A stretch of 64,000 nucleotides of DNA from positions 1-64,000 of the forward strand of contig NC_090170.1 in NCBI RefSeq assembly GCF_017916325.1, in the 5' to 3' direction. The notes below the pieces were generated by a model. It was given only the letters and a program-made list of their open reading frames with translations. It searched no databases and had not been told where the DNA came from. The DNA is from Leishmania martiniquensis (taxonomy: Eukaryota; Euglenozoa; Kinetoplastea; Trypanosomatida; Trypanosomatidae). The position numbers and the translations under genes were made by a program. Shown one piece after another: positions 1-64,000 of the stretch (the first letter of the stretch is position 1; the number at the start of each line of letters is the position of its first letter).

Positions 1-3000
1 CCCTAACCCTAACTCCTAACTCCTAACCCTAACTCCCAACCCAACCCTATCTTAATTTTTACCGACTAAATTTACCCAATTTTTAAATTTTACTTCAAAT
101 TTTAATTTTAATTTTAAATTTTAATTTTAATTTTACCCCAATTTTAATTTCCAACAATTTTGCACCTTAATTTAATTTTAACTTTAATTTGACTGACTCT
201 GACTTGGACTTCTGACTTGACTTCTGACTTGACCACTTCGACTTCTGACTTTACTTTAAATTTTATTTCCAAATTTTAATTTAATTTAATCTTAAATTTA
301 ATTTAATTTTGTAATTTTAATTTTAATTTCTTAATTTTAATTTGAATTTAACACTTACCTAATTTAATTTCAATTCTAAATTTTAATTTAACTCTTAATC
401 TTACCAAATTTAACCCTAACCCTAACCCCAAATCTCAACCCTAACCCTAACCCTAATCCCACCCCAACCCTTGCAACCCTAACCCTAACCCTAACTCCTA
501 ACCCACCCTAACCCTTAACCCTAACCCAATTTTAACCCTTGAACCCTTAACCCTTAACCCTTAACCCTTAACCCTTAACCCTTAACCCTTAACCCTTAAC
601 CCTTGAACCCTTAACCCTTGACCCTTTAACCAACTTAACCCTTAACCCTTAACCCTTTAACCCTTAATCCCTTAACCCTTAACCCTTAACCCTTAACCCT
701 TAACCTCTTAAACCCTAAACTCCTTAACCCTTAACCCTGACCCTTAACCCTCAACCTCCTTAACCCTTAACCCTTAACCCTTAACTCCCAAACCCTTAAC
801 CCTTAACCTCTTAACCCTTAACCCTTAACCCTTAACCCTTAACCCTTAACCCTTAACCCTTAACCCTGACCCTTAACCCTTAACCCTTAACCCTCAACCC
901 TTAACCCTTAACCCTTAACCTCTAACCCTAACCCTTAACCCTTAACCCTTAACCCTTAACCCTTAACCCTTAACCCTTAACCCTTTAACCCTTAAACCCT
1001 TAACCCTTAACCCTTAACCCTTAACCCTTAACCCTTAACCCTTAACCCTTAACCCTTAACCCTTAACCCTTAACCCTTAACCCTTAACCCTTAACCCTAA
1101 CCCTTAACCCTTAACCCTTAACCTCTTAACCCTTAACCCTTAACCCTTAACCCTTAACCCTTAACCCTTAACCCTTAACCCTTAACCCTTAACCCTTAAC
1201 CCTTAACCCTTAACCCTTAACCCTTAACCCTTAACCCTTAACCCTTAACCCTTAACCCTTAACCCTTAACCCTTAACCCTTAACCCTTAACCCTTAACCC
1301 TTAACCCTTAACCCTTAACCCTTAACCCTTAACCCTTAACCCTTAACCCTTAACCCTTAACCCTTAACCCTTAACCCTTAACCCTTAACCCTTAACCCTT
1401 AACCCTTAACCCTTAACCCTTAACCCTAACTCCTTAACCCTTAACCCTTAACCCTTAACCCTTAACCCTTAACCCTTAACCCTTAACCCTTAACCTTAAC
1501 CCTTAACCCTTAACCCTTAACCCTTAACCCTTAACCCTTAACCCTTAACCCTTAACCCTTAACCCTTAACCCTTAAACCCTTAACCCTTAACCCTTAACC
1601 CTTAACCCTTAACCCTTAACCCTTAACCCTTAACCCTTAACCCTTAACCCTTAACCCTTAACCCTTAACCCTTAACCCTTAACCCTTAACCCTTAACCCT
1701 TAACCCTTAACCCTTAACCCTTAACCCTTAACCCTTAACCCTTAACCCTTAACCCTTAACCCTTAACCCTTAACCCTTAACCCTTAACCCTTAACCCTTA
1801 ACCCTTAACCCTTAACCCTTAACCCTTAACCCTTAACCCTTAACCCTTAACCCTTAACCCTTAACCCTTAACCCTTAACCCTTAACCCTTAACCCTTAAC
1901 CCTTAACCCTTAACCCTTAACCCTTAACCCTTAACCCTTAACCCTTAACCCTTAACCCTTAACCCTTAACCCTTAACCCTTAACCCTTAACCCTTAACCC
2001 TTAACCCTTAACCCTTAACCCTTAACCCTTAACCCTTAACCCTTAACCCTTAACCCCTTAACCCTTAACCCTTAAACCCTTAACCCTTAACCCTTAACCC
2101 TTAACCCTTAACCCTTAACCCTTAACCCTTAACCCTAACCCTTAACCCTTAACCCTTAACCCTTAACCCTTAACCCTTAACCCTTAACCCTTAACCCTTA
2201 ACCCTTAACCCTTAACCCTTAACCCTTAACCCTTAACCCTTAACCCTTAACCCTTAACCCTTAACCCTTAACCCTTAACCCTTAACCCTAACCCTTAACC
2301 CTTAACCCTTAACCCTTAACCCTTAACCCTTAACCCTTAACCCTTAACCCTTAACCCTTAACCCTTAACCCTTAACCCTTAACCCTTAACCCTTAACCCT
2401 TAACCCTTAACCCTTAACCCTTAACCCTAACCCTTAACCCTTAACCCTTAACCCTTAACCCTTAACCCTTAACCCTTAACCCTTAACCCTTAACCCTTAA
2501 CCCTTAACCCTTAACCCTTAACCCTTAACCCTTAACCCTTAACCCTTAACCCTTAACCCTAACCCTTAACCCTTAACCCTTAACCCTTAACCCTTAACCC
2601 TTAACCCTTAACCCTTAACCCTTAACCCTTAACCCTAACCCTTAACCCTTAACCCTAACCCTAACCCTTAACCCTTAACCCTTAACCCTTAACCCTTAAC
2701 CCTTAACCCTTAACCCTTAACCCTTAACCCTTAACCCTTAACCCTTAACCCTTAACCCTTAACCCTTAACCCTTAACCCTTAACCCTTAACCCTTAACCC
2801 TTAACCCTTAACCCTTAACCCTTAACCCTTAACCCTTAACCCTTAACCCTTAACCCTTAACCCTTAACCCTTAACCCTTAACCCTTAACCCTTAACCCTT
2901 AACCCTTAACCCTTAACCCTTAACCCTTAACCCTTAACCCTTAACCCTTAACCCTTAACCCTTAACCCTTAACCCTTAACCCTTAACCCTTAACCCTTAA

Positions 3001-6000
3001 CCCTTAACCCTTAACCCTTAACCCTTAACCCTTAACCCTTAACCCTTAACCCTTAACCCTTAACCCTTAACCCTTAACCCTTAACCCTTAACCCTTAACC
3101 CTTAACCCTTAACCCTTAACCCTTAACCCTTAACCCTTAACCCTTAACCCTTAACCCTTAACCCTTAACCCTTAACCCTTAACCCTTAACCCTTAACCCT
3201 TAACCCTTAACCCTTAACCTACCTTAACCCTTAACCCTTAACCCTTAACCCTTAACCCTTAACCCTTAACCCTTAACCCTTAACCCTTAACCCTTAACCC
3301 TTAACCCTTAACCCTTAACCCTTAACCCTTAACCCTTAACCCTTAACCCTTAACCCTTAACCCTTAACCCTTAACCCTTAACCCTTAACCCTTAACCCTT
3401 AACCCTTAACCCTTAACCCTTAACCCTTAACCCTTAACCCTTAACCCTTAACCCTTAACCCTTAACCCTTAACCCTTAACCCTTAACCCTTAACCCTTAA
3501 CCCTTAACCCTTAACCCTTAACCCTAACCCTTAACCCTTAACCCTTAACCCTTAACCCTTAACCCTTAACCCTTAACCCTAACCCTTAACCCTTAACCCT
3601 TAACCCTTAACCCTTAACCCTTAACCCTTAACCCTTAACCCTTAACCCTTAACCCTTAACCCTTAACCCTTAACCCTTAACCCTTAACCCTTAACCCTTA
3701 ACCCTTAACCCTTAACCCTTAACCCTTAACCCTTAACCCTTAACCCTTAACCCTTAACCCTTAACCCTTAACCCTTAACCCTTAACCCTTAACCCTTAAC
3801 CCTTAACCCTTAACCCTTAACCCTTAACCCTTAACCCTTAACCCTTAACCCTTAACCCTTAACCCTTAACCCTTAACCCTTAACCCTTAACCCTTAACCC
3901 TTAACCCTTAACCCTTAACCCTTAACCCTTAACCCTTAACCCTTAACCCTTAACCCTTAACCCTTAACCCTTAACCCTTAACCCTTAACCCTTAACCCTT
4001 AACCCTTAACCCTTAACCCTTAACCCTTAACCCTTAACCCTTAACCCTTAACCCTTAACCCTTAACCCTTAACCCTTAACCCTTAACCCTTAACCCTTAA
4101 CCCTTAACCCTTAACCCTTAACCCTTAACCCCAACTCCTTAACCCTTAACCCTTAACCCTTAACCCTTAACCCTTAACCCTTAACCCTTAACCCTTAACC
4201 CTTAACCCTTAACCCTTAACCCTTAACCCTTAACCCTTAACCCTTAACCCTTAACCCTTAACCCTTAACCCTTAACCCTTAACCCTTAACCCTTAACCCT
4301 TAACCCTTAACCCTTAACCCTTAACCCTTAACCCTTAACCCTTAACCCTTAACCCTTAACCCTTAACCCTTAACCCTTAACCCTTAACCCTTAACCCTTA
4401 ACCCTTAACCCTTAACCCTTAACCCTTAACCCTTAACCCTTAACCCTTAACCCTTAACCCTTAACCCTTAACCCTTAACCCTTAACCCTTAACCCTTAAC
4501 CCTTAACCCTTAACCCTTAACCCTTAACCCTTAACCCTTAACCCTTAACCCTTAACCCTTAACCCTTAACCCTTAACCCTTAACCCTTAACCCTTAACCC
4601 TTAACCCTTAACCCTTAACCCTTAACCCTTAACCCTTAACCCTTAACCCTTAACCCTTAACCCTTAACCCTTAACCCTTAACCCTTAACCCTTAACCCTT
4701 AACCCTTAACCCTTAACCCTTAACCCTTAACCCTTAACCCTTAACCCTTAACCCTTAACCCTTAACCCTTAACCCTTAACCCTTAACCCTTAACCCTTAA
4801 CCCTTAACCCTTAACCCTTAACCCTTAACCCTTAACCCTTAACCCTTAACCCTTAACCCTTAACCCTTAACCCTTAACCCTTAACCCTTAACCCTTAACC
4901 CTTAACCCTTAACCCTTAACCCTTAACCCTTAACCCTTAACCCTTAACCCTTAACCCTTAACCCTTAACCCTTAACCCTTAACCCTTAACCCTTAACCCT
5001 TAACCCTTAACCCTTAACCCTTAACCCTTAACCCTTAACCCTTAACCCTTAACCCTTAACCCTTAACCCTTAACCCCTAACCCTTAACCCTTAACCCTTA
5101 ACCCTTAACCCTTAACCCTTAACCCTTAACCCCTAACCCTAACCCTTAACCCTTAACCCTTAACCCTTAACCCTTAACCCTTAACCCTTAACCCTTAACC
5201 CTTAACCCTTAACCCTTAACCCTTAACCCTTAACCCTTAACCCTTAACCCTTAACCCTTAACCCTTAACCCTTAACCCTTAACCCTTAACCCTTAACCCT
5301 TAACCCTTAACCCTTAACCCTTAACCCTTAACCCTTAACCCTTAACCCTTAACCCTTAACCCTAACCCTTAACCCTTAACCCTTAACCCTTAACCCTTAA
5401 CCCTTAACCCTTAACCCTTAACCCTTAACCCTTAACCCTTAACCCTAACCCTAACCCTTAACCCTTAACCCTTAACCCTTAACCCTTAACCCTTAACCCT
5501 TAACCCTTAACCCTTAACCCTTAACCCTTAACCCTTAACCCTTAACCCTTAACCCTTAACCCTTAACCCTTAACCCTTAACCCTTAACCCTTAACCCTTA
5601 ACCCTTAACCCTTAACCCTTAACCCTTAACCCTTAACCCTTAACCCTTAACCCTTAACCCTTAACCCTTAACCCTTAACCCTTAACCCTTAACCCTTAAC
5701 CCTTAACCCTTAACCCTTAACCCTTAACCCTTAACCCTTAACCCTTAACCCTTAACCCTTAACCCTTAACCCTTAACCCTTAACCCTTAACCCTTAACCC
5801 TTAACCCTTAACCCTTAACCCTTAACCCTTAACCCTTAACCCTTAACCCTTAACCCTTAACCCTTAACCCTTAACCCTTAACCCTTAACCCTTAACCCTT
5901 AACCCTTAACCCTTAACCCTTAACCCTTAACCCTTAACCCTTAACCCTTAACCCTTAACCCTTAACCCTTAACCCTTAACCCTTAACCCTTAACCCTTAA

Positions 6001-9000
6001 CCCTTAACCCTTAACCCTTAACCCTTAACCCTTAACCCTTAACCCTTAACCCTTAACCCTTAACCCTTAACCCTTAACCCTTAACCCTTAACCCTTAACC
6101 CTTAACCCTTAACCCTTAACCCTTAACCCTTAACCCTTAACCCTTAACCCTTAACCCTTAACCCTTAACCCTTAACCCTTAACCCTTAACCCTTAACCCT
6201 TAACCCTTAACCCTTAACCCTTAACCCTTAACCCTAACCCTTAACCCTTAACCCTTAACCCTTAACCCTTAACCCTTAACCCTAACCTTAACCCTTAACC
6301 CTTAACCCTTAACCCTTAACCCTTAACCCTTAACCCTTAACCCTTAACCCTTAACCCTTAACCCTTAACCCTTAACCCTTAACCCTTAACCCTTAACCCT
6401 TAACCCTTAACCCTTAACCCTTAACCCTTAACCCTTAACCCTTAACCCTTAACCCTTAACCCTTAACCCTTAACCCTTAACCCTTAACCCTTAACCCTTA
6501 ACCCTTAACCCTTAACCCTTAACCCTTAACCCTTAACCCTTAACCCTTAACCCTTAACCCTTAACCCTTAACCCTTAACCCTTAACCCTTAACCCTTAAC
6601 CCTTAACCCTTAACCCTAACCCTAACCCTTAACCCTTAACCCTTAACCCTTAACCCTTAACCCTTAACCCTTAACCCTTAACCCTTAACCCTTAACCCTT
6701 AACCCTTAACCCTTAACCCTTAACCCTTAACCCTTAACCCTTAACCCTTAACCCTTAACCCTTAACCCTTAACCCTTAACCCTTAACCCTTAACCCTTAA
6801 CCCTTAACCCTTAACCCTTAACCCTTAACCCTTAACCCTTAACCCTTAACCCTTAACCCTTAACCCTTAACCCTTAACCCTTAACCCTTAACCCTTAACC
6901 CTTAACCCTTAACCCTTAACCCTTAACCCTTAACCCTTAACCCTTAACCCTTAACCCTAACCCTTAACCCTTAACCCTTAACCCTTAACCCTTAACCCTT
7001 AACCCTTAACCCTTAACCCTTAACCCTTAACCCTTAACCCTTAACCCTTAACCCTTAACCCTTAACCCTTAACCCTAACCCTTAACCCTTAACCCTTAAC
7101 CCTTAACCCTTAACCCTTAACCCTTAACCCTTAACCCTTAACCCTTAACCCTTAACCCTTAACCCTTAACCCTTAACCCTTAACCCTTAACCCTTAACCC
7201 TTAACCCTTAACCCTTAACCCTTAACCCTTAACCCTTAACCCTTAACCCTTAACCCTTAACCCTTAACCCTTAACCCTTAACCCTTAACCCTTAACCCTT
7301 AACCCTTAACCCTTAACCCTTAACCCTTAACCCTTAACCCTTAACCCTTAACCCTTAACCCTTAACCCTTAACCCTAACCCTTAACCCTTAACCCTTAAC
7401 CCTTAACCCTTAACCCTTAACCCTTAACCCTTAACCCTTAACCCTTAACCCTTAACCCTTAACCCTAACCCTTAACCCTTAACCCTTAACCCTTAACCCT
7501 TAACCCTTAACCCTTAACCCTTAACCCTTAACCCTTAACCCTTAACCCTTAACCCTTAACCCTTAACCCTTAACCCTTAACCCTTAACCCTTAACCCTTA
7601 ACCCTTAACCCTTAACCCTTAACCCTTAACCCTTAACCCTTAACCCTTAACCCTTAACCCTTAACCCTTAACCCTTAACCCTTAACCCTTAACCCTTAAC
7701 CCTTAACCCTTAACCCTTAACCCTTAACCCTTAACCCTTAACCCTTAACCCTTAACCCTTAACCCTTAACCCTTAACCCTTAACCCTTAACCCTTAACCC
7801 TTAACCCTTAACCCTTAACCCTTAACCCTTAACCCTTAACCCTTAACCCTTAACCCTTAACCCTTAACCCTTAACCCTTAACCCTTAACCCTTAACCCTT
7901 AACCCTTAACCCTTAACCCTTAACCCTTAACCCTTAACCCTTAACCCTAACCCTTAACCCTTAACCCTTAACCCTTAACCCTTAACCCTTAACCCTTAAC
8001 CCTTAACCCTAACCCTTAACCCTTAACCCTAACCCTTAACCCTTAACCCTTAACCCTTAACCCTTAACCCTTAACCCTTAACCCTTAACCCTTAACCCTT
8101 AACCCTTAACCCTTAACCCTTAACCCTTAACCCTTAACCCTAACCCTTAACCCTTAACCCTTAACCCTTAACCCTTAACTCCTTAACCCCTTAACCCTTA
8201 ACCCTTAACCCTTAACCCTTAACCCTTAACCCTTAACCCTTAACCCTTAACCCTTAACCCTTAACCCTTAACCCTTAACCCTTAACCCTTAACCCTTAAC
8301 CCTTAACCCTTAACCCTTAACCCTTAACCCTAACCCTTAACCCTTAACCCTTAACCCTTAACCCTTAACCCTTAACCCTTAACCCTTAACCCTTAACCCT
8401 TAACCCTTAACCCTTAACCCTTAACCCTTAACCCTTAACCCTTAACCCTTAACCCCAACCCTTAACCCTTAACCCTTAACCCTTAACCCTTAACCCTTAA
8501 CCCTTAACTCCTTAACCCTTAACCCCAACCCTTAACCCTTAACCCTTAACCCTTAACCCTTAACCCTTAACCCTTAACCCTTAACCCTTAACCCTTAACC
8601 CTTAACCCTTAACCCTAACCCTTAACCCTTAACCCTTAACCCCAACCCTTAACCCTTAACCCTTAACCCTTAACCCTTAACCCTTAACCCTTAACCCTTA
8701 ACCCTTAACCCTTAACCCCTTAACCCTTAACCCTTAACCCTTAACCCTTAACCCTTAACCCTTAACCCTTAACCCTTAACCCTTAACCCTTAACCCTTAA
8801 CCCTTAACCCTTAACCCTTAACCCTTAACCCTTAACCCTTAACCCTTAACCCTTAACCCTAACCCTTAACCCTTAACCCTTAACCCTTAACCCTTAACCC
8901 TTAACCCTTAACCCTTAACCCTTAACCCTTAACCCTTAACCCTTAACCCTTAACCCTTAACCCTTAACCCTTAACCCTTAACCCTTAACCCTTAACCCTT

Positions 9001-12000
9001 AACCCTTAACCCTTAACCCTTAACCCTTAACCCTTAACCCTTAACCCTTAACCCTAACCCTTAACCCTTAACCCTTAACCCTTAACCCTAACCCTTAACC
9101 CTAACCCTTAACCCTTAACCCTTAACCCTTAACCCTTAACCCTAACCCTTAACCCTTAACCCTTAACCCTTAACCCTTAACCCTTAACCCCAACCCTTAA
9201 CCCTTAACCCTTAACCCTTAACCTCTCAACCCTTAACCCTTAACCCTTAACCCTTAACCCTTAACCCTTAACCCTTAACCTTAACCCTTAACCCTTAACC
9301 CTTAACCCTTAACCCTTAACCCTTAACCCTTAACCCTTAACCCTTAACCCTTAACCCTTAACCCTTAACCCTTAACCCTTAACCCTTAACCCTTAACCCT
9401 TAACCCTTAACCCTTAACCCTTAACCCTTAACCCTTAACCCCTAACCCTTAACCCTTAACCCTTAACCCTTAACCCTAACCCTAACCCTTAACCCTTAAC
9501 CCTTAACCCTTAACCCTTAACCCTTAACCCTAACCCTTAACCCTTAACCCTTAACCCTTAACCCTTAACCCCTAACCCTAACCCTTAACCCTTAACCCTT
9601 AACCCTTAACCCTTAACCCTTAACCCTTAACCCTTAACCCTTAACCCTTAACCCTTAACCCTTAACCCTTAACCCTTAACCCTTAACCCTTAACCCTTAA
9701 CCCTTAACCCTTAACCCTTAACCCTTAACCCTTAACCCTTAACCCTTAACCCTTAACCCTTAACCCTTAACCCTTAACCCTTAACCCCAACCTTAACCCT
9801 TAACCCTTAACCCTTAACCCTAACCCTAACCCTTAACCCTAACCCTTAACCCTTAACCCTAACCCTTAACCCTTAACCCTTAACCCTTAACCCTTAACCC
9901 TTAACCCTTAACCCTAACCCTTAACCCTTAACCCTTAACCCTAACCCTTAACCCTTAACCCTTAACCCTTAACCCTTAACCCTTAACCCTTAACCCTTAA
10001 CCCTAACCCTTAACCCTTAACCCTTAACCCTTAACCCTTAACCCTTAACCCTTAACCCTTAACCCTAACCCTTAACCCTTAACCCTTAACCCTTAACCCT
10101 TAACCCTTAACCCTTAACCCTTAACCCTTAACCCTTAACCCTTAACCCCAACCCTAACCCTTAACCCTTAACCCTTAACCCTTAACCCTTAACCCTAACC
10201 CTTAACCCTCTAACCCTTAACCCTTAACCCTTAACCCTTAACCCTTAACCCTTAACCCTTAACCCTTAACCCTAACCCTAACCCTTAACCCTTAACCCTT
10301 AACCCTAACCCTTAACCCTTAACCCTTAACCCTTAACCCTTAACCCTTAACCCTAACCCTTAACCCTTAACCCTTAACCCTTAACCCTAACCCTTAACCC
10401 TTAACCCTAACCCTTAACCCTTAACCCCTAACCCTTAACCCTTAACCCTCAACCCTTAACCCTAACCCTTAACCCTTAACCCCTAACCCTTAACCCTTAA
10501 CCCTTAACCCTTAACCCTTAACCCTTAACCCCTAACCCTTAACCCTTAACCCTTAACCCTTAACCCTTAACCCTTAACCCTTAACCCTTAACCCTAACCC
10601 TTAACCCTAACCCTTAACCCTTAACCCTTAACCCTTAACCCTTAACCCTAACCCTTAACCCTTAACCCTTAACCCCCTAACCCTTAACCCTTAACCCTTA
10701 ACCCTTAACCCCTAACCCTTAACCCTTAACCCTTAACCCTTAACCCTTAACCCTTAACCCTTAACCCTTAACCCTTAACCCTTAACCCTTAACCCTTAAC
10801 CCTTAACCCTTAACCCTTAACCCTTAACCCTTAACCCTTAACCCTTAACCCTTAACCCTTAACCCTTAACCCTTAACCCTTAACCCTTAACCCTTAACCC
10901 TTAACCCTTAACCCTTAACCCTTAACCCTTAACCCTTAACCCTTAACCCTAACCCTTAACCCTTAACCCTTAACCCTTAACCCTTAACCCTTAACCCTTA
11001 ACCCTTAACCCTTAACCCTTAACCCTTAACCCTTAACCCTTAACCCTTAACCCTTAACCCTTAACCCTTAACCCTTAACCCTTAACCCTTAACCCTTAAC
11101 CCTTAACCCTTAACCCTTAACCCTTAACCCTTAACCCTTAACCCTTAACCCTTAACCCTTAACCCTTAACCCTAACCCTTAACCCTTAACCCTTAACCCT
11201 TAACCCTTAACCCTTAACCCTTAACCCTTAACCCTAACCCTTAACCCTTAACCCTTAACCCTTAACCCTTAACCCTTAACCCTTAACCCTTAACCCTTAA
11301 CCCTTAACCCTTAACCCTTAACCCTTAACCCTTAACCCTTAACCCTTAACCCTTAACCCTTAACCCTTAACCCTTAACCCTTAACCCTTAACCCTTAACC
11401 CTTAACCCTTAACCCTTAACCCTTAACCCTAACCCTTAACCCTAACCCTTAACCCTTAACCCTTAACCCTTAACCCTTAACCCTTAACCCTTAACCCTTA
11501 ACCCTTAACCCTTAACCCTTAACCCTTAACCCTTAACCCTTAACCCTTAACCCTTAACCCTTAACCCTTAACCCTTAACCCTTAACCCTTAACCCTTAAC
11601 CCTTAACCCTTAACCCTTAACCCTTAACCCTAACCCTTAACCCTTAACCCTTAACCCTTAACCCTTAACCCTTAACCCTTAACCCTTAACCCTTAACCCT
11701 TAACCCTTAACCCTTAACCCTTAACCCTTAACCCTTAACCCTTAACCCTTAACCCTTAACCCTTAACCCTTAACCCTAACCCTTAACCCTTAACCCTTAA
11801 CCCTTAACCCTTAACCCTTAACCCTTAACCCTTAACCCTAACCCTTAACCCTTAACCCTTAACCCTAACCCTAACCCTTAACCCTTAACCCTAACCCTTA
11901 ACCCTTAACCCTTAACCCTTAACCCTTAACTCCTTAACCCTTAACCCTTAACCCTTAACCCTTAACCCTTAACCCTTAACCCTTAACCCTTAACCCTTAA

Positions 12001-15000
12001 CCCTTAACCCTTAACCCTTAACCCTTAACCCTTAACCCTTAACCCTTAACCCTTAACCCTTAACCCTTAACCCTTAACCCTTAACCCTTAACCCTTAACC
12101 CTTAACCCTTAACCCTTAACCCTTAACCCTTAACCCTTAACCCTTAACCCTTAACCCTTAACCCTTAACCCTTAACCCTTAACCCTTAACCTTAACCCTT
12201 AACCCTTAACCCTTAACCCTTAACCCTTAACCCTTAACCCTTAACCCTTAACCCTAACCCTTAACCCTTAACCCTTAACCCTTAACCCTTAACCCTTAAC
12301 CCTTAACCCTTAACCCTTAACCCTTAACCCTTAACCCTTAACCCTTAACCCTTAACCCTTAACCCTTAACCCTTAACCCTTAACCCTTAACCCTTAACCC
12401 TTAACCCTTAACCCTTAACCCTTAACCCTTAACCCTTAACCCTTAACCCTAACCCTTAACCCTTAACCCTTAACCCTTAACCCTTAACCCTTAACCCTTA
12501 ACCCTTAACCCTTAACCCTTAACCCTTAACCCTTAACCCTTAACCCTTAACCCTTAACCCTTAACCCTTAACCCTTAACCCTTAACCCTTAACCCTTAAC
12601 CCTTAACCCTTAACCCTTAACCCTTAACCCTTAACCCTTAACCCTTAACCCTTAACCCTTAACCCTTAACCCTTAACCCTAACCCTTAACCCTTAACCCT
12701 TAACCCTTAACCCTTAACCCTTAACCCTTAACCCTTAACCCTTAACCCTTAACCCTTAACCCTTAACCCTTAACCCTTAACCCTTAACCCTTAACCCTTA
12801 ACCCTTAACCCTTAACCCTTAACCCTTAACCCTTAACCCTTAACCCTTAACCCTTAACCCTTAACCCTTAACCCTTAACCCTTAACCCTTAACCCTTAAC
12901 CCTTAACCCTTAACCCTTAACCCTTAACCCTTAACCCTTAACCCTTAACCCTTAACCTCTTAACCCTTAACCCTTAACCCTTAACCCTTAACCCTTAACC
13001 CTTAACCCTTAACCCTTAACCCTTAACCCTTAACCCTTAACCCTTAACCCTTAACCCTTAACCCTTAACCCTTAACCCTTAACCCTTAACCCTTAACCCT
13101 TAACCCTTAACCCTTAACCCTTAACCCTTAACCCTTAACCCTTAACCCTTAACCCTTAACCCTTAACCCCTTAACCCTTAACCCTTAACCCTTAACCCTT
13201 AACCCTTAACCCTTAACCCTTAACCCTTAACCCTTAACCCTAACCCTTAACCCTTAACCCTTAACCCTTAACCCTTAACCCTTAACCCTAACCCTTAACC
13301 CTTAACCCTTAACCCTTAACCCTTAACCCTTAACCCTTAACCCTTAACCCTTAACCCTTAACCCTTAACCCTTAACCCTTAACCCTTAACCCTTAACCCT
13401 TAACCCTTAACCCTTAACCCTTAACCCTTAACCCTTAACCCTTAACCCTTAACCCTTAACCCTTAACCCTTAACCCTTAACCCTTAACCCTTAACCCTTA
13501 ACCCTTAACCCTTAACCCTTAACCCTTAACCCTTAACCCTTAACCCTTAACCCTTAACCCTTAACCCTTAACCCTTAACCCTTAACCCTTAACCCTTAAC
13601 CCTTAACCCTTAACCCTTAACCCTTAACCCTTAACCCTTAACCCTTAACCCTTAACCCTTAACCCTTAACCCTTAACCCTTAACCCTTAACCCTTAACCC
13701 CTAACCCTTAACCCTTAACCCTTAACCCCTAACCCTTAACCCTTAACCCTTAACCCTTAACCCTTAACCCTTAACCCTTAACCCTTAACCCTTAACCCTT
13801 AACCCTTAACCCTTAACCCTAACCCTTAACCCTTAACCCCTAACCCTTAACCCTTAACCCTTAACCCTTAACCCTTAACCCTTAACCCTTAACCCTTAAC
13901 CCTTAACCCTTAACCCTTAACCCTTAACCCTTAACCCTTAACCCTAACCCTAACCCTTAACCCTTAACCCTTAACCCTTAACCCTTAACCCTTAACCCTT
14001 AACCCTTAACCCTTAACCCTTAACCCTTAACCCTTAACCCTTAACCCTTAACCCTTAACCCTTAACCCTTAACCCTTAACCCTTAACCCTTAACCCTTAA
14101 CCCTTAACCCTTAACCCTTAACCCTTAACCCTTAACCCTTAACCCTTAACCCTTAACCCTTAACCCTTAACCCTTAACCCTTAACCCTTAACCCTTAACC
14201 CTAACCCTTAACCCTTAACCCTTAACCCTTAACCCTTAACCCTTAACCCTTAACCCTTAACCCTTAACCCTTAACCCTTAACCCTTAACCCTTAACCCTT
14301 AACCCTTAACCCTTAACCCCAACCCTTAACCCTTAACCCTTAACCCTTAACCCTTAACCCTTAACCCTAACCCTTAACCCTTAACCCTTAACCCTTAACC
14401 CTTAACCCTTAACCCTTAACCCTTAACCCTTAACCCTTAACCCTTAACCCTTAACCCTTAACCCTTAACCCTTAACCCTTAACCCTTAACCCTTAACCCT
14501 TAACCCTTAACCCTTAACCCTTAACCCTTAACCCTTAACCCTTAACCCTTAACCCTTAACCCTTAACCCTAACCCTTAACCCTTAACCCTTAACCCTTAA
14601 CCCTTAACCCTTAACCCTTAACCCTTAACCCTTAACCCTTAACCCTTAACCCTTAACCCTTAACCCTTAACCCTTAACCCTTAACCCTTAACCCTTAACC
14701 CTTAACCCTTAACCCTTAACCCTTAACCCTTAACCCTTAACCCTTAACCCTTAACCCTTAACCCTTAACCCTTAACCCTTAACCCTTAACCCTTAACCCT
14801 TAACCCTTAACCCTTAACCCTTAACCCTTAACCCTTAACCCTTAACCCTTAACCCTTAACCCTTAACCCTTAACCCTTAACCCTTAACCCTTAACCCTTA
14901 ACCCTTAACCCTTAACCCTTAACCCTTAACCCTTAACCCTTAACCCTTAACCCTTAACCCTTAACCCTTAACCCTTAACCCTTAACCCTTAACCCTTAAC

Positions 15001-15226
15001 CCTTAACCCTTAACCCTTAACCCTTAACCCTTAACCCTTAACCCTTAACCCTTAACCCTTAACCCTTAACCCTTAACCCTTAACCCTTAACCCTTAACCC
15101 TTAACCCTTAACCCTTAACCCTTAACCCTTAACCCTTAACCCTTAACCCTTAACCCTTAACCCTTAACCCTTAACCCTTAACCCTTAACCCTTAACCCTT
15201 AACCCTTAACCCTTAACCCTTAACCC
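1..15226. repeat. Telomeric repeat array, chromosome left end
   Basis: C-rich strand of a telomere, read 5' to 3' from the chromosome end. The first ~50 bases and 415-540 hold CCCTAA-like hexamers with many errors. From ~540 to 15226 the dominant unit is the heptamer CCCTTAA (TTAAGGG on the other strand), about two thousand copies, with scattered hexamer CCCTAA units and rare variants (CCCCAA, CCTCTTAA, CTCCTTAA). Irregular units are denser at about 8.0-11.9 kb. The array stops abruptly at 15226. Leishmania telomeres are known to be TTAGGG hexamers, so the telomeric identity is secure but the heptamer form may be a sequencing artefact. Confidence 0.93.
51..420. repeat. AT-rich, degenerate telomere tip
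   Basis: A short interruption inside the telomeric array, dominated by irregular TTTTAA/AATTTT units, with a patch around 188-250 made of GACTT/GACTTCT-like units. It is flanked on both sides by CCCTAA repeats. TTTTAA is the complement of TTAAAA, a known nanopore miscall of TTAGGG, and CTTCTT-like strings are another known telomere miscall. I read this as badly called telomere rather than a separate element. Confidence 0.55.
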
Positions 15227-16305
15227 TGTTTGTAGGGGGAAGAGGTGGTGGGGGTCAAATGAAGCAGAGGAAAGAGAGAGAGTATGCAGTGGGCGCCACT
15301 TCCTGTGTCTTCTGAGAATCTGCTGAAAAATGGTGGCGGGGCAGTGGTAGTCGAGTTGGTGATAAAAGGCGCCCTATGAATGCGCTGCAGGAATCAGCGT
15401 GGGAGACTAGGGAGAGTAGAGTCTCTCGCGTGGTAAGGAGTTCCCCGTACGAGAAGCAAAGAAAGAGCAGCCCAAAGTACTAGAGACCTTCTTTTGGGGA
15501 GCTCCAGGGAGGATTCAGGGCCGAAAAGTCGCTCTGTGGCTGGTGTGTAGTGGAATCAGCTCGCGCCCGTAGAGTCAGATGGATGGGAGATAAGGGGATG
15601 AGGGCGGTGAGAGTCTTTGTTGAAAGAGATGGAGAAGGTGCATTCTGAGCCACGCTGGTTGTTGAAACGCACCACAGGTCAGGCAGCATGTCAAACCGTG
15701 TGGGAAAATGGCATACACCAAGGGTAGTGCCACTCGTCTTTTCTCAGAGCCATGCAGATGGGTTCACTCTGAAGGTGAGCGTCACATCAAGGCGATACTC
15801 ACTCTGTTCTTGCTCCGAAAAGGCTTTGTTGCTGACTACCCTCCCCAGAGCCGAGGGATAGGTGCACCATAGAATGCACCTCAGAGCACCAGCGATGAAG
15901 AAAATGGAGTAAGAGAAGTTTGCCAAAAAGAAGGGAAAACTGTGGGCGCCATCGATGAGCGAATGGGGAAGCGAGGGCCGAGTGAAAAAAACGGGAGTCA
16001 GTCGAGCAGCTCGATAGAGCAAAGCCAAGGAATCACGTGTTCCGCTTGACTGAACCAAAACACACGTCGGTCGTTGATTGTGCTGGTGAGGAAGCAAATG
16101 ATCAAGAGAGGTAGCAGACGCTCGAAAGAGAACGGGTCTCAGATATTCTGTAGAGGCGAAAAACAAAGGGAACGCATCACGGAGGAGCGCACGCGTTCTC
16201 TTCACAGGAACCGCTGAAGGCGAGGGCCGCATCACGACACCTGCGTGTGGACCTCGCACAGCAAAAAGCGAGCACAGTCGTGTAGAAGGCCGCCTGCGGG
16301 GGGAG
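15227..16305. other. Subtelomeric unique region without a clear gene
   Basis: Unique sequence between the terminal repeats and the first tandem unit. It starts with a purine-rich, G-rich stretch (15232-15280) and has no internal repeat that I can see. Open frames here (for example minus 15744-16367) run across the repeat-unit edge, resemble no family and are probably chance. Leishmania telomere-associated conserved blocks would be expected here, but I could not recognise them with confidence. Confidence 0.5.
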
Positions 16306-16327
16306 GGGTGGGGGGTCAGGAGGCGTG

Positions 16328-16338
16328 TAGGGTTAGGG
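16328..16338 (+). repeat. Interstitial telomeric motif, unit 1 edge
   Basis: TAGGGTTAGGG, almost two perfect TTAGGG hexamers, sits within about 25 bases of the tandem-unit edge. The same string recurs at 22637-22647 and 28942-28952. It is in the canonical hexamer form, unlike the heptamer of the terminal array. Short matches can occur by chance, but the position at every junction is notable. Confidence 0.6.
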
Positions 16339-16727
16339 AGCAGACGCAGAGAGGGGACACTACACAAGCCCCCTTACTGCATCACAAAGGAGAGAGGGGC
16401 GGGGGTAACACTCATGGAATGGGACGGATCACACTGTTTGTGGAGTGCATGCCAATGAGTGGCACGGCCTCCACCGAAAGGCGCCCGCCACCTCGAAGAC
16501 CAAAGAAGAAAGACAATTAAAGAGTTTTCGAGGACGCGTTTCACAATACCACCGAACGGAAACGATGAAAAGAGCATTAGAAGAACAGACATGAAGAGGC
16601 GGCGACCTCAACACACTCATCTTCACCGCCTCTTGAAATCGCCGTGGCAGCGACGCAGGGCCTTAGAGCTCAAAAAGAGGACGCACCGCACGCGCATAAA
16701 GCCGCGGCTTCAGCAATCAAGAAAAGG

Positions 16728-19061
16728 CTACCTCTTACCAGATTCCATGATGCACTCGGCGATGTGCTCTTTGCCGCGCTTGTACCGAACATCGTACACC
16801 GCAACATCGTCCCTCTCGGCTACGATGTACGAGGGGCGTGGGTCGCCTCGTGCCCATTCTACATCCAGTACGCTTCCCAAGCCCACCATCGACTTGGGTA
16901 CCTGCGACGCTACCCACTCCCCATGTTCTTGGTTGCATTCTCCTCAATGGTGTTCACGTCGACCCCCTGCTGTACCAACTGCTGCGCCTCCTCTGCCACC
17001 TTGTACTCGTTCTTGAAGAAGTAGTGGACATAGTAGGGAATCGCTGGCATAGCAAAGTGAGTCAGCACTGAGATCCACGTGAGATTGAAAGGTATTGGTC
17101 GTAGAATCTGATGCGCCCGGGATCGCTTGTCGGCGATGTAGCATACACGTCGCCTTGGGCACAGCCGCCGCACGTCTTCAAGGTGGTCGCGCACCTGTTT
17201 CCCGACAAGCTTATCCTCAAACTGCATAATTAAGCCGAGGTATTGGTAGTCGAGGGTCGAGTTGTACGGCCTTGTCAACAACTTCAGCAGAAGAGCGTTG
17301 CTGCCGTCAAATGGATTCAGAGCAGCCAGGACGAGGCGACGATCGAGGACGTAGCCCACGCCGTTGCCGAATACGATCCCACTGGTGTAAAGCCACCAGA
17401 TTCGATAAAGGCATTCCTGTGTAGTATCGATGCCGCGCGTCGTTGGTATGAATCCCGTCGTGCGGGATAGTCGCCGTCAAGTTGCGCGGTTTGTCCCATC
17501 CACCCCGAACGTAGCGTAGGTCGCTGAGGTACTGTGGCACCTTCAGGTACATGTCGTCGTCGCCCTTCATCAGGTACGGCACGTCAGGAAACGCAGTGTA
17601 GGCGTAGTTCAGCCATAGGGCGACTTTTTGGCTCATGCCCACTTCTGTCGGCACACCCCACGAATTAGGCATGCCCATCTTTTTTCTCGTAGTCGCCTTT
17701 CGGTCTGTCAAAAAGTCGACCCATAACGCATCGCGATGGCGCAACGCCTCCTGCCACAGGGCAGTGGAGGCGTGGCACACGTACTGGGCCGCTGATGTGA
17801 AGGTGGGCGTCACGGGCAGTGAGAGCGCAGAGGAGAGAGTCGCAAGCGGCAGAGTCCCGTTACGAACGGCTTCGGGAGTCACCACAGAGGTCGTCACACC
17901 AGCGCACGGCGACTTCCACACAGCGTCGTTGCCGTCGGGAATGCTGCGCCACCCATCCTGCAGCACCACACGGCGCTGCGCATATGTGGGTACGCTCGCA
18001 GTGCTTCTGAGCTCCGCCGCCAGCCGCTGTGCGCTCGCTGCGGCGTACTCGCTCATCGTTGGTGCCAGCTGCGTCAAGTTCACTGCATTGCCCGTCGAGT
18101 CTTCAGAAGGGCGCTCTGCAGCAGCATACACGTAGAGCACCAGGAGCGCGCCGTTGAAGTTGTTCTCGCTGCGCGCCACCTCACGATAGGTCAGCCACGT
18201 CGCACGCTGCGCATCTCGTAGCGGGTAGCGCTTCGGCTGGTCCGTCGAGGGTATGCCCATGACAATTAAGTGGTGCGGCAGTGGTTCCGTCCTGCTCTTC
18301 CACTGCACGTCGATATTGAAGCTGCGTTGGAGCGCATACGACTGCTGTACCCACGGCCACAGCGCCAGTTCCGCTGCAGCATCCACATCGTCCGTCACAC
18401 TTGCCATCGCAAACAGCATGGGCCCAATAAGACCCAGCGGTGCAGATGTCGTGGCAAAGACGGGATGCTCCGTGGCCATCTGATTTGGCTGCCTCTCCGT
18501 CACGGCCTCTGAGCCCCCAGCGGCCGCAGCACGGTATGTTACACTATCGAAGCACATCGTGCAGCTCTCGTCGATGACGCGCAGCGTCCATGAAGGCAGC
18601 TGGTCACAGTCCAGGCGAATCCTGTCGCCTACCTCAGTCAAAGCCAAGCGACGCTGCTCGAGCGTTAGCCGCTCTATCGCATCCTCGTGCCGCACCAGCA
18701 CAGAGAAGGTCTCATTACGTTGAGGCCGAATCCATTCCTTCACGGAAGGCACAAATGATGAGTTAAGTTGCAGCATATCACTGGTCCCGAAGGAGTTGAT
18801 AGAATGGTAAATGGTGAGTGTGAAAGCAATAAGAACGACTAGTGCTGTCAGGTGGCAACGCCGAGTGCGCGGAGGCGCACCTAGAGAAGCGAATCGACAC
18901 AGATGCCCGCATAGCCGGAGCAGGGAAGTCCGTGCTACTCTACTCTGTAAGCCATTGGGTTTCGCGGGTGTGCCTGTTTTTTTCCCTTGTACTCGGCAGC
19001 CGAGTTTGGTCCAGCTCCGCCTGGCTGCGCGCAGAAGAACGGCAGTCGACGTTGCTGGCAC
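16728..19061 (-). pseudogene. Phosphoglycan beta-1,3-galactosyltransferase, copy 1, frameshifted
   Basis: Same gene as the intact copy at 29342-31675, but the frame is broken twice. Near 17452 there is one extra base relative to copies 2 and 3 (TATGAATCCC against TATAATCCC in copy 2), so the frame leaves the true sequence about 48 residues after the DDD motif. Near 16917 a C run is one base shorter, which shifts the frame again 63 codons before the normal stop. The N-terminal signal anchor, the acidic DDD motif and most of the lumenal domain are still readable. The family acts in the Golgi and adds beta-1,3-galactose to lipophosphoglycan repeats. The second indel is in a homopolymer, so this may be an intact gene with consensus errors; I call it a pseudogene only as assembled. 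Confidence 0.7.
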
Positions 19062-21047
19062 CGCTGCTCACCGCGGAACCTCTCTGAGAGACCAGGCATG
19101 TATGGGAGGGTGCGGAGCCGAGGGCCTCCCCAGGTGTAACCGCGTCGTCAATGTCTCGCTCGTTGCGCATGTGGATTCGACCGCTTCAGTTTGAGGCGAA
19201 GGCTGGCGGAAGGCACCCAAGATCTGCAGGAGAGCGGCACGACACAAAGCACCGGTCACCGTGTAAAGGAGAGCAGTAGGATAAGCACACGTGAGGCCCT
19301 GGGTAGATGCAGGCGAAAGGGGAGTGGATATGGAGAGGGGCGCAAGGAGGCACAAGGCAGCGGTTGAAAAGCGTTGTGAGTTGCTAGGCGCGATCGTCAA
19401 GGGTGCGCCAGCGAGCCGATGGCCAGTGCGCTACTTGCATGGATGCGCGTCTATCGAGAAGCCCGCGGGGTGGCGTCGGGAGGAAGGAGAGCACAGTTAG
19501 ATGGCGGAAGGTCTCACAAAGTTGTCAAGTCGAAGTGACAGTGAAAGATGGCGCTGCATCACGCTACATCGGTGCGCATGGGGAGGCAAGCTTGCCTCTT
19601 CAGTCGTGTAGGCAGCTGCTGTACGCACGAGGTCGCAGGGTTGCCTCTCCGAGAGAAGCGCTGGCCCGTCTCCCCTTCGCGAGGGCGCGCGCGGCAGCGC
19701 TCAGGCCGCTGGCTTCGTGGATGCGTATGGCCGTGCGATGGAAAGTCGTCATTGTCATGCATAGGGAGGTAAGCCTGCACATGCTCAAGTCGTAGGCGTG
19801 CCAGCAGTATCGCTGCCGCCTCGACTAGGCAAGAAGAAGCAGAGTCAGAGACACATCCACAGAGGCGGAAGAAATCGAGTTGAGGATGCAATCGCAGAGG
19901 GCGACACGCTTCGGCGGGTGCGATGCTCTAGGTGGGTCACGTCGAACAAGGGCACGAAAGGCCTCCCCTTTACCAGAAACTACGTGGCATGCGGTGGTCA
20001 GCCAGTGCAATCCAGCGGGAAAAAGAGCAGCACCACAGCACCCTATGCCTTCCAACGAAGCAGAAGGCTCGGTAGGTCGGACCGAAGGACCAAGAAGCAA
20101 AGAGCCCGGAGTAGCGAGGCGAGCAACACGGCGCTGTGGAACCTCTCATCGGCGACTAGACGCAGTGGGGAGGGAGAGCAGGACATCAGGGTCTCGATCA
20201 AATGCATCGCACAATCAGCACTTACACGTGCAGGTGCCGGACTGGGCGTAGAACAAGGAAGCTTACGTACTGAAATGGAAAGGGTGAACGCGCCACACGC
20301 GCATGAGGTCGGAGAAGCGTACACGGCAGTCGCGCGTGTCCTTTGCTACCACTTTGCCACCTTCCCTCTCTGCGCATGCTCCGTTGTTTGAGCAGCTGCA
20401 CCATTGTCTCCCATTAGCTCTTCTCTAGGTGAAGCGCGCCCTTCGCTTCCTGCCATATGCCTCATGAAGCGGGAGGGCGGATGCACGCCAGACGGCAGCG
20501 CACGACCTCGCGCGCTCTCTGCATCTGGGCACCCCCGTCTGTGAGTTCGCGTGTCATGCATGAAAAAAAAAGCGGGCCGGAGGAGACAAAAAATGCAAAA
20601 AAAAAAAACGGAGGGTGAGGCACGAGACTGCGGCATAGCAAATGAGCGAGCAGGCGGGATGAGGAGAAGTAACGGCCACGGAGGCGGCTCAGCATACCGC
20701 GTGGCCAGTCTCAGTACCTGCAGCGCTTACACGGCGAAGTTGCACTGAGCCTTTCTGCCCCGTCGGGTGCCGAAAGCGCGCGTCAAGCGCGGGCGAACGC
20801 TCTCTCCCTCTCTCTAGATGGGCTCGGGTTCGGGCACCGCTTTTGTTTTGTTTCTTTTCTCCTATCGCCAGCCGCCAGAGGATGGGCTGAGGGGGTCAGC
20901 ACATGGCCCGTGAAGCGGAAGTCGTGGAGAGGAAGCGATTGGCGAAGGGGGAGAGCCCTAGGCAAGACAGAGTAGAAGAAAACAGTTTGGACAGAAGAAA
21001 AAAATGTGTATCTATGAATGGACGGCAAGCCGTACACGCGCGACTGA
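19062..21047. other. Intergenic region, unit 1 (H4 3' side to galactosyltransferase 5' side)
   Basis: About 2 kb with no recognisable gene. Frames of 60-197 codons on both strands look like none I know and change length between copies. It holds A runs at 20563-20571 and 20600-20607 (with neighbours) whose lengths differ between units, a purine-rich stretch, and a degenerate direct repeat at 19573-19622 and 19756-19806. It should contain the H4 3' UTR and polyadenylation sites and the galactosyltransferase trans-splice site. Confidence 0.6.
19573..19806. repeat. Degenerate ~45-bp direct repeat pair
   Basis: Two imperfect copies share the pattern CATRGGGAGGYAAGC, then CAGTCGTGTAGGC or CAAGTCGTAGGC, then CAGC, and lie about 180 bases apart. 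The pair recurs in units 2 and 3 (near 25882-26115 and 32187-32419), because the whole unit is duplicated. It could be a decayed retroposon fragment; I cannot assign a family. Confidence 0.35.
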
Positions 21048-21350
21048 TCACGCGTAGCCGTACAGGATGTGGCCGTGCTTGCGCAGCGCGTTCACGACGT
21101 CCGACGCCGTCACAGTCTTCTTGCGCGCGTACTCGGTGTAGGCCGTGCTGCAGCGCACAATGTCCTCCACGTAGGCCTTCAGCACGCGGCGCACCTCATC
21201 GTAGATCTCGCTCGAGATGCGCTTCACGCCGCCGCGGCGCGCGAGGCGTCGGATGGAGCCGCGCGTGATGCCGCGGATGTTGTCGCGCAGCACCTTCTTC
21301 TGTCGCTTCTGGTGGCCCTTGGCATCAGTGGAGCGCTTACCCTTGGCCAT
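21048..21350 (-). CDS. H4: Histone H4, copy 1
   Basis: 100-residue core histone that pairs with H3 in the nucleosome. The protein is [14 protein letters not shown]..., with the conserved [24 protein letters not shown] block (about residues 23-46), the histone-fold helices, and the [19 protein letters not shown] to YGYA end. The usual N-terminal GRGKGGKGLGKGGAKRHRK tail is replaced by the divergent trypanosomatid tail. The frame is open 71 codons further upstream, but the ATG at 21350 begins the histone and gives the normal length. A candidate spliced-leader acceptor lies at 21419-21420. The protein is identical in all three copies. Confidence 0.97.
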
Positions 21351-21418
21351 GGTTGGATATGTGGGGAATGTGTGTGTGTGTAAGAGGAAATCGATGTGAT
21401 GGTGGGCTGCGTAGCGAT

Positions 21419-21420
21419 CT
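21419..21420 (-). promoter_or_regulatory. Candidate spliced-leader acceptor for H4 copy 1
   Basis: On the minus strand a long pyrimidine-rich tract (about 21421-21460) ends in AG here, 69 bases upstream of the H4 ATG. This is the expected form of a trypanosomatid trans-splice site. The exact AG is inferred by eye. Confidence 0.5.
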
Positions 21421-22636
21421 GGGAGTAGGGGCATGAGAACAAAGGAAGAAGCGGAAAGGAAATCCACTGCCACTAAGACGTTGTTGCATCGAGGAGGGAT
21501 AAAATTGGCATGCGCGTCTACAAACACTTGTGTTCGGGCGCGTATTGTCGGCAGAGGCACCATTTATTTCGAGCCGAACCCAGGAAGCAATCTGTGAGAA
21601 TGTACTAAGCTCTCTTTTTGACAAGGGAGGTAACGAGGTGCTCTTGTAAGAAACGTACGCATGCAAGCACCTCTTAAGCATGTCATCCTTTTTGCTTTAG
21701 AAGGTCCGATGCCGAGCGACTGCTCTCACGGTACGCGATCTCATTCTGAGAGCGTGTAGGAGTGATATGGTGCTACGTGGTTTCATCGCTGCGATAATAT
21801 GAGAAGCGCGTCGCCATTCTCCCTCTCGGCGGACTCTTTTTATGTAGTCACGGAAGATGTGTAGGTAGTAGTTTAGAGCATTGGCAACTTAATTCCTCAA
21901 GCTAGGGGATGGGTCAAGACACGAAGCGGATAAGGCGAGGCTGCTTGGATGCAGTAAGAGCGGAAGCCCAACAAAGTGTGTTGATGGCAGGCAGGATTTT
22001 CCATGCGAAGGGCGAGATGTCAGCTGCTGAGCATGCTTTGTTGCTCATTTGCAAAGCGAAGAAGGGCATGAACCGCACAACAGCCCGTCAGGTTGCGGGG
22101 CGCTCTGGTAGGTCACCGACAGCCTCCGAGTCGGTGCTCATGAAAATGACAAGGAGGACCGATATTGCGAAAACGGTGCAAAGCAGTCATGACTGTCACT
22201 TTCCTTCTTCCGTATCGTGGCAATAAACGCAGCTCACGTCTACCATGGTAAAGCATCAGAAGACGGCGCGGGCGCTTTATTGGTCGCTTGTGCTGCGATT
22301 CAGCGAGCGCACGTGACAAGATACAAACTGTGATGCTTTCCTTAGCGTGGCGGGGCGGCACACAGTTGGCGGCCACCTTCATGGTGAAATAAGCAAACGA
22401 GAGGACGCCTATGAGGGGAGGATAATGTTCCTTGCTCAACGTCTCGAGTGCCGAGGAGGACCCATAGCTGTGTTGCTCCGTTCATTGCACGCTACGGCAA
22501 TGCGGCTGCTTTACTCAGAGGTAATGCACAAAATGCAAAAAGCCGAAACATCGTGATATGAAAAAGAATGCGAAAAAAGAGCATGATGCAAGGGACAGAT
22601 TTGTGAAAGGGGGTAGGGTGGGGGTCAGGAGGCGTG

Positions 22637-22647
22637 TAGGGTTAGGG
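22637..22647 (+). repeat. Interstitial telomeric motif, unit 1/2 junction
   Basis: Second copy of TAGGGTTAGGG, where the H4 5' flank of unit 1 meets the galactosyltransferase 3' flank of unit 2. Confidence 0.6.
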
Positions 22648-23034
22648 AGCAGACGCAGAGAGGGGACACTACACAAGCCCCTTACTGCATCACAAAGGAG
22701 AGAGGGGCGGGGGTAACACTCATGGAATGGGACGGATCACACTGTTTGTGGAGTGCATGCCAATGAGTGGCACGGCCTCCACCGAAAGGCGCCCGCCACC
22801 TCGAAGACCAAAGAAGAAAGACAATTAAAGAGTTTTCGAGGACGCGTTTCACAATACCACCGAACGGAAACGATGAAAAGAGCATTAGAAGAACAGACAT
22901 GAAGAGGCGGCGACCTCAACACACTCATCTTCACCGCCTCTTGAAATCGCCGTGGCAGCGACGCAGGGCCTTAGAGCTCAAAAGAGGACGCACCGCACGC
23001 GCATAAAGCCGCGGCTTCAGCAATCAAGAAAAGG

Positions 23035-25479
23035 CTACCTCTTACCAGATTCCATGATGCACTCGGCGATGTGCTCTTTGCCGCGCTTGTACCGAACATC
23101 GTACACCGCAACATCGTCCCTCTCGGCTACGATGTACGAGGGGCGTGGGTCGCCTCGTGCCCATTCTACATCCAGTACGCTTCCCAAGCCCACCATCGAC
23201 TTGGGTACCTGCGACGCTACCCACTCCCCCATGTTCTTGGTTGCATTCTCCTCAATGGTGTTCACGTCGACCCCCTGCTGTACCAACTGCTGCGCCTCCT
23301 CTGCCACCTTGTACTCGTTCTTGAAGAAGTAGTGGACATAGTAGGGAATCGCTGGCATAGCAAAGTGAGTCAGCACTGAGATCCACGTGAGATTGAAAGG
23401 TATTGGTCGTAGAATCTGATGCGCCCGGGATCGCTTGTCGGCGATGTAGCATACACGTCGCCTTGGGCACAGCCGCCGCACGTCTTCAAGGTGGTCGCGC
23501 ACCTGTTTCCCGACAAGCTTATCCTCAAACTGCATAATTAAGCCGAGGTATTGGTAGTCGAGGGTCGAGTTGTACGGCCTTGTCAACAACTTCAGCAGAA
23601 GAGCGTTGCTGCCGTCAAATGGATTCAGAGCAGCCAGGACGAGGCGACGATCGAGGACGTAGCCCACGCCGTTGCCGAATACGATCCCACTGGTGTAAAG
23701 CCACCAGATTCGATAAAGGCATTCCTGTGTAGTATCGATGCCGCGCGTCGTTGGTATAATCCCGTCGTGCGGGATAGTCGCCGTCAAGTTGCGCGGTTTG
23801 TCCCATCCACCCCGAACGTAGCGTAGGTCGCTGAGGTACTGTGGCACCTTCAGGTACATGTCGTCGTCGCCCTTCATCAGGTACGGCACGTCAGGAAACG
23901 CAGTGTAGGCGTAGTTCAGCCATAGGGCGACTTTTTGGCTCATGCCCACTTCTGTCGGCACACCCCACGAATTAGGCATGCCCATCTTTTTTCTCGTAGT
24001 CGCCTTTCGGTCTGTCAAAAAGTCGACCCATAACGCATCGCGATGGCGCAACGCCTCCTGCCACAGGGCAGTGGAGGCGTGGCACACGTACTGGGCCGCT
24101 GATGTGAAGGTGGGCGTCACGGGCAGTGAGAGCGCAGAGGAGAGAGTCGCAAGCGGCAGAGTCCCGTTACGAACGGCTTCGGGAGTCACCACAGAGGTCG
24201 TCACACCAGCGCACGGCGACTTCCACACAGCGTCGTTGCCGTCGGGAATGCTGCGCCACCCATCCTGCAGCACCACACGGCGCTGCGCATATGTGGGTAC
24301 GCTCGCAGTGCTTCTGAGCTCCGCCGCCAGCCGCTGTGCGCTCGCTGCGGCGTACTCGCTCATCGTTGGTGCCAGCTGCGTCAAGTTCACTGCATTGCCC
24401 GTCGAGTCTTCAGAAGGGCGCTCTGCAGCAGCATACACGTAGAGCACCAGGAGCGCGCCGTTGAAGTTGTTCTCGCTGCGCGCCACCTCACGATAGGTCA
24501 GCCACGTCGCACGCTGCGCATCTCGTAGCGGGTAGCGCTTCGGCTGGTCCGTCGAGGGTATGCCCATGACAATTAAGTGGTGCGGCAGTGGTTCCGTCCT
24601 GCTCTTCCACTGCACGTCGATATTGAAGCTGCGTTGGAGCGCATACGACTGCTGTACCCACGGCCACAGCGCCAGTTCCGCTGCAGCATCCACATCGTCC
24701 GTCACACTTGCCATCGCAAACAGCATGGGCCCAATAAGACCCAGCGGTGCAGATGTCGTGGCAAAGACGGGATGCTCCGTGGCCATCTGATTTGGCTGCC
24801 TCTCCGTCACGGCCTCTGAGCCCCCAGCGGCCGCAGCACGGTATGTTACACTATCGAAGCACATCGTGCAGCTCTCGTCGATGACGCGCAGCGTCCATGA
24901 AGGCAGCTGGTCACAGTCCAGGCGAATCCTGTCGCCTACCTCAGTCAAAGCCAAGCGACGCTGCTCGAGCGTTAGCCGCTCTATCGCATCCTCGTGCCGC
25001 ACCAGCACAGAGAAGGTCTCATTACGTTGAGGCCGAATCCATTCCTTCACGGAAGGCACAAATGATGAGTTAAGTTGCAGCATATCACTGGTCCCGAAGG
25101 AGTTGATAGAATGGTAAATGGTGAGTGTGAAAGCAATAAGAACGACTAGTGCTGTCAGGTGGCAACGCCGAGTGCGCGGAGGCGCACCTAGAGAAGCGAA
25201 TCGACACAGATGCCCGCATAGCCGGAGCAGGGAAGTCCGTGCTACTCTACTCTGTAAGCCATTGGGTTTCGCGGGTGTGCCTGTTTTTTTTTCCCTTGTA
25301 CTCGGCAGCCGAGTTTGGTCCAGCTCCGCCTGGCTGCGCGCAGAAGAACGGCAGTCGACGTTGCTGGCACCGCTGCTCACCGCGGAACCTCTCTGAGAGA
25401 CCAGGCATGTATGGGAGGGTGCGGAGCCGAGGGCCTCCCCAGGTGTAACCGCGTCGTCAATGTCTCGCTCGTTGCGCAT
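23035..25479 (-). CDS. Phosphoglycan beta-1,3-galactosyltransferase, copy 2 (altered N-terminus)
   Basis: Type II Golgi glycosyltransferase of the SCG-type family that adds beta-1,3-linked galactose side chains to phosphoglycan repeats of lipophosphoglycan. From GTPAKPNGL onward it matches the intact copy 3: one membrane anchor (LTALVVLIAFTLTIYH), a lumenal domain, the metal-binding motif MKGDDDMYLK, and the same C-terminus ending MESGKR. The A run of the coding strand at 25273-25281 has nine bases against seven in copies 1 and 3. This shifts the upstream frame, so the open frame begins MRNERDIDDAV at 25479 rather than MPATSTAV (equivalent site 25370). The last residues before the stop match copy 3. 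Either this copy has a different cytoplasmic tail or the run length is an assembly error. Confidence 0.85.
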   Translation of the reverse strand: MRNERDIDDAVTPGEALGSAPSHTCLVSQRGSAVSSGASNVDCRSSARSQAELDQTRLPSTREKKTGTPAKPNGLQSRVARTSLLRLCGHLCRFASLGAPPRTRRCHLTALVVLIAFTLTIYHSINSFGTSDMLQLNSSFVPSVKEWIRPQRNETFSVLVRHEDAIERLTLEQRRLALTEVGDRIRLDCDQLPSWTLRVIDESCTMCFDSVTYRAAAAGGSEAVTERQPNQMATEHPVFATTSAPLGLIGPMLFAMASVTDDVDAAAELALWPWVQQSYALQRSFNIDVQWKSRTEPLPHHLIVMGIPSTDQPKRYPLRDAQRATWLTYREVARSENNFNGALLVLYVYAAAERPSEDSTGNAVNLTQLAPTMSEYAAASAQRLAAELRSTASVPTYAQRRVVLQDGWRSIPDGNDAVWKSPCAGVTTSVVTPEAVRNGTLPLATLSSALSLPVTPTFTSAAQYVCHASTALWQEALRHRDALWVDFLTDRKATTRKKMGMPNSWGVPTEVGMSQKVALWLNYAYTAFPDVPYLMKGDDDMYLKVPQYLSDLRYVRGGWDKPRNLTATIPHDGIIPTTRGIDTTQECLYRIWWLYTSGIVFGNGVGYVLDRRLVLAALNPFDGSNALLLKLLTRPYNSTLDYQYLGLIMQFEDKLVGKQVRDHLEDVRRLCPRRRVCYIADKRSRAHQILRPIPFNLTWISVLTHFAMPAIPYYVHYFFKNEYKVAEEAQQLVQQGVDVNTIEENATKNMGEWVASQVPKSMVGLGSVLDVEWARGDPRPSYIVAERDDVAVYDVRYKRGKEHIAECIMESGKR

Positions 25480-27351
25480 GTGGATTCGACCGCTTCAGTT
25501 TGAGGCGAAGGCTGGCGGAAGGCACCCAAGATCTGCAGGAGAGCGGCACGACACAAAGCACCGGTCACCGTGTAAAGGAGAGCAGTAGGATAAGCACACG
25601 TGAGGCCCTGGGTAGATGCAGGCGAAAGGGGAGTGGATATGGAGAGGGGCGCAAGGAGGCACAAGGCAGCGGTTGAAAAGCGTTGTGAGTTGCTAGGCGC
25701 GATCGTCAAGGGTGCGCCAGCGAGCCGATGGCCAGTGCGCTACTTGCATGGATGCGCGTCTATCGAGAAGCCCGCGGGGTGGCGTCGGGAGGAAGGAGAG
25801 CACAGTTAGATGGCGGAAGGTCTCACAAAGTTGTCAAGTCGAAGTGACAGTGAAAGATGGCGCTGCATCACGCTACATCGGTGCGCATGGGGAGGCAAGC
25901 TTGCCTCTTCAGTCGTGTAGGCAGCTGCTGTACGCACGAGGTCGCAGGGTTGCCTCTCCGAGAGAAGCGCTGGCCCGTCTCCCCTTCGCGAGGGCGCGCG
26001 CGGCAGCGCTCAGGCCGCTGGCTTCGTGGATGCGTATGGCCGTGCGATGGAAAGTCGTCATTGTCATGCATAGGGAGGTAAGCCTGCACATGCTCAAGTC
26101 GTAGGCGTGCCAGCAGTATCGCTGCCGCCTCGACTAGGCAAGAAGAAGCAGAGTCAGAGACACATCCACAGAGGCGGAAGAAATCGAGTTGAGGATGCAA
26201 TCGCAGAGGGCGACACGCTTCGGCGGGTGCGATGCTCTAGGTGGGTCACGTCGAACAAGGGCACGAAAGGCCTCCCCTTTACCAGAAACTACGTGGCATG
26301 CGGTGGTCAGCCAGTGCAATCCAGCGGGAAAAAGAGCAGCACCACAGCACCCTATGCCTTCCAACGAAGCAGAAGGCTCGGTAGGTCGGACCGAAGGACC
26401 AAGAAGCAAAGAGCCCGGAGTAGCGAGGCGAGCAACACGGCGCTGTGGAACCTCTCATCGGCGACTAGACGCAGTGGGGAGGGAGAGCAGGACATCAGGG
26501 TCTCGATCAAATGCATCGCACAATCAGCACTTACACGTGCAGGTGCCGGACTGGGCGTAGAACAAGGAAGCTTACGTACTGAAATGGAAAGGGTGAACGC
26601 GCCACACGCGCATGAGGTCGGAGAAGCGTACACGGCAGTCGCGCGTGTCCTTTGCTACCACTTTGCCACCTTCCCTCTCTGCGCATGCTCCGTTGTTTGA
26701 GCAGCTGCACCATTGTCTCCCATTAGCTCTTCTCTAGGTGAAGCGCGCCCTTCGCTTCCTGCCATATGCCTCATGAAGCGGGAGGGCGGATGCACGCCAG
26801 ACGGCAGCGCACGACCTCGCGCGCTCTCTGCATCTGGGCACCCCTGTCTGTGAGTTCGCGTGTCATGCATGAAAAAAAAGCGGGCCGGAGGAGACAAAAA
26901 TGCAAAAAAAAAAACGGAGGGTGAGGCACGAGACTGCGGCATAGCAAATGAGCGAGCAGGCGGGATGAGGAGAAGTAACGGCCACGGAGGCGGCTCAGCA
27001 TACCGCGTGGCCAGTCTCAGTACCTGCAGCGCTTACACGGCGAAGTTGCACTGAGCCTTTCTGCCCCGTCGGGTGCCGAAAGCGCGCGTCAAGCGCGGGC
27101 GAACGCTCTCTCCTCTCTCTAGATGGGCTCGGGTTCGGGCACCGCTTTTGTTTTGTTTCTTTTCTCCTATCGCCAGCCGCCAGAGGATGGGCTGAGGGGG
27201 TCAGCACATGGCCCGTGAAGCGGAAGTCGTGGAGAGGAAGCGATTGGCGAAGGGGAGAGCCCTAGGCAAGACAGAGTAGAAGAAAACAGTTTGGACAGAA
27301 GAAAAAAATGTGTATCTATGAATGGACGGCAAGCCGTACACGCGCGACTGA
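25480..27351. other. Intergenic region, unit 2
   Basis: Near-identical to 19171-21047 of unit 1. No gene is recognised. It holds the same degenerate direct repeat and the same A-run region with different run lengths (26872-26879 and 26906-26915). Confidence 0.6.
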
Positions 27352-27654
27352 TCACGCGTAGCCGTACAGGATGTGGCCGTGCTTGCGCAGCGCGTTCACG
27401 ACGTCCGACGCCGTCACAGTCTTCTTGCGCGCGTACTCGGTGTAGGCCGTGCTGCAGCGCACAATGTCCTCCACGTAGGCCTTCAGCACGCGGCGCACCT
27501 CATCGTAGATCTCGCTCGAGATGCGCTTCACGCCGCCGCGGCGCGCGAGGCGTCGGATGGAGCCGCGCGTGATGCCGCGGATGTTGTCGCGCAGCACCTT
27601 CTTCTGTCGCTTCTGGTGGCCCTTGGCATCAGTGGAGCGCTTACCCTTGGCCAT
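27352..27654 (-). CDS. H4: Histone H4, copy 2
   Basis: Same 100-residue protein as copy 1, with the same 5' flank. The start is the ATG at 27654, by family length and by identity with copy 1; the frame is open further upstream but that part is not histone. It lies upstream of galactosyltransferase copy 2 on the minus strand, about 1.9 kb away, so both should be on the same primary transcript. Confidence 0.97.
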
Positions 27655-27722
27655 GGTTGGATATGTGGGGAATGTGTGTGTGTGTAAGAGGAAATCGATG
27701 TGATGGTGGGCTGCGTAGCGAT

Positions 27723-27724
27723 CT
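27723..27724 (-). promoter_or_regulatory. Candidate spliced-leader acceptor for H4 copy 2
   Basis: Same AG and upstream pyrimidine tract as in unit 1, 69 bases before the ATG. Confidence 0.5.
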
Positions 27725-28941
27725 GGGAGTAGGGGCATGAGAACAAAGGAAGAAGCGGAAAGGAAATCCACTGCCACTAAGACGTTGTTGCATCGAGGAG
27801 GGATAAAATTGGCATGCGCGTCTACAAACACTTGTGTTCGGGCGCGTATTGTCGGCAGAGGCACCATTTATTTCGAGCCGAACCCAGGAAGCAATCTGTG
27901 AGAATGTACTAAGCTCTCTTTTTGACAAGGGAGGTAACGAGGTGCTCTTGTAAGAAACGTACGCATGCAAGCACCTCTTAAGCATGTCATCCTTTTTGCT
28001 TTAGAAGGTCCGATGCCGAGCGACTGCTCTCACGGTACGCGATCTCATTCTGAGAGCGTGTAGGAGTGATATGGTGCTACGTGGTTTCATCGCTGCGATA
28101 ATATGAGAAGCGCGTCGCCATTCTCCCTCTCGGCGGACTCTTTTTATGTAGTCACGGAAGATGTGTAGGTAGTAGTTTAGAGCATTGGCAACTTAATTCC
28201 TCAAGCTAGGGGATGGGTCAAGACACGAAGCGGATAAGGCGAGGCTGCTTGGATGCAGTAAGAGCGGAAGCCCAACAAAGTGTGTTGATGGCAGGCAGGA
28301 TTTTCCATGCGAAGGGCGAGATGTCAGCTGCTGAGCATGCTTTGTTGCTCATTTGCAAAGCGAAGAAGGGCATGAACCGCACAACAGCCCGTCAGGTTGC
28401 GGGGCGCTCTGGTAGGTCACCGACAGCCTCCGAGTCGGTGCTCATGAAAATGACAAGGAGGACCGATATTGCGAAAACGGTGCAAAGCAGTCATGACTGT
28501 CACTTTCCTTCTTCCGTATCGTGGCAATAAACGCAGCTCACGTCTACCATGGTAAAGCATCAGAAGACGGCGCGGGCGCTTTATTGGTCGCTTGTGCTGC
28601 GATTCAGCGAGCGCACGTGACAAGATACAAACTGTGATGCTTTCCTTAGCGTGGCGGGGCGGCACACAGTTGGCGGCCACCTTCATGGTGAAATAAGCAA
28701 ACGAGAGGACGCCTATGAGGGGAGGATAATGTTCCTTGCTCAACGTCTCGAGTGCCGAGGAGGACCCATAGCTGTGTTGCTCCGTTCATTGCACGCTACG
28801 GCAATGCGGCTGCTTTACTCAGAGGTAATGCACAAAATGCAAAAAGCCGAAACATCGTGATATGAAAAAGAATGCGAAAAAAGAGCATGATGCAAGGGAC
28901 AGATTTGTGAAAGGGGGTAGGGTGGGGGGTCAGGAGGCGTG

Positions 28942-28952
28942 TAGGGTTAGGG
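28942..28952 (+). repeat. Interstitial telomeric motif, unit 2/3 junction
   Basis: Third copy of TAGGGTTAGGG, where the H4 5' flank of unit 2 meets the galactosyltransferase 3' flank of unit 3. Confidence 0.6.
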
Positions 28953-29341
28953 AGCAGACGCAGAGAGGGGACACTACACAAGCCCCCTTACTGCATCACA
29001 AAGGAGAGAGGGGCGGGGGTAACACTCATGGAATGGGACGGATCACACTGTTTGTGGAGTGCATGCCAATGAGTGGCACGGCCTCCACCGAAAGGCGCCC
29101 GCCACCTCGAAGACCAAAGAAGAAAGACAATTAAAGAGTTTTCGAGGACGCGTTTCACAATACCACCGAACGGAAACGATGAAAAGAGCATTAGAAGAAC
29201 AGACATGAAGAGGCGGCGACCTCAACACACTCATCTTCACCGCCTCTTGAAATCGCCGTGGCAGCGACGCAGGGCCTTAGAGCTCAAAAAGAGGACGCAC
29301 CGCACGCGCATAAAGCCGCGGCTTCAGCAATCAAGAAAAGG

Positions 29342-31675
29342 CTACCTCTTACCAGATTCCATGATGCACTCGGCGATGTGCTCTTTGCCGCGCTTGTACC
29401 GAACATCGTACACCGCAACATCGTCCCTCTCGGCTACGATGTACGAGGGGCGTGGGTCGCCTCGTGCCCATTCTACATCCAGTACGCTTCCCAAGCCCAC
29501 CATCGACTTGGGTACCTGCGACGCTACCCACTCCCCCATGTTCTTGGTTGCATTCTCCTCAATGGTGTTCACGTCGACCCCCTGCTGTACCAACTGCTGC
29601 GCCTCCTCTGCCACCTTGTACTCGTTCTTGAAGAAGTAGTGGACATAGTAGGGAATCGCTGGCATAGCAAAGTGAGTCAGCACTGAGATCCACGTGAGAT
29701 TGAAAGGTATTGGTCGTAGAATCTGATGCGCCCGGGATCGCTTGTCGGCGATGTAGCATACACGTCGCCTTGGGCACAGCCGCCGCACGTCTTCAAGGTG
29801 GTCGCGCACCTGTTTCCCGACAAGCTTATCCTCAAACTGCATAATTAAGCCGAGGTATTGGTAGTCGAGGGTCGAGTTGTACGGCCTTGTCAACAACTTC
29901 AGCAGAAGAGCGTTGCTGCCGTCAAATGGATTCAGAGCAGCCAGGACGAGGCGACGATCGAGGACGTAGCCCACGCCGTTGCCGAATACGATCCCACTGG
30001 TGTAAAGCCACCAGATTCGATAGAGGCATTCCTGTGTAGTATCGATGCCGAGCGTCGTTGGAATGAACCTGTCGTGCGGGACGGTCGCCGTCAATCTGCG
30101 CGGTTTCTCCCATCCACCTCGAACATAGCGTAGGTCACTGAGGTACTGTGGCACCTTCAGGTACATGTCGTCGTCGCCCTTCATCAGGTACGGCACGTCA
30201 GGAAACGCAGTGTAGGCGTAGTTCAGCCATAGGACGACTTTTTGGCTCATGCCCACTTCTGTCGGCACACCCCACGAATTAGGCATGCCCATCTTTTTGT
30301 TCGTAGTCGGCTTTCGGTCTGTCAAAAAGTCGACCCATAACGCATCGCGATGGCGCAACGCCTCCTGCCACAGGGCAGTGGAGGCGTGGCACACGTACTG
30401 GGCCGCTGATGTGAAGGTGGGCGTCACGGGCAGTGAGAGCGCAGAGGAGAGAGTCGCAAGCGGCAGAGTCCCGTTACGAACGGCTTCGGGAGTCACCACA
30501 GAGGTCGTCACACCAGCGCACGGCGACTTCCACACAGCGTCGTTGCCGTCGGGAATGCTGCGCCACCCATCCTGCAGCACCACACGGCGCTGCGCATATG
30601 TGGGTACGCTCGCAGTGCTTCTGAGCTCCGCCGCCAGCCGCTGTGCGCTCGCTGCGGCGTACTCGCTCATCGTTGGTGCCAGCTGCGTCAAGTTCACTGC
30701 ATTGCCCGTCGAGTCTTCAGAAGGGCGCTCTGCAGCAGCATACACGTAGAGCACCAGGAGCGCGCCGTTGAAGTTGTTCTCGCTGCGCGCCACCTCACGA
30801 TAGGTCAGCCACGTCGCACGCTGCGCATCTCGTAGCGGGTAGCGCTTCGGCTGGTCCGTCGAGGGTATGCCCATGACAATTAAGTGGTGCGGCAGTGGTT
30901 CCGTCCTGCTCTTCCACTGCACGTCGATATTGAAGCTGCGTTGGAGCGCATACGACTGCTGTACCCACGGCCACAGCGCCAGTTCCGCTGCAGCATCCAC
31001 ATCGTCCGTCACACTTGCCATCGCAAACAGCATGGGCCCAATAAGACCCAGCGGTGCAGATGTCGTGGCAAAGACGGGATGCTCCGTGGCCATCTGATTT
31101 GGCTGCCTCTCCGTCACGGCCTCTGAGCCCCCAGCGGCCGCAGCACGGTATGTTACACTATCGAAGCACATCGTGCAGCTCTCGTCGATGACGCGCAGCG
31201 TCCATGAAGGCAGCTGGTCACAGTCCAGGCGAATCCTGTCGCCTACCTCAGTCAAAGCCAAGCGACGCTGCTCGAGCGTTAGCCGCTCTATCGCATCCTC
31301 GTGCCGCACCAGCACAGAGAAGGTCTCATTACGTTGAGGCCGAATCCATTCCTTCACGGAAGGCACAAATGATGAGTTAAGTTGCAGCATATCACTGGTC
31401 CCGAAGGAGTTGATAGAATGGTAAATGGTGAGTGTGAAAGCAATAAGAACGACTAGTGCTGTCAGGTGGCAACGCCGAGTGCGCGGAGGCGCACCTAGAG
31501 AAGCGAATCGACACAGATGCCCGCATAGCCGGAGCAGGGAAGTCCGTGCTACTCTACTCTGTAAGCCATTGGGTTTCGCGGGTGTGCCTGTTTTTTTCCC
31601 TTGTACTCGGCAGCCGAGTTTGGTCCAGCTCCGCCTGGCTGCGCGCAGAAGAACGGCAGTCGACGTTGCTGGCAC
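29342..31675 (-). CDS. Phosphoglycan beta-1,3-galactosyltransferase, copy 3 (intact)
   Basis: 777-residue type II membrane protein, the only copy with a clean frame from MPATSTAV to MESGKR. A basic cytoplasmic tail of about 70 residues is followed by one membrane segment (about 71-87) and a large lumenal domain with several N-glycosylation sequons. The sequence YLMKGDDDMYLKVPQYL, with DDD at 501-503, is the acidic metal/UDP-sugar site of GT31-type beta-3-galactosyltransferases. In L. major the SCG family adds side-chain galactose to lipophosphoglycan and so governs binding to the sand fly midgut. Bases 30023-30310 differ from copies 1 and 2 by some twenty substitutions, while the rest of the gene is virtually identical. 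Changes include WDKPRN to WEKPRR, HDGIIPTTRG to HDRFIPTTLG, and KATTRK to KPTTNK. The acceptor specificity of this copy is unknown. Confidence 0.93.
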   Translation of the reverse strand: MPATSTAVLLRAARRSWTKLGCRVQGKKTGTPAKPNGLQSRVARTSLLRLCGHLCRFASLGAPPRTRRCHLTALVVLIAFTLTIYHSINSFGTSDMLQLNSSFVPSVKEWIRPQRNETFSVLVRHEDAIERLTLEQRRLALTEVGDRIRLDCDQLPSWTLRVIDESCTMCFDSVTYRAAAAGGSEAVTERQPNQMATEHPVFATTSAPLGLIGPMLFAMASVTDDVDAAAELALWPWVQQSYALQRSFNIDVQWKSRTEPLPHHLIVMGIPSTDQPKRYPLRDAQRATWLTYREVARSENNFNGALLVLYVYAAAERPSEDSTGNAVNLTQLAPTMSEYAAASAQRLAAELRSTASVPTYAQRRVVLQDGWRSIPDGNDAVWKSPCAGVTTSVVTPEAVRNGTLPLATLSSALSLPVTPTFTSAAQYVCHASTALWQEALRHRDALWVDFLTDRKPTTNKKMGMPNSWGVPTEVGMSQKVVLWLNYAYTAFPDVPYLMKGDDDMYLKVPQYLSDLRYVRGGWEKPRRLTATVPHDRFIPTTLGIDTTQECLYRIWWLYTSGIVFGNGVGYVLDRRLVLAALNPFDGSNALLLKLLTRPYNSTLDYQYLGLIMQFEDKLVGKQVRDHLEDVRRLCPRRRVCYIADKRSRAHQILRPIPFNLTWISVLTHFAMPAIPYYVHYFFKNEYKVAEEAQQLVQQGVDVNTIEENATKNMGEWVASQVPKSMVGLGSVLDVEWARGDPRPSYIVAERDDVAVYDVRYKRGKEHIAECIMESGKR

Positions 31676-33662
31676 CGCTGCTCACCGCGGAACCTCTCTG
31701 AGAGACCAGGCATGTATGGGAGGGTGCGGAGCCGAGGGCCTCCCCAGGTGTAACCGCGTCGTCAATGTCTCGCTCGTTGCGCATGTGGATTCGACCGCTT
31801 CAGTTTGAGGCGAAGGCTGGCGGAAGGCACCCAAGATCTGCAGGAGAGCGGCACGACACAAAGCACCGGTCACCGTGTAAAGGAGAGCAGTAGGATAAGC
31901 ACACGTGAGGCCCTGGGTAGATGCAGGCGAAAGGGGAGTGGATATGGAGAGGGGCGCAAGGAGGCACAAGGCAGCGGTTGAAAAGCGTTGTGAGTTGCTA
32001 GGCGCGATCGTCAAGGGTGCGCCAGCGAGCCGATGGCCAGTGCGCTACTTGCATGGATGCGCGTCTATCGAGAAGCCCGCGGGGTGGCGTCGGGAGGAAG
32101 GGGAGCACAGTTAGATGGCGGAAGGTCTCACAAAGTTGTCAAGTCGAAGTGACAGTGAAAGATGGCGCTGCATCACGCTACATCGGTGCGCATGGGGAGG
32201 CAGCTTGCCTCTTCAGTCGTGTAGGCAGCTGCTGTACGCACGAGGTCGCAGGGTTGCCTCTCCGAGAGAAGCGCTGGCCCGTCTCCCCTTCGCGAGGGCG
32301 CGCGCGGCAGCGCTCAGGCCGCTGGCTTCGTGGATGCGTATGGCCGTGCGATGGAAAGTCGTCATTGTCATGCATAGGGAGGTAAGCCTGCACATGCTCA
32401 AGTCGTAGGCGTGCCAGCAGTATCGCTGCCGCCTCGACTAGGCAAGAAGAAGCAGAGTCAGAGACACATCCACAGAGGCGGAAGAAATCGAGTTGAGGAT
32501 GCAATCGCAGAGGGCGACACGCTTCGGCGGGTGCGATGCTCTAGGTGGGTCACGTCGAACAAGGGCACGAAAGGCCTCCCCTTTACCAGAAACTACGTGG
32601 CATGCGGTGGTCAGCCAGTGCAATCCAGCGGGAAAAAGAGCAGCACCACAGCACCCTATGCCTTCCAACGAAGCAGAAGGCTCGGTAGGTCGGACCGAAG
32701 GACCAAGAAGCAAAGAGCCCGGAGTAGCGAGGCGAGCAACACGGCGCTGTGGAACCTCTCATCGGCGACTAGACGCAGTGGGGAGGGAGAGCAGGACATC
32801 AGGGTCTCGATCAAATGCATCGCACAATCAGCACTTACACGTGCAGGTGCCGGACTGGGCGTAGAACAAGGAAGCTTACGTACTGAAATGGAAAGGGTGA
32901 ACGCGCCACACGCGCATGAGGTCGGAGAAGCGTACACGGCAGTCGCGCGTGTCCTTTGCTACCACTTTGCCACCTTCCCTCTCTGCGCATGCTCCGTTGT
33001 TTGAGCAGCTGCACCATTGTCTCCCATTAGCTCTTCTCTAGGTGAAGCGCGCCCTTCGCTTCCTGCCATATGCCTCATGAAGCGGGAGGGCGGATGCACG
33101 CCAGACGGCAGCGCACGACCTCGCGCGCTCTCTGCATCTGGGCACCCCCGTCTGTGAGTTCGCGTGTCATGCATGAAAAAAAAAAGCGGGCCGGAGGAGA
33201 CAAAAAATGCAAAAAAAAAAAAACGGAGGGTGAGGCACGAGACTGCGGCATAGCAAATGAGCGAGCAGGCGGGATGAGGAGAAGTAACGGCCACGGAGGC
33301 GGCTCAGCATACCGCGTGGCCAGTCTCAGTACCCGCAGCGCTTACACGGCGAAGTTGCACTGAGCCTTTCTGCCCCGTCGGGTGCCGAAAGCGCGCGTCA
33401 AGCGCGGGCGAACGCTCTCTCCCTCTCTCTAGATGGGCTCGGGTTCGGGCACCGCTTTTGCTTTGTTTCTTTTCTCCTATCGCCAGCCGCCAGAGGATGG
33501 GCTGAGGGGGTCAGCACATGGCCCGTGAAGCGGAAGTCGTGGAGAGGAAGCGATTGGCGAAGGGGGAGAGCCCTAGGCAAGACAGAGTAGAAGAAAACAG
33601 TTTGGACAGAAGAAAAAAATGTGTATCTATGAATGGACGGCAAGCCGTACACGCGCGACTGA
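31676..33662. other. Intergenic region, unit 3
   Basis: Copy of the 2 kb stretch in units 1 and 2, with small indels (for example one base lost near 32203). Long A runs lie at 33176-33185 and 33210-33222. No gene is recognised. Confidence 0.6.
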
Positions 33663-33965
33663 TCACGCGTAGCCGTACAGGATGTGGCCGTGCTTGCGCA
33701 GCGCGTTCACGACGTCCGACGCCGTCACAGTTTTCTTGCGCGCGTACTCGGTGTAGGCCGTGCTGCAGCGCACAATGTCCTCCACGTAGGCCTTCAGCAC
33801 GCGGCGCACCTCATCGTAGATCTCGCTCGAGATGCGCTTCACGCCGCCGCGGCGCGCGAGGCGTCGGATGGAGCCGCGCGTGATGCCGCGGATGTTGTCG
33901 CGCAGCACCTTCTTCTGCCGCTTCTGGTGGCCCTTGGCATCAGTGGAGCGCTTACCCTTGGCCAT
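33663..33965 (-). CDS. H4: Histone H4, copy 3 (array edge copy)
   Basis: Same 100-residue protein as copies 1 and 2, with two silent base differences (near 33732 and 33918). Upstream of its ATG the sequence is unrelated to the other copies: a different 5' UTR with its own strong pyrimidine tract and AG at 34023-34024. This is therefore the copy that joins the tandem array to the unique chromosome, and may be the ancestral locus. Its separate 5' UTR could give it different regulation. Confidence 0.97.
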
Positions 33966-33968
33966 GGT

Positions 33969-34507
33969 CGGGTCTTTCGAAGGCGAAAGCGAAAGTGGTG
34001 TGAGTGGTTCGGTGTGAGAATTCTGCAATGCAAACGGAGGATGCAGAAGTGACAAAGAGGGACAGGAGAAGAGGAGGCTTGAGAGTAGCGGGCAAGCGGT
34101 AAGCAACGTGCTGCTTGACGCGCCAGGAAAGGGACAAGACCCTACCGTGAACGAGCCGCGCCGCAGCCATAGCCGTGCTTGTCACCTTTGCGTGACCTTC
34201 ACGGGGCACCTCACCCTTCTCGGACACAAACGCATCAGTGAGCGGTATATTCTCTGTACAGAGAAGCGTTCTCGGGTACCGTTCATGAATTTGAACGCAC
34301 TCTTGAGAGCGAGGGCATAAGAGCACCTCCCCCAATCTGGTGCTCGCGACCCGCATGAGCGAAGACGGCTAAGAGTAGGCTGAGGTTGCACAAAGATGAA
34401 AATGTGGGGACGGCAAGGTGACAGCCAACGATGATTGCACCCGCATCATGAGACACCCGACGTCACTGCTACCCTTTTCCCGTCGCGGGCTCACAACAGC
34501 CAAGCTT
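33969..34507. other. Intergenic region between H4 copy 3 and pyruvate kinase copy 1
   Basis: Unique sequence that should hold the 3' end of the truncated pyruvate kinase transcript and the H4 5' UTR. No gene is recognised. Confidence 0.55.
34023..34024 (-). promoter_or_regulatory. Candidate spliced-leader acceptor for H4 copy 3
   Basis: The minus strand has a long pyrimidine-rich tract at about 34030-34085 ending in TTGCATTGCAG. The AG is 58 bases before the H4 ATG, and the flank is unlike that of copies 1 and 2. Confidence 0.5.
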
Positions 34508-35953
34508 TCAGAAAAACATATCGCCCATCGATTTGGCGAATCGAACACCCGCGGCCACGCGCGCCTCCTTGCCTTCATCGTGGCCGTGCTTATCTGTGTC
34601 AAAGAACACACTCTCCACGCCTTGTGTAATGTTCAGCTGGCGGCACGTCTGCAGACGCGTCGTCACGCACACAATCGGGCAGTTCGGACGGTACTTCGCC
34701 ACCAGCCGAGCACTTCGGCCCGTGTTGCTCAGCACCACCAGTACTTTGGCCTTCGTCTCATATACGGAGTTCACGGCACTGCTGCAAACAGCCTCCTCCG
34801 CGCTCATCGGAATGGGCTGCAACTTCTTAATGCTGTTGAAAAAGACATATTCGTTCACGGCACTCTGCGCCTCTAGGCAGATGCGGGCCATGTACTGAAC
34901 CACCCCGTTCGGGTACTTGCCCTTCGCCGTCTCACCAGACAGCATCACGCAATCCGCTCCGTCGAAGACAGCGTTGGCGACATCCGACACCTCAGCGCGC
35001 GTCGGGCGGGGGTTGTACGTCATGCTCTCCAGCATCTGCGTCGCACAGATGACCGGCTTTCCGGCAACGTTGCACTTGCTCATCAGAATCTTCTGCGCAA
35101 CCACCACCTTCTCCGCTGGGATCTCAACACCGAGGTCGCCGCGTGCAACCATGATGCCATCGCTCTCCTCAATGATCGAGTCGATGTTCTGCACGCCCTG
35201 GTGGTTCTCGATCTTGCAGATGATCATGATGTCGCGCCCCTTCGTGCCAAGCGCCTTCCGCACCTCACCCACCTGATCCGCGCTCCGGATAAAGGATGCA
35301 AAGATCATGTCCACGCCCTGCTCCACACCAAACTGCAGGTCTGCATAGTCCTTCGTCGACACAGCAGGCAGGTCCACATCGCACCCCGGCAGGTTCACGC
35401 CGCGCCGGTCGGAAATAGTGTGCGCATTCGTCACCGTGCACCTCAGCGTCTGCTCGTCCTCGCGACTCTGAACATGCAGGATCAGGATGCCGTCATCGAT
35501 GTAGATATAGCCGCCAGGGCGCACTACCTTTGGCAGGTTCGTGTAGTCGATGTAGAACTTCTCCTTGGTGCCCTTGTCCGCAAACGAAGGGTCCGTCGTC
35601 ACGCAGCACGTCGCGCCCTGCTCCATCACGGCCTCGCCGCCAACGAACAGGCCCGTCCGAATCTCGGGTCCCTTTGTGTCCAGCGCAATCGCGATATTCA
35701 CACCGAGCTCCGCAGCGGCCTGGCGCACGTTGTTGATCGTTGTCTGGTGGTACTCATGTGACCCGTGCGAGAAGTTCATCCGCGCTACAGACATGCCGCT
35801 CTGAATCAGTCCCTTCAGCGCCTCCACGCTCTGTGTGCTGGGCCCGATCGTGCACACGATTCGGGTAGCGCGGTAGCTCGCCAGCGGCTCAAAGATGGAG
35901 AGCGTCAGGTTGTGCGCCAACTGAGAAGGGTGTACGCGGTGCTTGGGAAGCAC
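34508..35953 (-). CDS. PYK: Pyruvate kinase copy 1, truncated at both ends
   Basis: 481-residue frame derived from pyruvate kinase (phosphoenolpyruvate + ADP to pyruvate + ATP). Bases 34528-35923 are identical to 37933-39328 of the full copy. Both ends differ. The N-terminus is MLPKHRVHP instead of MSQ joined to LAHNLT, because the normal ATG and its trans-splice site lie outside the duplicated block. The C-terminus ends SMGDMFF after RFAK, so about the last 27 residues (KGYVQAGEHCVV to ILLVE) are missing. The catalytic motifs remain: MNFSHG, DTKGPEIRTG, KIENHQGV, ARGDLGVEIP, GADCVMLSGETAKG. The lost part holds a beta strand and the end of the effector loop that binds fructose 2,6-bisphosphate in trypanosomatid enzymes. 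It may be an unregulated or unstable enzyme, or a decaying duplicate. I see no strong splice acceptor just upstream. Confidence 0.85.
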   Translation of the reverse strand: MLPKHRVHPSQLAHNLTLSIFEPLASYRATRIVCTIGPSTQSVEALKGLIQSGMSVARMNFSHGSHEYHQTTINNVRQAAAELGVNIAIALDTKGPEIRTGLFVGGEAVMEQGATCCVTTDPSFADKGTKEKFYIDYTNLPKVVRPGGYIYIDDGILILHVQSREDEQTLRCTVTNAHTISDRRGVNLPGCDVDLPAVSTKDYADLQFGVEQGVDMIFASFIRSADQVGEVRKALGTKGRDIMIICKIENHQGVQNIDSIIEESDGIMVARGDLGVEIPAEKVVVAQKILMSKCNVAGKPVICATQMLESMTYNPRPTRAEVSDVANAVFDGADCVMLSGETAKGKYPNGVVQYMARICLEAQSAVNEYVFFNSIKKLQPIPMSAEEAVCSSAVNSVYETKAKVLVVLSNTGRSARLVAKYRPNCPIVCVTTRLQTCRQLNITQGVESVFFDTDKHGHDEGKEARVAAGVRFAKSMGDMFF

Positions 35954-37834
35954 TGCTGTCGATAAGGTCTTGCCACGCTGAGAGCTGTCACTCTTCTTTT
36001 CAGCGTGTGCATCCGGCTATAGATGATGTGCCGAACGCCGCTCCGCCCCACAGCCCGCGGCGGGTCCATCGCGTGGCTGCGGAGCAGCCGTAGAGAAGCC
36101 CTACCGCAACGCCGCCGGCTCAGTGGCCGGAGCGCCGCATCTGACTTAAACGCTGCACAGACACACACCACACACACACACACACCAAGCTTGCAGGTCA
36201 CCTCACAGCCGCGCCCATGATGCCGGCCGACACGAGTGGCGCATCTCTCGGTGCGGCTTAGGCACCCCACACGAGTAGGCAGTAAGGGCGAGGCGAGACG
36301 CGGCCAAGCCCCGCCAGCGCTCCGTCCCTCGTGAGGATGGCACAAGCACGCCCGACGCCCACGGGCCGCTTAGGCGGCACGCCATTGAGGACATGACTGC
36401 TGGCACCAGCAGCGACGGGGCGCTCCGACGTGGCCACGGCGTACGCACTGGACTCTTCTTCCACCACCGCCCGACGGGGTTCATGATCGGCGGGGCCGAC
36501 TGCCTGGCCCTTCCACGGGGAGGGGTGTACTGGGCTCTGGGGCACCACACTGAGGTATCCTCGATGGATAGGGACAGTGGGAAGTGGAGAACATAGACGC
36601 GCGAATTCGAGAAAGAGAGGTATGGCAATCTGTGCAGTGCGATAAGCAGCTGGCGGGGTAAGCCCCTGCAGCAAGCTCACAGGAAGAAATCAGAGCGAAT
36701 GCCAGCAGTGGAGTCAAGCGGAAAAGAGGTAAAGGAGGGCTATCAAGAGAGGTGTGAGGCAGCCAAGTAGCAACACCAGGTCTCACGAGACGCTTTCGAC
36801 TAGATCAGATTTCACACTCGGCAACAGCTTGTGCAACATATGGGCCCACCTACTGCGCGACACCACTGTTTTCTTCTTTTGCAGAACATAGGCATCAGCA
36901 CAGTTGCCACTCACTGCATCACACTTCGCACAAGCTCACGTTTTCCCAAAAAATACGGTTAGATGATGATCAACGATGTCATCGCCTTTTTGCCTTTTGA
37001 TTGCCAACACGTGATAGAACGCCCCATAGTGGAGGTAAAGAGCAGCACGGTATTGATGTACCGGAAAGAGGGGAAAACGCGACCAAAAAGGGAAGATGAA
37101 AGCACGGAGTGCGTGGCATCGTTCGCAAGAAGGCACCGAAGGTATCACAGATAACTGCGCAGAGGTGGTTATCGTGCACTGGAGCCTTTGCATGAGCAGC
37201 TCCAGGAGCAATTGGTGGATATCCGTCGACGCGCACAGTTTCCAGAGGCAGTCTTCAGCGGCAAAGGCACAGAACATATAGCAAGGAGAGAACAGACGGA
37301 GCGAGGGGGCACTTGAGCTTGCTTCCAACATGCCCGGAAGTAGCCAAGGGCTATGGTCGCATTTCGCAACAATTCGTGCACCGACGCTCGCGCGTTCTCA
37401 TGGACAAAAGCCATATTCTTCACCAGGGAAAAGCAGCACTCCACTGCCCTCCCATTTACGCTGGCGTCCGCCCGTACCTTCACCCCCGGCCCCACCAAAT
37501 CCTTTTTGCTGTGCGCCTGCAAATACCCCCGCTAGCCGCTTAGAAAAGTGTTCAGGAGAAGGAGAAAGCCAACGGATACAGAGAATAATAATAATAGAAC
37601 TAGACATCACGAAAAAGAACGCTCTTCTGCAAAGGAGGAGACATCGCGCACGCGTGACGGAAAACGGCAACAGGAAGCCAACGAGATAAAGCAAACACCC
37701 ATACACACACACACATGCACGCACACAAGCCACCAGAGGGATCGGCCACATCAAAGAATTCATGGAGCAAAGACATCAGCGACCCCTTTAGACCTGCACG
37801 AAAAACCGTGATGAATTACAGAAGTAAACCAAAG
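35954..37834. other. Intergenic region between the two pyruvate kinases
   Basis: About 1.9 kb. It contains a GC-rich SIDER2-like stretch (36190-36570), a (CA)n run at 36162-36184, another CA-rich stretch near 37698-37728, and otherwise unique sequence. Short frames of 60-140 codons have no family features. It should be the 3' UTR of the full pyruvate kinase plus the 5' region of copy 1. Confidence 0.55.
36190..36570 (-). mobile_element. Possible SIDER2-like short retroposon
   Basis: A GC-rich island unlike the flanking AT-richer sequence. Read on the minus strand it begins near GTGGTGCCCCAGAGCCCAG, includes ACACCCCTCCCCGTGGAAGG and ends in GCGGCTGTGAGGTGACCTGC followed by a (GT)n run. These strings resemble SIDER2 elements as I remember them from Leishmania 3' UTRs, where they can destabilise mRNA. 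It would lie in the 3' UTR of the full pyruvate kinase. No alignment could be made here, and the boundaries are approximate. Confidence 0.45.
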
Positions 37835-39334
37835 TCACTCAACGAGGAGAATGCGCGTCTGGTTCGCGTAGCCCTTGACTTTGTGATCAGCGTGGATCAC
37901 TACGCAGTGCTCTCCAGCCTGCACATAACCCTTCGATTTGGCGAATCGAACACCCGCGGCCACGCGCGCCTCCTTGCCTTCATCGTGGCCGTGCTTATCT
38001 GTGTCAAAGAACACACTCTCCACGCCTTGTGTAATGTTCAGCTGGCGGCACGTCTGCAGACGCGTCGTCACGCACACAATCGGGCAGTTCGGACGGTACT
38101 TCGCCACCAGCCGAGCACTTCGGCCCGTGTTGCTCAGCACCACCAGTACTTTGGCCTTCGTCTCATATACGGAGTTCACGGCACTGCTGCAAACAGCCTC
38201 CTCCGCGCTCATCGGAATGGGCTGCAACTTCTTAATGCTGTTGAAAAAGACATATTCGTTCACGGCACTCTGCGCCTCTAGGCAGATGCGGGCCATGTAC
38301 TGAACCACCCCGTTCGGGTACTTGCCCTTCGCCGTCTCACCAGACAGCATCACGCAATCCGCTCCGTCGAAGACAGCGTTGGCGACATCCGACACCTCAG
38401 CGCGCGTCGGGCGGGGGTTGTACGTCATGCTCTCCAGCATCTGCGTCGCACAGATGACCGGCTTTCCGGCAACGTTGCACTTGCTCATCAGAATCTTCTG
38501 CGCAACCACCACCTTCTCCGCTGGGATCTCAACACCGAGGTCGCCGCGTGCAACCATGATGCCATCGCTCTCCTCAATGATCGAGTCGATGTTCTGCACG
38601 CCCTGGTGGTTCTCGATCTTGCAGATGATCATGATGTCGCGCCCCTTCGTGCCAAGCGCCTTCCGCACCTCACCCACCTGATCCGCGCTCCGGATAAAGG
38701 ATGCAAAGATCATGTCCACGCCCTGCTCCACACCAAACTGCAGGTCTGCATAGTCCTTCGTCGACACAGCAGGCAGGTCCACATCGCACCCCGGCAGGTT
38801 CACGCCGCGCCGGTCGGAAATAGTGTGCGCATTCGTCACCGTGCACCTCAGCGTCTGCTCGTCCTCGCGACTCTGAACATGCAGGATCAGGATGCCGTCA
38901 TCGATGTAGATATAGCCGCCAGGGCGCACTACCTTTGGCAGGTTCGTGTAGTCGATGTAGAACTTCTCCTTGGTGCCCTTGTCCGCAAACGAAGGGTCCG
39001 TCGTCACGCAGCACGTCGCGCCCTGCTCCATCACGGCCTCGCCGCCAACGAACAGGCCCGTCCGAATCTCGGGTCCCTTTGTGTCCAGCGCAATCGCGAT
39101 ATTCACACCGAGCTCCGCAGCGGCCTGGCGCACGTTGTTGATCGTTGTCTGGTGGTACTCATGTGACCCGTGCGAGAAGTTCATCCGCGCTACAGACATG
39201 CCGCTCTGAATCAGTCCCTTCAGCGCCTCCACGCTCTGTGTGCTGGGCCCGATCGTGCACACGATTCGGGTAGCGCGGTAGCTCGCCAGCGGCTCAAAGA
39301 TGGAGAGCGTCAGGTTGTGCGCCAACTGCGACAT
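37835..39334 (-). CDS. PYK: Pyruvate kinase copy 2, full length
   Basis: 499-residue glycolytic pyruvate kinase. Motifs in order: CTIGPST near 26-32, Arg50 and Asn52 of the active site in ARMNFSHG, DTKGPEIRTG, the B domain, signature IICKIENHQGV (catalytic Lys), ARGDLGVEIPAEK, ATQMLESM, and the LSNTGRSARL effector-phosphate loop in the C domain. The end, ILLVE, is not a PTS1 glycosomal signal, in line with the cytosolic trypanosomatid enzyme. The length matches the Leishmania enzyme of known structure (498-499 residues), which fructose 2,6-bisphosphate activates. A pyrimidine tract and AG only 9 bases upstream of the ATG make this start firm. Confidence 0.97.
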   Translation of the reverse strand: MSQLAHNLTLSIFEPLASYRATRIVCTIGPSTQSVEALKGLIQSGMSVARMNFSHGSHEYHQTTINNVRQAAAELGVNIAIALDTKGPEIRTGLFVGGEAVMEQGATCCVTTDPSFADKGTKEKFYIDYTNLPKVVRPGGYIYIDDGILILHVQSREDEQTLRCTVTNAHTISDRRGVNLPGCDVDLPAVSTKDYADLQFGVEQGVDMIFASFIRSADQVGEVRKALGTKGRDIMIICKIENHQGVQNIDSIIEESDGIMVARGDLGVEIPAEKVVVAQKILMSKCNVAGKPVICATQMLESMTYNPRPTRAEVSDVANAVFDGADCVMLSGETAKGKYPNGVVQYMARICLEAQSAVNEYVFFNSIKKLQPIPMSAEEAVCSSAVNSVYETKAKVLVVLSNTGRSARLVAKYRPNCPIVCVTTRLQTCRQLNITQGVESVFFDTDKHGHDEGKEARVAAGVRFAKSKGYVQAGEHCVVIHADHKVKGYANQTRILLVE

Positions 39335-39342
39335 GGTGCAGA

Positions 39343-39344
39343 CT
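39343..39344 (-). promoter_or_regulatory. Candidate spliced-leader acceptor for pyruvate kinase copy 2
   Basis: The minus strand reads CACTCCTTTCTTCCTCAG and then eight bases and the ATG, a textbook pyrimidine tract plus AG. Copy 1 lacks it because the duplicated block stops before it. Confidence 0.6.
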
Positions 39345-39918
39345 GAGGAAGAAAGGAGTGGTTAAAGATGGACTACAGCAAGGCCGGAAACGACGACTTG
39401 GAAAGTATAAACCTTAGGCGCGAATTCTGCGCCGCGTCGGTATCGCCGGTGTATGGCCTCCAGGAAGCAGAGAAAGCGAGGAAGAAGAAATGGTGAAAGT
39501 GCGTGGATCATCGATTGTATACAAAGATTCGTGTCGCGTTAATCGCAAGGGCTTGCACAGGGATGCGAGCACAGAGGAGCTCCCAGTCAAGAGAAAAACA
39601 CCGACGCGGGTGGCGCGGAGAGACGTTGGCGATCAACGCAAAACAAGCACCCGCTTTCCAGGGTCATTCGCTACCTACAGTAGCCCCAAGTGGTGGGATG
39701 GGAGCCGATGATTCCTCAAAAGAGGTGTTCGCGGCAGGCATTGCTCCGTTGACGGGCTCATCTAGTTGCAGTGAATGTCGCCAACCTATGCGAAACCAGC
39801 AGCAATAACGGTCGAAGAGGAGAAGGTATCGGTGCGATGCAGATGCGCCGCATATCTAATCACAGCCCTCATGACCTGCGCGGTGGGGGAGAAGCTGAGT
39901 GACTGCGTAGAAGAGGGG
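39345..39918. other. Intergenic region between pyruvate kinase and PI-PLC
   Basis: Holds the upstream pyrimidine tract of pyruvate kinase and the 3' flank of PI-PLC. Nothing else is recognised. Confidence 0.5.
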
Positions 39919-42357
39919 TCATCTGCTTCTTCGGGTCGTCAAAGACAAAGAGGGTGGCTCCAGCGTCTTGAAGGAAAGGTGGCACAAGACGGATGCGACC
40001 TCGGCTGCGTGGCCGCTTTTGGCGTGTCGTAGCGGTATTGCGCGAAACCCAGTTCGCAACACCCGCACCGGAAGACAAGCTGTACATATATCACGCGAGC
40101 CACCATTGTTTGTGCGAGCGGTCACAGAAAGGCAAAGGACTGCGATATCCTTTGACCTTCCGTGGAGCTCTACTCTTTCGTTCCAGTGGGGGTAGATCGC
40201 AGCAGGCACAGCGGTGGTCTCATGCGACCCTGCTTCACCGTGAACCCACACCCGCAATGACACGTGGGTGACCTCAGCTCCGTCGAAGGTGGTACCGAGG
40301 TGCGATCCGCAGATGAGGTGCAACGCAATGGTGAAAGGGGTGGCGCAGCACTCTGAGTTGACGTCACGCAGGTACGGGGGCTTGAGAACGTAGCCGCATC
40401 CGCCGTTTTGATGCGTGAAGAAGCCCTCGTTGACGCGAAAGTTCTGATCTCGTGTCTGCCAGTTTAGCGCTACGAGCTGACAGCCGAGGCGCCACATGGG
40501 CATAGGGTCGTAGTTGGAAGAGTCGATGCGAGTACCCGCGGGGTAGACACGGGAGAGCATGCGGGTGTTCTGCAGCGTAAAGTCCGCCGAGGAGCACGCC
40601 TCTAACCGAGACACCTCCCCTTCCACGTAGCTTTGAACGTTGAAGGGCTGCTCATCAGCGCCCCACGAGGTGGATCTAACGGTCCCTATCGAGACGCATG
40701 CAGAGAGGTCCAGCGCGGTGGGCAAAGGTGCCCGGCGGTCTGCGCGAATGCCGCTACCTGTCTTGTCCTTGACGTCCTCCACACCGGCGGAGTTCATCTT
40801 CCATTTCACAAGAATCTTACCCTTCAGCTTTGCCGGTGTGTAGGAGGATGAATCGAGGCGGGAGAAGAATAGGCGCTCCTTGAGGACGCTTCGAAGGATG
40901 TCCGCCATACGGTTTGTCTGCTCTGTGCCTGTGTGCACTTCGAGGGACACAATCACAGGGAATTCGAGAGGGTTCCAGGCGGTCTCAGGATTCTCGCTAG
41001 GGTTTCTAAACGCGTAGTCGTTGATGGTGCGGATAACGTCCTCGAAGGCGATCTTGGTAGTCATGGTGCGGCCATGATACACAACAGGTACACCTCCGGG
41101 GCCGTCCCAGCAGTCGATCTCAACACAGCGGCACCCGGCCAGAAGCACGTCTCGGTACATGCCACACGAGCTCTCGGAATTGAGCTGATTGCCGGTAAGG
41201 TAAGTGTTGTGAGAGCTGCTGATAAAGTAGTGTGGCAGCGGGTGATCCATCGAGTCAGTCAGCTGAAGTTGGCGCGCATCAACGACGGAGTTGTGGTGCG
41301 GGTGCAGAAGAAATGCGGTGAAGGCGTTCAAAGTCATTCGATCTGACTTCTGGTTTGTGAACAGACGGAATAAGGACGCGCAACGCATTGGCGTCATGGT
41401 GGCGTCTGCGGTATTCGGAATGCAGAAGCGGGTGAACTCCTCCGCGGTCATGCCAGCTGCGAGGTCTGATGCCTGCCTCTCATAGATACTGCGCGCCGAT
41501 TCAGCCTCGTTGAAATAGTGAAAGAATTCACAAAACTCCTGGTAGTTGAGGCATGTGTCTTTGTCACTGTCACACAAGCGGAAGCGGTCCGCGAACTCCG
41601 TAGCGGGCACTCGACCAAAAAGCTTCTTGACTAGTAGCGATGTTTCATTGAAGGAGAGCTTTGTCTTTCCCTGCTGCGTCGCGATGGACCAATATCGCGC
41701 AGCAGACAAATTTGCTTCGCTGGCGCGGCTCGCATCGAGAAAGGCGCGGCGGCGCTGCTCTAGAAAGTCGATCCAAGTGCTGCGCTCCAGCTCTGTACCG
41801 CAGACGAGATTCCACATCCAGCCAAACTTGGACTCCACCTGAAAGCAGTACTGAAAGCGCTTGAGGCCCGCTTTACTGGAGATTTTGTGAGAAGGAGAGA
41901 GGGGGCGAACGGCCCACATGTCAGTAAAGAGAAGAGAGCTATGGTTATCTGATGCCGGCTGGTACTGTAGGCCGTCACCCATGGGAGAGAAGGAGATGAC
42001 CACCTTCTTCACACTGTAGCTACGTGTCACGCGAAGAAGGGGCACACCTTTTTCGTTCAGGTCGCCCGCTAGTTCGGCACAGTAGCGCTCCAGAGAAGAG
42101 TCCCATGAGTTCTCCCCGCTCAAAGAAGACGACATGATGACGCCCTTGTCTGCTCGCCGTGCTCCTTCTGCAACGGGGCAAGGAGCGACGAGCCCACACG
42201 GGGGAGAGGACGGGCTCCCTCCTGCTCTGTAATCTGTGTGTTGGGACAGGGAAGCGAGTGGCGCGTGAGATGGAGAAGCGCAGAGGGCGTCGAGAACGAA
42301 AGTAGAGCAAAGCGAGAATAGTGATTCATGTGTAACAGCATGAAGCGAAGCGGCCAT
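39919..42357 (-). CDS. Phosphoinositide-specific phospholipase C
   Basis: Cleaves PI(4,5)P2 to diacylglycerol and IP3. Numbered from the Met at 42135, domains are: a PH-like region (about 15-135, with FQVESKFGWMWNLVCG), an EF-hand-like loop DSDKDTCLNYQEF (about 185-200), the PLC-X domain with SSSHNTYLTGNQL (catalytic His309) and VVYHGRTMTTKIAF (second His), then PLC-Y (SNYDPMPMWRLGCQLVALNWQT, near 535-555), and a C-terminal C2 domain. The frame is open up to 42624. I give the ATG at 42357; the ATG at 42135 is equally plausible and nearer to where homology starts. In either case N-terminal length is the uncertain point. Single copy; the neighbours do not point to a shared pathway. Confidence 0.92.
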   Translation of the reverse strand: MAASLHAVTHESLFSLCSTFVLDALCASPSHAPLASLSQHTDYRAGGSPSSPPCGLVAPCPVAEGARRADKGVIMSSSLSGENSWDSSLERYCAELAGDLNEKGVPLLRVTRSYSVKKVVISFSPMGDGLQYQPASDNHSSLLFTDMWAVRPLSPSHKISSKAGLKRFQYCFQVESKFGWMWNLVCGTELERSTWIDFLEQRRRAFLDASRASEANLSAARYWSIATQQGKTKLSFNETSLLVKKLFGRVPATEFADRFRLCDSDKDTCLNYQEFCEFFHYFNEAESARSIYERQASDLAAGMTAEEFTRFCIPNTADATMTPMRCASLFRLFTNQKSDRMTLNAFTAFLLHPHHNSVVDARQLQLTDSMDHPLPHYFISSSHNTYLTGNQLNSESSCGMYRDVLLAGCRCVEIDCWDGPGGVPVVYHGRTMTTKIAFEDVIRTINDYAFRNPSENPETAWNPLEFPVIVSLEVHTGTEQTNRMADILRSVLKERLFFSRLDSSSYTPAKLKGKILVKWKMNSAGVEDVKDKTGSGIRADRRAPLPTALDLSACVSIGTVRSTSWGADEQPFNVQSYVEGEVSRLEACSSADFTLQNTRMLSRVYPAGTRIDSSNYDPMPMWRLGCQLVALNWQTRDQNFRVNEGFFTHQNGGCGYVLKPPYLRDVNSECCATPFTIALHLICGSHLGTTFDGAEVTHVSLRVWVHGEAGSHETTAVPAAIYPHWNERVELHGRSKDIAVLCLSVTARTNNGGSRDICTACLPVRVLRTGFRAIPLRHAKSGHAAEVASVLCHLSFKTLEPPSLSLTTRRSR

Positions 42358-43410
42358 GTCGTGCGGCGGAGCGCGCCGATGGCGCTGGTCAGCGACACCA
42401 CGTGAGAAAGGTATACACTGTGTCACGGCTAGGGTAACCGCATAGCAATGCAGTTTGGTGAAACAATGTCGGAGGTAGGGCAAGTGCAGGCTGCACTTGC
42501 CCTCATACTCCCCATCATCGCCGTCCATGAGTACTCTTTCATGCAGCGTAGGCCTCCCCGTCAGTGCAAAAGTAGCGGCCGGAAATGTCACAGCGAACGA
42601 AGCAGGAAGGGTCCAGGTAATCATTCTCGTCTGAGTGTGTGTCAGCGTAGCAGTGTGAGCTCACGCACCCTCATTCGAGCAGGCTATTATACAGTGCTCT
42701 CGTATCGGCAGCGCTTCATCATGTCGCACAACAACCTTTTTCTCTTTGTCGGCCGTCGGCAGGCAGTATGTCGTACACAACGCCATCGCCTGTTCCTCCA
42801 TGAGGCCGCCAAGAAGTGGATGGCATGTTGCGCAGCAACACCTCTCTCCTGTTCTACTATGATTGAGAACACAAAAAAAAAAACGCATGCGTACAGCGCT
42901 CGAAAAGGCGCGCCGCTCGGGTACTGATTTCAGCGGCATGGCCCCACATCTTTCGAGAGCTGGGCTAATGGACGCACCGCTTCCTTTCGTCCAGTGCAAG
43001 TTTCCTACACTGCCTTGTCCTTCTTTTAAAACGCCGATAAGACTTCACAGAGGAGCGAAGGCGAAATCGCGCCCAGACTTCCTTCACGGAAAGTGCGAAA
43101 ATGAAAAGAGAAAATGACGACTGCAGGGCGGCACACGAGGGTATGTGGGCATAACATGAGCGGGTGCTTACCCGTATAGAGAGAGAGCGATGGATACGCA
43201 CATGTTGCGTGTGTTCATTGGTAGCCGCTGCCCAGTATGCCCTTCACGACCGATGAGTAAAGAACAAAATGGAAACATGCAAAGTTGCTCATGTGCTGGA
43301 CAAATGGAGCGACCGTGAGCGCGTGTGCGGTGTGGTTGCTGGACTTGAAGCACGGAGCAAGGGACAGGAAGAGCTAGAGGGAGTAAGAGAGAGAGAGCGC
43401 CGCCACGTAC
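42358..43410. other. Intergenic region upstream of PI-PLC
   Basis: About 1 kb between PI-PLC and the next gene. The PI-PLC frame stays open to 42624 without domain matches. An A run lies at 42873-42883. No other gene is recognised. Confidence 0.5.
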
Positions 43411-44511
43411 TCAAAAGTGCACCACTGACTTGATGGCGTCCAACAACTTCAGCTCGTTCGGGAGGTATAGACGCTCGTGCAAAGGAAACGGTGTGTCCAG
43501 GCCGCACACGCGCGTCGGCGGGGCTTCGAGTGAGAGAAAGCAGTCCTCCGTTATGCTAGACACCAATTCGGCACCGTACCCGCTTGTCTTAGGCGCCTCA
43601 TGCGTGACGATAGCCTTACCCGTCTTCTTCACCGAGTCTGCCACGAGCTGGCGGTCCCAAGGCAGCAAGCTGCGAAGGTCAATGAGCTCTACGGAGATGC
43701 CCTCCTTGCGCGCTATCTCTACCGCCTTGGCGGCCACGTACACTTGAGAGCCGTAGGTAACGATTGTCACGTCACGCCCCTCGACAAGAATTCGGCCCTT
43801 GCCCAGGGGAAGAGTGTAGTAGTCTGGGTTCACCTCCTCAACCGCGCTGCGGTAGAGAATTTTGGGCTCAAAGAAAATGCACGGGTCGTTCTCTTCGGCA
43901 CACTTGAGCAGCAGGCCCTTTGCCTCTGACGGGGATGACGGCATGACAATCCTCAATCCAGGGCAGTGACTGAAGTAGCCCTCTACGCTCTGCGAGTGGT
44001 AAATACCCCCGTGACCCACCGCAGAGCACGGTGCGCGAATTAGCATACCGCAGTGAAAGCTGCCCCCCGTTCGAAAGCGGTACTTGGCAGCCTCGTTCAC
44101 GATCTGATCAAAGGCTGGAAAGATGTAGTCGGCAAACTGCACCTCGGCGATGGGGTGCCAGCCGACAGCAGCCATGCCCACTGCAAAGCCGACAATGCCC
44201 TGCTCTGTGAGCGGCGAGTCAAACACCTTTTGCGGGCCATACTTCTTGCGCAGGTCAAGCGTGCAGCGAAAAACCCCGCCGAACGCGACGTCTTCGCCGA
44301 GAAGCACTGTCCTCTCCTTGGAAAGTGCGTGATCGAGGCCCGAGTTGATCGCCTGGAACAAGTTCATCTTCACACCGTTTCGCCTTGCCTCCTCTTCGCC
44401 AGATGCAGGTGCGAATTCGAACGCACTGGGTTGAATGTTGCCATGTCGTTTAGCCGCCGCCGAGTTTGCTGCCACGGTCGCAGTGCCGAAGATAGCGGAG
44501 AGTCGACGCAT
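43411..44511 (-). CDS. Branched-chain 2-oxoacid dehydrogenase E1 beta subunit
   Basis: 366-residue beta subunit of the thiamine-diphosphate E1 component (2-oxoisovalerate dehydrogenase) in mitochondrial breakdown of leucine, isoleucine and valine. Features: N-terminal presequence-like MRRLSAIFGTATVAANSAAAKR; core NLFQAINSGLDHALSKE; GEDVAFGGVFRCT; FDSPLTEQGIVGFAVGMA with the conserved ThDP-activating Glu; RAPCSAVGHGGIYHSQSVEGYF; C-terminal transketolase domain with VTYGSQVY, ELIDLRSLLPWD and THEAPKTSGYGAE. The GVFRCT and PCSAVGHGG patterns fit the branched-chain enzyme rather than pyruvate dehydrogenase. An ATG at 44553 is also in frame, but a pyrimidine tract ending in AG lies between the two, which favours 44511. 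Confidence 0.95.
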   Translation of the reverse strand: MRRLSAIFGTATVAANSAAAKRHGNIQPSAFEFAPASGEEEARRNGVKMNLFQAINSGLDHALSKERTVLLGEDVAFGGVFRCTLDLRKKYGPQKVFDSPLTEQGIVGFAVGMAAVGWHPIAEVQFADYIFPAFDQIVNEAAKYRFRTGGSFHCGMLIRAPCSAVGHGGIYHSQSVEGYFSHCPGLRIVMPSSPSEAKGLLLKCAEENDPCIFFEPKILYRSAVEEVNPDYYTLPLGKGRILVEGRDVTIVTYGSQVYVAAKAVEIARKEGISVELIDLRSLLPWDRQLVADSVKKTGKAIVTHEAPKTSGYGAELVSSITEDCFLSLEAPPTRVCGLDTPFPLHERLYLPNELKLLDAIKSVVHF

Positions 44512-45477
44512 CTTGCTGAGGGGAGGCGCAGACGAAGAGGAGCGAGCGCGCAACGGTCAAAAAAGTGGTTGAATGGAAAAAAGGAAAGGCGGCCGCTAAA
44601 AGGACAGCGTCGAGAGAGGGAACTCTGGAAGGTCAGGTGCGTCGCAGCGGACCAAGAAAACGCATACGACACCACTATACTCCGTGATGACAGCCGAGTG
44701 TTAGCAGAGCCTGACGCTGTGCCGCTGCACGTGTGATAGAGGCGGAAAAAAATGTGAGGCGGTGGCCGCACAACTCGAGAAGGCCCGAAGAACTTGTAAA
44801 GCCTAGAAAGCGAAGGGACGGAAAAAAGGTAAACCAACCTGGGTGCGGCGATGTGAAGAAGCGAGTGAGTCTGCGAGTGCGCGCGTGTGCATCGAACCTG
44901 GTAAACCACTCTTTAAAGAAGCGGGCTTGCTTCTCTGGAAGGCGACCGACAAGGCACGGGGGAGAGAGTGACAAAAGAGAAAGGACGAAAGGGCGATGTC
45001 CAATGCGATAACAGAGCATGCGGAGGCGCTAAAAACGGTCAAGAGCTTGCCAAGCGCGCGTTACAAGCCACCGCAGGTGATTCACCAGGGCATGAGAGAG
45101 AGCTGGGTACGTTAGTCGGCCGTAAATGCAGAGCGCCGCAGCTACCATATTGTCACCCTGAATCCGAAACGAAGAGCTGCGATTCCCTCGCACACCACGA
45201 TAATGCAGCAACACATCTGTTTTGTAGTGAGGAACAGACATTGCACTTCTGTGTAAGCGCACCCCGAGGCACGCACTTTAGGGGTTCGCAATAATACAGA
45301 AGAGCAGCTGTCACAAGGCTTGAGGCTGTCATGGCGAAGAGAAGGGGAATGAGAAACAGCGATTAGGGGAACACGGCTGCCGCTTCATCACACACACACG
45401 CAAGCACTCCTAGACAAAAAAAGGCTGCGAGCGAGCGACTTACCAGCGGATTTGTTGGAGAAAACGCGATCAAAGAC
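44512..45477. other. Intergenic region
   Basis: Purine-rich on the plus strand near 44515-44620 (the splice region of the E1 beta gene). No gene is recognised; the 179-codon minus frame at 44370-44909 overlaps the E1 beta start in another frame and is not convincing. Confidence 0.5.
44516..44517 (-). promoter_or_regulatory. Candidate spliced-leader acceptor for the E1 beta gene
   Basis: Pyrimidine-rich minus-strand tract at about 44518-44550 ending in CCCCTCAG, only 4 bases before ATG 44511. If used, the upstream in-frame ATG at 44553 would be outside the mRNA. Confidence 0.42.
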
Positions 45478-46197
45478 CTATTGGTACAGGGAAAAGTTGA
45501 GCTGGCGCACGGTGGAGTGCACTGACTCCACAGTACATGTGCGATAGCGGATGCAGGTGCTACCGAAGACACTGTGCTCTCGCAGAGGAGAAGCATCGTG
45601 CAAGGACATCGTTCCGTCGTAATCATCATTATCGCTCTTAGACGGGCGCACTTTCACCTTTCGCGCCGCTTGTGACGCGGTACGAGCCCCCAGGCTAGCC
45701 GAGTGTGCGGGGATGTCTGGAAGGGAGGGTGTGGGGGGAGACGGCGAATGCACTGAAGTGTTGCGTGAAAGTCCCGCTAGTGTGCGGGTGCGTAGTGCCG
45801 CGCGGGTGAGCTTTGGCGGAGTGTTGGCGTCTACACTCGAGTCGGTCGTGCTGGCCAGCTCTTCGAGCAACGTGCGCGGTCCTGCGGTGGCTTCTGTGAG
45901 TTGCGGAGGTGAAGAGCAGCTCATCATAGAGCCGCTAACCGTGTGAGAGCTAGCTGCGGTCACCCCTTGAAGAGCCTCGGCGAGGGCACCTTTCGTTACG
46001 CGCCGGCGAGCTGAGGAAGGGCGGGCAGCTGAGGATGACGCGTCCCGCATATGGGGAGCGCGCAACCGCTTCTCCGCGGCAGACATTGCAATGGAGGTCG
46101 CATAAGCAACAGGGTCAAATGCCGACGACGCCTTCGTGCAGTTTCGCCCTGGTATCGCTTGCTTTTTCTTCGGAAGCATCGCAGCAGCGCCCCGCAC
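45478..46197 (-). CDS. Hypothetical Ser/Thr/Ala-rich protein
   Basis: 239 codons, ending TVRQLNFSLYQ. Not recognised. The sequence is rich in Ser, Thr, Ala and Pro, probably disordered, with an acidic spot SDNDDYDG near residues 187-194 and many basic SAR/SSARRR stretches; there is no membrane segment. A second ATG in frame (residue 7, MLPKKKQAIPG) at 46179 is an alternative start. Support is the single long frame on the coding strand with gene-like spacing (about 0.7-0.9 kb gaps) between confirmed genes. Many kinetoplastid genes of this kind have no assigned role. Confidence 0.68.
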   Translation of the reverse strand: MRGAAAMLPKKKQAIPGRNCTKASSAFDPVAYATSIAMSAAEKRLRAPHMRDASSSAARPSSARRRVTKGALAEALQGVTAASSHTVSGSMMSCSSPPQLTEATAGPRTLLEELASTTDSSVDANTPPKLTRAALRTRTLAGLSRNTSVHSPSPPTPSLPDIPAHSASLGARTASQAARKVKVRPSKSDNDDYDGTMSLHDASPLREHSVFGSTCIRYRTCTVESVHSTVRQLNFSLYQ

Positions 46198-46903
46198 ACG
46201 CGGACGCTAACGCCCTTCAACCCTCACGCGTTCAATGGAGAAGTCCTGGACGTTGGCATGCAGAAACTTAGAGAAACAACAAAAGTAAGGAAGAGGAGAA
46301 GGATATCGATTCGACGGTCTCTCTATTTCGGGCGCGCTGGGGGTGCGCTGGTGCATGCTGTGCCATTCAACCCTTGGCACAGAGTCAAATATGAAGCAGA
46401 GGGTGAGGATAGAGAAATTGAGGCTACGTCACCTCCTGTGGGAGGTGTAGAACGTGCGCAAAACAAAGGTCATCAAAAAGAACGTCCTCTCTGAGCCCTT
46501 GTGCATCTCCGTGTGTGTGCGTGTGTGTGTACGCCACCCACACGGCCGCCTTTAAGATCACATATACGCACACGCGCACACACAGACGCTCTCTCCCACC
46601 ACGAAGAAGCGGTAATGCGACAATTAGATGTTTTCTTCACTGGAAGTACATTGCTTTCTGCTCCTTCCTGGTGTAGAATAGACGAATGATACAGGTGTGG
46701 ATGACATGCCCAGCGAGAGGAGGGTATTCAGAGGCCCTGGCGGGCAAAGGAGAGAGGGAGCAAAGAGCCTCGAGCGTGGAAAACAAAATGGGGAAAGGGA
46801 GAAGGAAATCTTGCGCTCATTGTCGAGAGCCACCGCTGGAGGAGGCTCAACAAACGCTTTACTGACGCAGTTTTTTGCGCTATTATACATGGAGCACATT
46901 TAC
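46198..46903. other. Intergenic region
   Basis: About 0.7 kb with a (GT)n-rich stretch at 46510-46530 and CA-rich sequence near 46565-46585. No gene is recognised. Confidence 0.5.
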
Positions 46904-48955
46904 CTAAAAACATGTCGCGTGGTCGGCCCTCTCGCACGCGAAGAGCTGGGCCTCTTTTAGCACCATCAGCTGCGCATCTTTCGCACGTCGCACCAGGCCC
47001 GCCTCGTACTGTGACCATCGCCTGCGTTCCATTGAGGCAACATCTCGGGAGCGCAGCAAGACTTCGTTTCTTCGATGACGCTCCGCCTCGTGCGCGGCGC
47101 GGTGGGCATCACGCTTCGCCTGTCGTCGGACCTCCAGCTCTTCGTGGAGGTGCACCATTCGCGCCGCCTTCTTTTCGGCCCGCTCCGCTTCTACTGCCGC
47201 CTTGTGGTTCATGCGCTGCGTCTGCTTCGCCTGACGGATTTGCCGCTGCTTCTCACGCTCGCGAACGCACTCACGCTCAAGGAGTTCACGCCCTTCCTGC
47301 GCGCGATTGCGTACCCCAGCTACCCGCTGCCGCCGTGACTCCATCTCGGCTGCCAACTCGGCGCGGAGGCGCTGCAAAGCGTCACCGAGCTCTCCCGCTG
47401 ACATGCGTCCCAAGGCGGCGTCCGCCTCTCCGTCCACCCACGCCTGGCGCCGCTCAGAGCCCAGTGCCGCTTGCTTCTCGCGCAGCCGTTCGCGCAGTAG
47501 GTGTATATCCTGAATCACCAAAGCCTGATGCGTCTGCCACTGCTCCCCCGCCTTCTGCGCAGCAGCGCGTAGCTGCGCTGACTCCTCTCTCACCTGAGTC
47601 GCTATGGCGCTTTTGTCGGCCGCCGCCTTCTCCACCGCAGCAGCGCGATCGTGAAGGAGCCTCCTGCGCAGCTGCTGGACATGTTGCTTGTGCTGGCGCA
47701 GTGCCTCCTCCTGCTCCCGCCTGGTAGACGCGATCCTTTCCTCATACTGCGCTTTCATCCTTTGGATTTGTCGGTGGTGTGACTGCATCGCCCGCTCTCG
47801 CTGGGCTCGTACTCGTTCCTCGGCCTCAACAGCATCTAGGTGGTGCTGCACAACCTCCGCCTCGCGCCGCCGCTCCTCTTCTTCCACTTGAGCCTGCCGC
47901 TGTAGGTCGAGCTCCGTCACATCGTGCACCGCTACCTCTAGCTGTTGCAGTGCCCTCTCAGCGTTCTCTCGCTGACGTTCTCGCGCGCGCGTCTCGCGCC
48001 AGAGCGCTGCTGCGGTGGTGGGAACCGACGTCAAGCTGGAAAGCATCGCGCGCAGCTTCACAGGTGACAGACGCACCCTCTTTTGTGCCGCTTTCAGACC
48101 TGCGCGGGTCGAGCACTCCGCTGCGTTCGCAGTGGTGGGGGGGCAGACCGCAACTTCGCGACGATGAAAGAAGCCGAGAGGTTTTGTCGGCGCCCTCTTA
48201 GGCGGTGCGTGCACTGGGGCTGAGCTGCACTTGATGCGCGGCAGGGGTAGCTCTGGCACTGTGAACCCCATTTCACGCCCCTCGTGTGGGGGCAAACGCG
48301 CGCCGGCCAACGGCCGCAGCATCGGTAATGGCGAAGTCGCAGATGCAGAGGGGGGTAGGGTGGCGTGTGTCGTGACTGGAGCAGCGGCCTCCTCTACCAT
48401 AGGGGGCTCCGCTGCCACCACTGGCTGGGACGACTGTCCGCGGAGCCACTTTACGATGTCGCGCGTCGCCTCCGGGGCGACAGAAGCGAGGGGAGCAACA
48501 ATGTATTGCTGAATAAAGGAGTCGTCGTAGACCATGCGCCATAGAGGAACTGCGTAGCGCTCCACAGCCTCGCCGGACAAGAGAAACTCCACGAACTCAC
48601 ACAGGCGGGGTGCAGGCATGCTGCCCTCCAGCATCTCTCGAACAGTGGCACCGCCGAGAGCACGGTACTGAAAGATGAGGAGATACGCAACAAGATACAT
48701 GGATGTTCTGTGGGCACCGTTGTGTTTGTAGCAGGCTCGATATCCCTGGAGGGCGCCTTCGCACACAGAGGCAAACCTCGCAAGACTGAAGGCGCAATTG
48801 CGGACAAGCGTTACTTCTTCAGTACTCAAGTGCGGGTATTGTACCAGTTGACTCGCCACAGCATTTTCTACGGCAGTGTCCCCTTCACCGCTCACTTGCC
48901 TCGCGGCACACTCCGCGGCACGAAGCAGTGCGTTCCACACCTCTTTCGTGTGCAT
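46904..48955 (-). CDS. Coiled-coil protein resembling CFAP99
   Basis: 683 residues. An all-alpha N-terminal domain (about 1-175) has Cys/Leu-rich helices, SMYLVAYLLIFQYRALGG, a MLEGSMPAPRLCEFVEFLLS block and LWRMVYDDSFIQQYI. It is followed by a low-complexity proline-rich linker (about 175-320) and a very long charged Arg/Glu/Gln-rich coiled coil (about 320-675). The N-terminal pattern (pre-helix, AYLLxFxxxxLG, then WxxxYDxxYI) and the coiled-coil tail resemble cilia- and flagella-associated protein 99 as I recall it. That would make it an axonemal protein of the flagellum. This is a pattern match by eye, not an alignment; a generic coiled-coil protein is the alternative. The gene itself is solid. 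Confidence 0.82.
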   Translation of the reverse strand: MHTKEVWNALLRAAECAARQVSGEGDTAVENAVASQLVQYPHLSTEEVTLVRNCAFSLARFASVCEGALQGYRACYKHNGAHRTSMYLVAYLLIFQYRALGGATVREMLEGSMPAPRLCEFVEFLLSGEAVERYAVPLWRMVYDDSFIQQYIVAPLASVAPEATRDIVKWLRGQSSQPVVAAEPPMVEEAAAPVTTHATLPPSASATSPLPMLRPLAGARLPPHEGREMGFTVPELPLPRIKCSSAPVHAPPKRAPTKPLGFFHRREVAVCPPTTANAAECSTRAGLKAAQKRVRLSPVKLRAMLSSLTSVPTTAAALWRETRARERQRENAERALQQLEVAVHDVTELDLQRQAQVEEEERRREAEVVQHHLDAVEAEERVRAQRERAMQSHHRQIQRMKAQYEERIASTRREQEEALRQHKQHVQQLRRRLLHDRAAAVEKAAADKSAIATQVREESAQLRAAAQKAGEQWQTHQALVIQDIHLLRERLREKQAALGSERRQAWVDGEADAALGRMSAGELGDALQRLRAELAAEMESRRQRVAGVRNRAQEGRELLERECVREREKQRQIRQAKQTQRMNHKAAVEAERAEKKAARMVHLHEELEVRRQAKRDAHRAAHEAERHRRNEVLLRSRDVASMERRRWSQYEAGLVRRAKDAQLMVLKEAQLFACERADHATCF

Positions 48956-49910
48956 GATGTGGACAGACTGCGGTTAGTGAAAGACTGAAACGATTCTGAG
49001 CTGCATTTGGTACTTTTGGCACAGAAGATAAATAAAACGGATGAAGTGAAAGGTGTGGTTGGAGGATGGGCGGCAACGTCGTCAATGCTGCTTCATCAGA
49101 GGTAACAAAAGCAGCGCGATCTACTGGGGCTCCAAGAGTATAGGAGCCACCGCCGAGGCAAGATCCGCCCCTCGGCGCGCGTGTCGCGCCTACCTCCACG
49201 AAGGGTGAAGGGTTGGAGAGGAACGGAGGCACCTAGGTGAGTTGCTGTGGAAAAGACCGCAGCGAAGTTGCGAACCATACACTACCGCGCGTGCTTCCTC
49301 CGAGGTCTGGCTGTGCCCACCGCCACCTTTTGAGGAGCCTTCGAGCAGGACGCGGCAGCGACATCGAAGGAAAGGGATGACAACAGCGCTCCTCGTGCAC
49401 TTTGAGCTGCGCCACCTCTCTTTTTTATTTGCCCCTCATCACCAACCCTCGAGAATATGTATGGGGGGGAGAGGGAATGCACATGCGCGTGAGGGAGCTG
49501 CGATGGGGGGGACGACTGTAAGTGATATCCTAGATGACCAAACGAATCAACAGCGCATGGAAATTGCGAGCGGCAGCAAGGCTGCGGCGGCTGAGGTGAG
49601 GAAGGGGGGTGAAGGAGCGCGTGCCCGGTACGTGCATCCACACGCACAACGGTATCATTAAAACGAAAGATGTGCTTGTAGTAGAAGATCGACAATGCGA
49701 CACACCTGCCGCGGAAGCACGTGCTGCAAGTGCTATCTGATCGAAGGTCTTCCTTGGGCTATTTTCTTTCCTACTTAGCAATACTAGCGGCGATCTCCTG
49801 CAGGGCACTGCGATGCACGCGGAAGCAATCGAAAGGGGATGCGGGTATAGAAGGCGGGGCTGGTCCATCTGCGTCAACGTCACATTCACATTCTTTGTAA
49901 AGTCGCACGA
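48956..49910. other. Intergenic region
   Basis: Between the CFAP99-like gene and prohibitin. G-rich runs at 49466-49473 and 49504-49511. No gene is recognised; the frames there (60-139 codons) lack features. Confidence 0.5.
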
Positions 49911-50828
49911 TTACTTCGTTCCTGAATGATCAATTTTGAGGTCCTTGACGTTGACGTAGAGGGAGTCGCTATCGAGGTAGTAGCGACCGTTGCCGTGATC
50001 ACGCATCGTTTTGGCTATTGTGCGCGCCGCCTCCAGCCCGCGCAGCTCCAGGAAGGCCGGGTTACGCTTCACTGCGTTACCAACAAGTGTTGCGGCCTCA
50101 GCCTCACCCTGCGCCAGCAGTATGGCGGCTTGCTTCTCCTGCTCTGCCTGCTCCACGCGAAACTTGGCCCGCTCAGCCATCTGCTGAGCTACCTGCTTTG
50201 CCTCCACAGCGTTGGTGTATTCCTTGCCGAAGCTCATCTGAGTGATCGATACGTCGGTGATGTTGATGTTGAAGCGCTTCGCCCTTTCCGCCAGCATGAC
50301 ACCAATGCGGTGGCTCACTTCAGGACGCTTGATGAGAAGATCAGACGCATTGAATTGTGCAATAACGGCGCGAATGATCTCATTAATGAGCGAAGGCAAC
50401 ACCGTCTCAGCGTAGTTGACGCCGATGTGACGATAAATGTGGTGCAGGTTCTCGACGTTGGGCTGGTAAAGCACACGCACGGCCATGTTCACCGTCTGCA
50501 AGTCACGGCTGCCACTCGCTGTAGGCACTTCGATCGGCTTATTGCGAATGTCAAAGACAACAGGCGTCTCTAGAAATGGGATTGCAAAGTTGGCACCTTC
50601 GCCGTAGGTGCGATTGTAAAGCCCGGTGATGCAGTTGAACTTGACGGCGCGGAAGCCGCCGGGCACGAAGAAGACAGACTTGTACAGGGCATAGACGGAA
50701 ACGCAGCCGAAACCAAAGAGGGCGGACATGCCGACGATGTTGCCAAAGCCGCCGTACGCGTTCATCTTCTTCCGCACCTCGGCCGCCATCTTGGAGAAGT
50801 CCGGCTGTGGTGGCACCTTCGGGGGCAT
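49911..50828 (-). CDS. Prohibitin (PHB2-like)
   Basis: 305-residue SPFH/Band-7 protein of the inner mitochondrial membrane; PHB1/PHB2 rings act in cristae organisation and protease control. An N-terminal segment (about 29-50, NIVGMSALFGFGCVSVYALYKS) is the membrane anchor. Then comes the PHB domain with AVKFNCITGLYNRTYGEGANF, FDIRNKPIEVPTASGSRDLQTVNMAVRVLY and VLPSLINEIIRAVIAQFNASDLL, and a coiled coil (about 205-245, EAKQVAQQMAERAKFRVEQAE). Length and N-terminus are nearer PHB2 than PHB1. A strong trans-splice signal lies 45 bases upstream of the ATG at 50828. Confidence 0.96.
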   Translation of the reverse strand: MPPKVPPQPDFSKMAAEVRKKMNAYGGFGNIVGMSALFGFGCVSVYALYKSVFFVPGGFRAVKFNCITGLYNRTYGEGANFAIPFLETPVVFDIRNKPIEVPTASGSRDLQTVNMAVRVLYQPNVENLHHIYRHIGVNYAETVLPSLINEIIRAVIAQFNASDLLIKRPEVSHRIGVMLAERAKRFNINITDVSITQMSFGKEYTNAVEAKQVAQQMAERAKFRVEQAEQEKQAAILLAQGEAEAATLVGNAVKRNPAFLELRGLEAARTIAKTMRDHGNGRYYLDSDSLYVNVKDLKIDHSGTK

Positions 50829-51811
50829 CTTCCTGAGAGAGAGTGGCGCTCTGCCTTGGCACCGGAAAATATCTGCAAGAGAGGAGGAAGAGACGGCCAG
50901 TCACAGAGAGAAAAAGAGCTTGCTCTCGCTCAAGACGAGAGATGGCGATGTTAATCCGAAGGAAACCAACTACAAGCGAAGTATCTCGGCGCCCACCACA
51001 AGCGTGTGCGAGCGCCGGGGAAGAGGAAAGAAACCGCGAGGTGAAGAAGGTTGCAAGGAAAGGCAAAGAAAGGAAAAGGTGATGAGCGCGGGTCATTGGA
51101 AAGCGGCAGCAGGCACAGAAAGCAAGAAAAGTGGCCAACTAGTTGGTGACTGCCAGGGAACCGGGAACGAACCACCTGAAAGTGGAAAGGAGGACGCAGC
51201 TATTCAGTCAGCTCGGCACCCTGTTTTGCGACCGTTGCGGTGAGTGTCACACCTTCTCCCGCCAGCATCGTCATCTCTTTTACCGGTTTGCGGCCTAGGA
51301 CAAGACCAAAATGCGTCTCTCTGAACGAGTATTCTGTGCGTGGAGCAGAGGCGAAGACGCGGCGAGGAAGTGCGAAAAGGACGCGCACACTTTCGTTCGC
51401 TTGCCTGCCTCATGCGTGCCGTGTCATCTACTGGAAATCTGCAAATGCGCTCACGAGCCGCCACTCCGTCCGCATTGACGGAGCCATCACCGCCGCACAA
51501 ACAGCGCTGAGAAGCTAACGAATATAAAGCAGAGGCTAAGTTGCATAGGGCGCTGCACGCGTGGCTTTCGCTCTCCTCGTCACTAACGTGGAATGAGGGC
51601 GCGGTTTCTCTTAACGGGAGAGGCGAACGGGAGAAGGAGGGAGAGGGAGTGAGGAGCAAGGCGGGCAAGAAACCACGCACATTATATATGAGGAAACGAA
51701 GCAAAAGAAACTGAGCAACGGGGCGCACACATGGGAGACGCACAGAGAACATAAGCCCACTTGCACGCTTATACGTGTCACGCTCGCCTCGCCGCCGTAG
51801 TTCGCATCCCA
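50829..51811. other. Intergenic region
   Basis: About 1 kb containing the prohibitin splice region and the 3' flank of the cation transporter. No gene is recognised. Confidence 0.5.
50873..50874 (-). promoter_or_regulatory. Candidate spliced-leader acceptor for prohibitin
   Basis: The minus strand reads CTCTTCCTCCTCTCTTGCAG, a clear pyrimidine tract plus AG, giving a 5' UTR of about 45 bases. Confidence 0.6.
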
Positions 51812-53560
51812 TCACGTCTGTGGGGAGGGAGAGACCCCTTCGCTTGAAGCAGAAATTGCGCTGAGATCAGACTGTAGCGCGCTAAACCCCAAGTCAATGC
51901 CGAGATCTACGAAGCGGTGTCGACCACCGAGCATGACTGCGGCAATAATCAGTTTGCTAAAGGTGCTGGTGTAGCCGACAAAGGATACGCGCGAATCGGG
52001 CAGCGACAGCGAAAGCCCGCACCCAGCGTACGCGCTGATTACCTCGAAGAAGGTGCGTGTCATGACGTCGAAACGATCGTTGAGCAGTCGTTCCCGCATG
52101 CGGGGCTCTTCGGCGAAGAGCACCAGGACCATTCCGGTGAATAACCAGAAGAGACGCGAAGTCAGCAGACGGACGATCGAGGTGCGAAACATTTGCCTCC
52201 ACTTGCGATACGTGCGATCGGTCGATATCGGGAGGGCCGGGAGGTACATGGCGAGGATGGTGACAGCTACATGAGCATTACTGTACTCGAGCAGCGGCAC
52301 GAAGGAAGCGGCGGCGAAGCGGACCACGGCGGCTTGGCAGAGAGACAGGTATAGTTTGTACAGCCATGTGTGCCCACGCAGCGCCCCGTCCCACTGCTCA
52401 TACCAGAACGGGGCCGCCTGCATTAGTGTCAGGGCGCACCACGCAACGCCCAAAAAGGCCGTCTCGCTGGGGCGAAAGAGAAAAGGGTGGAAGGCGCCTG
52501 GCGCTTTGGATGTCATCGCCTCCTGAAATGCCGCGTCCACCTCATCTAGACACCCCAAACAGAAGGAAGGGCGGTGTGGCGAAGCGTGAAGCAAGGCCGA
52601 AGAGACGTCGTCCGCTTCGCTTGCGCTCCTCTCCTCCTCGCCGCCACGGCTGCTCGGCGGTACGCGGCAGAATGCAACGCAGAAGCATAGAGAGCCGGCA
52701 AGCCGGCGTACGACCCGCACCAAGAGCCACTCGCACAGCATGAAAAAGCGGAGAAAGACAGGAAAGGCGGTGAACCCCAGTGCGCATGCCGCTGTCACAA
52801 GGCCTACCACTGCCGCGTCGCTCGCGTACGCCTCCATGGGTAAGAAGACGGAGCTGTGGAACGAAGCGAGAGTCATGCAGAGCACGTCAAACCCACAAAG
52901 CTGTGAGCCGTTGAGACGCCACAGCAGCGTCATGAGGGCTCCGTTGACGACAAGGAAGTACGCAAAGGGTGTAACGGCGCTCACAAGAGCAGCAGCATGC
53001 AAGCGGCGTGCTTCGGCTCGCTTCCTCGCTCGTAATAGCGCCTCCTGTGGTGTATCCGTCTCTTCGGAAGAAAAGATATGGCGCACTCGGTGCAGCATGA
53101 AGATGCGCAGGAGAGGCTGAAAGCTGCTGGTGATCACAACGCCGCCTGGGAGCAAGAGTAGATGCCGAAAAAGTGTCGCGCCGCCAGACCAGCTACCGAC
53201 GTCTACCGACTGCAAACCGCAGTTGCATACCGAGGACACGGCAACAAAGAATGCATCGATGGAGGTGAGGTGCGGGACTGCGGCGAGAAGGCCCAGAAAC
53301 CCAATCATAATGAAAGCGCAGATGTAGGCGAGATGGCAAAACAGGTACCACTTCTTGAAGAAATCGAGCTGCTTAATGAGCTGCCGCTGGTCTGCAGTGA
53401 GGGGCAGAAGCACTGGCGCCTCGAACAAAAGCTGGGAGGTTCGGGAGTGCGCGTGCCGGAGATCTGTGAGAGGTGGCGGCGGTGGCGGCTGCTCTCCTCC
53501 CTCATAGGGGTGATCCTGATGCGGCAGCGCGGCGGGTACACCAACACCGGACGGCGGCAT
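51812..53560 (-). CDS. Trk/HKT-type cation transporter
   Basis: 582-residue polytopic membrane protein of the Trk/Ktr/HKT superfamily, probably moving K+ (or Na+) across the plasma membrane. Four membrane-pore-membrane repeats can be traced. Pore 1 is AVSSVCNCGLQ (Gly115), pore 2 LASFHSSVFL (about 233), pore 3 VVRFAAASFVPLLEYS (about 410) and pore 4 ISAYAGCGLSLSLP (about 510-523). Pores 1 and 4 keep the filter glycine; pores 2 and 3 have Ser and Ala there. A proline-rich cytoplasmic N-terminus precedes the first helix, and a charged loop lies mid-protein (about 305-340). Trypanosoma brucei has a related HKT1 K+ channel. No second start looks better than the ATG at 53560. Confidence 0.88.
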   Translation of the reverse strand: MPPSGVGVPAALPHQDHPYEGGEQPPPPPPLTDLRHAHSRTSQLLFEAPVLLPLTADQRQLIKQLDFFKKWYLFCHLAYICAFIMIGFLGLLAAVPHLTSIDAFFVAVSSVCNCGLQSVDVGSWSGGATLFRHLLLLPGGVVITSSFQPLLRIFMLHRVRHIFSSEETDTPQEALLRARKRAEARRLHAAALVSAVTPFAYFLVVNGALMTLLWRLNGSQLCGFDVLCMTLASFHSSVFLPMEAYASDAAVVGLVTAACALGFTAFPVFLRFFMLCEWLLVRVVRRLAGSLCFCVAFCRVPPSSRGGEEERSASEADDVSSALLHASPHRPSFCLGCLDEVDAAFQEAMTSKAPGAFHPFLFRPSETAFLGVAWCALTLMQAAPFWYEQWDGALRGHTWLYKLYLSLCQAAVVRFAAASFVPLLEYSNAHVAVTILAMYLPALPISTDRTYRKWRQMFRTSIVRLLTSRLFWLFTGMVLVLFAEEPRMRERLLNDRFDVMTRTFFEVISAYAGCGLSLSLPDSRVSFVGYTSTFSKLIIAAVMLGGRHRFVDLGIDLGFSALQSDLSAISASSEGVSPSPQT

Positions 53561-54469
53561 GCCGACGAGAAAGACAAGAAGCTCAGATGTGAGAGTGGCG
53601 GTTGTTGGAGGCTGATTTCGCCTCGCCGATGGGAAAGAAAGGCTCAGCGCCGCGCTTCCTCTGACTTCGTTTCAGTGCTTTCTGCAAGGTTCGTGAGGAG
53701 AAGTGCACGACCGTCGCAACAAGGCATGCGAGCTCGCTGGAGCTTTTGAGGCAAAGTACATGCATCAAAAAAGGGCGGAGTTGGGAGAGGCGTCTATCCA
53801 TGGGTGGCAGGTGAGAGAAAGTAACGCATACGTTTGGCTTGGGAGCGCTCGATGCATTTCTTCGGAGGAAGTTCTCGCGGCGAGGAGCAGGGTGGTGCAC
53901 CTCCCTCCCTCCTCGAATAGCAGGGGCCACAGAGGCTAACTTTCAAGAGGTATGCTCCAGCGCACCTGCACCACCGTTAGTACTCCGCCTTCGGCGTTGT
54001 CTCCCTTTCACGTTGCCAACTCATCCCATATTCCTCACTCCACTCACTCCTTTTTTCCTCCGCGCCTCCGCGTGCGGGGACCATGAACGCCGAGGAACGA
54101 CGACTTGGTTGGCGCAAAGCCTAATAACTGAATTTCATTGAAGCGTGCGCCGAGAGTCGTATGCGATGCAACGTCAATGGCGGAAAAGGGTGGGGTCCCT
54201 CCTCTGAGCTATCGCTTCCTCTTTGTGGGTGGCTGTCACACCTACATGCATGCAAGGCGCCTCATGCTCTCTTGTCAGATGTTATGGTAGTACACATCGA
54301 AAATGTTCCGCCACTCTTGCCTTCTTCTGAGTAGGGCTGGAAACAAAAAAATAAGCGAAAATATCGCAGCACTCCCATTGGTACAAAAGGGGGAACGGCG
54401 GCACCATGTGGGGGCGGGCAACACGACATCTCACCTGATCTCTCGTCTTGTAGCCTCCACGCAGTAGAC
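53561..54469. other. Intergenic region
   Basis: Between the transporter and the next coiled-coil gene. No gene is recognised. A C/T-rich stretch lies at 53995-54065. Confidence 0.5.
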
Positions 54470-55369
54470 CTAACGAGCGGGTGAGGTAGAGGGACGGCTT
54501 TCCATTAGGGATCCGTACAGCTCGCACAACGACGGTAGGCGGTATTCGTCGCCGTACACACGCCTTTCTAGTGCAGCGCCGCGTTGAGTCTTGATCCGCG
54601 TCGCGCTGGACGCGCCATCTCGAGCGCACGTCTCCTGCATTCGGCGATAGACGCGCCTCTGGGCAGCGAGCATTCCATCCTCGACGTGTCGTAGCTGCGC
54701 CGCGGTACGCCTACGGTGCCTCGAATGCTTCTCGTGCAGCGCAGCCACGCTGGCGTCATTTTTCTCGCGCACTATTGCCTCCCGTGTGAGCAACGCAGTC
54801 GCCTGACGAGTTATGCGCTGGCCGAGCAGGCTGCTTCGACTCGACAAAGAAGCGTCAAGTAGCTCTCTTTCCAAGCGAGCTGCGTCATCGCGGCGCTGGG
54901 CAGCCGCCCCAAAGCTGCCTTCCCATCTCAGCTGTGTCTCTTGTTGTTGCAGTACCAGCACCTCGCGCGGGACAGCTATAGGCATGGTACTCAGCTTCAC
55001 CGTCTCAGAGGTGACGAAGCGGGTCAGCTCCTCCTCGTCTGCTCGACACTGTTCAACCTGTGAGCAGAGAATACGCTCGGAGTGTGCGCGCTCCTCTTGC
55101 AATGCGGCGCGCTGCTGCTGCAAGAGGCATTGGGCCTCAGCTCTTCGCAGCGAATTCCACTGTTGTGCCCCATCTCTTTCCAGCTCCTTGAACGCGGTAG
55201 AGAGCGTCATTTCGCGCTGCTCGCGATCGCTTTGCACAAGCCCGTCGGCGAGCTCGTATTCACCCATGGTGGCCAGCCTCCGCACGCGGCGGCGCACAGT
55301 TCCCTCTTCTGGCGACATCGCAGCTGTTGTGAAGATTGAGTAAAGTTGTCGAGTCCTCGTCGCTGACAC
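54470..55369 (-). CDS. Hypothetical coiled-coil protein
   Basis: 299 codons, ending LMESRPSTSPAR. Not recognised. It is almost entirely charged helix: LVQSDREQREMTLSTAFKELE near 45-65, then Gln/Glu/Arg-rich segments (QCLLQQQRAALQEERAH, LLDASLSSRSSLLGQRITRQA) up to about 260. No membrane segment or enzyme motif is seen. A Met at residue 18 (MSPEEGTVRRR, 55318) is an alternative start and may be the real one. Coiled-coil proteins of this size are often flagellar or cytoskeletal in trypanosomatids, but nothing here proves that. Confidence 0.75.
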   Translation of the reverse strand: MSATRTRQLYSIFTTAAMSPEEGTVRRRVRRLATMGEYELADGLVQSDREQREMTLSTAFKELERDGAQQWNSLRRAEAQCLLQQQRAALQEERAHSERILCSQVEQCRADEEELTRFVTSETVKLSTMPIAVPREVLVLQQQETQLRWEGSFGAAAQRRDDAARLERELLDASLSSRSSLLGQRITRQATALLTREAIVREKNDASVAALHEKHSRHRRRTAAQLRHVEDGMLAAQRRVYRRMQETCARDGASSATRIKTQRGAALERRVYGDEYRLPSLCELYGSLMESRPSTSPAR

Positions 55370-56452
55370 CGCTATCCCTCGCTCTCGATCGCGATGGCTC
55401 GGCGATAGTCACTTCAGTGGCAGAGCTCCAGTGCACAGTTGTCAGTGCAGCTGGTTGGCGGGCGCGTACGCTGTTTCACGACGCCCTGTACGCATAAGAG
55501 GGACTGCAAGCATGCAAAAGCTGTAAAGAGAAAAAAGAGATGAAAGAAGAGGGCGGTGAGTGAATGAGGAAGTCAGTCGACGAGGAAAAAAAAACATAAA
55601 AGCTGTTAGAACATATGCCAAGCAGAAGGCCCTCTCCCAGCAGGGAGAGAGTCGCCACACGCGTCGGGACACTCACAGGGCATTCGAGCAGCCGACGGAA
55701 AAGTAATGTGGCGAGTGCAGAGGAAAAGAAGACACTTCACCGTCCTCTCGCTTTGTGCGGGTATCAAAGACGTACATGATAGGCGGCATCAAGGACCGGC
55801 GCGCGCCTCGGCGACAAGAAGACGAGCATGCGTCTAGTGTCCTCCAAACCCTATGACTCAGTGTCTTATTATGTGCAGATGAGCGGGAAGCACCTTAGCT
55901 GGGTAGCCAGTACTGGCTGCATGGGGTGCCGGCTCACCTGATTCCTGTTGCTGTTGAGTCGCTCGGGCTCGCTGTTCGGTTTTCTTCTTCTCGGCTCCAT
56001 TTGTGGCGCACTACTAAGATCCGGAGAACGAGCACGAGAAAGCGGTGCAGAGGCCGAGAGGGAAGAGGAGGAAGACACACATAATCGGAATCTCCTTTAC
56101 CACAAGAACCCATACGGTTGAGTGTACGTCACGAAAAATCTCTGTGCCACGCCCCACACAAAAAGAAAAACGTGAGTATGCCTTTTGGTAACGCGCCCCC
56201 CTTACCTCGCCGGATGCCACCTCTTACTCAAAGAGTGTACACGCGCCATTGCGCACACTTTACTTCCTATAAAAAAAGATATATATATATATACCATAAA
56301 GAAACAGGCCGAAGAGAGGAACACATAATGAATGAGAGGGAGATACACACGCATGCACAGGTGAATGCAGGCTCCATTAACGTCTCCCTCACACATATTC
56401 CCCTCTTCCGGAGAGCGTGAACCAGGAGGCTTTGAGGCGCGCACGTGCACGG
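55370..56452. other. Intergenic region
   Basis: About 1.1 kb. Holds an (AT)n run at 56279-56293 and purine-rich sequence near 55500-55560. No gene is recognised. Confidence 0.5.
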
Positions 56453-57061
56453 CTAGTACTCCACCTCCTGGCCCGCAAAAAAGCCCCACTTCTCCTCCCA
56501 CTCATCAGCCACCATCATTACATACGGTCCGAAGTAAGCCACGTTGTCCACGGGGTGCACCCAACGATCCTTTGGTTCGTAAATGTACTTGTCCTTTAGC
56601 ACACGGGCACGCATCACACGGCGGTCACCGTGCACAATCTTGTCCTTCGGTGCGCGCGTGCGGGCAGCACGGTTCCACCACCCATGGGCGTTGATGAGGT
56701 CGTCCTGAAGGCAGCCCCATTTGTGGAACTGAAGGCCCTCGTAAAAGCACATCATCTTGCTCGCGTACCACTTGCCGTAGAAGCCTAAGTCGCGCGGGTC
56801 GCTCTGCATCACCTTCTCCCACGGGTACTCCATCTTGTAAGGATGAGCGTGATCCGTGACAGGGAGGGCGAGAAGGGCGCGGTAGTCGATCTTGTTAGCC
56901 TTGATTGCCTTCTGCAGACGGAGAGCGCGCTCGACCTTGTGCGCATTCTGCACAGAGAGGAACTCGCGGTACATGTTCGGGTAGAAAAAGTGGCCGATGT
57001 AGTAGCGGAAGCCGGCCCAGATTCCCTGCGCCATGAAATTAGGGGACGTTGGCTTCATCAT
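56453..57061 (-). CDS. Conserved-looking basic aromatic-rich protein, possibly mitochondrial
   Basis: 202 residues, not assigned to a family. It is unusually rich in Trp, Tyr, Phe and Lys: IWAGFRYYIGHFFYPNMYREF (about 13-33), KMEYPWEKVMQSDPRDLGFYGKWYASKMMCFYEG (about 76-110), HGWWNRAARTRAPKDKIVHGDRR and DRWVHPVDNVAYFGPYVMMVADEWEEKWGFF at the end. There is no clear transmembrane helix longer than about 15 residues. This composition is typical of accessory subunits of trypanosomatid respiratory or ATP synthase complexes, but I have no motif to place it. The CDS is solid: clean frame, good spacing, and a candidate splice region with a (GT)n run just upstream at 57087-57107. Confidence 0.87.
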   Translation of the reverse strand: MMKPTSPNFMAQGIWAGFRYYIGHFFYPNMYREFLSVQNAHKVERALRLQKAIKANKIDYRALLALPVTDHAHPYKMEYPWEKVMQSDPRDLGFYGKWYASKMMCFYEGLQFHKWGCLQDDLINAHGWWNRAARTRAPKDKIVHGDRRVMRARVLKDKYIYEPKDRWVHPVDNVAYFGPYVMMVADEWEEKWGFFAGQEVEY

Positions 57062-57972
57062 CTGGGCGAACGGGGAAGCAGCGTGCGTGTGTGTGTGTGT
57101 GTGTGTGCGGGAGATACGCTACGAGAGGAGCAAATGCGTGCACTACGTGTTCTCTCTTCCTAAACAAAAGGAGCGACCTGTGAGCCGGGTGTCAGATGTG
57201 TTAGTAAGGTGCAGGGCAAGCAAAGCGCATCGGCGCAGGGAGAAGAGGCGCGATGTGCGTATTGAAATCGATAGTGACGAACAACACCATGAGAAAGAGA
57301 GAGCAGCGCAGAAAAGCGGAAGAGGAGAGACGAGGACGATATGAAAGATGTGTGACATGAGCGCATCTCCCAGCACATCTATCGAAGCGGCAGATCATGT
57401 ATGCAACAGATGCGAAGTCTAGGAGGTATTTACAAGAAAAAAACGACGCGAGCTGGCGACTCAACAACGCCCATGCTGGCTGTCTCGCATAGCGTGGAGA
57501 GACGGGCAAGGGACTACACAGTACCAGCGGTAGCAGATCTAATTCAGACACGAAGCTGTGTTTGCGCGGGCATCGCATCAGGAATCAAGTGTAGAGGAGG
57601 AAGAGGAAAACAAATACGGATAGAAGGCACAAGGAGCGATGGGTGCTCCCTCGCGTGCCCCTTCCGCGACCAGCGGGCGCCGTTTCCTCTACAGTTTCAG
57701 CCAGATACAGCACTAAAGTCTCAAACAGAAAAGATGCCAAAACTCTTCTCGCTCTCTCTCTCCACTTAGACGCCCGCCCGTTCCCTTCAGAGGTAAATGA
57801 GGCATGCTCACCCGGCAGCGGCGACGCTGTTCGATAGTGGCGCTGTTATCCATGCAGCTGCACACCGGGTGTTGCGACGAAGAGAGAGGCAGCCACGTTG
57901 GAAAGAGAGCACAAAGCACAAGAAAGATGATGTCAAACAGGCGCGCCCGTTCTGGAAGGAAGGCATGAAAGA
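57062..57972. other. Intergenic region
   Basis: Begins with a (GT)n run at 57087-57107 upstream of the preceding gene. No gene is recognised; the 125-codon minus frame at 57201-57578 has no features. Confidence 0.5.
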
Positions 57973-58527
57973 CTACAAGTTGTCACGCAGGTACTTGTTC
58001 ACGCCAGTGAGGGCAGCCCGCGCCGTGTCATTGCTAACGTCGACCAAGTATGGTTCCAAGTCGTTCGCGATGGTGGCCGCATCCGTTTCGAGGATGATTC
58101 CCTCATCCAGCATCTCATCGACTGTCATGAGAAGAGCGCAGTAATTCTCTAGTAACAGGTGCGCTGTCAGCGAGGGTGTGTTGAGCTCCTGGCGCAGTGC
58201 ATCTACCAGCCCTACCAACACGTTAGACAGCACCACCTCATTCTCCGAGCCGGCGCCAATAACAATAATCGTCACATCCTCACTGATGTGGAAGAGAACA
58301 ATGTGCCCCTCCACCACGAGAATTTCGCTCTCGTAAGCAACGTGGTTGCCCCGTCGGGGGTCGTGAATTGCTTGGAAGATGGAATTCTCCAGTGAGCGCT
58401 GCTTTTCAAGAGACGCAAGCGCCTTGGACGACTCGGGAGTGTCTCCTCCGATGAAGTACTTGGCGAAGATGCGGCTACCGGTGTTGTCCAGCGCCATCAC
58501 TGCCTGTACGCGGTGCAGGAAGGTCAT
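57973..58527 (-). CDS. Coatomer subunit zeta
   Basis: 184-residue small subunit of the COPI coat, which pairs with gamma-COP in the F-subcomplex for retrograde Golgi-to-ER transport. The longin-like fold is seen from MTFLHRVQAVMALDNTGSRIFAKYF, then EKQRSLENSIFQAI, SEILVVEGHIVLFHISEDVTIIVIGAGSENEVVLSNVL, and VDEMLDEGIILETDAATIA, which matches the DEIVDGGVILESD pattern of zeta-COP. The frame also has an upstream ATG at 58557 (MWARTALIIA). A candidate AG acceptor at 58572-58573 would include both, so the start is open; the shorter one fits the family better. Confidence 0.92.
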   Translation of the reverse strand: MTFLHRVQAVMALDNTGSRIFAKYFIGGDTPESSKALASLEKQRSLENSIFQAIHDPRRGNHVAYESEILVVEGHIVLFHISEDVTIIVIGAGSENEVVLSNVLVGLVDALRQELNTPSLTAHLLLENYCALLMTVDEMLDEGIILETDAATIANDLEPYLVDVSNDTARAALTGVNKYLRDNL

Positions 58528-59321
58528 GGCAATGATGAGAGCGGTGCGAGCCCACACGTTTGAGTGGCTCCCTGTTTATTGTGAAAGGGTGAAGAACGGT
58601 AAAAAAATGTGAAGCGGCGAGAAGAGACTGCAGGTGGACACACGCACGTCTGTGAGAAAAAATGGATAGCAGTCTCGCGCGTGCACACACACAAAGGCAG
58701 AAGAGCCTCTTTGATTTGTTACCTGTTGAACTTGCACAGCTTCCACGCAACAACGTCAGTTCAAAAGGAACGCATATATATGTATATATATATATATATG
58801 TATAGAGAGCATGTAGAGAAGCAATGGAGGAGTCACAAAGCAAGAGAGGTCGGCTAGGTAATCGCTGTGCTTCGCGTTGCCGAGAGGTAGAGTGGCACAC
58901 ACGTGGCGAAGCACAATCATGTTAGGTCTCAGTTGAATGATGCCACAGAATTGGTTGCCGCCGACGAGGGTGGTCGAAAGCGCCACAGCTAAGCGACGGA
59001 GATGAAAATGCTGAAGTGAGTCGTCGAATGCGCTCAGTCAACTGGGTAGCAAGTATTACAATCGAAAAGCGCACACCCTGGCAACGGTACCAATGTCGCA
59101 TACCAACGTATAGTGCTGCAGGTACACCAATACCGGCATTGGCGTTGTGTGTGTGTGTAAGCAAGAGGGACACACAGAGCAGCCGCCAAAGAAGCTGAGT
59201 CGAAAAGAAGCGGTAAGGGCCCAAAGCCTACACAAGGGAGCAAAAGGAAAGAGGAGGAAGGCGTCGTTGGCAAGGGCGGCGGGAATCCGATAAACGCGCC
59301 AAATCGTTGTACGAAGCCCCT
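58528..59321. other. Intergenic region
   Basis: Contains an (AT)n microsatellite at 58774-58803 and a short (GT)n run at 59147-59157. No gene is recognised. Confidence 0.5.
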
Positions 59322-60668
59322 CTAGATGGGCCCATTGTCCTCGTCCTCGTCGATGATTACGTCATTCGTACACAGCGGGTGTAGTGTCAGCCACGGGATG
59401 GAGAGCACAAAAACAGCGAGCAGCGCATATTGAAGAGCTTGGACGACATGCTTGGCCCCGAACATGTGAGGAAGGGTGATAGCAAAGACACTGTGCACAA
59501 AGGTAGATGCTGCATACGTGGAGAAGCTCACGGTGCACAGGTGCAGCACGGCTAACGCGGAGCAGAGGAGCAATAGCGCGTTGAACAAGAGCGCATTCAG
59601 CATGGTTCCACGGACTCGTAAAGGATACACAGGAAGAACAAGTACGTGTCCGCTCACTGAACGACAGCCAGCAACTGTACACCACATGAGGTACATAGCG
59701 CAATAGGCGTAGACCAGCGTGGCCAGCATTGGAAGGCAGTCGTTTAAGAAGCAAATCATGCGGTCCATGAGTGGGAAAACATTCAGTATGTTCGACAGAA
59801 GGATGTGAAGCACCCACAGTAGCGTTGCGATGCCGTTGACGACGCCTATCGCAGCCGCCATGTAGCAACGAAGTATGCGGGCGCCGGAGAGATTGTACGC
59901 CGCTTCGTTGCGCTCACTTTGCCGTTCCACCTCGCGAACCTTGCGCCTGAAAAGAAAAATCCTCTGGCACTGTTTATGATTGGGACGACTGACTCCTACT
60001 TGCGCATCGAGGCGTCGCCCTGCGTCGAGAAGGTGCTGAACCTCAAGGTTCAACCTGATACGAGTGAGGTCGTACTCCGCCTTGGTAATCGTACGCGGGC
60101 GGTTGACAAAGGCCGAAATGAGGTGGAGCGGCACGGCAGCAAGTCCCACCCCTGCGAAGATAAAAAAAAAGCACCAGCCGAACGAAGAGGCAGTGGCAAC
60201 GAAGTATACGAACGGTGGCACACGACTGAGAGTGCCTCCCTTTGCGTCGAGTTGATCACCCCAGAGCCACAACGCGCCAAAGGCGGCAGCAAACGTCGCA
60301 TTTATAGCCACCACCACGACCAAGGATGAGCGCACCTGCGCCCAAACGCTGCTTTGCGTGGGTGACCAGCTTTCGTAGAAGACAAACGCGAACGGTCCGC
60401 CAACGAACAAAAGAAAGTACGCGGCAGCCAACATCCCCTTCCAGGCCCAGGCAAAGTTGAGCGACGGTCTGTCGTCCATCAATGCCACCTCCAAGGGCAG
60501 CAGTAGCACCATGTAGCAGGCCACACAGAGTGTCACTACCACGAGCACTCGTGGGAGCCACGCATCGCCGTCTTCCTCCTCTGCGCTAAATCTGCAAACG
60601 GCGTGTACGGAGAGAAAGAGAATCAACGCAGCGACGATGCCTGCTGCAGTCCAGTCCACAACAAGCAT
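59322..60668 (-). CDS. LMBR1-like multispanning membrane protein
   Basis: 448 residues from MLVVDWTAAG, about nine membrane segments. Features fit the LMBR1/LMBD1 family: helix 2-3 region with MVLLLPLEVALMDDRPSLN and GGPFAFVFYESW; then FFFIFAGVGLAAVPLHLI followed by a basic cytoplasmic helical loop (RPRTITKAEYDLTRIRLN to EVERQSERNEAAYN); more helices; and an acidic end DEDEDNGPI. LMBD1 exports cobalamin from lysosomes in animals, while other members are endocytic or receptor-like. The exact role here is unknown. The frame is open to 60947, but the added stretch lacks family likeness, so I take 60668. Confidence 0.88.
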   Translation of the reverse strand: MLVVDWTAAGIVAALILFLSVHAVCRFSAEEEDGDAWLPRVLVVVTLCVACYMVLLLPLEVALMDDRPSLNFAWAWKGMLAAAYFLLFVGGPFAFVFYESWSPTQSSVWAQVRSSLVVVVAINATFAAAFGALWLWGDQLDAKGGTLSRVPPFVYFVATASSFGWCFFFIFAGVGLAAVPLHLISAFVNRPRTITKAEYDLTRIRLNLEVQHLLDAGRRLDAQVGVSRPNHKQCQRIFLFRRKVREVERQSERNEAAYNLSGARILRCYMAAAIGVVNGIATLLWVLHILLSNILNVFPLMDRMICFLNDCLPMLATLVYAYCAMYLMWCTVAGCRSVSGHVLVLPVYPLRVRGTMLNALLFNALLLLCSALAVLHLCTVSFSTYAASTFVHSVFAITLPHMFGAKHVVQALQYALLAVFVLSIPWLTLHPLCTNDVIIDEDEDNGPI

Positions 60669-61374
60669 GGGCTGGTGCTGCCTCAGCAAGGGATGCACAA
60701 AAATGTATATAAAAGAAGCAAATGTTCGTATGGGGCCGTGTGGAGTCGGTGAGGAGATCGCATTCGGGAAAGATGAACCCGCGCCGTTTACCTCGCTCGA
60801 TTGTGCAGCCGAGAGAAAAGACACACCTGAGATACTACAATGGGTGCTTGTACCAGTGCGTCTGTAAGGCCACAGTTGCCCGTACCTATAGTAAAGGAGG
60901 AGGAGAAGGGATAACAAAGCGAGCGCTGTACCCTGCGCACTATGCACCCACTCTAGAGACGTCGAATCTCCCTATCCAACCCTGAGATTCTAATGCACAA
61001 AGCAGACACAAATAGGAGATCCATGGTCGAACGAGCGTGGAACAGAAGCCTGAACGGAAAGATGCAATTAATGTGCATCCATAAGACTTTTTCCCAGCAT
61101 CTCCCTCGGGCGGGCGGCGCAACGGCACCAACGCAGCAGCAGCCGACGGGCGACGCGGCTCCCTCACAATCTGAGCCTCGTCACCTTTTCGTTCAAGTAC
61201 CTTACTAATGTCATCTTCTGTCTTATTTCTCGTATTCTTCTATGTCACTCACAGAAGTGCAGGACAATCACCAGCCAAAAAAAGCACATGTACAGTGCCG
61301 TCGCAGAGACTTAAATGTGCCACTCACCGGTTCTGTGGCCCAAATCTCCTCCCCTTCAGTAGCCTTTGGCAGCG
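60669..61374. other. Intergenic region
   Basis: Between the LMBR1-like gene and ARL2. No gene is recognised; the LMBR1-like frame stays open to 60947. Confidence 0.5.
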
Positions 61375-61935
61375 CTAGCTTGAGAAGTACATGCGCTCCG
61401 AGACGTCGTCCACAATCCACGAAATGCCGTCGAGCAACCCCTCGCCAGTTCTTGCACTGCACGCGCAGAGGTGAACGTGACGCTTGCCTTGTCGAATCGT
61501 GTCGACATCCAGTAAGCGGGCAACCTCCTGCGGCGACAACGCAGTGGGGATGTCGATCTTGTTGAGGAGGAGTAGCAAACTTGCCCCGGCTAGCCGCTCC
61601 TCCTGCAGGAGTCGATGGAGCTCCTCCTTGCACACTCTTAGGCGCTCCATGTCGTTGCTGTCGACCACCCACACAAGTCCATCCGTGCTTTCGAAATAGT
61701 TGCGCCAGTAGCTGCGCAAGCTTTGCTGGCCACCGACATCCCAAACGTTCAGAGTGCACCCACGAAACGTCAGCGCAGTAATTTGAAATCCCAAAGTGGG
61801 ACTAATCGAGCTTGTGTCTCTTCCGCAGAACTTTTTGACGCACGTTGTTTTGCCGGCGTTGTCAAGACCAAGCATAAGGATACGCATCTCCCGCTCCTTA
61901 CGCTTTGTCTTCTTGATGATAGAGAGAAGCCCCAT
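61375..61935 (-). CDS. ARL2: ADP-ribosylation factor-like GTPase, ARL2 type
   Basis: 186-residue small GTPase. Gly2, then a basic N-terminal helix [15 protein letters not shown]-loop GLDNAGKTT at 23-31, switch I Thr in [23 protein letters not shown] switch [12 protein letters not shown] and [10 protein letters not shown]. The [22 protein letters not shown] start and the [24 protein letters not shown] stretch are typical of ARL2, which works with tubulin cofactors in microtubule assembly and with release factors for lipid-modified cargo. An in-frame ATG at 62028 would add 31 residues without family likeness. Confidence 0.95.
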
Positions 61936-62408
61936 TGTGCCAGGCAACGAAGATGCGTCAGCTGGTAAGTGGAGTCTATAATAAGAAATGGCAGCGACCA
62001 AGAATGCCACACATGCATGCACATACACAAGAAAGCAAATTACTTTCCAAGCTTCACAGCATCACACACTCTGAGTGCGGCAGGTTAGGCGATCCCCAAA
62101 AAGGGGGAATGTAAGAGAGGACAGCTTTCTGTCTCTAAACAGCAATTGCGCATGTTCGCCGAGACGTCTACAATACTTTGCTCAGAGAGAGAGAGCAGTG
62201 CTGCCTGCGCGGCGAGGAATCGGCGTGGTGAGTGTGCCCCCCCTCTTTCCCTCGTTCCGCAGGGAGGTACAAGAGAGTAAGGTGAGCAGATGATTGACGA
62301 AGGAGCCGATAGAAGAGGGAGTGATGAAATAGGAACGGTACGCCACGAGAAAGCAGGGACATGGCAGAGGAGGTGTACGCCAATCAGGCGCGCCCTGCCC
62401 CTTTACGG
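61936..62408. other. Intergenic region
   Basis: Upstream of ARL2. A (GA)n-type run lies at 62184-62196. No gene is recognised. Confidence 0.5.
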
Positions 62409-62567
62409 CTAGGGTGACACCCCCAGCTCGCGCTTGCGTCGATTAGCATCACCTGAAATAGAGAGGATCACCTCAGTTGTGATCCGCGCAAGCCGAAAAG
62501 TGGCGATGCAGTCGTGAATGATACTGCCGGTAAGAGGCGAGACGCGCGAGAGCCGTTCTATGCTCAT
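62409..62567 (-). CDS. Possible small protein gene (frame uncertain)
   Basis: 52 codons from ATG 62567 (MSIERLSRVSPLTG to ELGVSP), a helix-like sequence with DCIATFRLARITTEVILSI. Upstream, another ATG in a different frame (MESRATGCPVSLP, near 62613) reaches a stop a few codons later. The two frames meet in a run of five Cs (62575-62579), so one missing base there would split a single ~68-codon gene. No family is recognised. It fills the otherwise large gap between ARL2 and the next gene. Confidence 0.35.
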   Translation of the reverse strand: MSIERLSRVSPLTGSIIHDCIATFRLARITTEVILSISGDANRRKRELGVSP

Positions 62568-62836
62568 TTCAATGGGGGCAACGAAACAGGACAACCTGTC
62601 GCGCGTGACTCCATTTTTTGTGGCGGCGCCCGTTTGATTTATGCTTAGCCTTCCTACTCGCTACGAGAAATTTTTACCACTACAGACAAGAATAAGAACG
62701 AAAAGATATCGTCGAAATCACTGGGAACTCAGATGGCTAGAGTGATCCTCAGCGAAAGGCAATGACAGCGAGAGGCAGGGGGTTGTGCAACTATGGCAGC
62801 CCACTCCTATCTTAGTGCACTTATACATCCAAAATA

Positions 62837-63196
62837 TTACCACCACGCTGCCTTTCGGATGCTGTCGTCGTAGGCTTCGATACTCTTGTGAAGGAAGTGC
62901 ATAAAGGCAAAGATGGGGAGCATAGACAGCACGTAGAACTGGATCATGTTGTACAGCCAGGTGCCCCAGCGAGAGCCGATGGAAAAGTAGGTACGCACCT
63001 GCATGAAGTCTGAGTACCGCTGCTCGACGCCAGCGACATCCCAGGCCTTATTGAAATCGCGCTTGTGGTACTTGGACTCCGTCGCTTCGTACTCGAGGCG
63101 ACGCTTCTGCTCCGTGCGACCCCAGCCGTACAGCGTGGGGCCCGGTCGAGCTGGAGCCCGGTTCACCTGGCAGCGAAGCAGCGAGCGGCGCAGCAT
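62837..63196 (-). CDS. Small membrane protein with mitochondrial-type presequence
   Basis: 119 residues. The start MLRRSLLRCQVNRAPARPGP is Arg-rich without acidic residues, as in mitochondrial import signals. A basic middle (RTEQKRRLEYEATESKYHKRDFN) is followed by one membrane segment (LYNMIQFYVLSMLPIFAFMHFLH, about 81-103) and a short tail ending RKAAWW. Size and layout fit an accessory subunit of an inner-membrane complex, but no family is recognised. The ATG at 63196 gives the whole presequence, so this start is likely. Confidence 0.85.
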   Translation of the reverse strand: MLRRSLLRCQVNRAPARPGPTLYGWGRTEQKRRLEYEATESKYHKRDFNKAWDVAGVEQRYSDFMQVRTYFSIGSRWGTWLYNMIQFYVLSMLPIFAFMHFLHKSIEAYDDSIRKAAWW

Positions 63197-64000
63197 TGTG
63201 ACGGTCTGAGGGAAGTCGACGGGGATGTGTTGAGACTCTAGAGAAGAAACTACGGTGGAGGATACTCAATGCGAGGGTGCCCCGTTAGTTCACTTGTCGT
63301 ACTACTGGCGATAATGTAAGAAGTAAGATGGCGCGGAGGCGAAGCGCAACGGATAGAGGAAAGGCCACGAGCACCAAGAAAGATTCCCAGGGCCATAGAA
63401 GGGGTAATGAGGCTCAGAGGTGCAGGCAGGAACGTGCAAAAAAAAGTGTGTGGGCTTCACCAGGCACGGCAGGCGTGAGCACGCAGACTGCGCGCAGGGG
63501 TTCTGTGGTCCCGTTCTCAGCATGCAACGATGCCTCCTCCTACGGTCGTGCAGTCGCTTTTGGGGGCGGAGCAATGAGGATGAAGTGCGATCCTTGTAAA
63601 GCAACCCTTTCTATCATTCTTTTTTGTCTGATAATACTTGTGACTAATACCTCCACCCCTTTGCGCAACAAATCCTGAGAACGCCTGGAGCAGGGGAGAC
63701 GATGAAATGAGGGGAAGGCGCGTTCAGCTCGGCTCGTGTGGCACGCACGTCTTGGTGTAAGAACGCGCCTGTGCTTGCGCAAGCATCAAGATCCCCTCTC
63801 GAGATGAAAAGTGGAGGGCTATAGCAGTGTACACTGAGACAGGTGACCCACGTCATCGCATGCGTGAACAACTCACAGCCGTCGAGAAAAGTGACGCCCG
63901 CTGTGGGCGCCACGGTATGTGCGGCCACTAGGAAGGCCGATGGACCCACCCATGAACTTGAAGAGACTGTAGGTCAATGCAAAGGGAACGGAGCTTTTAA
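63197..64000. other. Region without a recognised gene at the window end
   Basis: About 0.8 kb upstream of the last gene. Frames up to about 116 codons on both strands show no features. It should hold the splice site of the small membrane protein and the 3' flank of a gene beyond the window. Confidence 0.5.

What the first reader, a model, noticed from the sequence alone, without database searches (positions are those of the whole stretch)
540..15226. Terminal array is built of the heptamer CCCTTAA, not the expected CCCTAA
Seen: about 14.7 kb in which nearly every unit has an extra T, with only scattered hexamers. Known: Leishmania telomeres are TTAGGG, and the modified base J (glucosylated hydroxymethyluracil, replacing T) is concentrated in their telomeres. 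Inference: either a true change (altered telomerase RNA template or an expanded variant satellite), or a systematic base-calling error. A modified T in CCCTAA lengthening the nanopore signal could yield CCCTTAA, so the heptamer may be a fingerprint of base J. The canonical hexamers at the tip and in the interior (16328, 22637, 28942) argue for the artefact.
Basis: partly seen in the sequence, partly recalled or inferred. Interest (0 to 1): 0.75.

Follow-up and report, generated by a model that had tools for sequence, protein, structure and literature searches.

The report
Telomere repeat misread by nanopore sequencing
The 14.7-kb array of an odd seven-base repeat at this Leishmania-like chromosome end is most likely an ordinary TTAGGG telomere that nanopore base-calling misread, not a new kind of telomere.

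Summary
The array is real in the assembly: of 2,128 units scored between 540 and 15228, 1,964 read CCCTTAA and 81 CCCTAA. Best explanation: a nanopore repeat-calling error of a normal telomere. (1) 11 of 21 contig ends examined hold tandem TTTTAA, the published nanopore error TTAAAA on the other strand, and a nanopore synthetic tail stands at four contig ends. (2) The probable telomerase-RNA template on chromosome 25 is the canonical ACCCTAACCCTA. (3) Behind one common flank, arrays read as pure hexamer (C2L, C12R, C20R) or mostly heptamer (C6R, C10R, C28R). (4) The array's irregular units show no duplicated pattern. (5) 6-mer to 7-mer miscalls are published for human telomere-like repeats. 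Against: CCCTTAA/TTAAGGG is not named in that paper's main text; three contig ends are heptameric to the last base held; non-LCTAS junctions are heptameric at 11 of 13. Base J as the specific cause is possible but untested: two Tet/JBP-family genes are present. A real TTAAGGG array is not excluded, because no reads were available.

The parts
1..539 (+). Noisy contig tip: CCCTAA hexamers mixed with TTTTAA-like and TGACTTGACTTC-like stretches; resembles nanopore telomere error sequence
   Evidence: comparison with PMC9414165
540..15227 (+). Terminal array written as CCCTTAA (TTAAGGG on the other strand); interpreted as a CCCTAA telomere with a systematic extra T. 1,964 of 2,128 units heptamer, 81 hexamer
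9000..10999 (+). Stretch of the array with the most non-heptamer units (23 and 25 in the two 1-kb bins, against 1-15 in the other bins counted from 1100 on)
15224..15245 (+). Array/subtelomere junction CCCT|GTTTGTAGGGGGAAGAGG; the flank is shared with C8 right, C21 left and C36 left
16300..35200 (+). Three copies of a subtelomeric unit of about 6.3 kb; each holds one TTAGGG (16333, 22642, 28947) and a long ORF. Units 1 and 2 nearly identical, unit 3 diverged

Best explanation
The chromosome end carries an ordinary TTAGGG/CCCTAA telomere made by a telomerase with the canonical template. In the nanopore data behind this assembly, the current signal of the repeat was decoded into a repeat of different period, CCCTTAA. 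The consensus step kept that call over most of the array at this end and at many others, while many contig tips, probably covered by few reads, still show hexamers, pentamers and other error repeats. Shown here: error repeats at tips, the nanopore tail, a hexameric template at the expected place, and discordant calls behind one common flank. Inferred: that the heptamer arrays are hexamers in the DNA, that tips are thinly covered, and that read strand or coverage decides which call wins at a given end.
For: Tan et al. 2022 (PMC9414165; parts 1 and 2 of 6 of the text plus passages) report TTAGGG called as TTAAAA and CCCTAA called as CTTCTT or CCCTGG in nanopore but not PacBio HiFi reads, and state that 6-mers and 7-mers can be miscalled as one another. 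Here tandem TTTTAA (two or more in a row, first 1,500 bases) occurs at 11 of 21 contig ends examined. At C20L the tip is the pentamer CCTGG, 19 in a row, one base shorter than the published CCCTGG; CTTCTT and CCCTGG themselves occur only as single copies; TTGAC and GCAACC runs are not in the published list. At C20L and C21L the call drifts inward through 5-base CCTAA and 6-base CCCTAA to 7-base CCCTTAA. A synthetic sequence lies at four contig ends and once inside C6; the reverse complement of the 27-base tail of an 'ONT' primer in a MinION paper (PMC4374364, passage) is complete in C8L and C22R, partial or with errors in the other three. At C22R and C26L it joins telomere-type sequence directly. 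The only match to BACCCTAACCCTAB in the unmasked genome is C25:332649, near the published L. major template at LmjF.25:333352. At 10 of 10 LCTAS-type junctions found, the innermost unit is a hexamer although the pattern allowed either. Behind that flank C2L, C12R and C20R have 70/0, 136/0 and 97/0 hexamer/heptamer, while C10R (part read) and C28R have 13/202 and 8/157. Irregular units of the window's array show no duplicated spacing pattern (1 repeated triplet, shuffled mean 2.15).
Against: No reads were available, so the step from heptamer to hexamer DNA is inferred. Neither CCCTTAA nor TTAAGGG occurs in the main text of PMC9414165. Heptamer stretches can be very clean (122 in a row at C8R), and the all-or-none behaviour between ends is not explained from first principles. 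C8R, C28R and C29R are heptameric up to the contig end (27, 28 and 28 heptamers against 1, 0 and 0 hexamers in the last 200 bases); their lengths are multiples of 2,500, so the true tip may be missing. Non-LCTAS junctions are heptameric at 11 of 13 against 5 of 10 for LCTAS-type ones (Fisher P = 0.17 on my recount), and the four GTTTGTAGG junctions are all heptameric; a real subtelomere-linked difference would look like this too. The published motif near the telomerase-RNA template (CYGTCA) was not found on the strand searched in the 1,101 bases fetched.
Confidence: 0.72

Rival explanations
1. The heptamer is a base-calling artefact caused specifically by base J: the modified T of CCCTAA (and the second T of GGGTTA) alters the signal so that an extra base is called. 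Hexamer and heptamer ends would then report J level or the strand that dominates the consensus.
For: The assembly has two open Tet_JBP-family genes, on C9 and C14 (their naming as JBP1 and JBP2 is recalled). About 98% of Leishmania J is telomeric according to PMC8621916 (passages). The extra base falls at the only T of CCCTAA. The heptamer is not named in the main text of the study of J-free organisms.
Against: 6-mer to 7-mer miscalls such as TTGGGG to TTGGGGG are reported in human DNA. One fungal nanopore study searched reads for TTAGGG and TTAAGGG (PMC12550465, passages), although it does not say why. Pure-hexamer arrays at C2L, C12R and C20R would be expected to carry J too. J positions within the repeat are recalled, not read here.
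Confidence: 0.2
2. The array is truly TTAAGGG: a variant telomere block, made by an earlier or alternative template or amplified by recombination, in places capped by hexamers.
For: Long clean heptamer runs reach the unique sequence at many ends. Four heptamer ends keep 1-4 hexamers next to LCTAS-type sequence (C4L, C6R, C10R, C28R), as an old-inside, new-outside history would. Heptamers prevail at non-LCTAS junctions (11 of 13). Three contig ends are heptameric to the last base held. A heptamer-type 10-mer outside regular arrays has 29 hits against 11 for the reversed control.
Against: Hexameric template at the expected telomerase-RNA place. In the outermost 200 bases, 17 of 21 contig ends have hexamers or error repeats outnumbering heptamers. 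No duplicated variant pattern as rolling-circle or unequal exchange might leave. Arrays behind the LCTAS-type flank differ completely between ends. A published nanopore error repeat occurs in the same arrays.
Confidence: 0.07
3. Assembler or polisher artefact: individual reads carry mixed errors and the consensus algorithm makes a clean heptamer from them.
For: Heptamer stretches are clean and many tips noisy. Subtelomeric units 1 and 2 differ by 6 substitutions and 11 indels over about 6.3 kb; 9 of the 11 are homopolymer run-length differences.
Against: C20L and C21L show heptamers arising gradually in noisy tip sequence, which suggests that the raw call already contains them.
Confidence: 0.01

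Closest known systems
Nanopore telomere repeat-calling errors (Tan et al. 2022, PMC9414165)
   Same: Telomere sequence miscalled into other repeats, TTAAAA among them; period changes 6 to 7 and 6 to 5 documented for telomere-like repeats; error and true repeats occur together
   Different: CCCTTAA/TTAAGGG is not named in that paper's main text; here it dominates an assembled end over 14.7 kb
TTAAGGG telomere variant repeats in human telomeres (PMC11100205, passages)
   Same: Same heptamer, listed there among rare variations
   Different: There interspersed variant units between telomere and subtelomere; here nearly pure long arrays
Leishmania telomeres with LCTAS (PMC8621916, passages)
   Same: A conserved flank (ATGTCG type) at 10 junctions with CCCTAA next to it; telomerase-RNA template on chromosome 25
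   Different: This window's end has another flank (GTTTGTAGGGGG) and reads as heptamers. Calling the ATGTCG flank LCTAS is my assignment, not from a sequence match

Membership tests
Nanopore telomere repeat-calling error | Published error repeats present in the same terminal arrays | tested here: met
   Tandem TTTTAA (TTAAAA) at 11 of 21 ends; CCCTGG and CTTCTT only as single copies
Nanopore telomere repeat-calling error | Sequence data are from nanopore | tested here: met
   Synthetic tail at four contig ends and one interior place; tail identified through PMC4374364
Nanopore telomere repeat-calling error | The exact motif is a reported error | tested here: inconclusive
   6-to-7 miscalls reported, this motif not named in the main text; supplements not opened
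Nanopore telomere repeat-calling error | Absent from HiFi or short reads of the same sample | not testable with these tools
   No reads held
Nanopore telomere repeat-calling error | Error depends on the read strand | not testable with these tools
   Only the consensus is held
Genuine variant telomere | Telomerase-RNA template encodes the variant | tested here: not met
   Template locus reads TACCCTAACCCTAG; locus assigned by template and position only, CYGTCA motif not found
Genuine variant telomere | Newest (distal) repeats are of the variant type | tested here: inconclusive
   17 of 21 contig ends not heptamer-dominated in the outer 200 bases, this window's end among them; C17L has hexamers outermost then heptamers; C8R, C28R, C29R heptameric to contig ends that may be cut
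Recombination-amplified satellite | Repeated pattern of variant units | tested here: not met
   1 repeated gap triplet, shuffled mean 2.15, p 0.88, in the window's array
Base J-dependent miscall | Base J synthesis genes present | tested here: met
   Two Tet_JBP matches over cut-off, open frames of 1,119 and 815 aa
Base J-dependent miscall | Heptamer lost in J-free DNA | not testable with these tools
   No amplified reads held

The most novel reading that the evidence does not exclude
Part of the chromosome ends of this Leishmania-like genome truly carry long TTAAGGG arrays, inherited with particular subtelomeres (such as the GTTTGTAGGGGG flank) and maintained by recombination, while telomerase adds TTAGGG.
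Probability: 0.07. Interest if true: 0.75.

Novelty: not a real feature. Interest (0 to 1): 0.2.

Why it matters
The heptamer covers thousands of units in this assembly and could be taken for a new telomere type or used as a telomere-finding motif. If base J were shown to cause it, repeat-calling errors in existing nanopore data would become a cheap readout of J at single chromosome ends; that remains untested.

Tried and rejected
Healed chromosome breaks: I first read the non-LCTAS junctions as newly healed ends made by a changed telomerase. Rejected because four of them share one flank (C8R, C21L, C35L, C36L) and two non-LCTAS ends are hexameric (C15L, C29L).

Heptameric template elsewhere: pattern BNCCCTTAACCC gave 29 hits against 11 for the reversed control, scattered over chromosomes, two of them inside this window's array. 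I did not examine the other 27 one by one, so a second template is not formally excluded.

First template pattern with optional gaps was badly designed and matched telomeres; replaced.

Paper searches on base J with nanopore (6 of 6 listed, 10 of 12 listed) and on TTAAGGG or CCCTTAA (20 of 2,064 listed, 8 of 8, 20 of 108, 1 of 1): in these listings and the passages I opened I saw no paper that describes CCCTTAA as a nanopore or base J artefact. Only this library was searched, and no supplements.

A k-mer current model comparison of CCCTAA with CCCTTAA could not be done; I had no model table.

For this I moved 0.01 from the best explanation to the real-array rival.

Full report
Observation. The window is the left end of contig C35 in a 32.3-Mb, 41-contig assembly. 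Two genes of the Tet/JBP family and a telomerase-RNA-like template at the Leishmania chromosome-25 position make it a Leishmania-like genome; the species was not determined. In the stretch 540-15228, 1,964 of 2,128 units are CCCTTAA and 81 are CCCTAA. This is far beyond chance, and the coordinates are right to within a base or two at the inner end (array ends at 15227).

Data type. The first 540 bases are noisy and hold TTTTAA-like and TGACTTGACTTC-like repeats. I fetched 39 other left contig starts (C1-C34 and C36-C40, 5 kb or the whole contig; C41 not fetched). Of these, 14 were wholly masked and 6 half masked. I also read nine right ends in whole or part (C4, C6, C8, C10, C12, C20, C28, C29, C40), short stretches of the C22 and C23 right ends, and junctions at C21 and C36 left. 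For 21 contig ends with telomere-type sequence I tallied the outermost 200 bases. Tandem TTTTAA was found in the first 1,500 bases of 11 of the 21; it is the reverse complement of TTAAAA, the nanopore error for TTAGGG named by Tan et al. (PMC9414165; parts 1 and 2 of 6 and passages read). The other two published errors, CTTCTT and CCCTGG, occur only as single copies, but C20L begins with 19 CCTGG pentamers in a row; TTGAC and GCAACC runs (C6L, C21L) are further odd repeats. A synthetic sequence stands at the tips of C8L, C26L, C22R and C23R and once inside C6. The reverse complement of the 27-base tail of a primer named 'ONT' in a MinION paper (PMC4374364, passage) is complete in C8L and C22R and partial or erroneous in the other three. 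At C22R and C26L it joins telomere-type sequence directly. The assembly therefore rests on nanopore reads, and tips look like little-corrected read sequence; the latter is inference.

What the telomerase would make. The pattern BACCCTAACCCTAB has one match in the unmasked genome, C25:332649. The published putative Leishmania telomerase RNA has the template ACCCTAACCCTA at LmjF.25:333352 and between 277 and 330 kb in four other species (PMC4229120, passages). A template of this form makes TTAGGG. Caveats: a 12-mer can occur by chance, identity rests on position, and the CYGTCA motif of the template boundary element was not found in 1,101 bases around it. A heptamer-type 10-mer has 29 hits against 11 for the reversed control, not examined singly.

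Ends compared. All 10 LCTAS-type junctions found have a hexamer as the innermost unit. Behind this flank, C2L, C12R and C20R are pure hexamer (70/0, 136/0, 97/0 hexamer/heptamer), C9L and C13L mostly hexamer (62/10, 100/5), C4L mixed (66/65, with heptamers next to the innermost three units), and C6R, C10R and C28R mostly heptamer (50/160, 13/202, 8/157; C10R read in part); 121 bases of C4R gave 3/4. At other flanks heptamers reach the junction at C6L, C8R, C17L, C20L, C21L, C23L, C26L, C29R, C34L, C35L and C36L, while C15L and C29L are hexameric. By the innermost 84 bases that is 11 of 13 heptameric against 5 of 10, P = 0.17 on my recount. Dropped from the recount: C12L (masked at the junction), C40R (the unit run ended short of its junction) and the C21L tip row (same end counted at its junction). 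The script's first count, which kept the last two, gave 13 of 15 and P = 0.075. This imbalance is the main observation that a real, subtelomere-linked heptamer would explain well.

Tips. In the outermost 200 bases, 17 of 21 contig ends have hexamers or error repeats outnumbering heptamers, this window's among them. C17L has ten hexamers outermost, then heptamers. C8R, C28R and C29R are heptameric to the contig end (27/1, 28/0 and 28/0 heptamer/hexamer); their lengths are multiples of 2,500, so the true tip may not be held.

Within the array. Non-heptamer units cluster (28 adjacent pairs against 8.7 expected) and are densest at 9-11 kb, but their spacing shows no duplicated pattern (1 repeated triplet against a shuffled mean of 2.15). 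I read this as noise or changing coverage rather than amplification of a mixed seed. At C20L and C21L the unit changes inward from odd repeats through 5-base CCTAA and 6-base CCCTAA to 7-base CCCTTAA. Elsewhere in the window, units 1 and 2 of the 6.3-kb subtelomeric repeat differ by 6 substitutions and 11 indels, 9 of them homopolymer run lengths, as in imperfectly polished nanopore consensus.

Mechanism. Tan et al. attribute the errors to similar current profiles of different repeats and state that 6-mers and 7-mers can be miscalled for each other, for example TTGGGG as TTGGGGG in human DNA. CCCTAA decoded as CCCTTAA would fit this class, though that motif is not named in their main text. Base J could be the reason for this particular motif: Leishmania J is about 98% telomeric (PMC8621916, passages) and the extra base falls at the T of CCCTAA. 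Against J being required: the human 6-to-7 example, pure-hexamer ends in the same genome, and a fungal nanopore study that searched for TTAGGG and TTAAGGG (PMC12550465, passages; it gives no reason). The evidence does not decide.

Verdict. The array is most likely a base-calling artefact of an ordinary telomere (0.72, base J not needed; 0.2 that J is the specific cause). A real heptamer array is unlikely (0.07) but not excluded without reads.

Noticed in passing
C6:249292-249313 (L091): Part of the synthetic nanopore tail sits inside chromosome-sized contig C6, so a library artefact seems to be built into the assembly there.
   Followed up: partly
C9 left (L039:1 to about 3200): About 3 kb of non-telomeric sequence lies outside the noisy telomere tip, which looks like a misjoin.
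   Followed up: no
window 16300-35200: Tandem subtelomeric unit of about 6.3 kb, three copies; the longest ORF is shorter in copies 1 and 3 than in copy 2 (489 and 682 against 814 aa). The copy-2 protein matches no Pfam family at E 0.001.
   Followed up: partly
window 15224-15245 and C8R, C21L, C36L: Four chromosome ends share the flank GTTTGTAGGGGGAAGA next to the array, a second telomere-associated sequence besides the ATGTCG type.
   Followed up: partly
window 37835-44511: Next genes inward match pyruvate kinase, a phosphoinositide phospholipase C and a protein with transketolase-type domains by Pfam.
   Followed up: no
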